From Burkholderiaceae bacterium (GTDB lineage: Bacteria; Pseudomonadota; Gammaproteobacteria; Burkholderiales; Burkholderiaceae_C): a stretch of 64,000 nt of DNA. Position 1 is the first letter of the stretch, and every line of letters starts with the position of its first letter. The position numbers were made by a program, and so were the translations under genes. The notes beneath the pieces were generated by a model, which searched no databases, had not been told where the DNA came from, and saw nothing but the letters and a program-made list of their open reading frames with translations. The DNA lies in assembly GCA_017992055.1 (NCBI GenBank), contig JAGOPK010000003.1, positions 463,666 through 527,665 on the forward strand, read 5' to 3'. Shown here piece after piece: positions 1-64,000 of the stretch.

Positions 1-1090
1 GCGCGCCATGGCACCGGGCGCAGTGCTCGGCATACAGCGTGCGCCCGCGGCCCGCCTGGGCGGCCAGCGCGGCCTCCAGGCTGGCGGTCGGCCGCGACGG
101 CGGTGGGGCCGGCTGGCGTGGTGGCAGGCTGGTCAGGTAGACCGCCGCCGCCTCCAGATCGGCATCGGTCCAGTGCTGGGTGCTGTTGCTCACCACCTCG
201 GCCATCGGTCCGCTGGCCGTGCCGTACCGAGAGCTGCCGTGGCGCAGCAGGTCCACCAGTGCCTGCCGCTGCTGGGCGACGGGCATGTCGGCCGGCGGCG
301 CCAGGTCGGGCGCGAACCAGGCCTGCATCGGCAGGGCGCCGCCGCCCAGGCGTTCGGCCTGCTGCGTGGCGCCCAGGGCATTGCGCGGCGCATGGCAGGC
401 GGCGCAGTGGCCCAGCCCGCGCACCAGGTAGGCGCCACGCTGCCATTGCGGCGAGGGCTGGCCGGGCGGCGTCGGGTCGGCCTCGGCCGCGCTGCCTCCG
501 GGGCGGAAGAACAGCGCCCGCCACACCCACATCGCCGCCTGGGTGTTGAACGGGAAGCGCAGGCCGCTGGCCGGCGCGCTTTGCACCACCGGCGGCAGGC
601 TGCGCAGATAGGCATACAGCGCGTCGCTGTCCTCGCGGCGCACGCGGCTGAACTCGGTGAACGGGAAGGCCGGCGTCAGCAGTCGGCCATCACGCGAGCG
701 GCCCTGGTGCAAGGCCTGCCAGAAGTCGTCGGCCGTCCAGCGCCCCAGTCCGGTGGCCGGGTCGGGGGTCAGGTTGCCGGCATAGACCGTGCCGAAGGGC
801 GTGGCCAGGCCGCGGCCGCCGGCATAGGCCTGGCCGCCGCGTGCGGTGTGGCAGCCGGCGCAGTTGCCCAGGCGCGCCAGATAGGCGCCGCGGGCCACGC
901 TGCTGGCCTGGGGCGGCAGCGCGGCATCGGCCATCTTGGGGGCTTCGGCCGCCGTCGTGTCCGCCACCGGCGGTGTCGCGATGCCGGGCTCGGTGCTGCC
1001 GCAGGGCAGGGCAGGGGCCTGGGCGGCCAGCGCCGGTGTCGGCGTGGCGGTCGGCAGCGGCCGCTGCTGCGCTGGCAGCGGCTGGGCGGC
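1..1090 (-). CDS. Trihaem c-type cytochrome (alcohol dehydrogenase cytochrome-subunit type), partial and frame-shifted
   Basis: The minus-strand frame holding this part runs off the left edge, so the C-terminus is missing. It carries three haem c sites in one frame: CAGCH near 848-862, CAACH near 392-406 and CARCH at 8-22. Between them are motifs typical of the membrane-bound alcohol/gluconate dehydrogenase cytochrome subunit, such as NLTPDPATGLGRW, FPFTEFSRV and FPFNTQAAMW. These proteins are periplasmic electron acceptors for dehydrogenases. This frame has no signal peptide of its own; the first internal ATG is at 934. Its upstream end (LAAAQPLPAQQ) continues exactly where the c4-type frame at 1092-1755 loses sense. 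I therefore read the two as one gene with a frameshift near 1090. The alternative is a separate gene starting at 934, which would lack export. Confidence 0.7.
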
Positions 1091-1755
1091 CGCCAGTCGG
1101 CCACGGCCGCGATCTCGTCCGGTTGCAGCCGCCCGGCCAGCTGCGCCATGCAGTCGGGCGCCCGGGCGCGGCGCACCTGGGTGCGCCAGGCGCCCAGCTG
1201 GGCCACCAGGTAGTCGCGCGGCAGGCCCAGCAGGCCGGGCACGGCCGGTTCCACGCCGCCGAGCGCCTGGCCATGGCAGGCGATGCAGGCCGGCAGGCCG
1301 CGGCCGGCATCGCCGTGCAGCACCAGCCGCTGGCCCAGCGCGCGCGAGGCCACCGTGCCGCGGGCCGGGGCGGGTGGGTCGGGCAGCGGCTGCTGTGCAG
1401 CAAAGTACCGTGCCAGCTCGGCCAGGTGCTCGTCGCTCAGGTGCACCAGCAGGCGGGCCATGGCGTCCTGCTGGCGCTGGCCGTCGCGAAAGGCACGCAG
1501 CTGGGCGGCCAGGTAGGCGGCGGGCTTGCCGGCGATGCGCGGCACATAGCCCAGCGTCGTGGAGCGGCCTTGCGGGCCATGGCAGCCGGTGCAGGCCTGG
1601 GCGCGCTGCGCCGGGCTGTCGGTGATCGGCAGGCTGTTGGCGGTGGCGCCGGCCGCGCCGCCGGCCAGGCCCAGCAGCAGAAGTGGCAGCAGTGGCAGCA
1701 GTGGCAGCAGCACCCGGGCCAGCAGAGCCAGCAGGGCGGGCGGGATCGTGGGCAT
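769..1755 (-). CDS. Dihaem cytochrome c4-type domain with signal peptide; 5' part of a probably frame-shifted multihaem cytochrome
   Basis: An ATG at 1755 opens a strongly hydrophobic leader (LLARVLLPLLPLLPLLLLGLAGG) followed by two cytochrome c folds. The haem sites are CTGCH (1579-1593) and CIACH (1273-1287), with c4-like surroundings (GYVPRIAGKPAAYLAAQL, DEIAAVADW). It is therefore an exported dihaem electron carrier. Real homology stops just after DEIAAVADW near 1090. The rest of the formal frame down to 769 is arginine- and proline-rich noise, and the sense continues in another frame as a trihaem cytochrome. A lost copy of a CTGG repeat (GACTGGCTGG to GACTGG) would explain the shift. The gene is divergent from the MocR-type regulator, about 80 bases away. 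Confidence 0.75.
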   Translation of the reverse strand: MPTIPPALLALLARVLLPLLPLLPLLLLGLAGGAAGATANSLPITDSPAQRAQACTGCHGPQGRSTTLGYVPRIAGKPAAYLAAQLRAFRDGQRQQDAMARLLVHLSDEHLAELARYFAAQQPLPDPPAPARGTVASRALGQRLVLHGDAGRGLPACIACHGQALGGVEPAVPGLLGLPRDYLVAQLGAWRTQVRRARAPDCMAQLAGRLQPDEIAAVADWRPPSRCQRSSGRCRPPRRHRRWPPRPLPCPAAAPSPASRHRRWRTRRRPKPPRWPMPRCRPRPAAWPAAPIWRAWATAPAATPHAAARPMPAAAAWPRPSARSMPAT

Positions 1756-1835
1756 GGCGCGATCATGGCCGGGGTCGGTCTGCTCTGTAAGATCCAGTTG
1801 GCTACAACTTCGACCGGATCAGATGCCGGCAGCAG

Positions 1836-3260
1836 ATGCCCGATCCAGGCACCACCCGCTATGAGCAGCTGGCCGACGAGATGGCCCAGGCCATGCGCGA
1901 CGGCCTGTTGCGCGCTGGCGAGCGCCTGCCGTCGGTGCGCCAGACCTGCCAGCGCCGCGGCATCAGTCCGTCCACCGTGTTCCAGGCCTATGGTCTGCTG
2001 GAGACGCATGGGCTGATCGAGGCGCGGCCCCGCTCGGGCTATTACGTGCGGGCGCAGAAGCGGCCGGCGCGGGCCCTGCCCGAGCCGGCGCCGCCGCGCA
2101 GCGAGGCCACGGCGGTGGCGGTCAGCGCTCTGGCCTTCGAGCTGCTGGAGTCCAGCCGCGACGCGGCCGTCGTGCCGCTGGGCTCGGCCTTTCCGGCGCC
2201 GCATCTGTTTCCGTTCGAGGCCCTGGCCCGCAGCGGTGCCCGGGCCATGCGGCGGCTCAAGCCGGCGCAGATCACCAGTGCCCTCACCGCCGGTGACCCC
2301 GGCCTGCGCCAGGCGCTGCGCCGCCGCTATGCGCTGCAGGGCGTGCCGCTGGCCGAGGACGAACTGGTCATCACCAACGGCGCCATGGAGGCGCTGAACC
2401 TGTGCCTGCAGGCGGTGACCCGCCCCGGCGACGTGGTGGTGGTGGAGAGCCCGACCTTCTATGCCGCGTTGCAGGCGCTGGAGCGCCTGGACCTGAAGGC
2501 GGTGGAGGTGGCCACCGATCCACGCGACGGCGTGGACCTGGCCGCGCTGGCCGAGCTGCTGGCGCGCCAGCCGGTGGCGGCCTGCTGGTTCATGCCCAGC
2601 CTGCAGAACCCGCTGGGCGCGATGATGCCGCCGTCGCGCAGGCAGGCCCTGGTGGCCTTGCTGGCCCGGCATGCCGTGCCGCTGATCGAGGACGATGTCT
2701 ACGGCGAGCTGTATGCCGGCGTGCAGCGGCCGTTGCCGGCCAAGGCCTTCGATCCGGCCGGCGGCGTGCTGCACTGTGCTTCGTTCAGCAAGTGCCTGGC
2801 GCCCGGCTACCGGGTGGGCTGGGCCGCGGCCGGCCGCTACGCGCCGGCGGTGCAGCGGCTGAAGATGATGAGTTCGCTGGCCACCTCGCTGCCGCCGCAG
2901 CTGGCCATTGCCGACTACCTGGCGCAGGGCGGCTACGACCGCCACCTGCGCCAGCTGCGCGCGGCGCTGGCCGCCGAGCAGCAGCGTGCGCGGCGGCTGA
3001 TCGAGCGGCACTTTCCCGCCGGCACCCGGGTCACGCGGCCGGCCGGCGGCTACTTCCTGTGGCTGGAGCTGCCGGTGCGTGTGGACGCGCTGGCGCTGCA
3101 CCACCGTGCCATGGCCCTGGGCATCAGCACGGCGCCCGGCGTGCTGTTCTCGGCTGACCGGCGCTTTGTGCACCACCTGCGGCTGAATGTGGGCCATCCG
3201 GGCGACGCCCGTGTCGACGAGGCCTTGCGTCGGCTGGGCGAGCTGGCTAGCCGGGCATGA
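1836..3260 (+). CDS. MocR-family regulator: GntR winged helix fused to a class I aminotransferase fold
   Basis: The 474-residue protein starts with a GntR winged helix (residues about 8-75; RLPSVRQTCQRRGISPSTV, GLIEARPRSGYYV). An aminotransferase-like domain follows. It includes the PLP lysine motif SFSKCLAPGYRVGW and the cofactor-loop motif LIEDDVYGELY. MocR/PdxR proteins use a PLP adduct or an amino compound as a signal and usually control a neighbouring gene. The divergent cytochrome gene is one candidate target. The 3' end overlaps the convergent ccoG by 14 bases. No substrate can be assigned. Confidence 0.9.
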   Translation: MPDPGTTRYEQLADEMAQAMRDGLLRAGERLPSVRQTCQRRGISPSTVFQAYGLLETHGLIEARPRSGYYVRAQKRPARALPEPAPPRSEATAVAVSALAFELLESSRDAAVVPLGSAFPAPHLFPFEALARSGARAMRRLKPAQITSALTAGDPGLRQALRRRYALQGVPLAEDELVITNGAMEALNLCLQAVTRPGDVVVVESPTFYAALQALERLDLKAVEVATDPRDGVDLAALAELLARQPVAACWFMPSLQNPLGAMMPPSRRQALVALLARHAVPLIEDDVYGELYAGVQRPLPAKAFDPAGGVLHCASFSKCLAPGYRVGWAAAGRYAPAVQRLKMMSSLATSLPPQLAIADYLAQGGYDRHLRQLRAALAAEQQRARRLIERHFPAGTRVTRPAGGYFLWLELPVRVDALALHHRAMALGISTAPGVLFSADRRFVHHLRLNVGHPGDARVDEALRRLGELASRA

Positions 3261-4698
3261 AACTGGCCGCGGTCCGCGCCTGCGTGCCAGCGCCATCGTC
3301 GATCACAAAGCGGATGGGCAGGGCCTGGCCTCGCGGGTGCTGGTGGACCTGCTCGGCCGGCATGCGCACCGTCACCACCCACAGGCTGGCGCCGGCGGCC
3401 TCCACCTGCAGCCGGCCGCGGTGCAACACCTGCAGCGGCCGGGCGTCGGCGCCGTCGCCGATCAGGGCCTGCAGGCGCAGTTCGCGGGGCCGCTGGCTGG
3501 CATTCATCAGTTGCAGGCGGTAGACGTTCTCCACCGCACCGTCGTCCACCAGGCGCGCCATCAGGCCGCGGTCGCGCATGGCATTCAGCCTCAGCTCGGG
3601 ACGCTGGGCCCAGCCCCAGGCCATGGCCCAGGCCAGCAGCAGCAGGCCGCCGCCATAGGCCAGCACACGCGGTCGCTGCAGCGCCTGCCGCCAGCCGCCG
3701 GCTGCAGAGTCGCTCGCATTGCCTGATGGGTTCTGCAGGGCTGCAAAGCGCACCAGGCCGCGGGCGGACCCCAGCTTGTCCATCACCGGGTCGCAGGCGT
3801 CGATGCACAGGCCGCAGCTGATGCAGGCGGCCTGCAGGCCCTGGCGGATGTCGATGCCCACCGGGCAGACCTGCACGCACAGCGTGCAGTCCACGCAGTC
3901 GCCCTGGCCTTTGGCACGGGCCGCGGTGCCGCGTGCGCGTGCGCCCCGCGGCTCGCCCCGGGCCGTGTCATAGGCCACCACCAGGCTGTGCCCGTCCAGC
4001 ATCGAGCCCTGGAAGCGGCCATAAGGACAGGCGTGCTGGCAGACCTTCTCGCGCAGCAGGCCGGCATGCAGATAGGTGGCCGCGGCGTAGAACAGCATCC
4101 AGAACGCCTCCCAGGGGCCGAAGGCCAGCGTGGGCAGGGCCTGGGCCAGGCTGCGTGCCGGCGTGAACCAGGCCACCAGGCTGAAGCCGGTGAGCAGGCT
4201 CAGGCCCAGCCAGGCCGCATGCTTGCCGCCGCGCCGCAGCAGCTTGCGCGCCGACCAGGGCGCGGCGTCCAGGCGCAGCCGCGCCAGGCGGTCGCCCTCG
4301 CTGCGCTGTTCGAGCCACACGAACAGTTCGGTGTAGACCGTCTGCGGGCAGGCGAAGCCGCACCACACCCGGCCCGCCACGGCGGTGGCCGCGAACAGCA
4401 GCAGGGCGCAGAACACCAGCAGCCCGCAGAGGTAGACCAGGTCCTGCGGAAACAGCACCGCGTCGAAGATGAAGAAGCGCCGGGCCTGCAGGTCGAACAG
4501 CACCGCCTGCCGGCCATGCCAGTCCAGCCAGGGCAGGCCGTAGAACAGGGCCTGGGTCAGTCCCACCAGGGCCCAGCGCCAGCGGGCATGGCGGCCGCTG
4601 ACATGGCGGGCCTGGATCTTCGACGCGGCTTCGATGCCGGGATTGCCGGCGCCGCCGGGGACGGGGACCAGCGGGATGACCCGATGGGGGGCGGACAT
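3247..4698 (-). CDS. ccoG: Cytochrome c oxidase accessory protein CcoG (FixG/RdxA family)
   Basis: This is a 483-residue membrane iron-sulfur protein needed for cbb3 oxidase biogenesis, where CcoG acts in copper reduction or handling. Several hydrophobic helices occupy the N-terminal half. They carry CGFACPQTVYTELFVW and CQHACPYGRFQGSM, which are hallmarks of the family. A dicluster ferredoxin segment follows (CVDCTLCVQVCPVGIDI and CISCGLCIDACDPVMDKL). A C-terminal Ig-like FixG domain extends to the end (RLQLMNASQRPRELRL). The gene stands alone, without ccoNOPQ or ccoI in this window. It is convergent with and overlaps the MocR gene. The ATG at 4698 has a GGAG motif nearby. Confidence 0.95.
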   Translation of the reverse strand: MSAPHRVIPLVPVPGGAGNPGIEAASKIQARHVSGRHARWRWALVGLTQALFYGLPWLDWHGRQAVLFDLQARRFFIFDAVLFPQDLVYLCGLLVFCALLLFAATAVAGRVWCGFACPQTVYTELFVWLEQRSEGDRLARLRLDAAPWSARKLLRRGGKHAAWLGLSLLTGFSLVAWFTPARSLAQALPTLAFGPWEAFWMLFYAAATYLHAGLLREKVCQHACPYGRFQGSMLDGHSLVVAYDTARGEPRGARARGTAARAKGQGDCVDCTLCVQVCPVGIDIRQGLQAACISCGLCIDACDPVMDKLGSARGLVRFAALQNPSGNASDSAAGGWRQALQRPRVLAYGGGLLLLAWAMAWGWAQRPELRLNAMRDRGLMARLVDDGAVENVYRLQLMNASQRPRELRLQALIGDGADARPLQVLHRGRLQVEAAGASLWVVTVRMPAEQVHQHPRGQALPIRFVIDDGAGTQARTAASFMPG

Positions 4699-4795
4699 GG
4701 CGTGCTCCTGCAGGGACGGTCGACGGCATCGTCCCAGAGCGCGCGCTGAGCGCCAAGATTCAGAAATAGTTCAAATCGACCGTATCAGTTGGCTC

Positions 4796-5509
4796 TCAGC
4801 CGGCATGGCGCCGGATGGCCGCCAGCGATCCGGCCGAGCTGTGGCGGATCTGGCTGGCCTCGTAGCGGTGCTCGGCACCGACCGGACAGGCCTGCCGGGC
4901 CAGGCAGGCGTAGGCGCAGGCCGAGTCCGGCGCCAGTCGCTGGCGCTGGCAGGCGGCCGGGTCCATGGTCCCCGAATCCAGTGCCCCGGCCGGGCAGGCC
5001 GTGATGCAGGGTTTGGCGGCGCAGCCCGGGCAGGGATGGCCGGCGTCGATCACGGCCGAGGGCGGCAGATCGGTGTCGGCCAGCATCACCACCCGGTAGG
5101 CGAACCAGCTGCCCCAGGTGGCATCCACGCCGATCATGAACGGCGACGCATGGTGCCAGCCAGCCAGCAGGCCCAGCCGCTGCAGTCCGACATGGCGGCC
5201 CTCGGGCAATCCGCCGGGCTGGCCCCTGGGATAGACCACGCGGCAGCGCGCGTCAGGGGCCACCTGGGCCAGCCATTGCCAGGCCGTGTGCACGCTGTAG
5301 TCGTCGATCGGATGGGCTGAGCGCGTCGGTTCGGCCTGTACCCGTTGCCACAGGCGCCGGCCGGCATGGCCCAGCAGGATCAGCTGGGTCTCGTGGGCCT
5401 GGACCGCCAGCGGCTCCAGCAGATCGGCAGGCAGGTCGTGCAGCCGGAACACATGCTGCCGGTTCAGGCCGGCATCGTCCAGCATCGGCTTCAGGGGCAG
5501 CTCGGCCAT
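4796..5509 (-). CDS. 4Fe-4S cluster protein, QueG/ferredoxin-like, function unknown
   Basis: This 237-residue soluble protein has cysteine-rich motifs in its last third: CPGCAAKPCITACPAGAL and then CAYACLARQACPVG. They resemble the two-cluster ferredoxin part of epoxyqueuosine reductase and related reductases. The N-terminal 150 residues lack the cobalamin-binding parts of QueG that I could recognise, so a tRNA role is doubtful. A redox role is likely. It lies in the same orientation as ccoG, about 100 bases upstream. Just upstream of it is the stop of the GntR regulator, also on the minus strand. Confidence 0.7.
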   Translation of the reverse strand: MAELPLKPMLDDAGLNRQHVFRLHDLPADLLEPLAVQAHETQLILLGHAGRRLWQRVQAEPTRSAHPIDDYSVHTAWQWLAQVAPDARCRVVYPRGQPGGLPEGRHVGLQRLGLLAGWHHASPFMIGVDATWGSWFAYRVVMLADTDLPPSAVIDAGHPCPGCAAKPCITACPAGALDSGTMDPAACQRQRLAPDSACAYACLARQACPVGAEHRYEASQIRHSSAGSLAAIRRHAG

Positions 5510-5541
5510 GGGGGTGGTGCGGTGGCGGTCGCGCTGGCGCT

Positions 5542-6225
5542 TCAGATCGACTTCAGCCGCTTCAAATAGGAGTTGCGCGTGCCGGTGACGTGCTGCTGCA
5601 TCAGCTCGCGAAAGCCCGCAAAGTCGCCGGCCTCGAACAGCGCCAGCAGCTGGCTGTGCTGCTCGAAGCCCCGCGCATGCAGCACGTCGCCGGGTGCCGA
5701 CAAATGGGTGCGCAGCGTGGCGATCTTCAGCGCCGCCGTGGCATAGGCGGCCTGCATGTACGGATTGCCGCAGTGCTCGAAGAAGGCCTCGTGCAGCCGC
5801 GTATCGGCGCGGCCGTAACGCACCGCGTCGCGGCCGCTGCGTGCGGCCTCCATCTCGGCAATCGCTGCACGCAGCGCGGCGGCCGTGCCCTGGCGGTCGT
5901 GCTGCCAGGCCAGTTCGGCGGCACTGGGCTCGACCACGCAGCGGAACTGGCAGATGGCCTCGATGTCGGCCTCGCTGGGCTCGAACACATAACTGCCACG
6001 CTGTGGCTTGACCACCACCAGGCCCTGCAGCTGCAGCTGGTTCAGCGCCTCGCGCACCGGCGTGCGGCTGACGCCGAACTGGGCCGCCAGCTGCTCCTCC
6101 GGAATCATCGCGCCGAGCCCGAACTCGCCGTCGATGATGGCCTCGCGCAATCGCTCCGCCACGCGGCTGGCCAGGGACTTCGGCGCATCGAGCTTGAAGC
6201 GGGGAGAGGCGGTTTCCATCGGCAC
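5542..6225 (-). CDS. GntR-family regulator with FCD ligand-binding domain
   Basis: The 227-residue protein has an N-terminal winged helix (residues about 15-80; FGVSRTPVREALNQLQLQGLVVV). An all-helical FCD domain follows (residues about 90-215; LHEAFFEHCGNPYMQ). In this family a metal ion and an organic-acid ligand usually bind the FCD domain. The gene is divergent from the catabolic operon beginning at 6351, with a 125-base shared control region. It is therefore probably the local repressor, released by the pathway substrate or an intermediate. Confidence 0.93.
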   Translation of the reverse strand: MPMETASPRFKLDAPKSLASRVAERLREAIIDGEFGLGAMIPEEQLAAQFGVSRTPVREALNQLQLQGLVVVKPQRGSYVFEPSEADIEAICQFRCVVEPSAAELAWQHDRQGTAAALRAAIAEMEAARSGRDAVRYGRADTRLHEAFFEHCGNPYMQAAYATAALKIATLRTHLSAPGDVLHARGFEQHSQLLALFEAGDFAGFRELMQQHVTGTRNSYLKRLKSI

Positions 6226-6275
6226 AGAGTCTGTCAGATCCGCGGCCTGCCGGTCCGGCAGAGCGACCCCCGGGA

Positions 6276-6312
6276 TACTACCAGTGCTCTAGTACCTTAC
6301 ATACAAGATAAG
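6276..6312. promoter_or_regulatory. Inverted repeats in the divergent control region of the GntR gene and the catabolic operon
   Basis: Two small palindromes sit between the divergent genes: TACTA (6276-6280) with TAGTA (6290-6294), and CTTA (6296-6299) with TAAG (6309-6312). The stretch is locally AT-richer than its surroundings. GntR/FCD regulators bind short palindromes in such positions. Which element is used cannot be decided from the sequence. Confidence 0.35.
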
Positions 6313-6350
6313 CTGGCGGCCACCGTAGCCCTGCGACCGCCTGCCCATCC

Positions 6351-7769
6351 ATGTCCGCCACCGCTTCTTCCTTGCCGACGCCCACCGCTCTGGAACTGCT
6401 GCAGGCCCTGCGCCGCCAGCTGGGCGACAGCGCCGTGCTGATCGGTGACGACGTGCCCGAGCGCAACCGCAACGACTGGAGCAGCCAGCCGCCGACGCGC
6501 CCGCTGGCCGTGGTGCGGCCGCTGGATGCGGCCGGCGTCTCGGCGGCCCTGCGCTGCTGTGCCCAGGCGGGCCTGAAGGCCGTGCCCCAGGGCGGCCTGA
6601 CCGGCCTGTGCGGCGGCGCCCGGCCCGAGGACGGCTGGGTGGCCATCAGCCTGGAGCGCATGGTCGGCGTCGAGGAGATCGACGCCGCCAGCAGCACCAT
6701 GACCGTGCGTGCCGGCACGCCGCTGGAGGCGGTGCAGCGCGCCGCCGACGAGGCCGGCCTGTACTTTGCGCTCGACCTGGGCGCGCGCGGCTCTTGTGCC
6801 ATCGGCGGCAATCTGGGCACCAATGCCGGCGGCAACCGCGTCATCCGCTACGGCATGGCGCGTGAGCTGGTGCTGGGCCTGGAGGTGGTGCTGCCCGATG
6901 GCACGGTGATCACCAGCCTGAACAAGATGCTGAAGAACAACGCCGGCTACGACCTCAAGCATTTGTTCATCGGCAGCGAGGGCACGCTGGGCATCATCAC
7001 CCGCATCGTGCTGCGCCTGCACGCCAAGCCGCGCTGCACGCTGGCTGCGCTGTGCGCGGTCAGCGACTTCGGCCAGGTGGTCGGGCTGCTGCGTGCCGCA
7101 CGCTCGGGCCTGGGCCCGCTGCTGTCGGCCTTCGAGGTGATGTGGCCCGACTACTGGCAGGTGGTGACCGAGCGCGCCAAGGTGCCGGCGGCCGTGGGAT
7201 CGGGCCATGCGCAGTACGTGCTGATCGAGGCCCAGGGCACCGACGAGGCGGTGGACGCGCCGCGCTTCCAGGCCTGGCTGGAAAGCCTGATGGAGCAGGG
7301 CCTGCTGGCCGATGCGGCGGTGGCGCAGAGCCTGGCCGACGTGCAGGGCTTCTGGGCGCTGCGCGACGCCTGCGCCGAGTTCTTCCAGGTCATCGGCCCG
7401 CACATCTCCTTCGATGTCTCGCTGCCGGTGGGCCGCATGGCCGAGTTCGCGGCGCGCTGCAAGCAGGCCCTGAAGGACCAGGCCGGCTGCGAAAGCATCT
7501 ACTACGGCCACATCGGCGACGGCAACCTGCACCTGGTGGCCTGGGCCGACGGCAAGAGCCTGGACCAGCAGCCCAAGGCGGCGATGGACGAGGCCATCTA
7601 CGGCCTGGTGCAGGAGTTTGCCGGCAGCGTCTCGGCCGAGCACGGCATCGGCACGCAGAAGCGCAAATGGCTGGGCCATTCGCGCAGCGAGGCCGAGATC
7701 GCGCTGATGCGCACGCTGAAGGCCGCGCTGGACCCGCAGGGCGTGCTGAACCCCGGCAAGGTGATCTGA
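6351..7769 (+). CDS. FAD-linked oxidase / 2-hydroxy-acid dehydrogenase (GlcD family)
   Basis: The 472-residue protein has an N-terminal FAD_binding_4 (PCMH) domain (residues about 45-190). It contains GGLTGLCGGARP, the flavin-site segment GNLGTNAGGNRVIRYG and the glycine-rich GSEGTLGIITRIVL. A FAD-oxidase C-terminal domain follows, with YYGHIGDGNLHLV and SAEHGIGTQKRKWL. The family oxidises D-2-hydroxy acids such as D-lactate, glycolate and D-2-hydroxyglutarate. It is the first gene of the operon controlled by the divergent GntR gene. Its stop overlaps the start of the TRAP small permease by one base (TGATG), which suggests coupled translation. The substrate is probably the imported hydroxy acid or its product. 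Confidence 0.9.
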   Translation: MSATASSLPTPTALELLQALRRQLGDSAVLIGDDVPERNRNDWSSQPPTRPLAVVRPLDAAGVSAALRCCAQAGLKAVPQGGLTGLCGGARPEDGWVAISLERMVGVEEIDAASSTMTVRAGTPLEAVQRAADEAGLYFALDLGARGSCAIGGNLGTNAGGNRVIRYGMARELVLGLEVVLPDGTVITSLNKMLKNNAGYDLKHLFIGSEGTLGIITRIVLRLHAKPRCTLAALCAVSDFGQVVGLLRAARSGLGPLLSAFEVMWPDYWQVVTERAKVPAAVGSGHAQYVLIEAQGTDEAVDAPRFQAWLESLMEQGLLADAAVAQSLADVQGFWALRDACAEFFQVIGPHISFDVSLPVGRMAEFAARCKQALKDQAGCESIYYGHIGDGNLHLVAWADGKSLDQQPKAAMDEAIYGLVQEFAGSVSAEHGIGTQKRKWLGHSRSEAEIALMRTLKAALDPQGVLNPGKVI

Positions 7770-8311
7770 TGTCGGCCATCGCCACCTGCGTGGACCGCGG
7801 CTTCAAGGCGCTGGAGGCGCTGCTGGCCGCACTGCTGCTGGCCATGGTGCTGATGGTCTTTGGCAACGTGGTGCTGCGCTATGCCTTCAACAGCGGCATC
7901 ACGGTCAGCGAGGAGCTGTCGCGCATCTGCTTCGTCTGGCTGGTGTTCATCGGCGCCGTGGTGGCCATGCGCGAGGGCAGCCATCTGGGCATGGACACGC
8001 TGGTGATGCGCCTGGGCCAGCGCGGCAAGCTGGCCTGCCTGGTGGCCGGCGAGGCCATCGTGCTGGCCTGCTGCGCGATGTTCTTCTGGGGCACCTGGCG
8101 CCAGCACGAGGTGAATGCCACGAATGCCGCGCCGGTCACCGGCCTGTCGATGATCTGGGTCTTCGGCGTCGGCTACGTCACCAGCGGGGGCATTGGCCTG
8201 CTGGCCCTGCACAAGCTGTGGCGCGCCGCCACCGGACGGCTGCGTGACGACGAGCTGGTGATGGTCAGCGACAGCGAAGAAGCCCTGCCGGCCAAGGAGC
8301 AGCGCGCATGA
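7769..8311 (+). CDS. TRAP transporter small permease (DctQ family)
   Basis: The protein has 180 residues and four predicted membrane helices, for example LLAALLLAMVLMVFGNVVLRY near residues 18-38. The family signature is SEELSRICFVWLVFIGAVVAMREGSH, given here in two parts: SEELSRICFVWLVFIG, then VAMREGSHLGMD. With the DctM and DctP genes that follow it forms a tripartite, sodium-driven importer of organic acids. The start codon overlaps the FAD-oxidase stop, and the stop overlaps the DctM start by four bases. Confidence 0.93.
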   Translation: MSAIATCVDRGFKALEALLAALLLAMVLMVFGNVVLRYAFNSGITVSEELSRICFVWLVFIGAVVAMREGSHLGMDTLVMRLGQRGKLACLVAGEAIVLACCAMFFWGTWRQHEVNATNAAPVTGLSMIWVFGVGYVTSGGIGLLALHKLWRAATGRLRDDELVMVSDSEEALPAKEQRA

Positions 8312-9585
8312 CCCTGGCCATCTTCACGTTCTCGCTGCTCGGCGCCATGGCGCTGGGCGTTCCCATCGCCTTTGCGCTGCTGGTCTGCGCCGTGGCGCTG
8401 ATGTTCGCGTCGGGCCAGGTCGACATGACCATCCTGTCGCAGAAGGCCATCGAGGGCGCCGACAGCTTTCCGCTGCTGGCCATCCCGTTCTTCATGCTCG
8501 CCGGCGAGCTGATGAATGCCGGCGGCATCAGCAAGCGCATCGTCAACTTTGCGCTGGCCTGGGTGGGCCACATCCGCGGCGGCCTGGGCCTGGTGGCGAT
8601 CTTTGCCGCGGTGGTGATGGCCGCCATCTCGGGCAGCGCCGCGGCCGACGCGGCGGCGCTCGGCACGCTGCTGATCCCGATGATGCGCCGTGCCGGCTAC
8701 GACGTGCCGCGCTCGGCCGGCCTGATCGCCGCCGGCGGCGTGATCGCGCCGGTGATCCCGCCGTCCATCGGCCTGATCGTGTTCGGTGTCATCGCCAACG
8801 TGTCCATCGGCAAGCTGTTCCTGGCCGGCATCGTGCCGGGCCTGCTGATGGGCCTGTCGCTGGTGCTGACCTGGATGTGGGTGGCGCGCCGCGACAAGGT
8901 GGGCGTGCTGCCGCGCCAGGGCGCGGGCGAGCGGCTGCGCGCCGGCATCGATGGCATCTGGGCCCTGCTGATGCCGGTGGGCATCATCGGCGGGCTGAAG
9001 TTCGGCATCTTCACGCCCACCGAGGCCGGCGTGGCGGCCTGCGTCTATGCCTTCGTGGTCGGTGCCCTGGTCTACCGCGAGCTGCCGCTGCGCCAGCTGT
9101 ATGCGCTGCTGGTGGCGGCGGCCAAGAGCACGGCGGTGGTGGTGTTCCTGATCGCCACGGCCCTGGTCAGCGCCTGGCTGATCACGATGTCCGAGGTGCC
9201 GCAGCAGGTGGGGGCGCTGCTCGAGCCCTTCACCGGCCATCCCATCCTGCTGATGGCCGTGATCATGGTCATCGTCGTCATCGTCGGCACGGCGCTGGAC
9301 TTCGCCCCGACGCTGATGATCCTGACGCCGGTGCTGATGCCGGTGGTCAAGCAGGCCGGCATCGACCCGGTGTACTTCGGCGTGCTGTTCATCATGAACA
9401 ACGCCATCGGCCTGATCACGCCGCCGGTGGGCATCGTGCTCAACGTGATGTGCGGCGTGGCCAGGATCCCGCTGGGCGAGCTGATGAAGGGGCTGTGGCC
9501 CTTTCTGTGGGCCGAGCTGTTGGTGCTGTTCCTGCTGGTGCTGTTCCCGCAGCTGGTGATGGTGCCGCTGAAGTGGCTGATGTGA
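8308..9585 (+). CDS. TRAP transporter large permease (DctM family)
   Basis: This 425-residue, strongly hydrophobic protein has about 11-12 membrane helices. Family motifs include AISGSAAADAAALGTLLIP and GGVIAPVIPPSIGLIVFG in the first half. The second half contains TPTEAGVAACVYAF and ITPPVGIVLNVMCGVA. It is the translocation subunit working with the DctQ and DctP partners. The ATGA overlap with the small permease argues for co-translation. Confidence 0.95.
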   Translation: MTLAIFTFSLLGAMALGVPIAFALLVCAVALMFASGQVDMTILSQKAIEGADSFPLLAIPFFMLAGELMNAGGISKRIVNFALAWVGHIRGGLGLVAIFAAVVMAAISGSAAADAAALGTLLIPMMRRAGYDVPRSAGLIAAGGVIAPVIPPSIGLIVFGVIANVSIGKLFLAGIVPGLLMGLSLVLTWMWVARRDKVGVLPRQGAGERLRAGIDGIWALLMPVGIIGGLKFGIFTPTEAGVAACVYAFVVGALVYRELPLRQLYALLVAAAKSTAVVVFLIATALVSAWLITMSEVPQQVGALLEPFTGHPILLMAVIMVIVVIVGTALDFAPTLMILTPVLMPVVKQAGIDPVYFGVLFIMNNAIGLITPPVGIVLNVMCGVARIPLGELMKGLWPFLWAELLVLFLLVLFPQLVMVPLKWLM

Positions 9586-9618
9586 ATCCCCGATCCCCAA
9601 GAACCCAAGGAGACCCCG

Positions 9619-10629
9619 ATGATCAAGACCCCGTTGCGTGTGGCCGCGCTGACACTGGCCGCCCTGTGCGCCACCGGCGCCGCCCAGGCGCAGTTCCAGG
9701 AGCGCAACCTGCGCCTGTCCAGCGGTTCCGGCAAGGACCATCCCACCGGTGCCGGCGTGGCCAAGATGGCCGCCTGCGTGCAGGCCAAGTCGGGCGGCAA
9801 GATGAAGATCACGCCCTACTGGGACAACCAGCTGGGCAATGACAACACGGCCACGCAGAGCGTGCGCAGCGGCACCATCGACATGGTGCTGCCGTCCACC
9901 GCGCCGCTGGTGCCCATGCTGCCCGAGCTGGGCGTGCTGGACCTGCCCTTCCTGTTCAACAGCGAGGCCGAGGCCGACGCGGTGCTCGACGGCAAGGCCG
10001 GCGACTGGTTCAACGCCAAGCTGCCCGCGGTCGGCCTGGTCAACCTGGCCTACTGGGAAAACGGCTTTCGCAATGCCACCAACAACAAGCGGCCGATCTC
10101 GCGCATCGAGGACTTCGGCGGCCTGAAGATGCGCGTGATGCAGAACCCGGTCTACATCGACACCTTCAAGGAGCTGGGTGCGAATGCGGTGCCGATGGCC
10201 TTCTCCGAGGTCTATTCGGGCCTGGAGACCAAGACCGTCGACGGCCAGGAGAACCCGCTGGCGCTGATCGACAACATGAAGTTCTACGAGGTGCAGAAGT
10301 ACCTGAGCCTGACGCGTCACTCCTATGCGGCGCTGATGATGCTGATGTCCAAGAAGGTCTGGGACGGTCTCAGCCCGCAGGAGCAGGGCGCGCTGAAGGC
10401 CTGCGCGATCGAGGGTCGCGACGAGGAGCGCAAGGTCAGCCGCGCCAAGGCCGGCGCGCTGCTGGACGGGCTCAAGTCCAAGGGCATGCAGGTCAACGAC
10501 ATCCCGCCGGCCGAGATGCAGCGCATCCGCGACAAGGTCAAGGTGGTCTGGGACCGCCAGGCCAAGACCATCGGCGCCGAGGCCATGGAACTGGTGATGG
10601 GCGAACTCAAGCGTGTCCGTGGCAAATAA
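9619..10629 (+). CDS. TRAP transporter substrate-binding protein (DctP family)
   Basis: The 336-residue periplasmic protein has a clear signal peptide with cleavage likely after AQA (residue about 24). The ligand-binding fold includes LKMRVMQNPVYIDTFKELGANAVPM, of which the arginine in KMRVMQ is the usual carboxylate-binding residue. The next segment is MAFSEVYSGLETKTVDGQEN. The gene lies 33 bases after DctM with a good AAGGAGA ribosome site. The ligand is probably a carboxylic or sugar acid; the sequence does not fix which. Confidence 0.95.
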   Translation: MIKTPLRVAALTLAALCATGAAQAQFQERNLRLSSGSGKDHPTGAGVAKMAACVQAKSGGKMKITPYWDNQLGNDNTATQSVRSGTIDMVLPSTAPLVPMLPELGVLDLPFLFNSEAEADAVLDGKAGDWFNAKLPAVGLVNLAYWENGFRNATNNKRPISRIEDFGGLKMRVMQNPVYIDTFKELGANAVPMAFSEVYSGLETKTVDGQENPLALIDNMKFYEVQKYLSLTRHSYAALMMLMSKKVWDGLSPQEQGALKACAIEGRDEERKVSRAKAGALLDGLKSKGMQVNDIPPAEMQRIRDKVKVVWDRQAKTIGAEAMELVMGELKRVRGK

Positions 10630-11440
10630 TCTCAGCCTGCCCACCGGCCTGGTGGTGCTGATCACCGGTGCCGCCCAGGGCATAGGCCTGGGCCTGGCCC
10701 GGGCCTTTGCCGATCAAGGTGCGCGTCTGGTGCTGGGCGACGTGGACGAGGCCGGCGTGCTGGCCGCGCGCGACGCACTGCGCGCTGCCGGCCATGCCGC
10801 CGAGGCCTGCCGCACCGACATCACCCGCGAGGCCGACAACGCCGCCCTGGTGGCGCTGGCGGTGCAGGCCTATGGTCGGCTGGACGTGGCGCTGTGCAAT
10901 GCCGGCATCAGCCAGGTCAAGCCCCTGATGGAGCTGGACCGCGGTGACTGGGACCGCATGCTGGGCATCAACGTCACCGGCAGCTTTCTGACGCTGCAGG
11001 CGGCGGCGCGGCAGATGCGCCAGCAGCCGCCGCTGCAGCCGGGCCGGCCGCGCGGCAAGATCCTGACCATGGCCAGCATCGCCGGCCGGCCGGGCGCCGG
11101 GCCGATTGCCAGCGTCATCGCGCCCTACCGGGCGAGCAAGGCCGCGGTGATCAGCCTGACGCACAGTGCCGCCTACACGCTGGCGCCCGATGTCACCGTC
11201 AATGCCCTGTGCCCCGGCATCGTGGCCACCGAGATGTGGACGCGCATGGACCGCGACTGGACCCGGCTGAACGGCCAGGTCGAAGGCGAGGCCTTTGCCA
11301 GCCGCGTGGCCGCCATCCCGATGGGCCGCGCCCAACAGCCAGAGGACGTGGCCAACCTGGCGCTGTTCCTGGCCTCACCGGCCTCCGACTACCTGACCGG
11401 CCAGGCCATCCATGTCGATGGCGGCCTGATGATGAGCTGA
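10613..11440 (+). CDS. Short-chain dehydrogenase/reductase (SDR)
   Basis: The 275-residue protein has a Rossmann fold with the nucleotide motif TGAAQGIG near residue 17. NAG follows near residue 100, the catalytic serine in TMASIAG and the YRASK tyrosine-lysine pair. The C-terminal IHVDGG is typical of classical SDRs. D-V-D after the second strand (LVLGDVDEAG) suggests NAD preference. The GTG start at 10613 overlaps the DctP stop by 17 bases. In this operon it probably oxidises a hydroxyl group of the imported compound. Confidence 0.9.
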   Translation: MSVANNLSLPTGLVVLITGAAQGIGLGLARAFADQGARLVLGDVDEAGVLAARDALRAAGHAAEACRTDITREADNAALVALAVQAYGRLDVALCNAGISQVKPLMELDRGDWDRMLGINVTGSFLTLQAAARQMRQQPPLQPGRPRGKILTMASIAGRPGAGPIASVIAPYRASKAAVISLTHSAAYTLAPDVTVNALCPGIVATEMWTRMDRDWTRLNGQVEGEAFASRVAAIPMGRAQQPEDVANLALFLASPASDYLTGQAIHVDGGLMMS

Positions 11441-11442
11441 GC

Positions 11443-12300
11443 ATGCACGCTGCCGAGACCCTGAAGAACCTGCTGGCCAGCGGCCGCATCGTGCAGGCCC
11501 CAGGCGCCTACGACGCGCTGTCGGCGCGCATCGCCGAGCAGGCCGGCTTTCCGGCGGTCTACATGACCGGCTTCGGCGCCACCGCGACGCGCCTGGGCCA
11601 GCCCGACATCGGCCTGCTGACGCAGACCGAGATGTGCACCCATGCACGCGACATGGTGCGCGCCGTGGGCGTGCCGGTGATCGCCGATGCCGACACCGGC
11701 TATGGCGGTCCCAGCAACATCGCGCGCACGGTCGACGAGTACCTGCAGGCCGGCGTGGCCGCCATCCACCTGGAGGACCAGGTGGCGCCCAAGCGCTGCG
11801 GCCAGATGGCCGGCATCCGCCTGATGGCCGCGCCGGAGAACGAGCGCCGGCTGCGCTGCGCGCTGGCCGCACGTGGCCAGCGGCCCTTGCTGGTGATTGC
11901 GCGCACCGATGCGCTGCCGGCCGTGGGCATGGCCGAGGCGCTGGACCGTGCGCGCCGCTACCAGGGCTGCGGCGCCGACCTGGTGTTCGTCGACGGCATC
12001 AAGAAGATCGCCGAGGTCGAGGCCGTGGCACGCGCCCTGCCGGGGCCCAAGGTGGTGTCCATCGTCGACGGCAACGAGACCACGGCGCTCAGCGCCGACC
12101 AGCTGCAGCAGATGGGCTTCTCGGTGGTGTTCTATGCCGTCACCGCACTGTTTGCCGCGACCAGGGCCGTGCAGCAGGCCATGGCCACGCTGGCGGCCCA
12201 GGGCACGCCCAGGGACGTGCCGACCACGAGTTATGCCGACTTCAGCCGCATCGTCGACCTGGCCGCCCATCAGCGGCTGGACGAGCAGTTCGGCGCCTGA
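11443..12300 (+). CDS. Isocitrate lyase / PEP mutase superfamily carbon-carbon lyase
   Basis: The 285-residue protein has a TIM-barrel fold of the ICL/PEPM superfamily. Its motifs are the metal-binding ADADTGYGG, the segment AAIHLEDQVAPKRCGQ and IARTDAL. Superfamily members cleave or isomerise 2-hydroxy dicarboxylates (2-methylisocitrate lyase, oxaloacetate decarboxylase, carboxyPEP mutase). The catalytic-loop cysteine is present, but the usual KRCGH reads KRCGQ here, which may mark a different substrate. It starts two bases after the SDR stop. Confidence 0.85.
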   Translation: MHAAETLKNLLASGRIVQAPGAYDALSARIAEQAGFPAVYMTGFGATATRLGQPDIGLLTQTEMCTHARDMVRAVGVPVIADADTGYGGPSNIARTVDEYLQAGVAAIHLEDQVAPKRCGQMAGIRLMAAPENERRLRCALAARGQRPLLVIARTDALPAVGMAEALDRARRYQGCGADLVFVDGIKKIAEVEAVARALPGPKVVSIVDGNETTALSADQLQQMGFSVVFYAVTALFAATRAVQQAMATLAAQGTPRDVPTTSYADFSRIVDLAAHQRLDEQFGA

Positions 12301-12319
12301 TCCATCTTTGAAAGAACCC

Positions 12320-13243
12320 GTGAACACCACCGATCCCGTTGCCTACGCCGGCCTGTGGCCGGCCCTGCTGACCCCGCTGGATGCGGCGCTGGCCATCGAC
12401 ATCCCGCGCTTCGCGGCCCATGCCTGCCAGCTGCTGGCGCAGGGCTGCACCGGCGTCACGCCCTTCGGCACCACCGGCGAAGGCCCGTCGTTCAGCGTCG
12501 CCGAGCGCCAGGCCGGCCTGGAAGGCCTGGTCGCCGGCGGCGTGCCGGCCGGCCGCATCCTGGCCTCGACCAGCTGCGCTGCCCTGCCCGACACCGTGGC
12601 GCTGACGCGCCATGCGGTGGCGCTGGGCGCGCGTGCCTGCCTGGTGCTGCCGCCGTTCTTCCTGAAGGGCGTGCCCGAGGCCGGCATCATCGACTACTAC
12701 GCCCAGCTGGTGGAGGCGGTGGACGACAGCCGGCTGCGCCTGGTGCCGTACCACATCCCCCAGGTCTCGGGCGTGGCACTGACGCATGGCGTGATCGAGG
12801 CCCTGTTGCACCGCTTTCCGGGCCTGGTCATCGGTCTGAAGGACAGCGGCTGCCAGCGCGAGCCTTCGCTGGCCTTTGCTGCGGCCTTCATGTCGCGGCT
12901 GCAGGTCTGGGTGGGCAACGAGCCCGACCTGCAGACCCTGGCCGCCCAGGGCGCGCGTGGCGCCGTCAGCGGGGTTGGCAACATCGCGCCGCGCCTGGTG
13001 CAGCGGCTGATCCAGGGCGCGGCCTCGCCCAGCGCCGAGCGTGATGCGCAGGACGTGCAGCAGCTGCTGGCCATCCTCGGTGGCTACGGCCTCACCGCGG
13101 CCTTCAAGAGCACGATGGCCTTGCTCAGCGGCCACGACGGCTGGCGCCGCGTGCGCGCTCCGCTGGTGGCGCTGGACGATGCGGCCCATGCGCGCCTGAG
13201 CGCGCAATGGCAGGCCTTCGGCCTGGAGCGGCTGCGTGCCTGA
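12320..13243 (+). CDS. Dihydrodipicolinate synthase/N-acetylneuraminate lyase family aldolase
   Basis: The 307-residue class I aldolase carries the substrate-carboxylate motif GTTGEGPSF. The catalytic tyrosine lies in LVPYHIPQ, and the Schiff-base lysine in GLVIGLKDSG. Members form or cleave pyruvate adducts of sugar acids. I chose the GTG at 12320, which directly precedes the conserved N-terminus (GLWPALLTPLD) and follows a GAAAGAA tract; no better start is nearby. Adjacency to a lyase and a sugar kinase suggests degradation of a keto-deoxy sugar acid rather than lysine synthesis. Confidence 0.88.
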   Translation: MNTTDPVAYAGLWPALLTPLDAALAIDIPRFAAHACQLLAQGCTGVTPFGTTGEGPSFSVAERQAGLEGLVAGGVPAGRILASTSCAALPDTVALTRHAVALGARACLVLPPFFLKGVPEAGIIDYYAQLVEAVDDSRLRLVPYHIPQVSGVALTHGVIEALLHRFPGLVIGLKDSGCQREPSLAFAAAFMSRLQVWVGNEPDLQTLAAQGARGAVSGVGNIAPRLVQRLIQGAASPSAERDAQDVQQLLAILGGYGLTAAFKSTMALLSGHDGWRRVRAPLVALDDAAHARLSAQWQAFGLERLRA

Positions 13244-14189
13244 CAGCGCAGCAGCGGCCGAGCTGGTCTGCGTCGCCAGCTGGAATGCCGATCTGGTGGT
13301 GCGCGTGCCGCAACCCGCGGCACGTGGCCAGACCCAGCTGGCCAGCGGCTTTGACATCAGCCCCGGCGGCAAGGGCAGCAATGCCGCGGTGGCCGCAGCG
13401 CGCCAGGGCGCGCGCGTGGCCCTGGTGGCGCGCATCGGCGCCGATGAGTTCGGCCGCATGGGCCTGGCGCTGTGGCAGGCCGAGGGCATCGACGCCCGGC
13501 AGGTGGCGATCGCGCCGGGCGAGCGCAGCGGCGTGGCGCAGATCCAGGTGTTCGACGATGGCGACAACAGCATCGCCGTCTACCCGGGGGCCGGCGCCGG
13601 CCTGGGGCCACAGCATGCCGAGGCCGCTGCCGACCTGATCCGCGGTTCGCGCCTGGTGATGGCGTCCAACGAGGTGCCGCTGGCCTGCACCCTGCGGGCC
13701 TTTGCCATCGCCCGCGCCGCAGGCGTCACCACGCTGCTGAACCCGGCCCCCGCCGCGCCCTTGCCCGACGAGCTGCTGGCCCTGGTCGACGTGCTGACGC
13801 CCAACGAAGGCGAACTGCGCGCGCTGGCCGGCGCGCTGTGCCAGGCGTCGGACGAGGCCGGCTGCGCCGCCGCCCTGCTGGCCCGTGGCGTGGGCCAGGT
13901 GGTGGTCACGCTGGGTGCCGCGGGCTGCCGGGTCTATGGCGGCGACCAGGCTCTGTCGCTGGCCGTCGCCGGCCACCGCGTTCGGGTGGTTGACACCATC
14001 GGTGCCGGCGACACCTTCACCGGTGCCCTGGCGGCGGCGCTGGCCCGTGGCGAGGCCATGGCCCAGGCCGTGCACCTGGCCAACGGCGCCGCCGCGATGG
14101 CGGTGCAGGGCCGGGGGGCCATCAGCGGCATGCCGACACGGCAGGCCGTGCTGGACTGGCTGGCCGCGCGGCCGTCGCACTGTCCCTAA
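13236..14189 (+). CDS. PfkB/ribokinase-family carbohydrate kinase
   Basis: The 317-residue protein carries the N-terminal PfkB signature (PGGKGSNAAVAAARQGARV) and the C-terminal signature DTIGAGDTF with the catalytic aspartate. The segment NPAPAAPLPDELLALVDVLTPNEGEL matches ribokinases. It would phosphorylate a pentose or sugar-acid-derived sugar with ATP. The GTG start at 13236 overlaps the aldolase stop by eight bases. It is the last gene of the catabolic operon. Confidence 0.92.
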   Translation: MPDSAAAAELVCVASWNADLVVRVPQPAARGQTQLASGFDISPGGKGSNAAVAAARQGARVALVARIGADEFGRMGLALWQAEGIDARQVAIAPGERSGVAQIQVFDDGDNSIAVYPGAGAGLGPQHAEAAADLIRGSRLVMASNEVPLACTLRAFAIARAAGVTTLLNPAPAAPLPDELLALVDVLTPNEGELRALAGALCQASDEAGCAAALLARGVGQVVVTLGAAGCRVYGGDQALSLAVAGHRVRVVDTIGAGDTFTGALAAALARGEAMAQAVHLANGAAAMAVQGRGAISGMPTRQAVLDWLAARPSHCP

Positions 14190-14201
14190 GCTGGGTGAGC
14201 G

Positions 14202-14227
14202 CAGGGCTGCGGCAAGTGCCGGCCCTG
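14202..14227. terminator. Hairpin after the catabolic operon; possible terminator
   Basis: CAGGGC (14202-14207) pairs with GCCCTG (14222-14227). An inner CGGCA/TGCCG stem pairs across a two-base loop, with two unpaired bases on one side. No T-tract follows on the plus strand (GGTTAAAAA follows instead), so intrinsic termination would be weak. The position, just past the kinase stop and before tpsB, suits a boundary. Confidence 0.35.
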
Positions 14228-14235
14228 GGTTAAAA

Positions 14236-14261
14236 ACGCGCCACGTGGGGAACGGGCGCGT
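14236..14261. repeat. Inverted repeat in the tpsB leader
   Basis: ACGCGCC (14236-14242) and GGCGCGT (14255-14261) form a 7-bp stem with a 12-base loop. It lies about 25 bases before the GTG start of tpsB. It could be an operator or a leader hairpin, and it is distinct from the preceding hairpin. Confidence 0.3.
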
Positions 14262-14284
14262 CCGCCCGGCTGGGAGAAACACAG

Positions 14285-16018
14285 GTGAACGATGGGTCGC
14301 AGCGCATGCGCGGTTGCGGGCGGGCTGGGCCTGCCCATGGCGTCCCCTTCCGGGCGGTGGTCCGGGCGGTGGCCCGGACGCTGGTGCAGGCCTGTGCGCC
14401 GGCCCTGGTCCTGGCCGTGCCCGCCGTGGCCCAGCCGGCCGCGCCGCCGGCGCCTGTAGCGGCCCCGGCGTCCGCGCCCGGGGGGCCCCCCGCCGCCGGC
14501 TCTGCCGTGGTGCGCGGCTTCGAGGTGGTCGGCAATACGCTGCTGCCCCAGGCCGAGATCGACCAGGCGCTGGCGGCCTATCTGGGCCCGGCCACGCTGG
14601 CCCGGCTGCGCGAGGCCGCTGCGGCGGTGCAGGACCTGTACCGCCGTGCCGGCTATGGTGGCGTGGTGGCCTTCCTGCCCGAGCAGGAGGCCAGCGATGG
14701 CCTGCTGCGCATCCGTGTCGTCGAAGGCCGGCTGACCCGCGTCGACATCAGCGGCCAGCAGCAGTTCAGCGCCGCCAACATCCGCGCCAGCCTGCCGGCG
14801 CTGCGCGAGGGCAGCACGCCCGAGGTGCGGCGCATCGATGCGCAGATCCAGATGGCCAACGAAAGCCCGGCCAAGACCGTGCAGGTGCTGCTGCGCCCGG
14901 GCGCCGAGCCCGGCGAGGTGGCGGCGCAGATCAGCGTGGCCGAGCAGCCGCTGCAGCAGTGGACGCTGCGCGCCGACAACACCGGCAGCGGTCACACCGG
15001 TCGGCTGCGTGCCGCCATCGGCTGGCAGCATGGCAACCTGTTCGGCGACGATCAGGTGGCCAGCCTCGACCTGCAGACCTCGCCGGCGTATCCGTCCTCG
15101 GTGGCGGTGCTCAGCGGCGCCTACCGTGCGCCGCTGTATGCGCGGGCGCTGGCGGTCGATGCCTATGGTGCCTGGTCGGACGTGGATGGCGGCAAGACCG
15201 GCACCGCCGCCGGCGACCTGCAGTTCAGCGGCCGAGGTTCCGTGCTCGGCGCGCGCCTGTCGGCCTATCTGCCGCGCCAGGGCAATATCGACCAGCGCCT
15301 GGCCGTTGGCCTGGAGCTGCGCGACTACCGCAATGCCTGCAGCATCGCCGGCCTGCCCGAGGATGCCTGCGGCTCGGCCGGAGCCAGCGTCAGGCTGCTG
15401 CCGCTGAGCCTGGGCTACACCGCCCAGGCGGCCGGCGACATCGCCTGGAACGGCAGTGCCACGCTGCAGGCCAACCTGGGCAGCGGCGGCCGGCAGGGCG
15501 GTGCGGCGGCCTTCGAGGCGGTGCGGCCCGGCAGCCGGGTGCACTACGCCGTGCTGCGGCTCAACGGCATCGTCACCTTGCGGCCGATCGAGACCGCCGT
15601 GCTGCAGCTGCGTGCCAGCGCGCAGTACAGCGACACGCCGCTGGTGCCGGGCGAGCAGTTCGGCATCGGTGGCTCGCTCAGCGTGCGTGGCTACGAGGAA
15701 CGCGAGCTGAACGGCGACTGGGGCACGCAGTTCAGCCTGGAACTCAGCAGTGCCAACGTGGCCGAGAGCTGGTTCGGTCTGGCACGCACCGAGCTGCGCG
15801 GCCTGCTGTTTGCCGACGCCGGCTGGACCGGCTATGGCGATGGCAGCGCCTGCCTGGCCGGGCGCAGTGCCTGCCGCATCGGCGGCCTCGGGGCCGGCCT
15901 GCGCCTGGCCATGCGCCAGGCCCAGTTCAGGCTGGACCTGGCCCAGGCCATGGCCGGCGGCCAGCGCACACAGCGCGGCGCCCACCGTCTGCATGCCTCG
16001 TTCAGCGCCTCGTTCTAG
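14285..16018 (+). CDS. Two-partner secretion outer-membrane transporter, TpsB (ShlB/FhaC/HecB family)
   Basis: The 577-residue Omp85-superfamily pore exports the TpsA encoded next door. It has an N-terminal leader (about residues 30-50) and a proline/alanine-rich linker. POTRA domains follow (RGFEVVGNTLLPQAEIDQAL; IRVVEGRLTRVDISGQ). The rest is a beta-barrel with the conserved GIGGSLSVRGYEER motif, and it ends in phenylalanine (FSASF) as outer-membrane barrels do. The GTG start at 14285 follows GGGAGA. The stop is 24 bases before tpsA, so the pair is almost certainly co-transcribed. Confidence 0.93.
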   Translation: MNDGSQRMRGCGRAGPAHGVPFRAVVRAVARTLVQACAPALVLAVPAVAQPAAPPAPVAAPASAPGGPPAAGSAVVRGFEVVGNTLLPQAEIDQALAAYLGPATLARLREAAAAVQDLYRRAGYGGVVAFLPEQEASDGLLRIRVVEGRLTRVDISGQQQFSAANIRASLPALREGSTPEVRRIDAQIQMANESPAKTVQVLLRPGAEPGEVAAQISVAEQPLQQWTLRADNTGSGHTGRLRAAIGWQHGNLFGDDQVASLDLQTSPAYPSSVAVLSGAYRAPLYARALAVDAYGAWSDVDGGKTGTAAGDLQFSGRGSVLGARLSAYLPRQGNIDQRLAVGLELRDYRNACSIAGLPEDACGSAGASVRLLPLSLGYTAQAAGDIAWNGSATLQANLGSGGRQGGAAAFEAVRPGSRVHYAVLRLNGIVTLRPIETAVLQLRASAQYSDTPLVPGEQFGIGGSLSVRGYEERELNGDWGTQFSLELSSANVAESWFGLARTELRGLLFADAGWTGYGDGSACLAGRSACRIGGLGAGLRLAMRQAQFRLDLAQAMAGGQRTQRGAHRLHASFSASF

Positions 16019-16042
16019 GCCCAAGGTTCCGGAGATCCCGCG

Positions 16043-19000
16043 ATGGTTCACGCCAACCCCCTGTCCAGCCCGCGTCGCCGGGGCGACGTGCCGCGGCTCA
16101 CGCCGCTGGCCCGAGGCCTGCTGGCCGCCTGTCTGCTGAGCCCGGCGCTGACCAGCCTGCCGGTACAGGCCGCCGGACCCGCGGCGCCAGCCTTGCCAAC
16201 CGGTCCCCAGGTCGTGCATGGCCAGGCCACCGTGGCCACGCAGGGCAGCCAGATGACCGTGCGCAACACGCCCGGCGCCATCCTCAACTGGCAGAGCTTC
16301 TCCATCGCCGCCGGCCATGGCGTCTATTTCGACCAGGCCAGTGCCAGCAGCAAGGTGCTCAACCGCGTGCTCGGCAAGGACCCGTCGCAGATCTTCGGCT
16401 CGCTGGCCAGCAATGGCCAGGTCTGGCTGCTCAACCCCAACGGCGTGCTGTTCGGCCGCGGCGCGCGTGTCGACGTGGCCTCGCTGGTGGCCAGCACGCT
16501 GCGCCTGGGCGACAGCGACTTCCTGGCCGGGCGCTACCGCTTTGGCGGTGGCGACGTCCAGGGCCAGGCCGCCGGCGTGCGCAACGAAGGCAGCCTGCAG
16601 ACCAGCTTCGGCGGCCAGGTCGTGCTGCTGGGCGACCGTGTCGAGAACGCCGGCGACATCCAGGCCCCCGGTGGCCAGGTGGCGCTGGCTGCGGCGCGCA
16701 GCCTGACCCTGGTCGACACCGGCCTGCCGCATCTGGCGGTGCAGATGGACCTGCCGGCCGGCGAGGTGCTGAACCTGGGTCGGCTGGCGGCGGCCGGTGG
16801 CCGTGTCGACGTCTACGGTGCCATCGTCAACCAGCAGGGCCTGGTGTCGGCGCAGACGCTGAGCCTGGGCGCGCAGGGGCAGATCGTGCTGCGCGCCTCC
16901 GAGACCCTGACGCTGGGCGAGGCCAGCCGCACCGAGGCCGGCGGCACGGCCTCGGGCCAGCGGGGCGGTGACATCACGCTGTCGGGCCGCGACATTGCCA
17001 TCGCCGGCGCCGCCGTGGTCGATGCCTCGGGCGAGGCCGGCGGTGGCCGCATCCGACTGGGGGGTGGCCTGCAGGGACGCGATGGCGGCGTGCCGAATGC
17101 CGCCACGGTGCGGGTCGATGCGGCCGCGCGCTTGGCGGCCGATGCCGGCAGCCTGGGCGACGGCGGCCAGATCATCGTCTGGTCCGACCACAGCACGCAG
17201 TTCCTGGGCCAGCTCAGCGCCCGCGGTGGTGCGCTGGGCGGCGATGGCGGCTTTGCCGAGGTGTCCAGCCGCCGCGTGCTGGGCTTTGCCGGCATGGCCG
17301 ACCTGGGCGCCGGCCTGGGTGCGACCGGCACCCTTCTGCTGGACCCGAGCTTCCTGGTCATCCAGGCCAGCGCACCCAACCTGACCGGCAGCGGCAGCCT
17401 CGACCTGAGCACGCCCAACCTGCTGTTCGGCGACCACGGCAGCATCACCAGCATCATCACCGCGGCGGCGGTGAACTCGCAGCTGAACTCCGCCAACGTG
17501 GTGCTGCAGGCCAGCGTGGACATCAGCGTCAACGCGGCCATCAGCGGCAGCCGCAGCCTGACGCTGCAGGCCGGCCGCGACATCATCGTCAACAGTGCCA
17601 TCAGCGCTGGCGGTGGCATCGTGCTGTCGGCCAACGACCCCGGTGGCACGGCCGGCGGCACCGGTGCCGTGCAAGTGGCGGCGGCGCTGAATGCCGGTGG
17701 CGGTGCGCTGAGCCTGAGCAACAACGGCGGCAGCGGCGAGCACCAGATCGGCGCCAGCCTCAGCGCGGCCAGCCTGTCCATCAGCGGCAATGCCCAGCTC
17801 ACCCAGGCCAGCACCTGGACCCTGTCGGGCAACTCGACGCTGGCGGGCCAGATCGGCGGCAGCGGCGTGCTCACCAAGGCCGGCGCGGGCACGCTGACCC
17901 TGACCGGCAGCGGCAGCTTCGCGCCGATGGCCGTGGCCGCGGGCACGCTGAACTTCAACAACGCCAGTGCCGTCACCCTGCCCAGCCTGACGCTGACCGG
18001 CGGCACCTTCGGCGGCAGCGGTGAGGTCGTCGTCAGCGGCGCCTTCGATGTCATCGGCAGCTATGCCAACCTGACCGGCAGCGGCAGCCTGACGACACTG
18101 GGCACGAGCACGGTCAACCTGGCCAATGTCAGCGGCGGCTACCTGGGCATGAACCGCCCCTGGACCAACAACGGCACGCTGAACATCGCCGGCGACGACT
18201 TCATCTACCTGGGCCTGCCCGGCGGGGGGGCGACGACGCTGACCAATGCCCTGGGCGCGACGCTGAACCTGAACAGCACGCACAGCCAGCCGCTGACGCA
18301 CTACACCGGCACCAGCACCGTCCACAACGCCGGCACGCTGAACCAGAACACCAGTGGCACGCATGCCATCGGCGCCAGCAGCTTCAGCAATGTCGGCACC
18401 GTCAACGTCAACGCCGGCACATTGACGCTGTCCGGCGGTGGCAGCGACACCGGCATCTACAACCTGGCCGCGGGCACCACGCTGGCGCTGAGCGGCGGCA
18501 CGCGCTCGATGGCGGCCAGCGTCGATGTGTCGGGACCGGGCACGGTGCGCGTGGACGGGGGCACGCTGAACATCAGCGATGCGGTGGGCACCGCCGACAC
18601 GCCGGTGGTCATCAGCGGCGGCACGCTCAACTTCAATGGCAGCACCACGGTGACGCTGCCGTCGCTGACCCTGCTGTCGGGCACCCTGGGAGGCAGTGGC
18701 AACGTCATCGTCGCCGGCGCCTTCGATGTCACCGGCAGCTATGCCAACCTGACCGGCAGCGGCAGCCTGACGACCTTGGGCACGAGCACGGTCAACCTGG
18801 CCAATGTCGGCGGCGGCTACCTGGGCATGAACCGGCCCTGGATCAACCAGGGCACGCTGAACATCGCCGGCGACGACTTCGTCTACCTGGGCCTGCCCAG
18901 CGGCGGCACCAGCACGCTGACCAATGCGGCCAATGCCACGCTGAACATCAGCTCGACCAGTGGCAATGCCCTGATCCACTACACCGGCACCACGGTGATC

Positions 19001-22000
19001 GACAACGCCGGCACGCTGAACCTGAACGCCAGCGGCTCGCACACGCTGAGCGCGACCAGCCTGCACAACAGTGGCTTGGTCAACGTGAATGCGGGCACGC
19101 TGGTGCTCAGCGCCAACGGCAGCGACAGTGGCAGCTATGCGGTGGCCAGCGGCGCCACGCTGGACTTCTCGGGCGGCACGCGCACGCTGGACACGGCCTC
19201 GTCGGTCTCGGGCGCCGGCACGCTGCGCGTCAGCGGTGCCACGGTGCATGGCAACGGCACGCTGGGCCTGGTCAACACCGGCGCGGCCATCGTCGTTGGC
19301 AGCGGCACGCTGAACCTGGGCGGCGCGGTCTCGGGCACGCTGGCGCCCACCAGCGTCAGCGGCGGCACGCTGAACTTCAACAACAGCAGCGCCGTGACCC
19401 TGCCCAGCCTGACGCTGACCGGCGGCACCATCGGTGGCAGCGGCGACGTCATCGTCAGCGGCGCCTTCAATGTCACCGGCAGCTATGCCAACCTGACCGG
19501 CAGCGGCAGCCTGACGACCTTGGGCACGAGCACGGTCAACCTGGCCAGTGTCAGTGGCGGCTACCTGGGCATGAACCGGCCCTGGATCAACCAGGGAACG
19601 TTGAACATCGCCGGCGACGACTTCGTCTACCTGGGCCTGCCCAGCGGCGGCACCAGCACGCTGACCAATGCGGACGGCGCGACGCTGAACATCAGCTCGA
19701 CCAGCGGCAATGCCCTGATCCATTACACCGGCACCACGGTGATCGACAACGCCGGCACGCTGAACCTGAACGCCAGCGGCTCGCACACGCTGAGCGCGAC
19801 CAGCCTGCACAACAGCGGCTTGGTCAACGTGAATGCGGGCACGCTGGTGCTCAGCGCCAACGGCAGCGACAGCGGCAGCTATGCGGTGGCCAGCGGCGCC
19901 ACGCTGGACTTCTCGGGCGGCACGCGCACGCTGGACACGGCCTCGTCGGTCTCGGGCGCCGGCACGCTGCGCGTCAGCGGTGCCACGGTGCATGGCAACG
20001 GCACGCTGGGCCTGGTCAACACCGGCGCGGCCATCGTCGTTGGCAGCGGCACGCTGAACCTGGGCGGCGCGGTCTCGGGCACGCTGGCGCCCACCAGCGT
20101 CAGCGGCGGCACGCTGAACTTCAACAACAGCAGCGCCGTGACCCTGCCCAGCCTGACGCTGACCGGCGGCACCATCGGCGGCAGCGGCGACTTCGTCGTC
20201 AGCGGCGCCTTCGATGTCATCGGCAGCTATGCCTACCTCACCGGCAGCGGCTCGCTGAGCACCCAGGGCACGAGCACAGTCAACCTGGCCAGCGTCAACG
20301 GTGGCTACCTGGGTCTGAACCGCCACTGGATCAACAACGGCACGCTGAACATCGCCGGCGACGACTTCGTCTACCTGGGCCTGCCCAGCGGTGGCACGAC
20401 CACGCTGACCAATGCGGCCAATGCCACGCTGAACCTCAGTTCCACCAACGCCAGCGCCCTGGTGCACTACACCGGCACCACCACCGTCCACAACGCTGGC
20501 ACGCTGAACCAGAACGTCAGCGGCAGCCACACGCTGAGCGCCAGCAGCTTCCACAACAGCGGCGTGGTCAACGTGCCCGTGGGCACGCTGCTGCTCAGCG
20601 CCAACGGCAGCGACAGCGGCAGCTATGCGGTGGCCGCGGGTGCGACGCTGGACTTCTCGGGCGGCACGCGCACGCTGGAGACGGCCTCGTCGGTCTCGGG
20701 CGCCGGCACGCTGAAGGTCAGCGGCGCCTCGGTCCAGGGCCTGGGTGCGCTGAGCCTGGCCAACACCGGTGCGGCGATCGTCGTCAGCAATGGCACGCTG
20801 AGCCTGGGCGGTGCGGTCTCGGGCACGCTGGCGCCCACCAGCGTCAGCGGCGGCACGCTGAACTTCGACAACAGCAGCGCCGTGACCCTGCCCAGCCTGA
20901 CGCTGACCGGCGGCACCCTGGGCGGCAGTGGCGACTTCAGCATCAGCGGCGCCTTCGACATCACCGGCAGCTATGCCTACATCACGGGCAGCGGCTCGCT
21001 GACCACCCAGGGCACGAGCACGCTGAACCTGGCCAATGTCAGCAACGGCTACCTGGGCCTGAACCGCAACTGGATCAACAACGGCACGCTGAACATCGCC
21101 GGCGACGACTTCGTCTACCTGGGCCTGCCCAACGGCGGCACGACCACGCTGACCAATGCGGCCGGCGCGACGCTGAACCTGGCCAGCTCGTACAGCCATC
21201 CGCTGGTGCAGTACACCGGCAGCACCAGCATCCACAACGCCGGCACGCTGAACCAGAGCGCCAGCGGCTCGCACACCCTCAATCCCAGCAGCTTCCACAA
21301 CAGCGGCACGGTCAACGTGCTCGCCGGCAGCCTGGTGCTGAGCGCCAACGGCAGCGACTCCGGCAGCTATGCGCTGGCGGCCGGCAGCACGCTGAACCTG
21401 TCCGGCGGCACGCGCACGCTCACGGCCGGCGCCAGCCTGTCGGGCCCCGGCAGCCTGACGGTCAGCGGCGCCACGCTGAATGTCGACACCGCCATCGATT
21501 TCAGCGACACGGCGGTGCGTGTCAGCGCCGGCACGCTGAACTTCAACAACGGCAGTGCGGTGACCCTGCCCAACCTGGCGCTGAGCGGCGGCACGGTCGG
21601 CGGCAGCGGCGATGTCATCGTCAGCGGCGCCTTCGATGTCACCGGCAGCTATGCCAGCCTGACCGGCAGCGGCAGCCTGACCACCCAGGGCACGAGCACC
21701 GTCAACCTGGCCAATGTCACGGGCGGCTATCTGGGCCTGAGCCGCAACTGGAACAACAGCGGCACGCTGAACATCGGCGGCGATGACTTCATCTACTTCG
21801 GACTGCCCAGCGGCGGCAACAGCACGCTGACCAACCTGGCCGGCGGCACGCTGACGCTGAGCAGCACCCAGGCCACACCGCTGGTGCTCTACACCGGCAC
21901 GCAGAACATCGTCAACGCCGGCACGCTGAACCAGACCGCCAGCGGCAGCCACGGCATCGGCCTGCCGTTCAGCAACAGCGGCACGGTCAATGTCTCGGCC

Positions 22001-25000
22001 GGCACGCTGGTGCTCAGCGGCAATGGCAGCGACACCGGCGGCTATGCGCTGGCGGCGGGCAGCACGCTGCACATCGCCGGCGGCACACGCACGCTGGCCA
22101 GCGGCGCCAGCCTGTCCGGCGGCAACCTGGTGGTCAGCAACGGCACCCTGCAGGTCAACGGCCAGGTCGACTTCGGCAGCACGCCGGTGAGCATCAGCGG
22201 CGGCGCGCTGAACTTCAACCAGGCTGCTGCAGTCACCGTGCCCAGCCTGAGCCTGAGCAGCGGCACGCTGGGTGGCAGCGGCGACGTGGTGGTCAGCGGC
22301 GCCTTCGACGCCACCGGCAGCTATGCCTTCCTGACCGGCAGCGGCAGCCTGACCACCGAGGGCACGAGCACGGTCAACCTGGCGGCCGTCAACGGCGGCT
22401 ACCTGGGCATGAACCGCCGCTGGATCAACCGCGGCCATCTGACCGTCGGTGGCGACGACCTGCTGTACTTCGGCCTGCCCAATGGCGACAGCGGCGGCAC
22501 CAGCACGCTGAGCAACCAGGCCGGCGCCACGCTGACGCTGGCCAGCAGCTATGTCTCGCCGCTGCTCACCTACACCGGCACCAGCCTGCTGGCCAATGCC
22601 GGCACGCTGGAGCTTGCGGCCAGCGGCACGCACAACCTCAGCCTGGGCGGTGTGCAGAACACCGGCAGCCTGCAGGTGGCGCAAGGGGCGTGGACGGTGA
22701 ACGGCACGCTCAGCCAGAGCGGGCTGATCCAGACCGACGCCGGCACCAGCCTTCGCGTCTTGGGCAACCTCAGCAACCAGGCCGGCGGCACGCTGGCCGG
22801 CACCGGCACCCTGATCGTCGGTGGCACGCTGACCAACCTGGGCACCATCAGTCCGGCGGGGGCCGGCAGCGCCGGCACGCTGAGCATCAGCGGCCATCTG
22901 GCCCTGTCCGGTGGCACGCTGGCCATCGACCTGGGCGGCAGCGGCGCCTCCGATCTGCTGGCCGTCAGCGGCAATGTCACGCTGGGCGGCAACCTCAGCG
23001 CCAACCTGCTGGCCGGCTACACGCCCGGCGTGGCCGAGCATGTGGCCATCGTCAGTGCCGGCGGCACGTCCAGTGGCGCCTTCAGCGGCACCGCACTGCC
23101 CGCCGGCTTCACCGCCGGCTACCAGCTGGCGGCCAACGAGGCGGCGCGCCTGATCTATTCCGGCAGCAGCGGTGCCAAGGTGTTCACCAATGCCGCCAAC
23201 GACCTGAACTGGGCCACGCCGGCCAACTGGAGCGGAGCACTGCCCGGCAGCACCGACAGCGCCATCCTCAGCGCCGGCTACGACGTGCTCTATGCCTCGG
23301 GCAACCACACCATCGCGGCCCTGATCATCGCCGGCGGCAACTCGCTCACCGTGTCGGGCGGCGCCCTGACGGTCACCGGCAGCACCACGCTGGGCGGCAG
23401 CCTGACGGTGTCAGGCAGCGGTGCGGCCACCCTGAACGGCGATCTGAGCGGCGCTGGCCAGGTGGCCGTGCAGGGGGGCAGCCTGCTGCTCCATGGGGCC
23501 TCCAGCATGGCCCGGCTGAGCCTTGGCGCCGGTGCCCTGGGCGGCGGCGGCAGCCTGCAGGTGAGCGAGGCCTTCAGCCGCAGCGCCGCCGCCAGCGTCG
23601 CGGCCGACTTCAGCAGCATCGGCATCACCCAGGTCAGCGGCGACCTGAGCCCGGGCGCCCTGTCGGCCGGCACGCTGACGCTGAACGCCCAAGATCCCAA
23701 TGGCCGGCTGGTGATCGACGGCCGCGTCGCCAGCGCTGGCGCGCTGACGATCCAGGCCGCCGGCCCGCTGCAGCTGGCCGGCAGCAATGCCGCGCTGGTT
23801 GCTGGCGGTGACCTGAGCGTCAGCGCGCACAGCCTGGACCTGGCCGCGCCGATCAGCGGCCAACGTCTGGTGGTCGTCGGCACGCATGGCGTGCAGCTGC
23901 GGGATGCCGCCCAGCTGAGCGCCAGCGCCACCAGCGGCGACGCCATCGTGCTCGACGCCGCCGGCACCGGGCCGTTCATCAACCAGGTCGGTGCCGGCGT
24001 GCTGAGCACCGCCGGCGGCCGCTGGCTGGTGTACTCGGCCGATCCGATGGCAGACACCGTGGGGGGGCTGGCGGCCAGCTTCCGCCAGTACAACGCGCCC
24101 TATGGCGCGAGCACGCCGCTGGGCAGCGGCAACGGTCTGCTCTACAGCCTGGCGCCCACGCTGAGCATCGGCCTGCAGGGCACGGTGGCCAAGGTCTACG
24201 ACGGCCATGCCGGCGCCAGCCTGCTGCCGGCCAACTACAGCCTGTCCGGGGCGCTGGCCATCGACAGCATTTCGCTCAACCCACCGGCCAGCGGCCTGTA
24301 CGTCGACGGGGGCAGCGCCTCCAGGAGCGCCGGCAGCGGCAAGACCGTGCAGGTGTCCGGCCTGACGCTGACCGCCAGCGACAGTGCTGCCGGCTACCCG
24401 GTCTATGGCCTGCAGTTCAACACCACGGCCAGTGCGCCCGTCGGCAGCATCACGCCAGCGCCGCTGGCCGTCGGCGGCCTGGTGGCGCTGGCCAAGGTCT
24501 ACGACGGCGGCACCGCCGCCAGCCTGGCCGGCGCGGCCACGGTGGCGCCGCTGGCCGGTGACCAGGTGCAGCTGGCGGGCAGCGCCAGCGCCAGCTTTGC
24601 CGACAAGAACGTGGGCACGGCCAAGCCGGTCATGCTGTCCGGCCTGGTGCTCAGCGGTGCCGATGCGGGCAACTACACGCTGCAGGCGCCTGCGGGCCTG
24701 CAGGCCGACATCACGCCGGCGCCGCTGGCCGTCGGCGGCCTGGTGGCGCTGGCCAAGGTCTACGACGGCGGCACCGCTGCCAGCCTGGCCGGCGCGGCCA
24801 CGGTGGCGCCGCTGGCCGGTGACCAAGTGCAGCTGGCGGGCAGCGCCAGCGCCAGCTTTGCCGACAAGAACGTGGGCATGGCCAAGGCCGTGACCGTGGC
24901 CGGCCTCACGCTGAGCGGTGCCGATGCCGGCAACTACACGCTGCAGGCGCCTGCGGGCCTGCAGGCCGACATCACGCCGCGGCTGCTCAGCGTGATCGGC

Positions 25001-26740
25001 CTGGCCGTGGCCGACAAGGTCTACGACGGCAGCACCACGGCCAGCGCCAGCGCCAGCCTGGGCGGCGCGGTGGCCGGCGACGCCCTGGGCCTGGCGCTCA
25101 GCGCCCAGTTCGCCGACCGCCATGCCGGCAATGCCAAGACGGTGGGCGTGCAGCTGCAGCTGAGTGGCGCCGATGCCGGCAACTACCTGCTGCCGGCGGC
25201 CAGCACCACGGCCCAGGCCAGCATCGGCCAGGCCACGCTGACCTATCTGGCCACGCCGGCCAGCGCACCGGCCGGAACGCTGCCCGAGCAGATCCTGCTG
25301 ACGGGCACGGTCAGCGGCTTTGTCGGCAGCGACAACCAGGCCAACAGCACCAGCGGCAGCCTGGCCTGGACCACCCCGGCCACGGCGGCCAGCCCGTCCG
25401 GCAGCTATGCCATCAGCGGCGGCGGGCTGGCCGCCGCCAACTACCGTTTTGTGCAGGCCGCCGGCAATGCGACGGCGCTGACGCTGGGCCCGCCCATCGT
25501 TGCCGAGGTGATCGCCGTGGCCGCCAGCACCCAGAGCAGCACGCAGACCGCCATCACCCAGGCGCTGGCCGTGGTTGCGCCGCCGGTCGAGATGTCCACG
25601 CCGACCAGCGGTCGCGTGCTCGATGTGCTGCAGTCCTTGAGCGTGGTCGAGGCCGGTGGCAACACCCCCACCTACGACAGCGTCAACCTGTCGCAGATGC
25701 AGCGCGACGAGATCCAGAGCCTGCTGGCCGCGCGGGCCAACTTCAAGCGCAAGGTGTTCGACGGCGGCATCGGCAAGCTGCAGATCGATCCGGCGCTGGC
25801 CGATGTGCGCGGCTGCCGCAGCGTGGCCGAGCTGAGCGGCGGGGCCTGCCTGCTGACCGCCGCGCTGAAGCAGGAGATCGCTGCCGAGCGTGCCCGCGCT
25901 GCCGCCGCGGCTGCGGCGGCCGAGGCCGCCGCGCGCAAGCCGGCCGGCCGCCGCGTGGTGCGCGCCGTGCTGCCGACCATCCAGCGCAAGCTGGCGCTGC
26001 TGATCGGCGTCAATGCCTACCAGGACAAGCGCATCCCGCAGCTCAAGGGCGCCGTGCCCGACGCACGCGGCGTGCGCGACGTGCTGGAGAACCACCTGGG
26101 TTACGAGACCACGGTGGTCGAGGACCCCGGCCGCGAGGCCATGGTGCGCGCGCTGAACAAGCTGGCGCTGGAGGCCGGTCCCGAGGATTCGGTGGTCATC
26201 TATTACGCCGGCCACGGCGTGGTCGTGCCCGTCACGGGCAAGGACGGCAAGGACAGCAAGGAGGAGCTGGGCTACTGGGTGCCGGGCGACGGCGACGTCG
26301 ACAAGCCCGAGACCTGGCTGGCCAACTCCGACATCGCCAAGCTGGTGGCCCTGGTGAATGCGCGCCAGGTGCTGCTGGTGTCGGACAGCTGCTATTCCGG
26401 CACGCTGGCCGGCAGCGAGCGGGTGCAGCTCGACACCCGCACCGATGCGGCCGACCTGCTCAAGCGCAAGGCCGCCGTGGTGATGAGTTCGGGGGGCAAC
26501 GAGCCGGTGGCCGACGTCGGCCGCAACGGGCATTCGGTGTTTGCCTGGTATCTGATGGAGACGCTGAAGAAGCTGTCCGACTGGAGCGTGGGTGTCAGCG
26601 TGTTCGACAGCGTGCGCGCGGCCGTGGCCAAGAGCCTGCCGCAGACGCCGCAGTACGGCGCCTCGCGCAGCGCGGGGCACCAGGGCAACACCGACTACCT
26701 GTTCGAGCAGCGGGAGATCGAGCGCTCGCCGACGCCGTGA
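16043..26740 (+). CDS. Giant TpsA exoprotein: haemagglutinin N-domain, seven long repeats, YDG repeats, C-terminal caspase-like (C14) domain
   Basis: The 3565-residue protein starts at an ATG with GGAG upstream. A long basic signal peptide ends near VQAAG (about residue 46). The TPS secretion domain follows (residues about 50-300), with NWQSFSI, the family motif NPNGVLFG (about 131-138) and the DLPAG segment. Residues about 633-2200 hold seven tandem beta-rich units of 224-248 residues (GSYANLTGSGSLTT, YLGMNRPWIN, LNIAGDDFVYLGLP). YDG/MBG-type repeats (AKVYDGGTAAS) fill about 2713-3050. After an alanine-rich linker, residues about 3313-3560 form a caspase-like domain. It has the strand LALLIGVNAY, the dyad histidine in YYAGHG (H3391) and the dyad cysteine in SDSCYSG (C3450). 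It is presumably exported by the upstream TpsB. The protease role is inferred from the intact dyad; its substrate is unknown. Confidence 0.92.
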   Translation: MVHANPLSSPRRRGDVPRLTPLARGLLAACLLSPALTSLPVQAAGPAAPALPTGPQVVHGQATVATQGSQMTVRNTPGAILNWQSFSIAAGHGVYFDQASASSKVLNRVLGKDPSQIFGSLASNGQVWLLNPNGVLFGRGARVDVASLVASTLRLGDSDFLAGRYRFGGGDVQGQAAGVRNEGSLQTSFGGQVVLLGDRVENAGDIQAPGGQVALAAARSLTLVDTGLPHLAVQMDLPAGEVLNLGRLAAAGGRVDVYGAIVNQQGLVSAQTLSLGAQGQIVLRASETLTLGEASRTEAGGTASGQRGGDITLSGRDIAIAGAAVVDASGEAGGGRIRLGGGLQGRDGGVPNAATVRVDAAARLAADAGSLGDGGQIIVWSDHSTQFLGQLSARGGALGGDGGFAEVSSRRVLGFAGMADLGAGLGATGTLLLDPSFLVIQASAPNLTGSGSLDLSTPNLLFGDHGSITSIITAAAVNSQLNSANVVLQASVDISVNAAISGSRSLTLQAGRDIIVNSAISAGGGIVLSANDPGGTAGGTGAVQVAAALNAGGGALSLSNNGGSGEHQIGASLSAASLSISGNAQLTQASTWTLSGNSTLAGQIGGSGVLTKAGAGTLTLTGSGSFAPMAVAAGTLNFNNASAVTLPSLTLTGGTFGGSGEVVVSGAFDVIGSYANLTGSGSLTTLGTSTVNLANVSGGYLGMNRPWTNNGTLNIAGDDFIYLGLPGGGATTLTNALGATLNLNSTHSQPLTHYTGTSTVHNAGTLNQNTSGTHAIGASSFSNVGTVNVNAGTLTLSGGGSDTGIYNLAAGTTLALSGGTRSMAASVDVSGPGTVRVDGGTLNISDAVGTADTPVVISGGTLNFNGSTTVTLPSLTLLSGTLGGSGNVIVAGAFDVTGSYANLTGSGSLTTLGTSTVNLANVGGGYLGMNRPWINQGTLNIAGDDFVYLGLPSGGTSTLTNAANATLNISSTSGNALIHYTGTTVIDNAGTLNLNASGSHTLSATSLHNSGLVNVNAGTLVLSANGSDSGSYAVASGATLDFSGGTRTLDTASSVSGAGTLRVSGATVHGNGTLGLVNTGAAIVVGSGTLNLGGAVSGTLAPTSVSGGTLNFNNSSAVTLPSLTLTGGTIGGSGDVIVSGAFNVTGSYANLTGSGSLTTLGTSTVNLASVSGGYLGMNRPWINQGTLNIAGDDFVYLGLPSGGTSTLTNADGATLNISSTSGNALIHYTGTTVIDNAGTLNLNASGSHTLSATSLHNSGLVNVNAGTLVLSANGSDSGSYAVASGATLDFSGGTRTLDTASSVSGAGTLRVSGATVHGNGTLGLVNTGAAIVVGSGTLNLGGAVSGTLAPTSVSGGTLNFNNSSAVTLPSLTLTGGTIGGSGDFVVSGAFDVIGSYAYLTGSGSLSTQGTSTVNLASVNGGYLGLNRHWINNGTLNIAGDDFVYLGLPSGGTTTLTNAANATLNLSSTNASALVHYTGTTTVHNAGTLNQNVSGSHTLSASSFHNSGVVNVPVGTLLLSANGSDSGSYAVAAGATLDFSGGTRTLETASSVSGAGTLKVSGASVQGLGALSLANTGAAIVVSNGTLSLGGAVSGTLAPTSVSGGTLNFDNSSAVTLPSLTLTGGTLGGSGDFSISGAFDITGSYAYITGSGSLTTQGTSTLNLANVSNGYLGLNRNWINNGTLNIAGDDFVYLGLPNGGTTTLTNAAGATLNLASSYSHPLVQYTGSTSIHNAGTLNQSASGSHTLNPSSFHNSGTVNVLAGSLVLSANGSDSGSYALAAGSTLNLSGGTRTLTAGASLSGPGSLTVSGATLNVDTAIDFSDTAVRVSAGTLNFNNGSAVTLPNLALSGGTVGGSGDVIVSGAFDVTGSYASLTGSGSLTTQGTSTVNLANVTGGYLGLSRNWNNSGTLNIGGDDFIYFGLPSGGNSTLTNLAGGTLTLSSTQATPLVLYTGTQNIVNAGTLNQTASGSHGIGLPFSNSGTVNVSAGTLVLSGNGSDTGGYALAAGSTLHIAGGTRTLASGASLSGGNLVVSNGTLQVNGQVDFGSTPVSISGGALNFNQAAAVTVPSLSLSSGTLGGSGDVVVSGAFDATGSYAFLTGSGSLTTEGTSTVNLAAVNGGYLGMNRRWINRGHLTVGGDDLLYFGLPNGDSGGTSTLSNQAGATLTLASSYVSPLLTYTGTSLLANAGTLELAASGTHNLSLGGVQNTGSLQVAQGAWTVNGTLSQSGLIQTDAGTSLRVLGNLSNQAGGTLAGTGTLIVGGTLTNLGTISPAGAGSAGTLSISGHLALSGGTLAIDLGGSGASDLLAVSGNVTLGGNLSANLLAGYTPGVAEHVAIVSAGGTSSGAFSGTALPAGFTAGYQLAANEAARLIYSGSSGAKVFTNAANDLNWATPANWSGALPGSTDSAILSAGYDVLYASGNHTIAALIIAGGNSLTVSGGALTVTGSTTLGGSLTVSGSGAATLNGDLSGAGQVAVQGGSLLLHGASSMARLSLGAGALGGGGSLQVSEAFSRSAAASVAADFSSIGITQVSGDLSPGALSAGTLTLNAQDPNGRLVIDGRVASAGALTIQAAGPLQLAGSNAALVAGGDLSVSAHSLDLAAPISGQRLVVVGTHGVQLRDAAQLSASATSGDAIVLDAAGTGPFINQVGAGVLSTAGGRWLVYSADPMADTVGGLAASFRQYNAPYGASTPLGSGNGLLYSLAPTLSIGLQGTVAKVYDGHAGASLLPANYSLSGALAIDSISLNPPASGLYVDGGSASRSAGSGKTVQVSGLTLTASDSAAGYPVYGLQFNTTASAPVGSITPAPLAVGGLVALAKVYDGGTAASLAGAATVAPLAGDQVQLAGSASASFADKNVGTAKPVMLSGLVLSGADAGNYTLQAPAGLQADITPAPLAVGGLVALAKVYDGGTAASLAGAATVAPLAGDQVQLAGSASASFADKNVGMAKAVTVAGLTLSGADAGNYTLQAPAGLQADITPRLLSVIGLAVADKVYDGSTTASASASLGGAVAGDALGLALSAQFADRHAGNAKTVGVQLQLSGADAGNYLLPAASTTAQASIGQATLTYLATPASAPAGTLPEQILLTGTVSGFVGSDNQANSTSGSLAWTTPATAASPSGSYAISGGGLAAANYRFVQAAGNATALTLGPPIVAEVIAVAASTQSSTQTAITQALAVVAPPVEMSTPTSGRVLDVLQSLSVVEAGGNTPTYDSVNLSQMQRDEIQSLLAARANFKRKVFDGGIGKLQIDPALADVRGCRSVAELSGGACLLTAALKQEIAAERARAAAAAAAAEAAARKPAGRRVVRAVLPTIQRKLALLIGVNAYQDKRIPQLKGAVPDARGVRDVLENHLGYETTVVEDPGREAMVRALNKLALEAGPEDSVVIYYAGHGVVVPVTGKDGKDSKEELGYWVPGDGDVDKPETWLANSDIAKLVALVNARQVLLVSDSCYSGTLAGSERVQLDTRTDAADLLKRKAAVVMSSGGNEPVADVGRNGHSVFAWYLMETLKKLSDWSVGVSVFDSVRAAVAKSLPQTPQYGASRSAGHQGNTDYLFEQREIERSPTP
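17937..22640 (+). repeat. Seven tandem units of 672-744 bp inside tpsA
   Basis: The marker GGCAGCTATGCC begins at 18056, 18734, 19478, 20222, 20966, 21644 and 22316, so the spacings are 678, 744, 744, 744, 678 and 672 bases, all multiples of three. Units 2 and 3 differ at only about eight of 248 residues; units 1, 6 and 7 are more diverged. The pattern indicates recent duplication or gene conversion in the middle of the array. Copy number may vary between strains, and short-read assemblies may collapse it. Confidence 0.95.
24180..25230 (+). repeat. YDG/MBG-type repeats inside tpsA
   Basis: Four successive segments carry KVYDG followed by a GADAGNY-type ending. The second and third, starting near 24465 and 24723, are offset by 258 bases (86 residues) and almost identical (AKVYDGGTAASLAGAATVAP). 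Such domains are common near the C-terminus of large secreted adhesins, where they form a stalk. Confidence 0.85.
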
Positions 26741-26758
26741 CGGCCGCCGGCCGCGGCT

Positions 26759-31420
<4,662 letters not shown>

Positions 31421-31522
31421 GAGGCGCCTGTATCTCTCCGGTCCCTGACAGTTGCAAACTTATTCAAGCCGCGCCGGCGGGCGGTTGATGCAGGTCAAGC
31501 CCCGGCCGGCTTCAGGCTGGCT

Positions 31523-32860
31523 TCAGTCTGCGCGCGGCAGCACCAGCGTGAGCAATGCACCGCCGCGGGGGTCGTTGCCGGCGCTGAGGCGGCCGCCGTG
31601 CTGCTCGACGATGCCATAGCTGATGGACAGGCCCAGGCCGGTGCCCGTGCCCACCGGCTTGGTGGTGAAGAAGGGGTCGAACACCCGGCCCAGGTGTTCG
31701 GCGGCGATGCCCGGGCCGTTGTCGCGCAGTGTCAGCGTCAGCGTCTTCAACTGGGCGGCCAGGGTGATCCACAGCGTGGGCTGGGGCGTGGTCTCGGCGG
31801 CGGCGTCGTAGGCGTTCTGGATCAGGTTCATCAGCACCTGCAGCAGCTGACCGGCGCTGCCCTGCACGTGCAGCGGCGGTCCGGGGGTCCAGTGCACGGT
31901 GAAGCTGGGCGCCGTGCCCTTGCACACCCAGTGGATGGCGCGTTCGATGACGCCGTTGAGATCGACCCGCTCGCGCTGCTCGCGGTCCACGGCCGAGAAG
32001 CGGCGCAGGCCTTGCACGATGTCGGCGGTGCGCTGCGCGCCTTCCAGCGTGCCCTCCATCAGCGAGGGCAGGTCGGCCAGCAGGGCATCGATGCGCAGCT
32101 GCCGGCGCAACTGGACCTGCTCGGGCGTCAGCTCGCCGGCGTGGACGGCGTCGAGGTAGCGGCGCAGCCGCTCGCTGTAGCGCTGCAGCGCATGCACATT
32201 GCCGAGCACGAAGCTGATCGGGTTGTTCAGCTCATGGGCCACGCCGGCCACCAGCCGGCCCAGCGAAGCCAGCTTCTCCGAATGCAGCAGCTGCTGCTGG
32301 GTGAGCTTGAGGGCCTCATGGGCCTCGCGCAGCGCGTGGTAGGCGCGCTTGAGCTCACCCATCGGCCGGCCCACCAGTACATGGCCGGCGCGGCGGCCAT
32401 CGCCGTCGCGGCGCGGCGTGCAGTTCAGGTCCACCGGCACGCGCTGGCCCTGGGCATCGACCAGGTCGACCTCGACCGTGGCCAGGGCGCGCTCGGGCAG
32501 CAGCGCGTCCAGCACATGGCGCAGCCGGTCGCGGCTGTCGTCGTCGGCCAGCAGCGTGGCCAGCGGCGTGCCGCGCAGGGCCTCGTCGCTGCGGCCGACC
32601 AGCTCGCACAGCGCCGCATTGGTCTCGACGATGCGGCCCTGGCGGTCACAGGCCAGCAGCACGTCGCTCATCGACGACAGCAGGCTCATCAGGAACTGCT
32701 GGGTCTGCTCCAGCTCGGCGTTCTTGGCCTCCAGCGCCACCTCGTCGGCCACCAGCTGGGTGTAGACCTCGTCCATCTTGTGGATCACGTCCATCCACAC
32801 CGACTCGTCCACGCCCTCGGGATGGGGCTGCGGCAGGCTGGGGCGGTGGCGCTCGCTCAT
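31523..32860 (-). CDS. hoxJ: Hydrogen-sensing histidine kinase HoxJ (HupT)
   Basis: The 445-residue soluble kinase has an N-terminal PAS domain (residues about 55-170) and a HisKA domain with H209 in AGVAHELNNP. Its HATPase domain has MNLIQNAYDA, DNGPGIA and GTGLGLSISYG. No membrane helix is seen, as expected for HoxJ, which docks on the cytoplasmic regulatory hydrogenase and controls HoxA. The ATG at 32860 overlaps the hoxC stop by one base, so the pair is translationally coupled. In the hydrogenase family order it closes the hoxABCJ block. Confidence 0.93.
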   Translation of the reverse strand: MSERHRPSLPQPHPEGVDESVWMDVIHKMDEVYTQLVADEVALEAKNAELEQTQQFLMSLLSSMSDVLLACDRQGRIVETNAALCELVGRSDEALRGTPLATLLADDDSRDRLRHVLDALLPERALATVEVDLVDAQGQRVPVDLNCTPRRDGDGRRAGHVLVGRPMGELKRAYHALREAHEALKLTQQQLLHSEKLASLGRLVAGVAHELNNPISFVLGNVHALQRYSERLRRYLDAVHAGELTPEQVQLRRQLRIDALLADLPSLMEGTLEGAQRTADIVQGLRRFSAVDREQRERVDLNGVIERAIHWVCKGTAPSFTVHWTPGPPLHVQGSAGQLLQVLMNLIQNAYDAAAETTPQPTLWITLAAQLKTLTLTLRDNGPGIAAEHLGRVFDPFFTTKPVGTGTGLGLSISYGIVEQHGGRLSAGNDPRGGALLTLVLPRAD

Positions 32861-34317
32861 CAGTGCACCGTGCAGACCATGCAGGGGTCGAAGCTGCGCA
32901 CCACATGCTGCACGGCCACCGGCGTGCGTTCGCCTTGCTGCACCGGCGTGCCCACCAGGGCCGCTTCCAGCGGGCCGGGCTGGCCGGCGGCGTCGCGCGG
33001 GCTGAAGTTCCAGCTGGTCGGCGCGATGATCTGGTAGCTGGCGATGCGGCCGCGGTCGATGCGCAGCCAGTGGCCCAGTGCGCCACGGGCGGCCTCGGCC
33101 AGGCCCACGCCGCGGCCGGTCGGCGGCGCATCGGCCGGCGCGGCGCAGAACGGCTCCCGAGGCTGCAGCGCCATCAGCCAGCGCTCCATCTGCGGCACCA
33201 CCTCGGCCAGCTCCAGCAGCCGCGCCAGCACCCGGGTGTGCACCGTGCCGCCGCAGCGGGCCACGGCGGCGCGCAGCAGCGGCTGGCCGGCCGCCAGGCG
33301 GCGCGCGATGGCACCGGTCTCGCAGGTCTGGCCCTGCAGCCGGGGTGCCTTGTTCCAGCTGTAGGCGCCGGGCTTGTCGGCGTCGGGCCGGGTCAGGCCG
33401 GTCGAGGGGTGGCGCGGCGGCTGGCCGTCGTCGGCCATCCAGGCATGGCTCAGGTCCTCGGCCACAGCGTCCAGGTCCAGCGGGGCCAGCCTTGCGCCGG
33501 CCTCGTGCCACAGGCCGGCCGGCGCGCTGGCATTGCCATGGCTGAGGTAGCGGCCCGGGCCGCGGCCCAGGCGGTCCAGGCCGGCGGCGGCCGACACGGT
33601 GAGAAACAGCCGCAGGTCGCCCCCCAGCGGGTCCTGGGCATGCCAGGCGGCCAGTGCGGCTTCGTCGGCCAGCGTGGCCACCTGCTCCAGCGGCGCAGCA
33701 AAGGTCTGGCCTTCGAGGAAGGCGCGGAACTCGCGCACCAGGCTCAGCAGGCGCAGGCGCTCGGACGCATCGATCGCGCGCGTGCTGCCGCCGGGCACCA
33801 CGCTGTGCGTGTGCGGCCACTTGCCGCCCAGCGTGCCGACGATCTGGAACCAGCGCTGGCGTGCCGCGATGGCCGCACGCGAGCGCTCGCCGCGGCCGGC
33901 CTCGAAGCGGCGCTGCACCTCGCCGAACCAGGGCTGGCCGGCGTAGACCTCGCGCGCGAAGTCCGGCATGAAGAACAGGTAGAAGTGCGTCAGGTGGTCG
34001 GCCAGGTTTTCGGTGGCCAGCATCAGGTCGGTGGCCAGCAGGCCGTTGATCGGGGCGGCGATGCCGGCGGCATCGGCCAGCGCCCGCGCCGCAGCCACCG
34101 ATTGCGACACCGAGCAGATGCCGCAGATGCGCGGCACGATCACCAGCGCATCGTGTGGCTCGCGGCCGACCAGCAGGTTCTCGAAGCCGCGGTACATGGG
34201 CGCGACCACGCGCGCCTCGGCCACCTGGCCATCGCGCAGGTCCAGCCGGACCTCGAGGTCACCCTCTACCCGGTTGAAGGGTCCGACGACCAGGCGCGTG
34301 GGGGCTTGTGGGGACAT
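32860..34317 (-). CDS. hoxC: Regulatory [NiFe]-hydrogenase large subunit HoxC (HupV)
   Basis: The 485-residue protein holds the NiFe site: RICGICSVSQ near the N-terminus and DPCMVCTVH at the C-terminus. The chain ends exactly at that histidine, with no cleavable extension. This distinguishes H2-sensor large subunits from energy-converting ones, which need a protease. The start at 34317 directly precedes the conserved VGPFNRVEGDLEV. Its first 59 bases lie within the end of the MCP-like gene, also on the minus strand. It is normally adjacent to hoxB, but here the two are separated. Confidence 0.95.
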   Translation of the reverse strand: MSPQAPTRLVVGPFNRVEGDLEVRLDLRDGQVAEARVVAPMYRGFENLLVGREPHDALVIVPRICGICSVSQSVAAARALADAAGIAAPINGLLATDLMLATENLADHLTHFYLFFMPDFAREVYAGQPWFGEVQRRFEAGRGERSRAAIAARQRWFQIVGTLGGKWPHTHSVVPGGSTRAIDASERLRLLSLVREFRAFLEGQTFAAPLEQVATLADEAALAAWHAQDPLGGDLRLFLTVSAAAGLDRLGRGPGRYLSHGNASAPAGLWHEAGARLAPLDLDAVAEDLSHAWMADDGQPPRHPSTGLTRPDADKPGAYSWNKAPRLQGQTCETGAIARRLAAGQPLLRAAVARCGGTVHTRVLARLLELAEVVPQMERWLMALQPREPFCAAPADAPPTGRGVGLAEAARGALGHWLRIDRGRIASYQIIAPTSWNFSPRDAAGQPGPLEAALVGTPVQQGERTPVAVQHVVRSFDPCMVCTVH

Positions 34318-35551
34318 GGGTGCTGAGCATAGCGTCCGGGGACGGGGCCATCGTGGCGGGTGCGGCGGCCACGGCCGGCGGCTGCAGCCGGAACACGGCC
34401 ACGGCCTGCATCAGGCGTTGCGAGCGCTGGGCCAAGGCCTGGGCGGCCTGGCCACTGGCGGCCAGCCGCACTGCGCCATCGCGGGTGCTGCCGTCCAGCG
34501 CCGCCATGGCCTGGCCCAGCGCGCCAAGTGCGCGGCCACGGGCCTGGCTTTCGCCCGCCAGGCCACCCAGGCGCTCGGCCACCTGGCCGCCGGCGGCGAC
34601 GATGCGGCCCATGGCGGCGCCGGCCTGCTCGACCTGCTGGCGGCCGCCGCGGATCTGCGCCACCGCCGCGTCGATGCGCGTGCCCACCTCGCCGGCGGCC
34701 TCGGTGCAGCGCACGGCCAGCGCGCGCACCTCGCGGGCCACCACCGCAAACTCATGGCCGGCGCTGCCGGCCCGGCTGGCTGCGGCCGCGGCATTCAGCG
34801 CCAGCACGCCGGTCTGGTGGGCCAGGCGGTTGATCAGCTGGGCCGCCTCCTGGATGTGGGCAGCACCGGCATCGGCCTGCTGCATGCGCTGCACGGCCGC
34901 GGCGATGACCTGCTGGGCCTGGCCTGCCGTGAGGCGGGCGTCGCCAGCCTGTACCGCGGCCTGCTGGGTGGCGTCGGCACCGCGCTGCACGGCCAGGGCC
35001 TCGCGCTGCAGATCGGTGGCGGCCGCGGCCAGCGCCTGCGACTGCTGGCCGGCCTGGCGCTGCTGCCAGGCCGCAGCCTCGGCCAGCATGCCGCCCTGGT
35101 GGTGCACGGCCTCGGCTTCGGCGCGCACGGCACCGACCAGCTGCACCAGCTGGCCCTGCATGCGCGCCAGGTCGCCCATCACGCCGCGGGTGGCGTCGGG
35201 CAGCGGCCCGCCCAGGTCGCCCTCGGCCACGCGGTGGGCGCAGGCGCCCAGCACACGCGGCTCGGCGCCCAGCGCGGCGGCCAGGCCGCGCACGATCCAC
35301 AGGCTGACCAGCACGCCGCCGGCCGAGGCCGCGGCGGCCAGCGCGCCGATGACCCAGGCCGCGTGACGGCTGGCGGCCAGGGCCTGCGGTGTGCCGGCGG
35401 CGGCGGCCAGGGCCTGCAGCTGCACGATGGCCAGGGCAGCGATGGCGCTGCACATCAGCATGGCACTGCCAAAGGCCAGCAGCAGGCGTTGCGTGACGGT
35501 GAGGCGGTCGGTCAGGGCGTTCAGCAGGGACGGCATGGGCGCTGTCGTCAC
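34259..35551 (-). CDS. Methyl-accepting chemotaxis-like protein with almost no periplasmic domain
   Basis: The 430-residue protein has two membrane helices (about residues 22-42 and 48-68) separated by only a few residues. There is thus no room for an external ligand domain. A HAMP-like region follows (ACAHRVAEGDLGGPL), then a long alanine/glutamine-rich coiled coil. The receptor hairpin tip is recognisable but altered (LALNAAAAASRAGSAGHEFAVVAREVRALA). The usual VEAARAGE acidic residues are missing, so CheA/CheW coupling is uncertain. The 3' end overlaps hoxC by 59 bases. It may sense an internal state, or it may merely be an insertion into the sensing block. Confidence 0.75.
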   Translation of the reverse strand: MTTAPMPSLLNALTDRLTVTQRLLLAFGSAMLMCSAIAALAIVQLQALAAAAGTPQALAASRHAAWVIGALAAAASAGGVLVSLWIVRGLAAALGAEPRVLGACAHRVAEGDLGGPLPDATRGVMGDLARMQGQLVQLVGAVRAEAEAVHHQGGMLAEAAAWQQRQAGQQSQALAAAATDLQREALAVQRGADATQQAAVQAGDARLTAGQAQQVIAAAVQRMQQADAGAAHIQEAAQLINRLAHQTGVLALNAAAAASRAGSAGHEFAVVAREVRALAVRCTEAAGEVGTRIDAAVAQIRGGRQQVEQAGAAMGRIVAAGGQVAERLGGLAGESQARGRALGALGQAMAALDGSTRDGAVRLAASGQAAQALAQRSQRLMQAVAVFRLQPPAVAAAPATMAPSPDAMLSTHVPTSPHAPGRRTLQPGRG

Positions 35552-35727
35552 AAGAACCGTGCCGTGCCGGGAAGGCGGACCTTGTTCACGCCGACCTGGC
35601 TGTCCCGGCCGATGTTGCGGTGCGGCGCTGTCCGCTTTGCCAGCCGGGCTGGCAGCGGCGCTGCCGGTGGCTGGGCTATGCTGGCGGCTCGGCCGGCGTC
35701 CGCCGGCTGCGCCGCGGAGCTTGAGCC

Positions 35728-36015
35728 ATGTCCCATCGCCTGCCGTTTGCCGCGTTCAGTCCGGTGTCGCGCGTGCTGCTCGTGACCACGCTGCTGCTGA
35801 TGCTGCCGCTGCTGGCCATGCAGTTCAGCAGCGAGGTGCGCTGGGGCCCGCTGGACTTTGCCGCGGCCGCGGCGCTGCTGAATGCGGCCGGCCTGGCCTG
35901 GTTGTGGAGCCGCCGCCGCTGGCATGCGGCCCGGCCGCGGCGGCTGGCGGCGCTGGCCATCCTGCTGCTGCTGGCCGGGGTGTGGGCCGAGCTGGCGGTG
36001 GGCATCTTCGACTGA
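35728..36015 (+). CDS. Small membrane protein, unknown function
   Basis: This 95-residue protein is predicted to have three hydrophobic segments: VLLVTTLLLMLPLLAM, the stretch after WGPLDF (AAAAALLNAAGLAWLW) and LAALAILLLLAGVWAEL. Arginine-rich turns lie between the last two. It is the only plus-strand gene inside the hydrogenase locus and sits between the MCP-like gene and hoxB. No motif is recognisable. It is supported by hydrophobic periodicity and by its clean fit in the gap. Confidence 0.55.
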   Translation: MSHRLPFAAFSPVSRVLLVTTLLLMLPLLAMQFSSEVRWGPLDFAAAAALLNAAGLAWLWSRRRWHAARPRRLAALAILLLLAGVWAELAVGIFD

Positions 36016-36048
36016 CGCCGCAGCCGGCGCTGTCGGGCGCTGCCCGGC

Positions 36049-37047
36049 TCAGCCCCGGCGTGTCTTCCTCGACACCGGCGCCATGACCACATGGTCGGCC
36101 GTGGCATTGGTCTTCACCCGCCTGGGCGTGGCGCTTTTGCTCAGCGAGGCCAGGGCCACGAACCAGGCCTTGGGCATGTCGGTGGGCAGGCCGATCGGGA
36201 TGCCGGCCAGCTTGGGCGTCAGGTGGAAGGGGTGGCCGGGGTCCTGGAAGCCTGGCTCGGTGCAGCTGATGCAGGCATAGCCGCCGCGGGTGCAGGAGCC
36301 CTGGCCGTTCCACAGCCGCGTGTTGCAGTCGGCATGGGCCTGCGTGCCCTTGCAGCCCATGTGCTCCATCATGCAGCCCAGGTCGCTGGGCTTTTCGGCG
36401 CTGGCCTTGAACTCGTAGAACTCGTTGCGGGTGCAGCCGTGGTGCACCAGCTGGTCGGCATAAAAGCGCGGCCGCGCCAGGCTGTCCAGATCCTCGGTCT
36501 GCAGCTGGCCGGCGGCCAGCAGCATCAGCGTATCGACCACCCAGCCCGGGTGCGTGGGGCAGCCGGCGACATTGATCACCGGCCGGCCGCTGCCGGCACG
36601 AAAGCCGGCGCCCAGCAGGCCGCCGGGGCGGTCGTCCTCGTACTGCAGGCCGCAGGCCTCGGTGGCGTTGTCGCCGGCGGCGCTGATGCCGCCCCAGGCG
36701 GCGCAGCTGCCCACGGCCACCACGTCGCGCGCCACCGCCGCCAGGCGTGAGACCCATTGCGTCATCGGCAGGCCGGTGCCGGCCAGCAGGTGGAAGCGGC
36801 CCGTGCCGTTGGGGCCGCGCAGCAGCGCGCCTTCGATGCACAGCACATCCAGCCGCTCGCGGCCATCCAGGCAGGACTGCAGCAGCTCCACCAGCTCATG
36901 GCCGCTGGCCAGCGACAGCGACGGATGCCACAGCAGGTTCACGCCGGCGTCGCGCAGCAGGCCAGGGAAGTCGGCCGTATCGGCGCACAGCAGCGACATG
37001 CTGCAGCCGCCGCAGCCGCCGCTTTGCAGCCAGAGGATGTTGAGCAT
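36049..37047 (-). CDS. hoxB: Regulatory [NiFe]-hydrogenase small subunit HoxB (HupU)
   Basis: The 332-residue protein begins directly with MLNILWLQSGGCGGC, so it has no twin-arginine signal and stays in the cytoplasm as H2 sensors do. The iron-sulfur ligands include CGGC, VGSCAAWGG, AGCPTHP, HHGCTRNEFYEF, MGCKGTQAHADCNTRLW and CISCTEPGF. It pairs with HoxC to sense H2 and signal through HoxJ. The downstream partner hoxC is separated from it by about 1.7 kb containing two unrelated genes. Upstream, hipA ends 21 bases before it, so hipBA transcription may run into hoxB. Confidence 0.95.
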   Translation of the reverse strand: MLNILWLQSGGCGGCSMSLLCADTADFPGLLRDAGVNLLWHPSLSLASGHELVELLQSCLDGRERLDVLCIEGALLRGPNGTGRFHLLAGTGLPMTQWVSRLAAVARDVVAVGSCAAWGGISAAGDNATEACGLQYEDDRPGGLLGAGFRAGSGRPVINVAGCPTHPGWVVDTLMLLAAGQLQTEDLDSLARPRFYADQLVHHGCTRNEFYEFKASAEKPSDLGCMMEHMGCKGTQAHADCNTRLWNGQGSCTRGGYACISCTEPGFQDPGHPFHLTPKLAGIPIGLPTDMPKAWFVALASLSKSATPRRVKTNATADHVVMAPVSRKTRRG

Positions 37048-37068
37048 GGTCAGGCCTGGTGGTTTCTT

Positions 37069-38322
37069 TCAGCGGCGCGCGCGAGTGGGCGCCAGCAGTT
37101 CGCGGCGTTGCTGGCGCAGGTGGCTTCGGTCGATCGCCGACTCGAGTTGCTGCACCAGGCTGTCGGGCACGCCGCAGGCCAGGAAGTGCTCGCGCCAGCC
37201 CTCCACGACCCGGGCCACCAGCGTCGCCTGCTGCAGCGCCTGGTCAGGGCTGAGCCAGTACATGCGCGCTTGCGACAAGGCGTTCTCGACGCTGGATTCG
37301 GCACCGCGATCACCCACTTCCATGGCCTGATAGCCCAGGCTGTGGCCGATCGGCAGCACGTCGAAGGCGGGGGCGAGCACGTACTGTTGATCGGGTCGCA
37401 CCAGCAGCACGTGGTTCTTCTCGTGATCGTCGGTGTTGTCGATCAGGATGTTGAAGATCAGGCGGCGGAACAGCTCGGCCATCTGCCGGCGATGGAGGTG
37501 GTCTTCGGTCGGGCCACGTCGGCGCAGCAGCTGGGCCAGCTCGGGATAACTGTTGGCCGAACCGGCCGCGCGCAGCGCAACATGGGCCGACAGAGCATGG
37601 ACGCGAGCACCCGGCCTGCGGTCGAAGCGTTTGACGGCCACCGCCGCGCTGCCACGGCCCAGCGCGACGGGCCGCGTCAGCGCCACCTGGATGTCGGCCT
37701 TTGCCGCCAGCGTCATGGCTGCGTGTTCAGTCAGGGGTTCGGCCGAGGCGCCGTCGTCGGCGAACTTCAGCACCCAGGGCGCGCCGTCGATGTCGATCAG
37801 CGCCTTGGGTCGTGCGCCGCCCAAGGTGCCAGGGGCCAGCAGCCTGCGCTGCCCATCGTCGACCCGGTCGCCGTTGAGAACCCGCCGCACCAGATCGTGC
37901 AGCGCATCCACATCGGCCAGCCGTGGCAGGGGCCCCCGGTGCCGGGGAACATAGGCCTCGCGCGTCGTCGACACGCCGAGTGCGCCGAACCGGTCATCGC
38001 CGGCGAAGTACAGCATCTCCAGCGTGGACAGGCGAGGCGGACGATCCAGGTGCCGGATCACGCGCTCGCCCCAGCGGTCGGGTCGCGCATCGTCCACCGC
38101 GCCGGCGGCACTGTCCTTGTCTACCGGCAGATGCTCGACATCGACCAGCGGCAGGTCTTCGCTGAGCGGCCAGCCATGGCGCAGCCAGTCGATGGCGTAG
38201 CGCAGCGAAACGCCGCGCTGGCCCGTCATGACCCGGTTCAGCTCGGCCACGAACACCGGCTTGGCGGGGTCCAGCAACAGCCAAAGGTACAGCTGATCGC
38301 AGACCTTGTAGGCGGTGTCCAT
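37069..38322 (-). CDS. hipA: HipA-family serine/threonine kinase toxin
   Basis: The 417-residue protein has a HipA N-terminal region (LNRVMTGQRGVSLRYAIDWL) and the kinase fold. The fold shows GGARPKALIDIDGAPWVLKF for ATP binding and the catalytic and metal segments FNILIDNTDDHEKNH and YVLAPAFDVLP. HipA kinases phosphorylate aminoacyl-tRNA synthetases or other proteins and cause growth arrest. It starts two bases after hipB. Both genes sit inside the hydrogenase regulatory block between hoxA and hoxB, where related organisms have none, which suggests insertion by transfer. Confidence 0.9.
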   Translation of the reverse strand: MDTAYKVCDQLYLWLLLDPAKPVFVAELNRVMTGQRGVSLRYAIDWLRHGWPLSEDLPLVDVEHLPVDKDSAAGAVDDARPDRWGERVIRHLDRPPRLSTLEMLYFAGDDRFGALGVSTTREAYVPRHRGPLPRLADVDALHDLVRRVLNGDRVDDGQRRLLAPGTLGGARPKALIDIDGAPWVLKFADDGASAEPLTEHAAMTLAAKADIQVALTRPVALGRGSAAVAVKRFDRRPGARVHALSAHVALRAAGSANSYPELAQLLRRRGPTEDHLHRRQMAELFRRLIFNILIDNTDDHEKNHVLLVRPDQQYVLAPAFDVLPIGHSLGYQAMEVGDRGAESSVENALSQARMYWLSPDQALQQATLVARVVEGWREHFLACGVPDSLVQQLESAIDRSHLRQQRRELLAPTRARR

Positions 38323-38324
38323 GG

Positions 38325-38687
38325 TCAGCCCGTGTTTTCACCGTGGTGCGCAGCGCGGCCCCGGCGTGATCGCAGGCGACGCTCGTTGGCTGCTGCGCGC
38401 ACATCGGCTTCCAGGGCCCCCAGGTCGAATTGCGGGTTGGCCAGCTCGGTCAGAGCCTGGGTGCGTCCCATCAGCCACAGGGCCGTGGCATAGACGCCCA
38501 TGCTGACGCCGGGCTCGCCGCGTTCCATGCTGGACAGGGTGGGCACCGATACGCCGATGCGCTGGGCCCAGGCGCGCTGTGACTGCTTGCGGCGCAGGCG
38601 CGCAAGAGCGAGCTGCTCACCCAGTGCAGCCAGGGCGCGAGCCACTTCCGGTGGCAGGCTGGACAGCGAAGGGGAGGCTTTTGACAC
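38325..38687 (-). CDS. hipB: HipB-like XRE-family antitoxin/repressor
   Basis: The 120-residue protein contains a Cro/C1 helix-turn-helix (residues about 28-80; SQRAWAQRIGVSVPTLSSMERG). A basic tail follows (ERRLRSRRGRAAHH). It is expected to bind HipA and repress its own promoter. The GTG start at 38687 has no Shine-Dalgarno sequence but lies about nine bases after a -10-like element, so the message may be leaderless. The flanking stretch 38685-38735 is clearly richer in A and T than the neighbourhood. Confidence 0.88.
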   Translation of the reverse strand: MSKASPSLSSLPPEVARALAALGEQLALARLRRKQSQRAWAQRIGVSVPTLSSMERGEPGVSMGVYATALWLMGRTQALTELANPQFDLGALEADVRAAANERRLRSRRGRAAHHGENTG

Positions 38688-38695
38688 AAAATTAA

Positions 38696-38735
38696 ATTTA
38701 TCACTGACGAAGTGGGGTGAGCAACTATATTTGCT
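38696..38735 (-). promoter_or_regulatory. Candidate hipBA promoter and operator
   Basis: Read on the minus strand, TTGCTC (38724-38719) is a -35-like element. Sixteen bases later comes GATAAA (38702-38697), a -10-like element that ends nine bases before the hipB GTG. AGCAA (38720-38724) and TTGCT (38731-38735) form an inverted repeat over the -35 region, where HipB could bind. This agrees with autorepression but is inferred from sequence alone. Confidence 0.4.
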
Positions 38736-38743
38736 GTCGTCCG

Positions 38744-40258
<1,515 letters not shown>

Positions 40259-40304
40259 CGTGGGTGGCGGCGGCTGCGGGGATGGTAGCCGCGCCGTCAA
40301 GCCG

Positions 40305-41369
40305 TCAACAAATGCGCGGCAGTGGCTCGCCGCTGAGCCAGTCGACCACGCGCTGGCCGCCGAAGCTGGTGGTCATCTGCACAAAGCCATGGGCATCGGC
40401 CACCACCTGGCCGATGGGTGCGGCCTCGCGGCCCAGCGGATGGGCGCGCAGTGCGGCCAGCGCTGCTTCGGCATGCTCGGGCGCCACGGCGGCCACCAGC
40501 TTGCCCTCGTTGGCCACGTACAGCGGGTCCAGGCCCAGCAGTTCGCAGGCGGCCTCGACCTCGGGTCGCACGGGGATGGCCGCCTCCTGCAGCCGCATGC
40601 CCACGCCGGACTGCTGGGCGATCTCGTTCAGCGTGGTCGCCAGGCCGCCGCGCGTGGGGTCGCGCAGCGTGTGCACCGCGCCCTCGGGCACGGCCGCCAG
40701 CAGGGCCGCCACCAGGCCGTGCAGGGCCGCGGTGTCGCTGCGCACGCTGGCTTCGAAGCCCAGCGACTCGCGCTGCGACAGCACGGCCACGCCATGGTCG
40801 CCGATGGGGCCCGACAGCAGCAGCACATCGCCGGCCTGCGCGCGGGCGCCACCGATGTGGCGTCCGGCCGGCAGCAGGCCCAGGCCGGTGGTGGTGATGA
40901 ACACACCGTCGCCCTTGCCCTGCTCCACCACCTTGGTGTCGCCGGTGACGATGGGCACGCCGGCATCGCGCGCGGCCGCGGCCATCGACTCGACGATGCG
41001 CCTGAGCGTGGCCAGGGCCAGGCCTTCCTCCAGCACGAAGCTGGCCGACAGCGCCACCGGCACCGCGCCCATCATCGCCACGTCGTTGAGCGTGCCGTGC
41101 ACGGCCAGGCAGCCGATGTCGCCGCCGGGAAACTCCAGCGGCGAGATCACATGGCCGTCGGTCGCCATCACCAGGCGCTGGCCGGGCGGGGGCGACAGAT
41201 CGAGCACCGCGCCGTCGTCGCCGGCGCGCAGCGCCGGGTTGTCGAAGGCGCGCGCGAACAGCTCGCCGATCAGCTGGGCGCTGGCACGGCCGCCGGCACC
41301 ATGGTTCATGTCGATGCGGCCCTGCTTGAAGTCCAGCGGGCGCTGGTAGTGCTTGTTGGGCGCGTTCAT
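40305..41369 (-). CDS. hypE: Hydrogenase maturation factor HypE
   Basis: The 354-residue protein is of the AIR-synthase fold. It dehydrates the carbamoyl group on its C-terminal cysteine to the cyanide ligand of the NiFe site. The C-terminus reads PRIC, the essential tail. Other motifs are MNHGAGG, GDDGAVLDL, LNDVAMMGA and GDTKVVEQGKGDG. The ATG at 41369 overlaps the hypD stop by four bases. Confidence 0.97.
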   Translation of the reverse strand: MNAPNKHYQRPLDFKQGRIDMNHGAGGRASAQLIGELFARAFDNPALRAGDDGAVLDLSPPPGQRLVMATDGHVISPLEFPGGDIGCLAVHGTLNDVAMMGAVPVALSASFVLEEGLALATLRRIVESMAAAARDAGVPIVTGDTKVVEQGKGDGVFITTTGLGLLPAGRHIGGARAQAGDVLLLSGPIGDHGVAVLSQRESLGFEASVRSDTAALHGLVAALLAAVPEGAVHTLRDPTRGGLATTLNEIAQQSGVGMRLQEAAIPVRPEVEAACELLGLDPLYVANEGKLVAAVAPEHAEAALAALRAHPLGREAAPIGQVVADAHGFVQMTTSFGGQRVVDWLSGEPLPRIC

Positions 41370-42511
41370 GCGGCTTCTCCGACGATGGCGATGTCGCGGA
41401 ACCGCCCATAGGTCCAGTGCGCGGCGCAGGCGCCTTCGGACGAGACCATGCACGAGCCCATCGGGTTCTCCGGCGTGCACACCGTGCCGAACAGCTTGCA
41501 ATCGCGTGGCTGCTTGACGCCGCGCAGGATGGCGCCGCATTCGCACTGCTTGTGGTCGGGCACCGCCTGGTAGGCGATGGCAAAGCGCTTCTCGGCATCG
41601 AAGGTCGACCACTCGGGCTTCAGCCGCAGCGCGCTGTGCGCCACCTCGCCCAGGCCGCGCCATTCGAAGTTCTCGCGCAGCTCGAACACCTCGGCCACGG
41701 CGCGCTGGGCTGCCAGGTTGCCCTGGCGCGTGACGGCGCGGGTGAACTGGTTTTCCACCTCGGCGCGGCCCTCGTTGACCTGGCGCACCAGCATCCAGAT
41801 TGACTGCATCACGTCCAGCGGCTCGAAGCCCGAGATCACCACCGGCTTGTGGTGCCTGGCGGCAAAGGGTTCGTAGGGTTGGGAGCCGATCACGATGCTG
41901 ACATGGGCCGGGCCGACGAAGCCCTGGATCGGCACGGCACCATAGGATCGGGCCTCTTCCGACTCCAGCATGTGGGCGATGGCGCTGGGCGTCAGCACAT
42001 GGCAGGCCAGCACGCTGAAGTTCTTCAGCCCCTCGGCCGCGGCCTGCTTGACCACCAGGGCCGTGGGCGGCGTGGTGGTTTCGAAGCCGATGGCGAAGAA
42101 CACCACCTCGCGGCCCGGGTTGGTGCGGGCCATGGCCAGCGCATCGGCGGCCGAATAGACCATGCGGATGTCGGCGCCACGGGCCTTGGCCTTCATCATG
42201 CTGAGGCTGCCCGAGGCCGGCACGCGCATCGTGTCGCCATAGGTGGCGACGATGGCGCCCTGGTCCAGCGCCAGTGAAATGGCCTGGTCGACGCGGCCGA
42301 TCGGCAGCACGCACACCGGGCAGCCGGGGCCGTGGATCATGCGCACGGCCGGCGGCAGCAGCTCGGTGATGCCGTAGCGCGCGATCGCATGGGTGTGGCC
42401 GCCGCAGAACTCCATGAACGCATAGTCGCGCCCGGGCTGGCATTCGGCGGCGATGCGTGCGGCCAGCGCCTTGGCCACCTCGCCATCGCGGAACTCGCTG
42501 ATGTATTTCAC
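41366..42511 (-). CDS. hypD: Hydrogenase maturation factor HypD
   Basis: The 381-residue iron-sulfur scaffold assembles Fe(CN)2CO together with HypC. Signature motifs are EFCGGHTHAI, HGPGCPVCVLP, FFAIGFETTTPPTA and the C-terminal cysteine set CECGAILRG. They continue with DCKLFGTVCTPENPMGSCMVS. The start is a GTG at 42511 preceded by GGAGGGTG, giving the conserved beginning KYISEFRD. It overlaps hypC by four bases. Confidence 0.97.
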   Translation of the reverse strand: MKYISEFRDGEVAKALAARIAAECQPGRDYAFMEFCGGHTHAIARYGITELLPPAVRMIHGPGCPVCVLPIGRVDQAISLALDQGAIVATYGDTMRVPASGSLSMMKAKARGADIRMVYSAADALAMARTNPGREVVFFAIGFETTTPPTALVVKQAAAEGLKNFSVLACHVLTPSAIAHMLESEEARSYGAVPIQGFVGPAHVSIVIGSQPYEPFAARHHKPVVISGFEPLDVMQSIWMLVRQVNEGRAEVENQFTRAVTRQGNLAAQRAVAEVFELRENFEWRGLGEVAHSALRLKPEWSTFDAEKRFAIAYQAVPDHKQCECGAILRGVKQPRDCKLFGTVCTPENPMGSCMVSSEGACAAHWTYGRFRDIAIVGEAA

Positions 42512-42744
42512 AGCACACCCTCCGGGTTGGCTTGTTGCAGCTGGGCCAGCAGGGCCAGCGTGTGCTCGGCCTCGGCCGGGTCGATGCGACCGATGGCATG
42601 GCCGACGTGCACGATCACATAGTCGCCGGGCTGGGCATCGGGCACCAGGGCGATGGACACGGTCTTCTTCACGCCGCCCAGCTCGACGATGGCATCGTCG
42701 CAACCGCAGCGCTCGACCAGACGGGCGGGCAGGGCAAGGCACAT
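42508..42744 (-). CDS. hypC: Hydrogenase maturation chaperone HypC
   Basis: The 78-residue protein begins MCLALPARL. The cysteine at position 2 binds the iron centre and the large-subunit precursor. The segment GDYVIVHVGHAIGRIDPAEAE is typical. It shuttles the Fe(CN)2CO unit from HypD to the hydrogenase large subunit. GGAG lies just upstream. A second HypC-like protein, HoxL, is encoded in the same locus. Confidence 0.96.
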   Translation of the reverse strand: MCLALPARLVERCGCDDAIVELGGVKKTVSIALVPDAQPGDYVIVHVGHAIGRIDPAEAEHTLALLAQLQQANPEGVL

Positions 42745-42760
42745 GCTTGGTTTCTCCGGT

Positions 42761-43864
42761 TCAAAGATCGTGGGCGATGTGGTGGGCGACCAGCCAGGCC
42801 TGGCCCAAGGCCAGGCCGGCGTCTCCGCAGTCCACCGTCTGAGGCCGCCAGCTGGCGATGCCATGCTCGCGGCAGCCCTGCTCCACCAGCCGCGACAGCA
42901 GCCGGTTGTGGAAGCAGCCACCCGCCAGCACCAGGCGCGTCAGGCCTTGCCGCTGCGCGGCATCGACCAGGGCCGCGGCCAGTGCGGCATGGAAACGCGC
43001 CGCGCCCCGTCCGGGCGGGCGCTCGTCGAACAGGGCGCCGACCAGGGCATGCAGGTCCAGGGTCGGCGAGGCCACGGCGGCCGGCAGCCCGGACGTGCCC
43101 TGCTCGGCCAGCCAGGCCGTGGCGGCCTGCTCCAGCGCGATGGCGGCCTCGGCCTCGGCCTGCTGCGTGGGCGCCAGGCCCAGGGCGGCGGCGGCGGCAT
43201 CAAACCAGCGGCCGGCGCTGCTGCTGGCCGGGCAATGCAGGCCGCGCTGCAGCAGCAGGGCCACGCCCTGGGCCTTGCCGAGGCCGACCAGGGGGCCGAA
43301 GCGTGGCGCGATCTCGTCGCCGCGGCCCAGGCGGTGCAGCACGGCCGCGGCCACGCGCCAGGGCTCGCGGGCGGCGGCGTCGCCACCGGGCAGGGCCAGC
43401 GGCGCCAGATGGGCCAGGCGCTCAAAGCCCTGCGGCGTGCCGGCCAGCAGTTCGCCGCCCCAGGCCGTGCCGTCCTGACCCAGGCCCACGCCATCCAGCA
43501 GCCAGCCGCTCACCGGGCCCTGGCTCCAGCCCTGCTCGGCCATCACCACGCCCAGGTGGGCATGGTGGTGCTGCACGGCGCGGGCCGGCACGCGCAGGCG
43601 CTGCGCCCATTCCAGCGCGCTGCGCGTGCTGGGGAAGTCGGGATGCAGGTCGTGGGCAATGGCGGCGATGGGACGGCGCGCAGCGGTCACCAGGGCCGCC
43701 AGCGCGTCGTGCAGGGCCACGCAGGCGGCCGGATCGGACAGGTCGCCATGCGGTGCCGACCACAGCACCTCGCTGCCCTGCAGCAGGCAGGCCCGGTTCT
43801 TCAGAAAAGCGCCCGCGGCCAGCACCGTGGCCGGTGCCGGCACCGGCAGGCTCAGGCGCTGCAC
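42761..43864 (-). CDS. hypF: Short HypF: only the Kae1-like carbamoyl-transfer domain
   Basis: The 367-residue protein matches the C-terminal half of HypF ([39 protein letters not shown]). The N-terminal acylphosphatase domain, the zinc fingers and the YrdC-like carbamoyl-adenylate domain of full-length HypF (about 750 residues) are absent. Upstream sequence is fully occupied by hypB, with which the GTG start at 43864 overlaps by 13 bases. Cupriavidus also has a shortened HypF1 at this position. A full-length copy may exist elsewhere in the genome. Confidence 0.88.
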
Positions 43865-44748
43865 GACGGCACCGCGCCCGGCGGACGCGGCAGGGGTTCG
43901 GCCGCCGGCGCCTGGGCATCGGCCAGCAGCCAGTCCAGCCAGGCGTCCATGCCGACGCCGCTCTTGGCCGAGACCAGCAGCACCTCGATGCCCGGGTTCA
44001 CGCGCTGGGCATGGGCAATGCAGCGCGCGACGTCGAAGTCCAGGTGCGGCAGCAGGTCGGTCTTGGTCAGCACCATCAGCCGCGCGGCGGCAAACATATC
44101 GGGGTACTTCAGCGGCTTGTCCTCGCCCTCGGTCACCGACAGGATGGCGATCTTGGCGCGCTCGCCCAGGTCCCACAGCGCTGGGCAGACCAGGTTGCCG
44201 ACGTTCTCGATGAACAGCAGCGCCGGGGCGTGGTCGTGGGGGTGGTCGTGGCCGTGATGGTCATGCCCATGGCCATGCAGTGGCAGCCGCGCAAAGGCCT
44301 CGCCGACCATCTGCGCATCGAGGTGGCAGCCGCGGCCGGTGTTGACCTGGATGGCCGGCACGCCGGTGGCGCGGATGCGATCGGCGTCGTTCGTGGTCTG
44401 CTGGTCGCCCTCGATCACCGCGATGGCCTGCTGGGGCAGGCGCTGGCGCAGTGCGGCGATGCTGGCCGTCAGCAGCGTGGTCTTGCCCGAGCCGGGGCTG
44501 GACACCAGGTTCCAGGCGGCCACGCCATGGGCCGCGAAATGCGCGCGGTTGTCGCGCGCGAAGCGGTCGTTGGCACCCAGCACGTCGGCCTCGATCTGGA
44601 TCGCCCGGCCCTCGTCCAGGCCCGGCACCGATACGCGGGCCCGTCCCAGGCCGTAGTGCAGGTCCTGACCCTGGCCATGGGGATGGGGATGGGGATGGCC
44701 GTGATCGTGAACCTCGCCGGCATCGCTGCAGCCGCACACCACACACAT
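43852..44748 (-). CDS. hypB: Nickel-inserting GTPase HypB with two histidine-rich stretches
   Basis: The 298-residue protein starts with the high-affinity nickel motif CVVCGC and a short His-rich run ([12 protein letters not shown]). The G domain has the P-loop SSPGSGKTT, the switch region EGDQQT, the metal-site histidine in GRGCH, and NVGNLVCP and TKTDLL. Unusually, a second His-rich insert ([16 protein letters not shown], about residues 158-173) lies inside the G domain before LLFIENVGN. It delivers nickel to the large subunit together with HypA. Confidence 0.95.
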
Positions 44749-44775
44749 GTTGTTGTCTCCGGTTCTCTGTTGGTT

Positions 44776-45123
44776 TCAGGCGTCGTGCACGATCAGCTCG
44801 CGCACGCGCAACTCGGTGCCGCCGGTGGGTTGCAGGCGGGCGCTGCCGCAGGCCGGGCAGTCGTCCAGCCGGCTGCGCACCTGCACCTGGGCGCAGCAGC
44901 CGTGGCACCAGGCGGGTGCCGCCGGCTCGTCGATGTGAATCTCGGCGCCTTCCAGGCAGGTGCCGGGGGCCAGCGCCTCCAGCGCAAAGCGCAGTGCCCG
45001 CGTCTCCACGCCCGACAGTGCGCCGGCCTCCAGCAGCAGCCGGCGCACGCGCACAAAGCCCTCCCGGGCGGCGGCGCTCTCCACCAGCTGCAGCACGCCG
45101 CCGGCCAGGCTCAGCTCATGCAT
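44776..45123 (-). CDS. hypA: Nickel metallochaperone HypA
   Basis: The 115-residue protein begins MHELSL, whose His2 binds nickel. It has a zinc site formed by two CxxC motifs (WCHGCCAQ and CPACGS). It hands nickel to the hydrogenase large subunit with HypB. The ATG at 45123 overlaps the hoxV stop by eight bases, linking the hox and hyp parts of the operon. Confidence 0.95.
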   Translation of the reverse strand: MHELSLAGGVLQLVESAAAREGFVRVRRLLLEAGALSGVETRALRFALEALAPGTCLEGAEIHIDEPAAPAWCHGCCAQVQVRSRLDDCPACGSARLQPTGGTELRVRELIVHDA

Positions 45124-46117
45124 GGCCACTCTCCAGCACCGCCCCGGCGGCGACGATGCGCAGCGGCTCGCAGGGGTCGAAGGCGGTGGCCAGGCACCGG
45201 GCATCGGTGGCGGCATCGGCGCCTTGCAGGCCGGCCAGGGCCTGGGCCAGCAGGCCCCGGGGATGGAAGTTGCGGTCGGTGGGCGATTGCAGCCGCAGCG
45301 TGGCCACGCAATCGTCGCCATCCAGGCCGACGCGGTAGTGCAGCAGGCCGCGGCCGACCTCGACCCTGGCTTCGCCGATGCCGGGCGCGGCGGCCACGGC
45401 GCTGGCATGCAGCCAGTCCTGGCCATCGGGCAGCGCCAGGCGCAGCAGGTCGTGCAGGCGGGCGATCAGGCGCATGCCGGCATTGTCGGCCGGCCGGCGA
45501 TGGGCGTCGTGCAGGCGGTTCCAGGGGCCGGTGTCGGCCAGCTCGGGCGGCGCGTGCGCGGTGCGCAGCGACAGCGCGCGGGGCAGCACCGAGGCCAGCA
45601 GCGCGGGCAGGGCACCGGACGCATGCCGTGCCCAGGCCAGGGCTGCACCGACCGGATCGTCGTCCAGCGCCTGCACCAGGGCCGAGGGCGGTTGTCCCAA
45701 CCACTGCTGCTGCAGCCAGCCGGCCAGGGCCTGCATGCGCGCTTCGTCGGTGGCGGCGGCGGCGTCCTGCCACAGCGGGCAGGCCTGCAGACCGGGGGCG
45801 GTCGGCGGCGCCCCGGGCAGATGGCGTGGCCAGTCGTGGGCGATGCGCAGCAGCTGCTCGCGGGCCACCGCCAGGCGCAGGGCCTGGCGGGCGGCGCCGT
45901 CCACCGGGCTGCGATCACCGCGGGCCGCCTGCAGCGCCAGCCCGGCGGCCAGGCGGTGGCCGGCGGCGCACAGCGTGTGCAGCGTGGCCATGGCGGCAGG
46001 CAGGCTGGCGGCGGGCCGGCCCAGGGCCAGCAGCGCCGGCAGGTCGGGCCGGGGCGAGCGCAGGATGGCCGGTCGGCGGCCGGGCCGCAGTTCGATCATG
46101 AAGCCAAGCGCTGACAT
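45116..46117 (-). CDS. hoxV: Hydrogenase assembly scaffold HoxV (HupK)
   Basis: The 333-residue protein resembles a degenerate hydrogenase large subunit. The C-terminal DPCEPLRIVAAG echoes the DPC motif of large subunits, and SPTDRNFHPRGLLA is another family segment. HoxV/HupK proteins are thought to hold the Fe(CN)2CO unit during HoxG maturation. It follows hoxT by nine bases and precedes hypA in the standard order. Confidence 0.88.
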   Translation of the reverse strand: MSALGFMIELRPGRRPAILRSPRPDLPALLALGRPAASLPAAMATLHTLCAAGHRLAAGLALQAARGDRSPVDGAARQALRLAVAREQLLRIAHDWPRHLPGAPPTAPGLQACPLWQDAAAATDEARMQALAGWLQQQWLGQPPSALVQALDDDPVGAALAWARHASGALPALLASVLPRALSLRTAHAPPELADTGPWNRLHDAHRRPADNAGMRLIARLHDLLRLALPDGQDWLHASAVAAAPGIGEARVEVGRGLLHYRVGLDGDDCVATLRLQSPTDRNFHPRGLLAQALAGLQGADAATDARCLATAFDPCEPLRIVAAGAVLESGHA

Positions 46118-46126
46118 GGCACAGGC

Positions 46127-46600
46127 TCAGCCGGCGGCCGCACGACCGGCGCCGAACAGAAAGCCGCGCCGCGCCGGGCGCGGCCGCAGCCGCTCCAGCA
46201 GCGCGCGCGCGGTGGCCACGGCGGCGGGCTGGTCGGCGAACTCGCTCATCGGCGACACCAGCGAGGCCGCCGCAAAGCGGCCCAGGCCGGCCTCCTCGTG
46301 GCCCAGGAACTGGAAGCTCCAGCCATTGAAGCTGTGCTCGGCGGCCTGGCCCGGCGCCGGCAGTGCCGCGGCGGCTGTGGCCTGCAGCGGCAGGCGCACC
46401 AGGTTCATGAACCAGGGCGTGACCAGCACCCCGGTGGCGATGCGGCCCGGGGCCGCCGGGTGGCCGTCGCTGTCCGGCTCGATGCCGAAGTCCACCGCCT
46501 GCACCGCCAGCCGTGGATGCACCAGGGGCAGGCCGGCCATGCGCGTGGCAGCGATGTGCCGGAACGTCGCTTCCAGGGCTTGCACGCGGGGCGCCAGCAT
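46127..46600 (-). CDS. hoxT: Hydrogenase assembly chaperone HoxT (HupJ/HybE family)
   Basis: The 157-residue protein carries HybE-family motifs: VTPWFMNLVRLPL, the central GWSFQFLGHEEAGLG and SPMSEFADQ. It helps large-subunit maturation and quality control. It starts two bases after the rubredoxin stop. Confidence 0.9.
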   Translation of the reverse strand: MLAPRVQALEATFRHIAATRMAGLPLVHPRLAVQAVDFGIEPDSDGHPAAPGRIATGVLVTPWFMNLVRLPLQATAAAALPAPGQAAEHSFNGWSFQFLGHEEAGLGRFAAASLVSPMSEFADQPAAVATARALLERLRPRPARRGFLFGAGRAAAG

Positions 46601-46602
46601 GC

Positions 46603-46824
46603 TCAGCCCTCGATCACCATGAACTGCTCGGCATCGCCGTCGCAGCGCGGGCAGCGCCAGTGGGCGGGCAGGGCGGCGAAGGCTGTGCCGGCGGGCACCT
46701 GCCACACGGCGTCGCCCTCGGCCGGGTCGTAGACCCACCAGCAGATCTTGCACTCCAGCCGCGCACCGTCGGGCAGGCGGTCGCGGTCGCCGAGGTAGCT
46801 GCCCTCGAAGCTGCCGGGCGTCAT
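46603..46824 (-). CDS. hoxR: Rubredoxin HoxR (HupI)
   Basis: The 73-residue protein binds one iron with two CxxC motifs (LECKICWWVYDPAEGD and WRCPRCDGDAEQF). In oxygen-tolerant hydrogenase operons the dedicated rubredoxin supports assembly of the small-subunit cluster under oxygen. The ATG at 46824 overlaps the hoxQ stop by four bases. Confidence 0.95.
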   Translation of the reverse strand: MTPGSFEGSYLGDRDRLPDGARLECKICWWVYDPAEGDAVWQVPAGTAFAALPAHWRCPRCDGDAEQFMVIEG

Positions 46825-47696
46825 GCCTGGGCCACCCACTGCAGCACCTCGGTCAGGCGCTCGTGGCTGTCGGCCAGATCTTCGGGCGCAGCCTGGGCCA
46901 CGGCCGGCAGCTCGCCGACTTCCACGGTGTTCAGGATCACATGGTCCTGCGAGTTGTAGTACACCACCCGCCAGGTGTGCGGCACGCGGGTGCTGGTGAT
47001 GCGGCAGTTGCCATAGCCACGCGACAGGATCAGCACCCGGCCGGTGCCCAGCACATGGTCCATCCAGGCGATGTCGGCGGGCGACATCGGCAGCAGCGTC
47101 AGATTGATGACCTCGCTGGGCTGGCCGGGCCGCCAGGCCGCGCGGTGCTGGGCCAGCTCGGCCAGCACATGGGCGGCATTGAGCACGTCGCCCGGCGGCG
47201 TGGCCAACACCACCGGCGCCTGCAGGCCATCGGCCCGCGCCGCCTCGCTCAGCAGCGCGGGCACGGCGCCGACCTCGATGCGGTCCTGCGTGCCGCCGTC
47301 GGCGGCGGTCTCGATGACGCGCCAGACGCCGGCGAACACCGACTCCTGCACCTGGGCCGAGCGGCCGTCGGCGGCCGCGGGGTCGACCAGCCATTGCGCG
47401 CTGACCTCGCCCTCGCCCAGCACCTGGTTGATCAGCAGCCGTTCCTCGGGCTGCAGGCCCTGCAGCGGCACGCTGCGCTGTCCCTGGCCGGCCAGCGCCA
47501 GCAGCACCGACTGCAGCACCTGCAGGGCACCACGCTGGCCGGCCAGCTCCTCGGGCTCGGGCAGGCGCGGTGGCCGGTAGGTGTCCATGCCCTTGGGCAT
47601 GTGCAGGTAGGCCAGGTCCGCGTCTTCGTCGTCGGTCTGGCTGCCCGGTCCGAGGGCGGCGACCACCGGGATGGGGATGGGTTTGCCACGGTTCAT
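46821..47696 (-). CDS. hoxQ: Hydrogenase maturation protein HoxQ (HupH/HyaF family)
   Basis: The 291-residue protein shows family segments MPKGMDTYRPP, WRVIETAADGG and a C-terminal HupH domain (GRVLILSRGYGNCRITST). With HoxO it forms the chaperone pair that holds the small-subunit precursor until its clusters are in place. It begins 12 bases after hoxO. Confidence 0.93.
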   Translation of the reverse strand: MNRGKPIPIPVVAALGPGSQTDDEDADLAYLHMPKGMDTYRPPRLPEPEELAGQRGALQVLQSVLLALAGQGQRSVPLQGLQPEERLLINQVLGEGEVSAQWLVDPAAADGRSAQVQESVFAGVWRVIETAADGGTQDRIEVGAVPALLSEAARADGLQAPVVLATPPGDVLNAAHVLAELAQHRAAWRPGQPSEVINLTLLPMSPADIAWMDHVLGTGRVLILSRGYGNCRITSTRVPHTWRVVYYNSQDHVILNTVEVGELPAVAQAAPEDLADSHERLTEVLQWVAQA

Positions 47697-47708
47697 GGAC
47701 GCTCCGTT

Positions 47709-48170
47709 TCAGTGGCAGGCCGACGCGCCGGACGACACCGGCTGCAGCAGCAGCGGGGGGCGCGTGGCCGGCTTGGCCAGGATCTGCTGCACGCGCTCCA
47801 CATAGACCGCCCAGTCCAGCATGCCGTGCACGGTGTCGACCCAGCGGCCATCGCGCAGGAACACCAGCGACGGCCAGTGCACGACGGCAAAGCGCCGCGC
47901 CAGGGCGTCCTCGTCGTCGCGCGTCACCAGGCCGACCTGGAACCGGGGGCCGCCGCTGCGCTGGAAGTGGCGGCAGAGCTCGGGCAGCACCACGGCGATG
48001 TCCAGCACCTCGGGGAAGCGGATGGCGTCGCCCTGGAAGAACAGCACCTGCTCGCCGCCGTGGGCGAGGAAGGCGTCGATGCCGGCGGCATCCACCCACT
48101 GGCTGCCCTCGGCCTGGCCCAGGCGCTGCACCAGGGCTGGCAGCTTGGAAAGTTGTTCGCTTGAGATCAT
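47709..48170 (-). CDS. hoxO: Small-subunit chaperone HoxO (HupG/HyaE family)
   Basis: The 153-residue protein has a thioredoxin-like fold without the catalytic CxxC (LFFQGDAIRFPEVLDIAVVLPEL; VHWPSLVFLRDG). HyaE/HoxO binds the Tat signal of the small-subunit precursor. It overlaps hoxL by four bases. Confidence 0.92.
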   Translation of the reverse strand: MISSEQLSKLPALVQRLGQAEGSQWVDAAGIDAFLAHGGEQVLFFQGDAIRFPEVLDIAVVLPELCRHFQRSGGPRFQVGLVTRDDEDALARRFAVVHWPSLVFLRDGRWVDTVHGMLDWAVYVERVQQILAKPATRPPLLLQPVSSGASACH

Positions 48171-48472
48171 TGCAAGGCCTGCAGTTGTTCGGCGGTCATG
48201 GCCGAAGGGAGTTCAAACGGTGCGCTGGCCGCGGTCTCGGCATCGGCGGGCGCCGCCAGCGCCGCCTGCACCAGGTCCAGCGTGGCCGAGATCTCGGCGG
48301 CGCGTTCGGGCGAGAGCCGCTCGCGTGCATCGTCCAGGAACACCAGCAGCCAGTCGCCCGGCTGCACCGTGCCCACCAGGGCCGTGCGCACCTCGTGCTG
48401 CTGCGTGCCGCGGCGCACCGTGGCATGGCCGGCGCGCGTGGCCAGCACCTGCATCGGCCAGCCTATGCACAT
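48167..48472 (-). CDS. hoxL: HypC-family chaperone HoxL (HupF)
   Basis: The 101-residue protein begins MCIGWPMQV, a HypC-like start with Cys2. GDWLLVFLDDARERLSPERA corresponds to the HypC core, and an additional C-terminal tail follows. It is the dedicated HypC paralogue for the membrane-bound hydrogenase in oxygen-tolerant systems. It overlaps the hoxM 3' end by ten bases. Confidence 0.92.
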   Translation of the reverse strand: MCIGWPMQVLATRAGHATVRRGTQQHEVRTALVGTVQPGDWLLVFLDDARERLSPERAAEISATLDLVQAALAAPADAETAASAPFELPSAMTAEQLQALQ

Positions 48473-49110
48473 GCCGGATGCTCCAGCCCGGTGGCGGGCG
48501 GCAGGAAACGCTCGTCGCCAATGCGGCAGGCGGCCTCGGCCGGCGGCCGCCCGCTTTCGTAGGCGCCCATGGCCAGCACCGGCACCGTCAGGGCCGCAGA
48601 GCCGGCCGTGCTGCGCGGCAGTGGCTGCGGATCGGCACCCCAGTCGCGCAAGCGGGCCAGGGCGGCGGCCAGCGCGGGCTCCAGCGCGGCCTTGACCGCC
48701 GGCGTCAGGCTGCCGCCGAAGTCTTCCAGCTCGGCCGGCTGGCAGCCCACCAGCAGCACCTGCTGCGGCCAGTCGCCGGTCAGCCGGGCCAGGGCCAGCA
48801 CCTCCTGGAAGCCGGTCTGGTGCAGGCTCATCTTCTTGGCACCCAGGAAGCGCGGCACCTCGTCGTCCTCGACCAGCTTCAGCGTGCCCGGCGGCAGGCC
48901 GTAGTCCACCGCATCGAGGATCAGCAGGTGCGTGGCCTGCTGCACATGCTGCAGCAGGTACAGGCCCTGGGTGCCGCCGTCGATCAGCTGCACCTGGGGG
49001 CCGAAGCGCCAGCCCGCGGCCAGCGCCTCGACGCAGCGCACGCCAAAGCCCTCGTCGGCCCACAGCAGGTTGCCGATGCCCAGCACCACGATGGACGGTG
49101 TGTCGCTCAT
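48463..49110 (-). CDS. hoxM: Hydrogenase maturation endopeptidase HoxM (HupD)
   Basis: The 215-residue protease removes the C-terminal peptide of HoxG after nickel insertion. Motifs are GIGNLLWADEGFGVR with the nickel-sensing acidic residue, LILDAVDYG and MSLHQTGFQEVLAL with the second metal-binding histidine. It fits the 15-residue extension seen on HoxG. Start at 49110, two bases after hoxZ. Confidence 0.95.
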   Translation of the reverse strand: MSDTPSIVVLGIGNLLWADEGFGVRCVEALAAGWRFGPQVQLIDGGTQGLYLLQHVQQATHLLILDAVDYGLPPGTLKLVEDDEVPRFLGAKKMSLHQTGFQEVLALARLTGDWPQQVLLVGCQPAELEDFGGSLTPAVKAALEPALAAALARLRDWGADPQPLPRSTAGSAALTVPVLAMGAYESGRPPAEAACRIGDERFLPPATGLEHPACA

Positions 49111-49112
49111 CG

Positions 49113-49850
49113 TCACTCCTTGAAGGTGCGGTGGCCTGAGATCATCGTGCTGACGATGCTCTGGCGGCCCATGATGTCCTCGCGGATCGCGGCGTACACA
49201 TGCAGGATCACGAAGGTGATCAGCGCCCACATGCCCAGGCGGTGGAAGGTGTGCACGTCCTGGCTCTGGCCCAGCAGCGGGATCACCCAGCCGAACAGCC
49301 GGTCGGCCCAGGAGCCGGCCTGCAGCCCCTCGCCGTACAGCGCGAAGCCGGTGGCCACCATGAACAGCGACAGGAAGAAGAAGCCGAAGAACATGGCCAG
49401 CCGGGCCAGCGGGTTGTGGCCCACGTACTGGCTGGGCTTGGGGATCAGGAACAGATACCACTTCAGCATGGTGAACACCTCGCGCCAGTAGGCGGGCGTC
49501 AGCACCGGCAGCGTGAACAGTTCGCGCGCATGGTGGTTGCCGACGAAGGCCCAGTAGAGCCGGCCCGCCAGGCCCACGGCGAACACATAGCCGGCGGCAA
49601 AGTGCACGAAGCGGATGTAGCCCATCAGGTACTGGCTGCTGGCCTCGCCTGGCGTGGTCGGCAGCGGCTGGCCGATGAAGTAGCCGGTGACGGCCAGCAC
49701 CGTGATCGCCAGCGCGTTGATCCAGTGCCAGACGCGCACCGGCGCCTCGTAGACGTAGACCGAGCGCGTGCTCTGGCCGGCGGCCACGGCCGCCGCATCC
49801 ACGCCGGTGGCGGCGGCCTCGTCATTGCTGCTCAGGGACGTGGAGCTCAT
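49113..49850 (-). CDS. hoxZ: Cytochrome b subunit HoxZ of the membrane-bound hydrogenase
   Basis: The 245-residue protein has four membrane helices and binds two b-type haems. It anchors HoxKG and passes electrons to quinone. Typical segments are VRVWHWINALAITVLAVTG, MGYIRFVHFAAGYVF and DVHTFHRLGMWALITFVILH, which supply the haem-ligand histidines. About 30 extra residues precede the family start. It lies 17 bases after hupE, which here separates it from hoxG. Confidence 0.95.
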   Translation of the reverse strand: MSSTSLSSNDEAAATGVDAAAVAAGQSTRSVYVYEAPVRVWHWINALAITVLAVTGYFIGQPLPTTPGEASSQYLMGYIRFVHFAAGYVFAVGLAGRLYWAFVGNHHARELFTLPVLTPAYWREVFTMLKWYLFLIPKPSQYVGHNPLARLAMFFGFFFLSLFMVATGFALYGEGLQAGSWADRLFGWVIPLLGQSQDVHTFHRLGMWALITFVILHVYAAIREDIMGRQSIVSTMISGHRTFKE

Positions 49851-49867
49851 GGCGCACCTCCCGAGGT

Positions 49868-50479
49868 TCAGACCCGGCTGGCCAGGGCCAGGCCGACCAG
49901 GCCCAGGCCACCGCCCAGTGCCGCCTGGCTGGCGCGCGCCAGCCGCTGCGGCAGGACCAGCAGCTGCCGGCCCAGGCCCAGGCCGGCCGCATGCAGCAGC
50001 ACCGTGGTGGCCACGAAGCCGAAGGCATAGGCGGCGAAGCCGTTGCCCCAGCCGGTCGAGGCCGGCAGCTCGGCGCCATGGGCCAGACCGTGCAGCGCGC
50101 CGGCCACCGCCACCAGGGCCAGGCCGGCCGTGCCCGGCAGCAGGCGCGGCAGCGCGATCAGCAGGCCCAGCACGGCCACGCTGGCGGCGATGCCGGGCTC
50201 GACCAGGGCCGGCGCCCGCGTCCAGGTGCCCAGGGCTGCGCCGGCCAGCATGGCCAGCACAAACGCCGCCGGCCCGCGCAGGCGCTGGCTGGCCGGCAGC
50301 ACGGCCGCCGACCACAGGCCCACGGCCACCATGGCCAGCAGATGGTCCAGGCCCAGCGGGTGGGCCAGGCCTGCCAGGGCACTGGCGCTGCCATGGCCCG
50401 GGTGGGCAAGGGCACCGCCGGCGGCCGTGGCCAGGGCCAGGCCCAGGGCCAGGCTGCGCGAAGGGGAAGGCTTGTTCAT
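49868..50479 (-). CDS. hupE: HupE/UreJ-family nickel permease
   Basis: The 203-residue protein has a signal-like first helix ending at ALAHPGHG, followed by about six membrane helices. The family metal motif is HPLGLDHLLAM, and a second histidine pair lies in LHGLAHGAELP. It imports nickel for the hydrogenase. It sits between hoxG and hoxZ, which are contiguous in the Cupriavidus arrangement. Confidence 0.93.
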   Translation of the reverse strand: MNKPSPSRSLALGLALATAAGGALAHPGHGSASALAGLAHPLGLDHLLAMVAVGLWSAAVLPASQRLRGPAAFVLAMLAGAALGTWTRAPALVEPGIAASVAVLGLLIALPRLLPGTAGLALVAVAGALHGLAHGAELPASTGWGNGFAAYAFGFVATTVLLHAAGLGLGRQLLVLPQRLARASQAALGGGLGLVGLALASRV

Positions 50480-50514
50480 CGTCTTGTCTCCGGTGTGCAG
50501 TGGGGGCCGCGTCG

Positions 50515-52371
50515 TCAGCGCACGGTGACCCGGGCCATCTCCTGGCCATCGGGGCTCATCACATGGGTGCTGCAGGCCAGGCAGGGATCAAAGCTGTGCA
50601 GCGTGCGCAGGATCTCCAGCGGCTGCTCGGGGTTGGCCATCGGCGTGTTCATCAGGCTGGCCTCGAAGGCGCCGATCTGGCCCTTGGCGTCGCGCGGGCT
50701 GCCGTTCCAGGTGGTCGGCACCACGCACTGGTAGTTCTCGATGCGCCCGTCCTTGATGCGGATCCAGTGGCCCAGCATGCCGCGTGGCGCGGCCACCGTG
50801 CCCACGCCCTTGGCCTCCTTGGGCCAGGTCTTGGGGTCCCACTTCTCGACGTTGGCCGTGGCCCGGTCGCCGGCCTTGAGGTTGGCGATCAGCTCGTTGT
50901 AGTCGTCCATCATCATCTCGGCGCAGTACTGGCTTTCCAGCGCGCGGGCCAGCGTGCGGCCGATGGTGGTGGGCAGCAGCTGCTTGGCGCTGAACTGCGT
51001 TTCCGGCAGGCCGAGGGCCTTGGGGATGGCGCTGTTGATGGCCACGGCCGAGGACTCGATCTGCTGCTTGACGCGCTGGCAGTGCTGGTTGCCCTTGAGC
51101 GCATGGGCATAGCCCAGGATGTAGCGCGACAGCGGGCCGACCTCCACCGCATGGCCGCGCCAGCGCGGCGCCTTGATCCAGCTGTACTTGGCGCTCTCGT
51201 CGATCTGATCGATGGCGGTGCGCGTGCCCTTGGTCTTGGCGCCCAGCTCGTAGTTGGGCTCGGTCACGCCGTCCCAGGGGTGCAGGCCCTTGTTCTCGTC
51301 GGCGTACTTGTACCAGCTGTGGGTCACGAACTCCTGCACCTGCTCGGGGTCGCGCGGGTCGATGGGGTGGATCTCGTCCCACTTGCCGTTCAGGATCACG
51401 CCGCCGGGCAGTTGCTGCGTGCTGGCGTCGTAGGCCACCTTCTCGTAGGTGCCGTAGTCGGCCACATTGGTGGCGGCCAGCCCGCCGCCGTAAAGCCAAC
51501 CGGCCTGCTTGTAGAGCGTGCCGATGGCCAGCACGTCGGGGATGTAGACGTTGTTGTTGAACTCGATCATCTCCTGGATGCGGGCCTTGACGAAGTTCAG
51601 CCGCTCCATGTTGATCGGTGCGCCCGCGGCACCGTCGCCGTCGATGTTGATGGCGCAGGGCACGCCGCCCACCAGGTAGTTGGGGTGCGGGTTCTTGCCA
51701 CCGAAGATGGTGTGCACCTTGACCCACTCCTTCTGCAGGTCCAGCGCCTCCAGGTAGTGGGTCACGGCCATCAGATTGGCCTCGGGAGGCAGCACATAGG
51801 CCTTGTTGCCCCAGTAGCCGTTCATGAAAGGACCGAGCTGTCCACTTTCCACGAACTTCTTCAGCCGGTTCTGGATGTCGCGGAAGTAACCGGCCGAACT
51901 GAGCGGGTGGCTCGGTGACACCAGTTGCTGCAGCTCGCTGGTCTTGCGGGGGTCGGCCTTGAGTGCCGACACCACGTCCACCCAGTCGAGCGCATGCAGG
52001 TGGTAGAAGTGCACCGCATGGTCGTGCACCTGCAGCGTCTTGGCCATCATCTCGCGGATCAGGTGCGCGTTCTTCGGGATGCGGATGCCCAGCGCATCCT
52101 CCACCGCGCGCACGCTGGTCAGCGCATGGCAGCCGGTGCACACGCCGCAGATGCGCTCCACAAAGGCCCAGGCATCGCGTGGATCGCGGCCCTTCAGGAT
52201 GACCTCCAGCCCGCGCCACATGGTGCCGGTGGAGACGGCGTTGCGGATGACGTTGTTCGAGTCCACGTTCACCTCGCAGCGCATATGGCCTTCGATGCGG
52301 GTGACCGGGTCGACGACGATGCGCTTGCCGCTGTCGTCGAGCTTGAAGCCCTGGGTTTCGTAAGCGCCCAT
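50515..52371 (-). CDS. hoxG: Membrane-bound [NiFe]-hydrogenase large subunit HoxG (HupL)
   Basis: The 618-residue catalytic subunit oxidises H2 at a NiFe(CN)2CO centre. The four ligands are C75 and C78 (RICGVCTGC) and C597 and C600 (DPCLACSTH). A 15-residue C-terminal extension after H603 is the part removed by HoxM. Other family segments are [11 protein letters not shown] and the terminal HSFDPC. The start at 52371 gives [10 protein letters not shown]; the ribosome site lies in the 14-base gap after hoxK. Confidence 0.98.
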
Positions 52372-52385
52372 GTTCTGGTTCCTTC

Positions 52386-53462
52386 TCAGACCGTCTCGTT
52401 GCTGTCGTTCTTGGTGGCCACGCGCTTGAGCACGCTGACCGCGGCATGCGCGGCCACGGCCGCGCCCACCACGCCGGCGGCCGTGCCGCCCAGCTGGTCG
52501 GCATTGGCCTCGATGCCGAACTGGTGGATGTCGGTCAGGCGGTCGTAGAACGAGCCCTTGTCCCAGAAGCCGTCTTCCGAGCAGCCGATGCAGCCGTGGC
52601 CGGCCTTGATCGGGAAGCTGGTGCCCTCGTTCCACATCACCGTGGAGCAGGCGTTGTAGGTCGTCGGACCCTTGCAGCCCACCTTGTAGAGGCAGTAGCC
52701 GCGGCGTGCGCTCTCGTCGTCGAAGGCCTCGACGAACTGGCCGGCATCGAAGTGCGGCCGGCGGTAGCACTTGTCGTGGATGCGCTGGCTGTAGAACATC
52801 TTCGGCCGGCCCTGGCGGTCCAGCTCGGGCATGCGGTCGAAGGTCAGCATGTAGGTGATGACGCCGGTCATCACCTCGGCGATCGGCGGGCAGCCGGGCA
52901 CCTTGATGATGGGCTTGTCGGTGATCACCTGGTGCACCGGCACCGCCCGCGTCGGATTGGGCTTGGCCGCCTGCACGCAGCCCCAGCTGGCGCAGCTGCC
53001 CCAGCTGATGATGGCCTTGGCGTCCTTGGCCACATGCTTCAACTGGTCCAGGAAGGGCCGGCCGCCGATGATGCAGCTCATGCCATCCTGGTTCAGCGGC
53101 GGGTTGCCTTCGACCGCCAGGATGTAGTTGCCCTTGTACTTGGTCATCACTTCTTCGAGGATGGCCTCGGCCTGGTGGCCGGCGCTGGCCATCAGCGTGT
53201 CGTCGTAGTCCAGGCTGATCATCGACAGCACCACGTCCTTGGCCAGCGGATGGGCGCTGCGGATGAAGCTCTCCGAGCAGCAGGTGCACTCCAAGCCGTG
53301 CAGCCACAGCACCGGCGTGCGCGGCTTGGTCTCCATCGCGTGGGCGATCTGCGGCACGAAGGCCGGGCCCAGGCCCAGCGATGTGGCGGTCAGCGAGCAG
53401 TACTTCAGAAAGCTGCGTCGCGAGATGCCCTGGCGGCGCATCACGTCGTAGAAGGTCTCCAT
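52386..53462 (-). CDS. hoxK: Oxygen-tolerant [NiFe]-hydrogenase small subunit HoxK (HupS)
   Basis: The 358-residue precursor has a Tat signal (RRSFLK at residues 15-20, cleavage after AHA at 42). The mature N-terminus [20 protein letters not shown] places cysteines at 17, 19 and 20. With WGSCASWGC they provide the six-cysteine set of the proximal 4Fe-3S cluster, the hallmark of oxygen-tolerant enzymes. Medial and distal cluster ligands ([29 protein letters not shown]) are present. A C-terminal membrane helix ([18 protein letters not shown]) docks to HoxZ. GGAGGAGA lies upstream of the ATG. Confidence 0.98.
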
Positions 53463-53501
53463 GGGATCTCGTCTCCTCCGGGTGGGGTGGCGAGACCGGT
53501 C

Positions 53502-53516
53502 ACAAGTTGCGTACCC
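53502..53516 (-). promoter_or_regulatory. Candidate sigma-54 promoter of the hydrogenase operon
   Basis: Read on the minus strand, GGGTACGCAACTTGT resembles a -24/-12 promoter, with GG at -24 and TTG at -12. The usual GC of the -12 box reads GT. It would place the start about 25-30 bases before the hoxK ATG, with the ribosome site in between. The presence of a sigma-54 activator (HoxA) in the locus supports it; the imperfect -12 box does not. Confidence 0.45.
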
Positions 53517-53562
53517 GCTTTGACGCGCTCACGGGTAAATACCGAGCGGCATCGGCAAGTGA

Positions 53563-53576
53563 TTGATGCGGCTCAA
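53563..53576. promoter_or_regulatory. FNR/FixK-like box upstream of hoxK
   Basis: TTGATGCGGCTCAA matches TTGAT-N4-ATCAA at nine of ten conserved positions. Its centre is about 107 bases upstream of the hoxK ATG. FNR-type control of uptake hydrogenase genes is known in several proteobacteria. A role for oxygen limitation at this operon is inferred. Confidence 0.5.
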
Positions 53577-53701
53577 CAAATCAGGGGATGGCCGGCGCGG
53601 CCGCGTGATCGGCGTGGCGCAGGTGGAAGTGCAGCTTGCAGCATGGATGGTGCAGCGGAAGCCGGGTTGCCGGCGTGCGGCACGAGACCACACCGCATGG
53701 T

Positions 53702-53730
53702 TTGAGGATGTAGTGCATGCGCACTACAAT
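53702..53730 (+). promoter_or_regulatory. Promoter and operator of the ParE-type toxin-antitoxin pair
   Basis: TTGAGG (53702-53707), a 17-base spacer and TACAAT (53725-53730) make a good sigma-70 promoter. The ATG of the antitoxin is only seven bases past the -10 box, so the message is probably leaderless. GTAGTGC (53710-53716) and GCACTAC (53721-53727) form a 7-bp palindrome that fills the spacer and overlaps the -10 box. That is where an autorepressor would act. Confidence 0.6.
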
Positions 53731-53736
53731 CCACCC

Positions 53737-54009
53737 ATGAAGACCGCCGTCATCCCCCAAGTCCGCGTCGAGCCGGAGTTGCGTGCCGATCTTGACTCGG
53801 TGCTGCAGCCTGGCGAGACGCTCACCGAGTTTGTCGAGGCATCGGTGCGCCGCGCCATCGAGTTCCGTCGCGTGCAGGCGGACTTCGCCGCGCGCTGCGA
53901 CGCTTCATTGGCAGCGTATGAGCGCACCGGGATCTCCATCCCTGCGGACCTTGTGCTGTCCAAGCTGGAGGCGAAGGTGGCAGCCAGGGTGAAGCAGCTC
54001 CGCAAATGA
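53737..54009 (+). CDS. Antitoxin-like protein (YlcI/YnfO type, ParD-like)
   Basis: The 90-residue protein begins with a short strand (AVIPQVRVEPELRADLDSVL) and helix region (ETLTEFVEASVRRAIEFRR). This is typical of ribbon-helix-helix or YlcI/YnfO antitoxins paired with ParE toxins. The basic end (RVKQLRK) overlaps the toxin start by four bases. It likely represses its own promoter through the palindrome just upstream. Confidence 0.8.
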   Translation: MKTAVIPQVRVEPELRADLDSVLQPGETLTEFVEASVRRAIEFRRVQADFAARCDASLAAYERTGISIPADLVLSKLEAKVAARVKQLRK

Positions 54010-54320
54010 CCTTCAAGGTCGAGTTCAGCCCCGAGGCCGACGCCGACCTGGATCGTCTGTTCGACTTTCTGCTGCAGCAGGCCCAGACCGTCGAAGACGC
54101 CATGCGGGCCTACGAGGCCGTCGAAGCCCTTCGAACCGCCGCTCACAGCCACCTTGCGACCACGCCCTACAGCTACCGCAAGGTCGGTCAACGCTCGACA
54201 TTGCGTGAACTGATTGTCCCGTTTGGCGCCACCGGCTACGTGCTTCGCTTCGACATACGCACGCCGGAATTGGTGCTCATCATCGGCGCGCGCCACCAGC
54301 GCGAAGAGGACTATCACTGA
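54006..54320 (+). CDS. RelE/ParE-family toxin
   Basis: The 104-residue protein has the ParE fold. It opens with an antiparallel helix pair (VEFSPEADADLDRLFDFLLQ). The strand segments are TLRELIVPFGATGYVLRFDI and LVLIIGARHQREEDY, the usual end with an arginine and histidine. ParE toxins typically inhibit gyrase, RelE ones cleave mRNA; the target cannot be read from sequence. The start overlaps the antitoxin stop (ATGA). Confidence 0.88.
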   Translation: MTFKVEFSPEADADLDRLFDFLLQQAQTVEDAMRAYEAVEALRTAAHSHLATTPYSYRKVGQRSTLRELIVPFGATGYVLRFDIRTPELVLIIGARHQREEDYH

Positions 54321-54386
54321 GGGCCGGCCCTGGCTTGCGGCCTGTCCCCCTCCATCCTCTCTACAGCCAGTACCGTCAGACTGCTC

Positions 54387-55421
54387 ATGACCGACGCTCA
54401 ATACGCGACCTTGCCGCCGTGGCCCAGCGCTTATCCGGCCAGCGGCGCCAGCGCCACCCTGAAGCTCCTCAACGAGGACTTCATCGTGACCGAACTGCCG
54501 CTGCAGTTGCCCTGCGGTGAGGGCGAACACCTCTGGCTGGACATTGAAAAGAACGGTGCCAACACCGCCTTCGTCGCCCAGCAGCTGGCCGCGGCCGCCG
54601 GCGTGCAGGAACGGGACGTGGGCTATGCCGGCCTCAAGGACCGCTACGCCATCACCCGGCAGTGGTTCAGCATCTATCTGCCCTACGGGAAAGGCAAGGG
54701 CGAGACGCCTGACCTGACCCAGCTTCAGCATCCGGAATTCAAGGTGCTGAGTCAGAGCCGCCACGTGAAGAAGCTGCGCCCCGGGGATCTGCAGGGCAAC
54801 CGGTTCCGCATCCTGCTGCGTGAGGTGACCGGTGACGCGGCTGCCATTCAGGCCGTCGAGGCCAACCTGCAGGCGATTGCGTCCGCTGGTGTGCCCAACT
54901 ATTTCGGCGCCCAGCGCTTCGGCTTCGAGGGTGGCAATGTCGAGCAGGGCAGGGCCATGCTGGCGCGCGAGATCCGCGTGCGCAACCCGAAGAAGAAGGG
55001 CATCTATCTGTCGGCGGTGCGCTCCTTCGTCTTCAATGAAGTGCTGGCGCTGCGCATCCAGCAGGGACTCTGGGGCCAGACCCTGCCCGGTGACGTGCTG
55101 GACGGGTCGGGCCGGCCCACCGGACCCTTGTGGGGACGGGGCCGCGTGAGCACCAGCGACCAGGCGCAAGCCCTGGAAAACGGCGTGGCGCAGGCTCACG
55201 CGATCTTGTGCGATGGCATGGAGCACGCTGGTCTGGATCAGGAGCGCCGCTCGTTGGTGGCGAGCCCGATGGACCTGTCATGGCAATGGCCGCAGGCCGA
55301 TCAACTGCTGCTGACCTTCTCTTTGCCTGCCGGCAACTACGCCACGTCCGTTCTGACCGAAATCCTGCGCACCACCGAGCCCGACCGACACACCGAGAAC
55401 GAGCCTGCGGCGGTCGAATGA
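54387..55421 (+). CDS. truD: tRNA pseudouridine(13) synthase TruD
   Basis: The 344-residue enzyme forms pseudouridine at position 13 of tRNA-Glu. The catalytic aspartate is in GYAGLKDRYAITRQWFS. Other TruD signatures are EDFIVTELP near the start, NYFGAQRFGFEGGNVEQGR in the middle and LPAGNYATSVLTEIL at the end. It stands alone here between a toxin-antitoxin pair and a DUF1801 gene. Confidence 0.97.
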   Translation: MTDAQYATLPPWPSAYPASGASATLKLLNEDFIVTELPLQLPCGEGEHLWLDIEKNGANTAFVAQQLAAAAGVQERDVGYAGLKDRYAITRQWFSIYLPYGKGKGETPDLTQLQHPEFKVLSQSRHVKKLRPGDLQGNRFRILLREVTGDAAAIQAVEANLQAIASAGVPNYFGAQRFGFEGGNVEQGRAMLAREIRVRNPKKKGIYLSAVRSFVFNEVLALRIQQGLWGQTLPGDVLDGSGRPTGPLWGRGRVSTSDQAQALENGVAQAHAILCDGMEHAGLDQERRSLVASPMDLSWQWPQADQLLLTFSLPAGNYATSVLTEILRTTEPDRHTENEPAAVE

Positions 55422-55461
55422 GGCCGTGCCCGCCGCTGGAGGCGGCGATGCGGGGCGTCCA

Positions 55462-55908
55462 TCAGCCCGGCGGCGCTGCGGTCGGATGGCGCCGGCCGAT
55501 CTCGGCCACCGATTCGGCGATCAGCGCCTCCAGCACGCCGGCATCCACGTCCGCCAGGCGCTTGAGGTAGAGGCAGGCCTTGCCCAGCTTGTGCTTGCCC
55601 AGGCGGGCCAGCAGGGCCGCCTGGCGGCCAGCGCCGTCCGAGTCGCTGCCCATCAGGTAGACCACCAGCTCGCGGCCACGCACGGCCAGGCCCACCAGGC
55701 AGGATTCGCCGGTGCGGCCGCTGGCATAGCGGTAGCTGTAGCTGCCGTAGCCGATGATGCTGGGGCCCCACATGCGCGGGGGCTGCCCGGTGACCCGCTC
55801 GCACAGGGCCATGATGGCCCGGCAGTCGGCCAGCTGCTCGGCACTGGCGCGCGAGGCCAGGTGGTCGTCGATGCTGGCCGGGGTCGGCCGGGTCTTGGCT
55901 TCAGCCAT
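55462..55908 (-). CDS. DUF1801 (YdhG-like) domain protein
   Basis: The 148-residue soluble protein has the DUF1801 pattern: PRMWGPSIIGYGSYSYRYASGR, then VYLMGSDSDGAGRQAALLARLGKHKLGKACLYLKRLADVD. Structure-wise the family resembles a small beta-alpha fold, and its function is unknown. Its 5' end overlaps the 3' end of the cytochrome b gene by eight bases, so it may be the last gene of the SHP operon. Confidence 0.88.
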   Translation of the reverse strand: MAEAKTRPTPASIDDHLASRASAEQLADCRAIMALCERVTGQPPRMWGPSIIGYGSYSYRYASGRTGESCLVGLAVRGRELVVYLMGSDSDGAGRQAALLARLGKHKLGKACLYLKRLADVDAGVLEALIAESVAEIGRRHPTAAPPG

Positions 55909-56686
55909 CGCTTGCTCCGGGCGTGCATGCCTCGTCGCGATGATAGGAAGCCTGGCAGTCCGCCGCCAGGCCCGCCGGTGCCTGCTGCCATTGCCAGGCG
56001 CCGAAGGCCAGCACCGCCAGCAGCAGCAGCGCGGCCAGCCAGCCGTGGTTGCGCCGGACCAGGTCGGGCCCCGGACCGTCGATGTGTCCGGTCAGCATGG
56101 CCTGCGCCTGGTTGCGCCGACGCAGCAGGCTGAGCCCGGCGATCAGCCCCAGATGGGCCAGCACCAGGGCCAGGAAGGCATTGCCAAAGAACTCGTGCAG
56201 TTCCTCCAGCCAGTCGCCGCCCAGGCCGGCACCCCAGTCGTTCAGGCTGGCGTAGCCGCTGAGCGTGAGCGGCAGGGTCAGCGCCAGCAGCGCCACCACG
56301 GCCAGGGCCATCAGCAGGTTCTGGCCCTGGCGCCAGGGCAGGCCTTGCAGCCCGCGCTGGCGTACCCCGTCGGCCATGGCGCTCAGCCAGGCCGGTGCCG
56401 CCTGCAGCTTGCGCAGCAGCAGGGACAGCCGCGCATGGCGCGGACCGACCAGGCCATAGACCAGCCGAAACACCAGCAGGCCGGCCAGCACATAGCCCAG
56501 CGTGACATGCAGGGCCCGCCAGCGCTCGCCGTCGGCGGTCAAGTAGGCGCCGGCAAAGCTCAGCGCAAACAACCAGTGGAACATGCGCGTGGGCGCATCG
56601 ACGACGCGCCGACGGCGGGCGGCGGCCGGGCGGCTGCTGGGCATGGCCGCGGTGGCCGGGCCGTCCAGAGTGGATGGGGCTTGCAT
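55901..56686 (-). CDS. Cytochrome b of the SHP operon (cytochrome b561-like)
   Basis: The 261-residue membrane protein has about four to five helices. Histidines suitable as haem b ligands lie in PTRMFHWLFALSFAGAYL, ALHVTLGYVLAGLLVFRLVYG and LHEFFGNAFLALVLAHLGL. A C-terminal helix (HGWLAALLLLAVLAFGAW) carries a short cysteine-containing tail. In other proteobacteria such a protein is encoded with SHP and a dihaem cytochrome and would link them to quinone. It starts 19 bases after the dihaem gene. Confidence 0.88.
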   Translation of the reverse strand: MQAPSTLDGPATAAMPSSRPAAARRRRVVDAPTRMFHWLFALSFAGAYLTADGERWRALHVTLGYVLAGLLVFRLVYGLVGPRHARLSLLLRKLQAAPAWLSAMADGVRQRGLQGLPWRQGQNLLMALAVVALLALTLPLTLSGYASLNDWGAGLGGDWLEELHEFFGNAFLALVLAHLGLIAGLSLLRRRNQAQAMLTGHIDGPGPDLVRRNHGWLAALLLLAVLAFGAWQWQQAPAGLAADCQASYHRDEACTPGASDG

Positions 56687-56705
56687 GCGGAGTCTCCGGT
56701 GGGGA

Positions 56706-57212
56706 TCAGTCGTTCCAGGCCCGGCGCTGCCGCGCGTCCAGGCCTGCGGGCAGCGTGAGCTGGTGATCGTCGAACTGGCCGCGTTCGGCGCCGGTATGGC
56801 AGGCCGCGCATTGAGCCGGGCTCTTGACGCTGGGCAGCTTCCAGACCGCCGGGTCGATCTTGCGGTGCTTGCGCTCGAACCAGGCCGAGCGGGTGATGCG
56901 GTCCTGCGGCGGCTCCTCGGCCACGCGCTTGTAGGTGCCGGCATGGGCCTGCAGCCAGCCGCCAAGCTGCGCCAGCGTGGCCGCATCCAGCGAGGCATCG
57001 CTGCCATAGTGCCGGTCCAACCCGGACATCAGCCGCTGCCACGAGCGCGCCGGCAGCAGGCCGGGGGGATAGGCGGTGTGGCAGGACGCACATTCCTGGG
57101 CATAGGCGGCGGGCGCATTGGCCGGCATCAGCCGGCCGCCGTCGGCATGGCCCGGGGCATGGGCCAGCAGCGCCGATGCGGCCAGCAGGGCATGGAAGAT
57201 CGGCGGTCTCAT
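56706..57212 (-). CDS. Dihaem cytochrome c (DHC) of the SHP operon
   Basis: The 168-residue periplasmic protein has a signal peptide ending near GHA. Two haem sites are present, CASCH (about residue 42) and CAACH (about residue 137). Between them is the family segment DRITRSAWFERKHRKI. DHC is the probable redox partner of SHP. The ATG at 57212 overlaps the SHP stop by four bases. Confidence 0.92.
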   Translation of the reverse strand: MRPPIFHALLAASALLAHAPGHADGGRLMPANAPAAYAQECASCHTAYPPGLLPARSWQRLMSGLDRHYGSDASLDAATLAQLGGWLQAHAGTYKRVAEEPPQDRITRSAWFERKHRKIDPAVWKLPSVKSPAQCAACHTGAERGQFDDHQLTLPAGLDARQRRAWND

Positions 57213-57634
57213 GGCTTCAACCCGATCAGATAGGCCAGCACGTCGGCCTTCTCGCCGGCGCTGCATTCGCGCTGCAGCACATCCTTGCAGTTGCGACGGA
57301 ACCACTTGTCGACCTTGGCGCTGTCGGTGAAGGCCCGGGCATTGGCCGCCGGTGCCAGCGGCTGCAGCGTCTTGCCGGTGCTGGCATGTTTGCCGGCGCC
57401 GGTGGGCGGCTGGCCGTGGCAGGAGGCGCAGGACCATTCGCCGCCATGGCGGCTGGTGAAGAAGGCCTGGCCACGCCCGGCCTGGCCGGGCTCGCCGGCC
57501 TGGGCGCTCCAGCGTTGCAGCTGTTGCGCCGGGCTGGTGTCGGCGGCCCGGGCGCTGCCCAGGGTCAGCGCCAGACAGGGGGCCAGGCACAGCGCGGCGG
57601 CGCGGCGGGATTTGGGCAAGAGCTTGGTTTGCAT
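57209..57634 (-). CDS. shp: SHP-type (DUF1924) monohaem oxygen-binding cytochrome c
   Basis: The 141-residue exported protein has a signal peptide ending at SARA. One haem site reads CASCHGQPPTGAGKH. The C-terminal block KVDKWFRRNCKDVLQREC is typical of sphaeroides haem protein. In that family the asparagine in RRNC can act as the sixth haem ligand and swings off to bind oxygen or nitric oxide. I chose the start at 57634 because the signal peptide begins there; an upstream in-frame ATG (57754) adds unrelated sequence. Confidence 0.92.
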   Translation of the reverse strand: MQTKLLPKSRRAAALCLAPCLALTLGSARAADTSPAQQLQRWSAQAGEPGQAGRGQAFFTSRHGGEWSCASCHGQPPTGAGKHASTGKTLQPLAPAANARAFTDSAKVDKWFRRNCKDVLQRECSAGEKADVLAYLIGLKP

Positions 57635-57700
57635 AAGGGCTCCGGTGGCCGGGGCCGGTTGATCCAGGCCCCGATGACGGGCATTCTTCGATTCCGGTCT

Positions 57701-57737
57701 TGAACGGTGGCTGAAGCCGCCGTTCATCTGCGGTTCA
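57701..57737. promoter_or_regulatory. Paired TTCA-N7-TTCA sites between the SHP operon and its two-component genes
   Basis: On the plus strand TTCA occurs at 57723-57726 and 57734-57737; on the minus strand at 57715-57712 and 57704-57701. Each pair has an 11-base period, as OmpR-family regulators prefer. The inner halves also make a near-perfect 26-base palindrome (57701-57726). One such site faces each divergent gene set, so the OmpR-type regulator at 58136 is the obvious candidate. Confidence 0.5.
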
Positions 57738-57761
57738 GAAACCGGCGCCGACAATGGCCGC

Positions 57762-58139
57762 GTGACACGCCCTGCCCAATCCCGTGCCGACCTGCCGATG
57801 CGCGCCCTGCGTGGCTGGGCGCTGTCGGCGTGGCTGCTGGGTGCAGCGCTGGCGCCGGCCGGCGCCTGGGCCAGTGACCGGCAGGATCACGAGCGCGCCC
57901 GGGCCGCCGTGCAGGCCGGCGAGGTGCTGCCGCTGCCGGTGCTGCTGGAGCGCCTGCGCGCATCGCATCCGGGTCGGGTGCTGGAGCTGGAACTCGAGCG
58001 CGAGGATGGCCGCTGGATCTACGAGGTCAGGCTGCTGCAGGCCGGCGGCCAGCTGCTGAAGCTGGAGCTGGATGCCGCCACCGGCCAGCTGCTCAAGCTC
58101 AAGCGCAAGGACCCACACAAGGACGCGCGCAAGCCATGA
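57762..58139 (+). CDS. PepSY-domain periplasmic protein
   Basis: The 125-residue protein from a GTG start has a signal peptide ending at AWA (about residue 37). A PepSY domain follows (PLPVLLERLRASHPGRVLELELE; WIYEVRLLQ; LELDAATGQLLKLKRKD). Such proteins often accompany OmpR-type two-component systems and may modulate the sensor. An alternative start is the ATG at 57798. It overlaps the response regulator by four bases. Confidence 0.85.
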   Translation: MTRPAQSRADLPMRALRGWALSAWLLGAALAPAGAWASDRQDHERARAAVQAGEVLPLPVLLERLRASHPGRVLELELEREDGRWIYEVRLLQAGGQLLKLELDAATGQLLKLKRKDPHKDARKP

Positions 58140-58798
58140 GACTGCTGCTGGTCGAAGACGATCCCACGCTGCGCGCCCAGCTGTGCGCCGGGCTGCAAGA
58201 GGCCGGCCATGTGGTCGACGCCGCCGACAACGGCCGCGACGGCCTGCATCTGGGCGCCACCGGCAGCTACGACGCGGCCATCCTCGACCTGGGCCTGCCG
58301 CAGCTGGACGGCATCAGCGTGCTCAAGCGCTGGCGCGAGGCCGGCCGCACGCTGCCGGTGCTGATCCTCACCGCCCGCGACAGCTGGCACGAAAAGGTGG
58401 CCGGCATCGATGCCGGTGCCGACGACTACCTCGGCAAGCCCTTCCACATGGAGGAGCTGCTGGCCCGTGTGCGCGCGCTGATCCGCCGCGCCCAGGGTCT
58501 GGCCTCGCCCTTGCTGCACTGTGGTGCGCTGACGCTGGACACGCGCAGCAACCGGGTCACGCTGGACGGCCAGCCGGTGGCCCTGACCAGCCACGAATTC
58601 AGGCTGCTGGCCTATCTGATGCATCGCCCCGGCAGCGTGGTCTCGCGCGCCGAGCTGACCGAGCAGCTGTATGCGCAGGACTTCGACCGCGACTCCAACA
58701 CCATCGAGGTCTTCATCGCCCGGCTGCGGCGCAAGCTGCCGCCCGAGAGCATAGAAACCGTGCGTGGCATGGGCTACCGGCTGGTGCCCGGGCGCTGA
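58136..58798 (+). CDS. OmpR-family response regulator
   Basis: The 220-residue protein has a receiver domain with the acidic pocket VEDD, phospho-acceptor D51 (AILDLGLPQLDG) and the KP pair (DDYLGKPF). A winged-helix domain of OmpR type follows (SHEFRLLAYLMHRPGSVVSRAEL; NTIEVFIARLRRKL). It sits between the PepSY gene and the sensor kinase. It probably controls the divergent SHP operon and its own operon. Confidence 0.95.
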   Translation: MRLLLVEDDPTLRAQLCAGLQEAGHVVDAADNGRDGLHLGATGSYDAAILDLGLPQLDGISVLKRWREAGRTLPVLILTARDSWHEKVAGIDAGADDYLGKPFHMEELLARVRALIRRAQGLASPLLHCGALTLDTRSNRVTLDGQPVALTSHEFRLLAYLMHRPGSVVSRAELTEQLYAQDFDRDSNTIEVFIARLRRKLPPESIETVRGMGYRLVPGR

Positions 58799-58799
58799 G

Positions 58800-60194
58800 G
58801 TGAAACGCCTACCGCACTCGCTGCGCTTTCGGCTGCTGGCGGCCACCGTGGTGGCGCTGGCGCTGGCGCTGGCCCTGGCCGGCGTGCTGCTGGCCGGCCT
58901 GTTCCGCGAGCATGTGCAGCAGCAGTTTGCGCAGGCGCTGACGGCCCAGCTGGACCAGATCACCGCACGGCTGGAGTTCGATGCCGACGGCCGGCCGCAG
59001 ATCGATGCCGGCACGCTCAGCGACCCACGCTGGCTGCGGCCGTACTCGGGCCTGTATTGGCAGGTGGATGGCGCGCCGCCGGCCGCGGCCCGTGGCCTGC
59101 TGAGGTCGCGCTCGCTGTGGGATGCCACGCTGGTCCTGCCCGATGACGCCCTGGCCCGCGGCGCCCTGCATGTGCATGAGGTGGCGGGCCCCGACGCTGC
59201 CCGCCTGCTGGTGGTGGAGCGCACGGTGCTGCGCGACGATGCCCAGGCCAGGCCCTGGCGCCTGATCGTGGCCGGCGACCTGCGCGACACGGCGGCGGCC
59301 GTGCAGCGCTTCAACGGCGTGCTCGCGGCGTCGCTGGCCCTGCTGCTGGGCCTGCTGAGTGCTGCCGCGCTGGCCCAGGTGGCCATCGGCCTGGCGCCAT
59401 TGCGCGCGCTGCAGCAGGCCCTGGCGGCGGTGCATGCGGGCAGCGCGCAGCGGCTGCAGGGACGCTTTCCGAGCGAGGTGCAGCCGCTGATCGACGACTT
59501 CAATGCGGTGCTGGAGCGCAATGCCGAGGTCGTGCGGCGTGCGCGCACCCAGGCCGGCAACCTGGCCCATGCGATCAAGACGCCGCTGGCCGCGATGTCG
59601 CAGGCCGCGGCCGCGGCGCTGCACCACGGCGGCCCGGCGCAGGAGCTGGCCAGCCTGGTCGACGAGCAGGTCGGCCTGGCGCGCCGCCATGTCGACTGGC
59701 ATCTGGCCCGCGCCCGCGCCGCAGCGGCCCAGGGCCTGCCCGGTGCGCGTGTGCCGGTGCAGCCGGTGGCCGATGGCCTGCTGCGCGTGCTGCAGCGGGT
59801 GCACGCCGGGCGCGAGCTGTCGCTGCACTGCGCGCCCATGGCCTCGGACCTGGCGTTTTCTGGCGAGGTGCAGGACCTGCAGGAGATGCTGGGCAACCTG
59901 CTCGACAACGCCTGCAAGTGGGCGCGGCACGAGGTGCGCATGGCCGCCGAGCTCCGGCCCGGCGCTGCCGCGCGCCGGCTGCTGATCCGCATCGACGACG
60001 ATGGCCCCGGCATTGCGGCCGAGCGCCGCCAGGCGGTGCTGGATCGTGGCACCCGCCTGGACGAGACCGTGCCCGGCAGCGGCCTGGGCCTGGCCATCGT
60101 GCACGAGCTGGTCGGCCTGTACGGCGGCGAGCTGCGGCTGCTGGACGCGCCAGCCGGCGGTCTGCGCGTCGAGCTGGAGTTGCCGGCCGCTTGA
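58800..60194 (+). CDS. Sensor histidine kinase of the SHP-linked two-component system
   Basis: The 464-residue protein from a GTG start one base after the regulator has two membrane helices (about residues 13-35 and 172-195) around a periplasmic sensor. It then has a HAMP-like linker and H257 in NLAHAIKTPLAAM. The ATPase domain shows LGNLLDNACKWA, DDGPGIA and GSGLGLAIVHEL. The LAHAIKTP form is of the PhoQ-like kinase group. The signal is unknown; respiration or nitric oxide would fit the divergent SHP genes. Confidence 0.93.
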   Translation: MKRLPHSLRFRLLAATVVALALALALAGVLLAGLFREHVQQQFAQALTAQLDQITARLEFDADGRPQIDAGTLSDPRWLRPYSGLYWQVDGAPPAAARGLLRSRSLWDATLVLPDDALARGALHVHEVAGPDAARLLVVERTVLRDDAQARPWRLIVAGDLRDTAAAVQRFNGVLAASLALLLGLLSAAALAQVAIGLAPLRALQQALAAVHAGSAQRLQGRFPSEVQPLIDDFNAVLERNAEVVRRARTQAGNLAHAIKTPLAAMSQAAAAALHHGGPAQELASLVDEQVGLARRHVDWHLARARAAAAQGLPGARVPVQPVADGLLRVLQRVHAGRELSLHCAPMASDLAFSGEVQDLQEMLGNLLDNACKWARHEVRMAAELRPGAAARRLLIRIDDDGPGIAAERRQAVLDRGTRLDETVPGSGLGLAIVHELVGLYGGELRLLDAPAGGLRVELELPAA

Positions 60195-60218
60195 GGCCAC
60201 CTGAGGCCACCTGAGGCC
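60192..60218. repeat. Short tandem repeat after the sensor kinase
   Basis: The 10-base unit TGAGGCCACC occurs twice and then partially, starting at the stop codon of the kinase. The rest of the gap to 60414 shows no recognisable promoter or RNA. Confidence 0.5.
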
Positions 60219-60414
60219 CGGGGCGCGGCGGCGCCACGCGCGCCGTGCACCGTCCGGACCATGGCCCTGTCACGCGCCGGCAAGACGGGCGCGACACAGT
60301 GGGCCCAGGCCGGAAAAACTCCCGAAACACAACACCCAGAAGGCACGGCGTGCGCAGGCATGGCCGCGGCGCGGTGCCGCTTCCGGCCACCACAAACCGA
60401 CCTGGAGCCCTGCT

Positions 60415-61782
60415 ATGACCCACGCTGCCCACTCCCTCAGCCGCCTGGCCGCCGCCTGCGCGCTGGCCGCGGCTGCTGCCGCGCCCGCCGCCGCCAACAC
60501 CCTGACCGGCTGGGCCATGCTGCCTGCCGCCACCTTCAGCGATGGTCCCACCTCGGGCCAGTTCGCCTTCACCAACAACAACAGTCCGGCCAACAACCCG
60601 CCCTATGTCGGCCTGCAGCCGGTGCAGGGCTTCTCGGGCGTGCTGCGTGGCGCCAACGGCAGCTTCCAGATGCTGGTGGACAACGGTTTCGGCAACAAGG
60701 CCAACTCGCCCGACGCGCTGCTGCGCATGTATGCGGTGCAGGTGGATTGGGCCGGCAAGAGCGTCAGCGCGGCCGACTGGACCAGCGGCGCCGTTCAGGC
60801 CGGCTTCGGCGCTGCCTCGCGCATCACCCTCAGCGATCCCAACGGCTTGCTCACGGCCATGGGCATCAACACCGTCTACAGCGGCAGCACCTATCCGGGC
60901 AGCGCCATCGCGGTGGACAGCGCCATCACCAGCGGCAAGCTGCTGACCGGCGGCGACCTGGACGTGGAATCGGTGCGCCGTGACGGCAACGGCAATCTGT
61001 GGTTCGGCGAGGAGTTCGGCCCCTTCCTGGTCAAGACCGATGCCACCGGCGTGGTGCAGAAGGTCATCCGCACGCCCAATGTGCTGGGCCTGGGCAGCAA
61101 CCCCTATGTGCAGTCGCCGTCCAACACCATTCCCACCGGCGCCAACAACCTGCCGGGATCGGGTGGCTTCGAGGGCATGGCGCTCAATGCCAGCGGCACG
61201 GCCTTGTACACGCTGCTGGAGCGTCCGCTGACCACCGATGCCGACCAGAAGCGCCTGCTGATCCAGGAGTTCAGCCTGACCAGCGAGAGCTACACCGGCC
61301 ACTGGTTCGGCTACCAGCTCGATGCGGCGGGCACCAACATCGGCGACATGACGGCCATCGACGACCACCGCTTCCTGGTCATCGAGCGCAACGGCGGCAC
61401 GGCCACCAGTGGCACGCCGTTCAAGAAGATCTTCCTGATCGACTCCAGCCAGCTGGATGCCCAGGGCTTTGCCAAGAAGACCGAACTGGTCGACCTGATG
61501 GCCATCGCCGACCCCGACGACCTCAACGGCGACGGCTCGACCACCTTCACCTTCCCCTACGTGACCATCGAGGACGTGCTGCTGCTCGACAGCCAGACCC
61601 TGCTGGTGGTCAACGACAACAACTTCCCCGGCGGTGGCGGCCGCGATCTGCTGTCGGACAACACCGAGTTCCTGCGCATCCAGCTGGCCGCGCCCATTCC
61701 CGAGCCGGGCAGCTGGGCGCTGATGCTGGCCGGCCTGGGCCTGGTGGGCGGCTTGGCGCGGCGCGGTCTGCGGCAGCGCTGA
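60415..61782 (+). CDS. Esterase-like (phytase-like) exported protein with PEP-CTERM sorting tag
   Basis: The 455-residue protein has a signal peptide ending at AAAN (about residue 27). The body is of the esterase-like/phytase beta-propeller family (FSGVLRGANGSFQMLVDNGFG; WFGEEFGPFLVKTD; GFEGMALNASGTALY; FLVIERNGG). The C-terminus is a full PEP-CTERM tag: PEPGSWALML, a hydrophobic helix (AGLGLVGGLA) and RRGLRQR. Exosortase cleaves such tags during delivery to the surface or exopolysaccharide matrix. No exosortase gene lies in the window. Its substrate is not clear. Confidence 0.92.
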   Translation: MTHAAHSLSRLAAACALAAAAAAPAAANTLTGWAMLPAATFSDGPTSGQFAFTNNNSPANNPPYVGLQPVQGFSGVLRGANGSFQMLVDNGFGNKANSPDALLRMYAVQVDWAGKSVSAADWTSGAVQAGFGAASRITLSDPNGLLTAMGINTVYSGSTYPGSAIAVDSAITSGKLLTGGDLDVESVRRDGNGNLWFGEEFGPFLVKTDATGVVQKVIRTPNVLGLGSNPYVQSPSNTIPTGANNLPGSGGFEGMALNASGTALYTLLERPLTTDADQKRLLIQEFSLTSESYTGHWFGYQLDAAGTNIGDMTAIDDHRFLVIERNGGTATSGTPFKKIFLIDSSQLDAQGFAKKTELVDLMAIADPDDLNGDGSTTFTFPYVTIEDVLLLDSQTLLVVNDNNFPGGGGRDLLSDNTEFLRIQLAAPIPEPGSWALMLAGLGLVGGLARRGLRQR

Positions 61783-61801
61783 GCGCGGCGCCGCGGGCCG
61801 G

Positions 61802-63715
61802 TCAATACAGCCGGATCGCGGTGTCGAAGTGCCAGCTGCGGCGGATCTCCACCACGTCGTACTGGCGCGCCAGGGCCGGCGGAAAGGCGGGGTAGGGTGC
61901 CTGGCTGTGCACCACGCGCCGTATCGCCTCGTCGATCTCCGGCACGCCGCTGGAGATGACGAAGTTCACCGATTCCACCGAGCCATCGGCGCGCAGGGCC
62001 ACGGTCACCAGCGGCTGGGTATGCGGACGTTTGACCACGTCCCGCACCAGGTCGAAGGTCGGGTTCAGATGGATCTTGCGCGCCCAGGCTTCACCGTACA
62101 GCAGCAGGTCCTGGTTGGGATCGGCGCGGCCGAACAGCCGGCCACGGCGCAGGCTGCTGATCGACGACGGCAGGCTGGCGGCGGCCCGTGCCGCCGCATC
62201 ACGCTGGGCCCGCTCTTCATCCAGCTGGCGGCCGATGGCACGCAGCCGCGCCTCGCGCCGGGCCTCGGCCTCCTGGCGCTCGGCATCGGCCCTGGCGGTG
62301 GCTGCAGCGCTGGCGGCGCGGGCGGCTTCCTGACGCGCGGCTTCGAGTCGTGAGGCTTCGACTCGCGCCGCTTCCTGTTTCGCCGCTTCCTGTCTCGCTG
62401 CGTCTTGTCGTGCGGTCTCTTGTCGGGAAGCCTCCTGCCGCGCGGCTTCAGCGCGTGCCGTGGCTTGGCGCTCGGCCTCGACGCGTGCCGCGGCCAGTCG
62501 GGCGGCTTCCTGGCGCATTGCCTCGGCCTGCGCAGCCTGCTCGCGCGCCAGTTCCTGCTGTCGTGATGCGGCCGCGCGGGCTGCGGCCTGCCGCTCGGCC
62601 TCGGCCCGTGCGGTCTCGGCTGAGGCCGCCTGGCGGCGTGCGTCTTCAGCCTGCGCTGCCGCCAGGCGCTCGGCCTCGGCGCGCGCCGCGGCCCGGCGCG
62701 CCAGCTCGGCCAGGGCCGCTTCCTGGCGGGCCATTTCCAGCTGCCGTTCCGCGGCTGCGCGGGCGATGGCCCGGCGCTCGGCTTCCACCCGTGCGGCCTC
62801 GGCCGCCTGCAGGCGTGCCGCTTCTGCGCGTATGGCCTCAGCGCGCACGGCTTCTGCACGCACGGCTTCGGCCAGCGCGGCGGCCTGGCGTTCGGCCTGC
62901 CGGCTCTGCTGCTCCGCACGCAGCCTGGCTTCGTGGTCTGGCTGCGGCTGCGGCGCCAATGCGGAGGGGCTGGATGTTGCGGGCACTGCCACCGACGCGG
63001 CGGCCAGCGTGGGGGCTGGCGCCGGCATGGGCGCCGGCACTGGCACTGGCATGGTCATCGGCGCGGAGGCGAGTTCTTGCGCAGGCACCACCACCGGCGT
63101 GGCCGGCGCCGATGCGGCTGCGGGCACCGACCATTCGGCCTCGGCCGTGGCCCTGGTCGGGCTGGCGGTCAGCAGCTTGCGGGGCTGGACCGTGGCCGGG
63201 GCCGGCTGTGAGTGCGGTGCCGGCCAGGGTTGGAGTGGTTGGAGCGACTGGCTGGACAGGGCTTCGGAACGGTCAACCACTTCCGGCGGCGTCCAGGGCA
63301 GCAGCAGCAGCTCGGTCGGCAGGTCTGCGGCCTTGCCGTCGGGTCTTGCGCTCGCCGCCGCCACCGCTTCTTCGGTGGCGGCCGCCACGCCGTCCGCGGC
63401 CGGGGCCGGCGGACCCGGCTGCAGCGAGATGCGCAGCTCGGGCAGTTCGGCCCGGCGCTGCTGCCAGGGCAGGTTGAAGCCCGGCAGGCCCAGGCCGTCG
63501 CCATCAAAGCTCAAGCCCAGCAGCAAGGTGTGCAGGGCCAGCGAGATCAGCAGCGCCGGTGGCAGGCGGCGTGGCCCGGCCGGTGCGGCGCAGGCCGGCA
63601 GGTCCGGTGGCGGCGGCCAGGTTTCGGCGCGGTCCTCGGCGCTTTCTTCAGCGCCCTCGTCCGTGCAATGCACTGCGCCGCCATCGGCCGCGGGATCTGC
63701 GTGCGGTTCGCTCAA
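61802..63715 (-). CDS. TonB/TolA-like energy-transducing protein with long alanine-rich helix
   Basis: The protein has an N-terminal membrane helix (LLISLALHTLLLGLSF) and a proline-rich segment. An approximately 260-residue alanine-, glutamate- and arginine-rich coiled helix (ARAEAERLAAAQAED and many similar runs) resembles TolA domain II. A C-terminal TonB domain follows (PLVTVALRADGSVESVNFVISSG; EIDEAIRRVV). The start is unclear: a TTG at 63715 (637 residues) or a GTG at 63673 both fit, and the frame further upstream looks like noise. It would span the periplasm and drive an outer-membrane receptor. No ExbBD is adjacent. Confidence 0.8.
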   Translation of the reverse strand: MSEPHADPAADGGAVHCTDEGAEESAEDRAETWPPPPDLPACAAPAGPRRLPPALLISLALHTLLLGLSFDGDGLGLPGFNLPWQQRRAELPELRISLQPGPPAPAADGVAAATEEAVAAASARPDGKAADLPTELLLLPWTPPEVVDRSEALSSQSLQPLQPWPAPHSQPAPATVQPRKLLTASPTRATAEAEWSVPAAASAPATPVVVPAQELASAPMTMPVPVPAPMPAPAPTLAAASVAVPATSSPSALAPQPQPDHEARLRAEQQSRQAERQAAALAEAVRAEAVRAEAIRAEAARLQAAEAARVEAERRAIARAAAERQLEMARQEAALAELARRAAARAEAERLAAAQAEDARRQAASAETARAEAERQAAARAAASRQQELAREQAAQAEAMRQEAARLAAARVEAERQATARAEAARQEASRQETARQDAARQEAAKQEAARVEASRLEAARQEAARAASAAATARADAERQEAEARREARLRAIGRQLDEERAQRDAAARAAASLPSSISSLRRGRLFGRADPNQDLLLYGEAWARKIHLNPTFDLVRDVVKRPHTQPLVTVALRADGSVESVNFVISSGVPEIDEAIRRVVHSQAPYPAFPPALARQYDVVEIRRSWHFDTAIRLY

Positions 63716-63842
63716 GCTGGCCCCGCCCCCGGGGTCCGCACCGCCGCGCCTGAGCCTGACATCCCGGGGACCGACATGAACCGCATGCGGCCCATTGTCA
63801 CTGCCGCCGTGCCGGCCCGGCCGGCACGGCGCTGTCCACGGG

Positions 63843-64000
63843 TCAGTGCTGGCGCAGCCGCGGCGCCTGCCCCGCGCTGCCAAAGGCCTCGAAGCGCGCC
63901 TGGCAGATGCCGCGGGCGGCCTGCTTGGCTGCGGTCAGCGCCTTGCGCGGGTCGAACTCGGCGCGCTGCTCGGCCAGGCGCTGACGCATCGCGCCGGTCA
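63843..64000 (-). CDS. fba: Class II fructose-bisphosphate aldolase, C-terminal fragment
   Basis: The last 52 codons, cut by the right edge, read [21 protein letters not shown] and end [11 protein letters not shown]-like (here [19 protein letters not shown]). That is the conserved C-terminus of class II aldolases of the Calvin-cycle/glycolytic type. The active site lies outside the window. About 127 bases without recognisable features separate it from the TonB-like gene. Confidence 0.8.

Follow-up and report, generated by a model that had tools for sequence, protein, structure and literature searches.

We confirmed that, in the window (the whole stretch of 64,000 nucleotides of DNA that was analysed), a two-partner secretion (TPS) exoprotein, TpsA, ends in a caspase-like peptidase domain (C14), and we found that the TpsA-C14 fusion is a conserved family across many betaproteobacteria. 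As to its function, we propose, with a probability of about 0.4, a secreted fibre with its own caspase-like protease, which would face the periplasm, be anchored by a disulfide and release itself. For the protein of the window we favour the release function; signalling would be a further step, argued for relatives.

Background

Caspase homologs are common in Bacteria; to our knowledge, few of them have a known substrate or trigger. Among the matches listed from the open-licence PMC literature, we recognised no description of a TpsA-C14 fusion, and no paper treated CHAT together with hemagglutinin. In the available part of the main text of the 2012 survey of prokaryotic caspase homologs, the strings 'hemagglutin' and 'FHA' occur 0 times (PMC3501461). 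The nearest report in print is the 2005 Campylobacter genome paper; in the part available, the supporting legend of a figure showing TpsB and FHA-like genes mentions weak matches to metacaspases or toxins, but these TPS loci encode separate proteins and are noted just there (PMC539331). The TpsA-C14 architecture may be visible in databases without a study, both domains being annotated there.

Methods

Related loci came from the best 80 of 198 relatives, the genome contigs of which were scanned; for farther relatives, eight places were fetched. Neighbour profiles were built from the family (case) loci, and the case set of 81 comprised the 79 related loci, the window and C39, a second locus in the genome of the window. 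The profile of the domain preceding C14 was scanned with up to 23 candidates scored per genome.

The controls came from 50 TPS rows in 15 genomes; 16 of these rows were counted as C14 fusions, the two-frame case G296:C2 included. Control loci were taken as 16 + 17, and one TPS row under the cut-off was left out. The 29 clean C14-less TPS loci consisted of 11 + 15 + 3 from the window's own genome; some of their windows end at contig ends, and for 15 of them only both gene ends were read. The excluded controls were L163 (split C14, T6SS), L159 and L160 (both truncated and next to TssA/TssB), L162 (also truncated), L172/L173 and L174/L175 (a split C14 accompanied by OmpA), and L158, which has OmpA and kinase. 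The TPS frame of L158 closes within a YDG stretch, about 60 bases from a contig end; it was taken, without proof, as one gene with a C14 frame of the same genome that is cut by another contig end.

Results and discussion

The fusion in the window

The window lies on contig 6 of a 5.9-Mb genome. The initial annotation had read the gene as a TPS exoprotein joined to C14 through YDG repeats and an alanine-rich linker, and all of these parts were found again (Table 1). No frameshift separates them, and the codon-position GC of the frame (0.63/0.57/0.93) resembles that of other called genes of the window. The gene of the cognate TpsB, with its ShlB and POTRA_2 matches, ends 24 bases ahead of the tpsA start, as befits a two-partner secretion exoprotein, and the N-terminal export signal was judged by eye. 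The TPS domain is also matched by TIGR01901 (78.9 bits). From residue 936 to about 1490, 62-residue windows are 77 to 100% identical to the next 248-residue unit in the self-comparison. Pfam YDG matches four stretches (176.3 bits), and a Pfam PATR match is weak (23.5 bits, below the cut-off of 27). The order is thus export signal, TPS domain, repeat fibre, YDG, MBG_2, helical two-cysteine domain, alanine-rich basic linker and C14. Elsewhere in the window, genes at 32860-38322 (-) resemble hydrogenase subunits, by eye from the first residues.

Table 1 Features of the TpsA-C14 locus in the window, and of the C37 locus with a separate C14 gene in the same genome
Feature	Position	Strand	Basis or remark
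TpsB partner, 577 aa, outer-membrane transporter, ShlB/FhaC type	14285..16018	+	Pfam ShlB 72.8 bits, POTRA_2 57, Omp85 38.4
TpsA-C14 exoprotein, 3565 aa	16043..26740	+	uninterrupted frame, ATG to stop
TPS secretion domain, residues 51-287	16193..16903	+	Pfam PF05860, 100.9 bits
Fibre, 248-residue repeats starting at about residue 936, bounds approximate	18851..21500	+	self-comparison at period 248
Two YDG-region units, 261 bases each, 94% match, within the four-YDG stretch	24448..24979	+	TRF
MBG_2 domain, residues 3086-3142	25298..25468	+	Pfam 35.2 bits
Pre-C14 helical domain, Cys pair C3258 (25814) and C3269 (25847)	25685..25882	+	proposed periplasmic anchor
Ala-rich linker with basic residues R3298, K3299, R3303, R3304, R3307	25883..25984	+	candidate cleavage region
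Peptidase C14 domain, residues 3315-3540	25985..26662	+	Pfam 79.3 bits, cut-off 21.4
Hybrid sensor kinase (PAS, HisKA, receiver, Hpt), convergent neighbour	26759..31420	-	Pfam; no demonstrated link to the fibre
C37 kinase with TPR repeats	L125:612-3686	-	
C37 OmpA-like gene	L125:3981-4697		
C37 TpsB	L125:4815-6632		
C37 TpsA ending in Cys pair	to L007:8455		
C37 separate C14 gene	L007:8455-9873		

The C14 domain is probably an active protease, as predicted from its sequence. The catalytic dyad had been placed at H3391 and C3450, and both residues are exactly there (26213-26215 and 26390-26392), aligned by the C14 model. A profile search among solved structures aligned the GHG of the window with the GHG of 6w8r (Arabidopsis metacaspase 4 C139A) and 8a53 (metacaspase 9 C147A), and placed C3450 in the column of the cysteine mutated to alanine in both. 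His and Cys are invariant in all 81 family sequences (from the best 80 of 198 relatives, plus the window and C39). The domain therefore has the fold, the His-Cys dyad and the DSC motif of metacaspases and prokaryotic caspase homologs, and differs from them in being joined to a TPS fibre. The NCBIfam model caspase_w_EACC1 gave 76.8 and 73.3 bits, under its cut-off of 140.

Distribution of the family

Matches at E 3e-65 or better occur in 17 of the 299 genomes of the family; two of them lie in shortened frames (G046 and G053), and the short forms of G095 and G270 score just below. The scan of the best 80 of 198 relatives gave 79 related loci, labelled Rubrivivax, Inhella, Roseateles, Massilia, Nitrosomonas, Nitrosospira, Gallionella, Rhodocyclus, other betaproteobacteria or simply Proteobacteria, together with one 'uncultured bacterium' and one MAG named Chitinophaga. 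Inhella proteolytica 1Y17 and Massilia sp. Leaf139, both environmental isolates, are among the carriers of family members. The closest relatives of the window locus among these best 80 are mostly Rubrivivax and betaproteobacteria. The 5' end is closed in 52 of the 79 loci, and TPS and C14 share one frame in 48 of the 52; C14 stands without TPS in the other four (L094, L115, L116 and L118). The remaining 27 loci run off, and TPS is present in two of these. In L116 (Comamonas, 7226-10921), TpsB is followed directly by a 497-residue C14 protein with a proline-rich N-terminus and the Cys pair but no TPS match, that is, a TpsB without an evident fibre.

Further fusions, which the initial annotation had suggested looking for, were thus found in these 48 closed loci and once more in the window's own genome (C39, a 1976-residue frame). 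That the fusion is an artefact of assembly or frame reading is practically inconceivable. Nothing in the window speaks for it, and the one case in its favour is a relative (G296, C2) whose single contig bears TPS and C14 in separate frames; the artefact reading is refuted by the recurrence of the same fusion across many genomes, named isolates included.

Of the eight places fetched from farther relatives, two encode TPS-C14 fusions (L234, same order; L233, same class), and by Pfam L230, from another class, is a third. The remaining five (L227, L228, L229, L231 and L232, from other classes of the phylum) encode giant proteins with an N-terminus of the 'LEPRxLFDG' type and C14 at the end; the two that were scanned, L227 and L229, contain DUF4347 and no TPS domain. 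By eye, the LEPR-type giants have a helix like the one before C14, without the Cys pair. In the window's own genome (C17), a stand-alone C14 gene (L009:7685-8638, -) is divergent to a giant 'LEPRLLLSAD' frame (9537-16001, +).

C14 diverges together with the TPS domain

With its TPS N-terminus, long repeat fibre and enzymatic C-terminus, the protein resembles CdiA and other polymorphic toxins, and C14 might be delivered into neighbouring cells. Polymorphic toxins exchange their C-terminal domain. In 50 complete proteins, all selected for this C14, the pairwise identities of the TPS and C14 domains are correlated (r 0.82), with medians of 52.8% for TPS and 49.2% for C14; C14 thus co-diverges with TPS, and no swapping of the C-terminus between relatives is seen. 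The initial annotation had reported no evident immunity gene nearby, and this was borne out: the gene directly downstream is the convergent sensor kinase, and no immunity-like gene was recognised beside the window tpsA or among the recurrent neighbours of relatives, although no immunity-family profiles were used in this comparison. A survey of polymorphic toxins that lists C-terminal caspase domains of some polymorphic toxins as releasing peptidases or likely toxins names, in the part available, T2SS, T6SS, T7SS and PVC in its Tox-Caspase row and omits T5SS (PMC3482391). Because of the co-divergence and the lack of a recognised immunity gene, we rejected a polymorphic or CDI-type toxin as the main account and regard it as very unlikely. 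The notion of a unique protease found no support, as the proteins form a conserved family.

A conserved Cys pair precedes C14

The Cys pair of the helical domain lies about 300 residues ahead of the C-terminus of the window protein because C14 comes after it. All 76 family sequences that cover the region (best 80 of 198 relatives) keep the pair, with C-x10-C spacing in 66 and tighter spacing in 10. After the TPS start, the window protein has just three cysteines, the pair and the catalytic C3450; three are also found in 33 of the 50 complete proteins (the window counted), and the remaining 17 have 4 to 9.

In the accessible sections of two papers, the C-terminal disulfide loop of HMW1 and HxuA remains periplasmic and locks the TpsA into its TpsB (PMC5422565, PMC8151025). 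The present family shares with these Haemophilus influenzae systems the TpsA/TpsB pair and, putatively, the Cys pair ending the fibre part, and differs in that a C14 protease follows the pair. A second parallel is CdrA/CdrB of Pseudomonas aeruginosa, where, in excerpts of two reports, the TpsA is thought to be held by a 'cysteine hook' and is freed by the periplasmic cysteine protease LapG (PMC11898600, PMC4694147). Unlike the protease of the window, which is a C14 and part of the fibre, LapG is a transglutaminase-like enzyme, separate from its substrate and controlled by c-di-GMP.

With up to 23 candidates scored per genome, the profile of the pre-C14 domain matched 19 times, in 15 of 250 genomes and every time at a C14 locus; a generic anchor common to C14-less TpsA proteins is therefore not supported. 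This restriction to C14 loci, together with the lack of the Cys pair in the L230 fusion, speaks against a periplasmic anchor. The structure-search rows cover model residues 148-398, so that the pre-C14 fold is scarcely probed by them.

Metacaspases and MALT1 include enzymes with a preference for basic P1 residues. The linker contains K/R in 76 of 76 sequences, the RK of the first C14 strand not counted, and 70 of 76 have them within the last 12 residues before that strand; the other six have none there. In the structure model, residues 3292-3301 have a pLDDT of 63, whereas 3305-3308 (VVRA) form a confident strand and RK 3315-3316 starts the first C14 strand; therefore, the linker looks exposed in part only.

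The split form

In the genome of the window, the C37 locus contains a separate C14 gene straight behind another tpsA, the product of which ends at a Cys pair of this kind (Table 1). The split C14 of C37 has no TPS match. This type was found in 12 of 250 genomes, and in all six for which the C-terminus of the upstream TpsA was read, a Cys pair is near the stop. A signal peptide of the split C14 was judged by eye from three N-termini; a hydropathy scan of the C37 protein gave no segment above the threshold.

Taken together, the conserved Cys pair and the split form point to a periplasmic location of C14. A position on the fibre tip or cell surface is less likely, and its doubtfulness follows from the resemblance of the pair before C14 to the HMW1/HxuA anchor. 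The earlier picture of a protease shown on a stalk of about 3300 residues as a contact effector is unsupported. On that alternative, the entire chain would cross TpsB, and C14, cell-bound or shed, would cut proteins of neighbours, prey or matrix. A review states, in the section available, that small disulfide loops should not hinder outer-membrane translocation (PMC8151025); such loops may cross TpsB, and therefore the Cys pair need not plug it. LepA is a protease exported by TPS, according to an excerpt of another paper (PMC5422565), and C14 also ends giant non-TPS proteins (L227 and L229). Against this stand the Cys pair immediately before C14, the split C14 without a TPS domain, and the OmpA-like and membrane-kinase genes that adjoin the fusion in relatives, and we consider a surface protease unlikely, if not negligibly so.

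Neighbour genes in relatives

Among the 81 case loci (best 80 of 198 relatives, with the window and C39), TpsB adjoins in 53. OmpA-like genes are neighbours in 35/81 against 0/29 clean C14-less TPS loci (Fisher p 3e-6), Ser/Thr kinase genes in 19/81 against 0/29 (p 0.003) and TssA/TssB/TssM/TagF in 12/81 against 0/29 (p 0.03), in locus-level tests that ignore shared ancestry and window shape. When the four unclear controls (L158, L159, L160 and L162) were restored, the values were 1/33 for OmpA (p 1e-5), 1/33 for the kinase (p 0.007) and 2/33 for T6SS (p 0.34); the T6SS link at the locus level is thus not significant once they are counted in. The case-built profiles were still able to detect the divergent C37 OmpA (1e-29) and a different kinase (1e-13).

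At the genome level, VipA occurs in 13 of 17 fusion genomes and in 88 of 282 others (p 2.7e-4); with the short forms G095 and G270, which lack VipA, counted in, the ratio is 13/19 against 88/280 (p 0.002). TPS genes without a fused C14 also stand beside VipA, in G195, G078 and G183; among their loci, L163 has a split C14 directly behind, and L159 and L160 run off contigs. In G183, G081, G192 and G238, some 13-16 kb separate the split C14 from VipA.

The arrangements vary among loci. The order TpsA-C14, FHA, PP2C, OmpA, kinase, TagF, TssM was found in L067, L082, L089 and L117; L072 has the same order with an extra kinase gene ahead of FHA, and L234 keeps it as far as the kinase. TssA/TssB are divergent to the fibre gene in L056, L074 and L087, and TssA is upstream on the opposite strand in L077 and L079; in L064 and L069 the arrangement is co-directional behind the fibre gene. 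In L079, a single membrane segment of the kinase protein lies between its kinase and DUF4384 parts, and the kinase match in L072 has one in a similar place; the C39 kinase of the window's genome has none over the threshold. Beside the C37 pair stand an OmpA gene and the gene of a TPR-repeat kinase.

Mostly behind the OmpA-like gene, 11 loci, among them L056 (12523-13647), encode a protein of about 375 residues that has no Pfam or NCBIfam match; in L056 it carries a single N-terminal membrane segment and a HELSH (HExxH-type) motif. An OmpA 'RTRS' motif, considered as a C14 substrate site, was discarded; it occurs in single sequences, and the consensus has merely 'TRg'.

These neighbours suggest an envelope-spanning contact sensor of C14, OmpA-like protein and transmembrane kinase, in which cleavage would activate the kinase and, where present, T6SS. 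In Nitrosomonas and Nitrosospira, kinase, PP2C, FHA and TagF adjoin TpsA-C14 as in the PpkA-PppA-Fha control of type VI secretion. In other systems PpkA is activated via periplasmic TagR or RtkS, as stated in part of one report (PMC10482370), and TpsA-C14 and the OmpA-like protein stand where such known periplasmic activators would be expected. However, the window locus has no OmpA-like, Ser/Thr kinase or T6SS neighbour, and VipA, and with it the T6SS sheath, is absent from its genome, so that we rejected a T6SS connection of the window locus. A tree built from 71 C14 domains places the window in an 18-member clade (support 99/96), none of which has an OmpA or T6SS label, six of the 18 running off their locus; L050 in this clade has a kinase match, and L048 and L049 have an FHA match nearby. 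On the sister side of the fork (19 rows, support 94/65), 17 of 19 have such a label. The T6 label is scattered, since its 10 changes on the tree among labelled rows are no fewer than for shuffled labels. The signalling idea thus derives from relatives and paralogs; with the T6SS association lost in the widened control set and the shared ancestry of the locus rows ignored by the p values, we regard a signalling protease as improbable.

Proposed mechanism

In the reading that we prefer, a self-releasing fibre with a periplasmic protease, TpsB would export the fibre with the N-terminus leading. In the manner of HMW1 and HxuA, the Cys pair would form a small disulfide loop and arrest the chain within TpsB, with the fibre outside and C14 folding on the periplasmic side. 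A pull on the fibre, its binding or a signal from the envelope might then trigger C14 to cleave after basic residues in the linker or anchor. The cut would free the fibre or the protease itself, akin to the release of CdrA by the separate LapG. In relatives with an adjacent OmpA-like protein and a transmembrane Ser/Thr kinase, the same cut could signal contact inward. A still more speculative extension makes TpsA-C14 the outer part of a touch-triggered envelope sensor: the fibre would pull on the disulfide-plugged TpsB, the periplasmic C14, positioned by the OmpA-like peptidoglycan-binding protein, would cut, and the kinase would signal inward, in several lineages to T6SS via FHA phosphorylation.

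Its fixed position, a likely substrate within its own chain and the partner genes that recur in relatives make the role of C14 directly testable. If C14 is periplasmic, the family would have a self-cleaving means to hold and release TPS fibres, and possibly a new input into type VI secretion. If the contact-sensor reading is true, it would be a bacterial protease cascade set off by touch.
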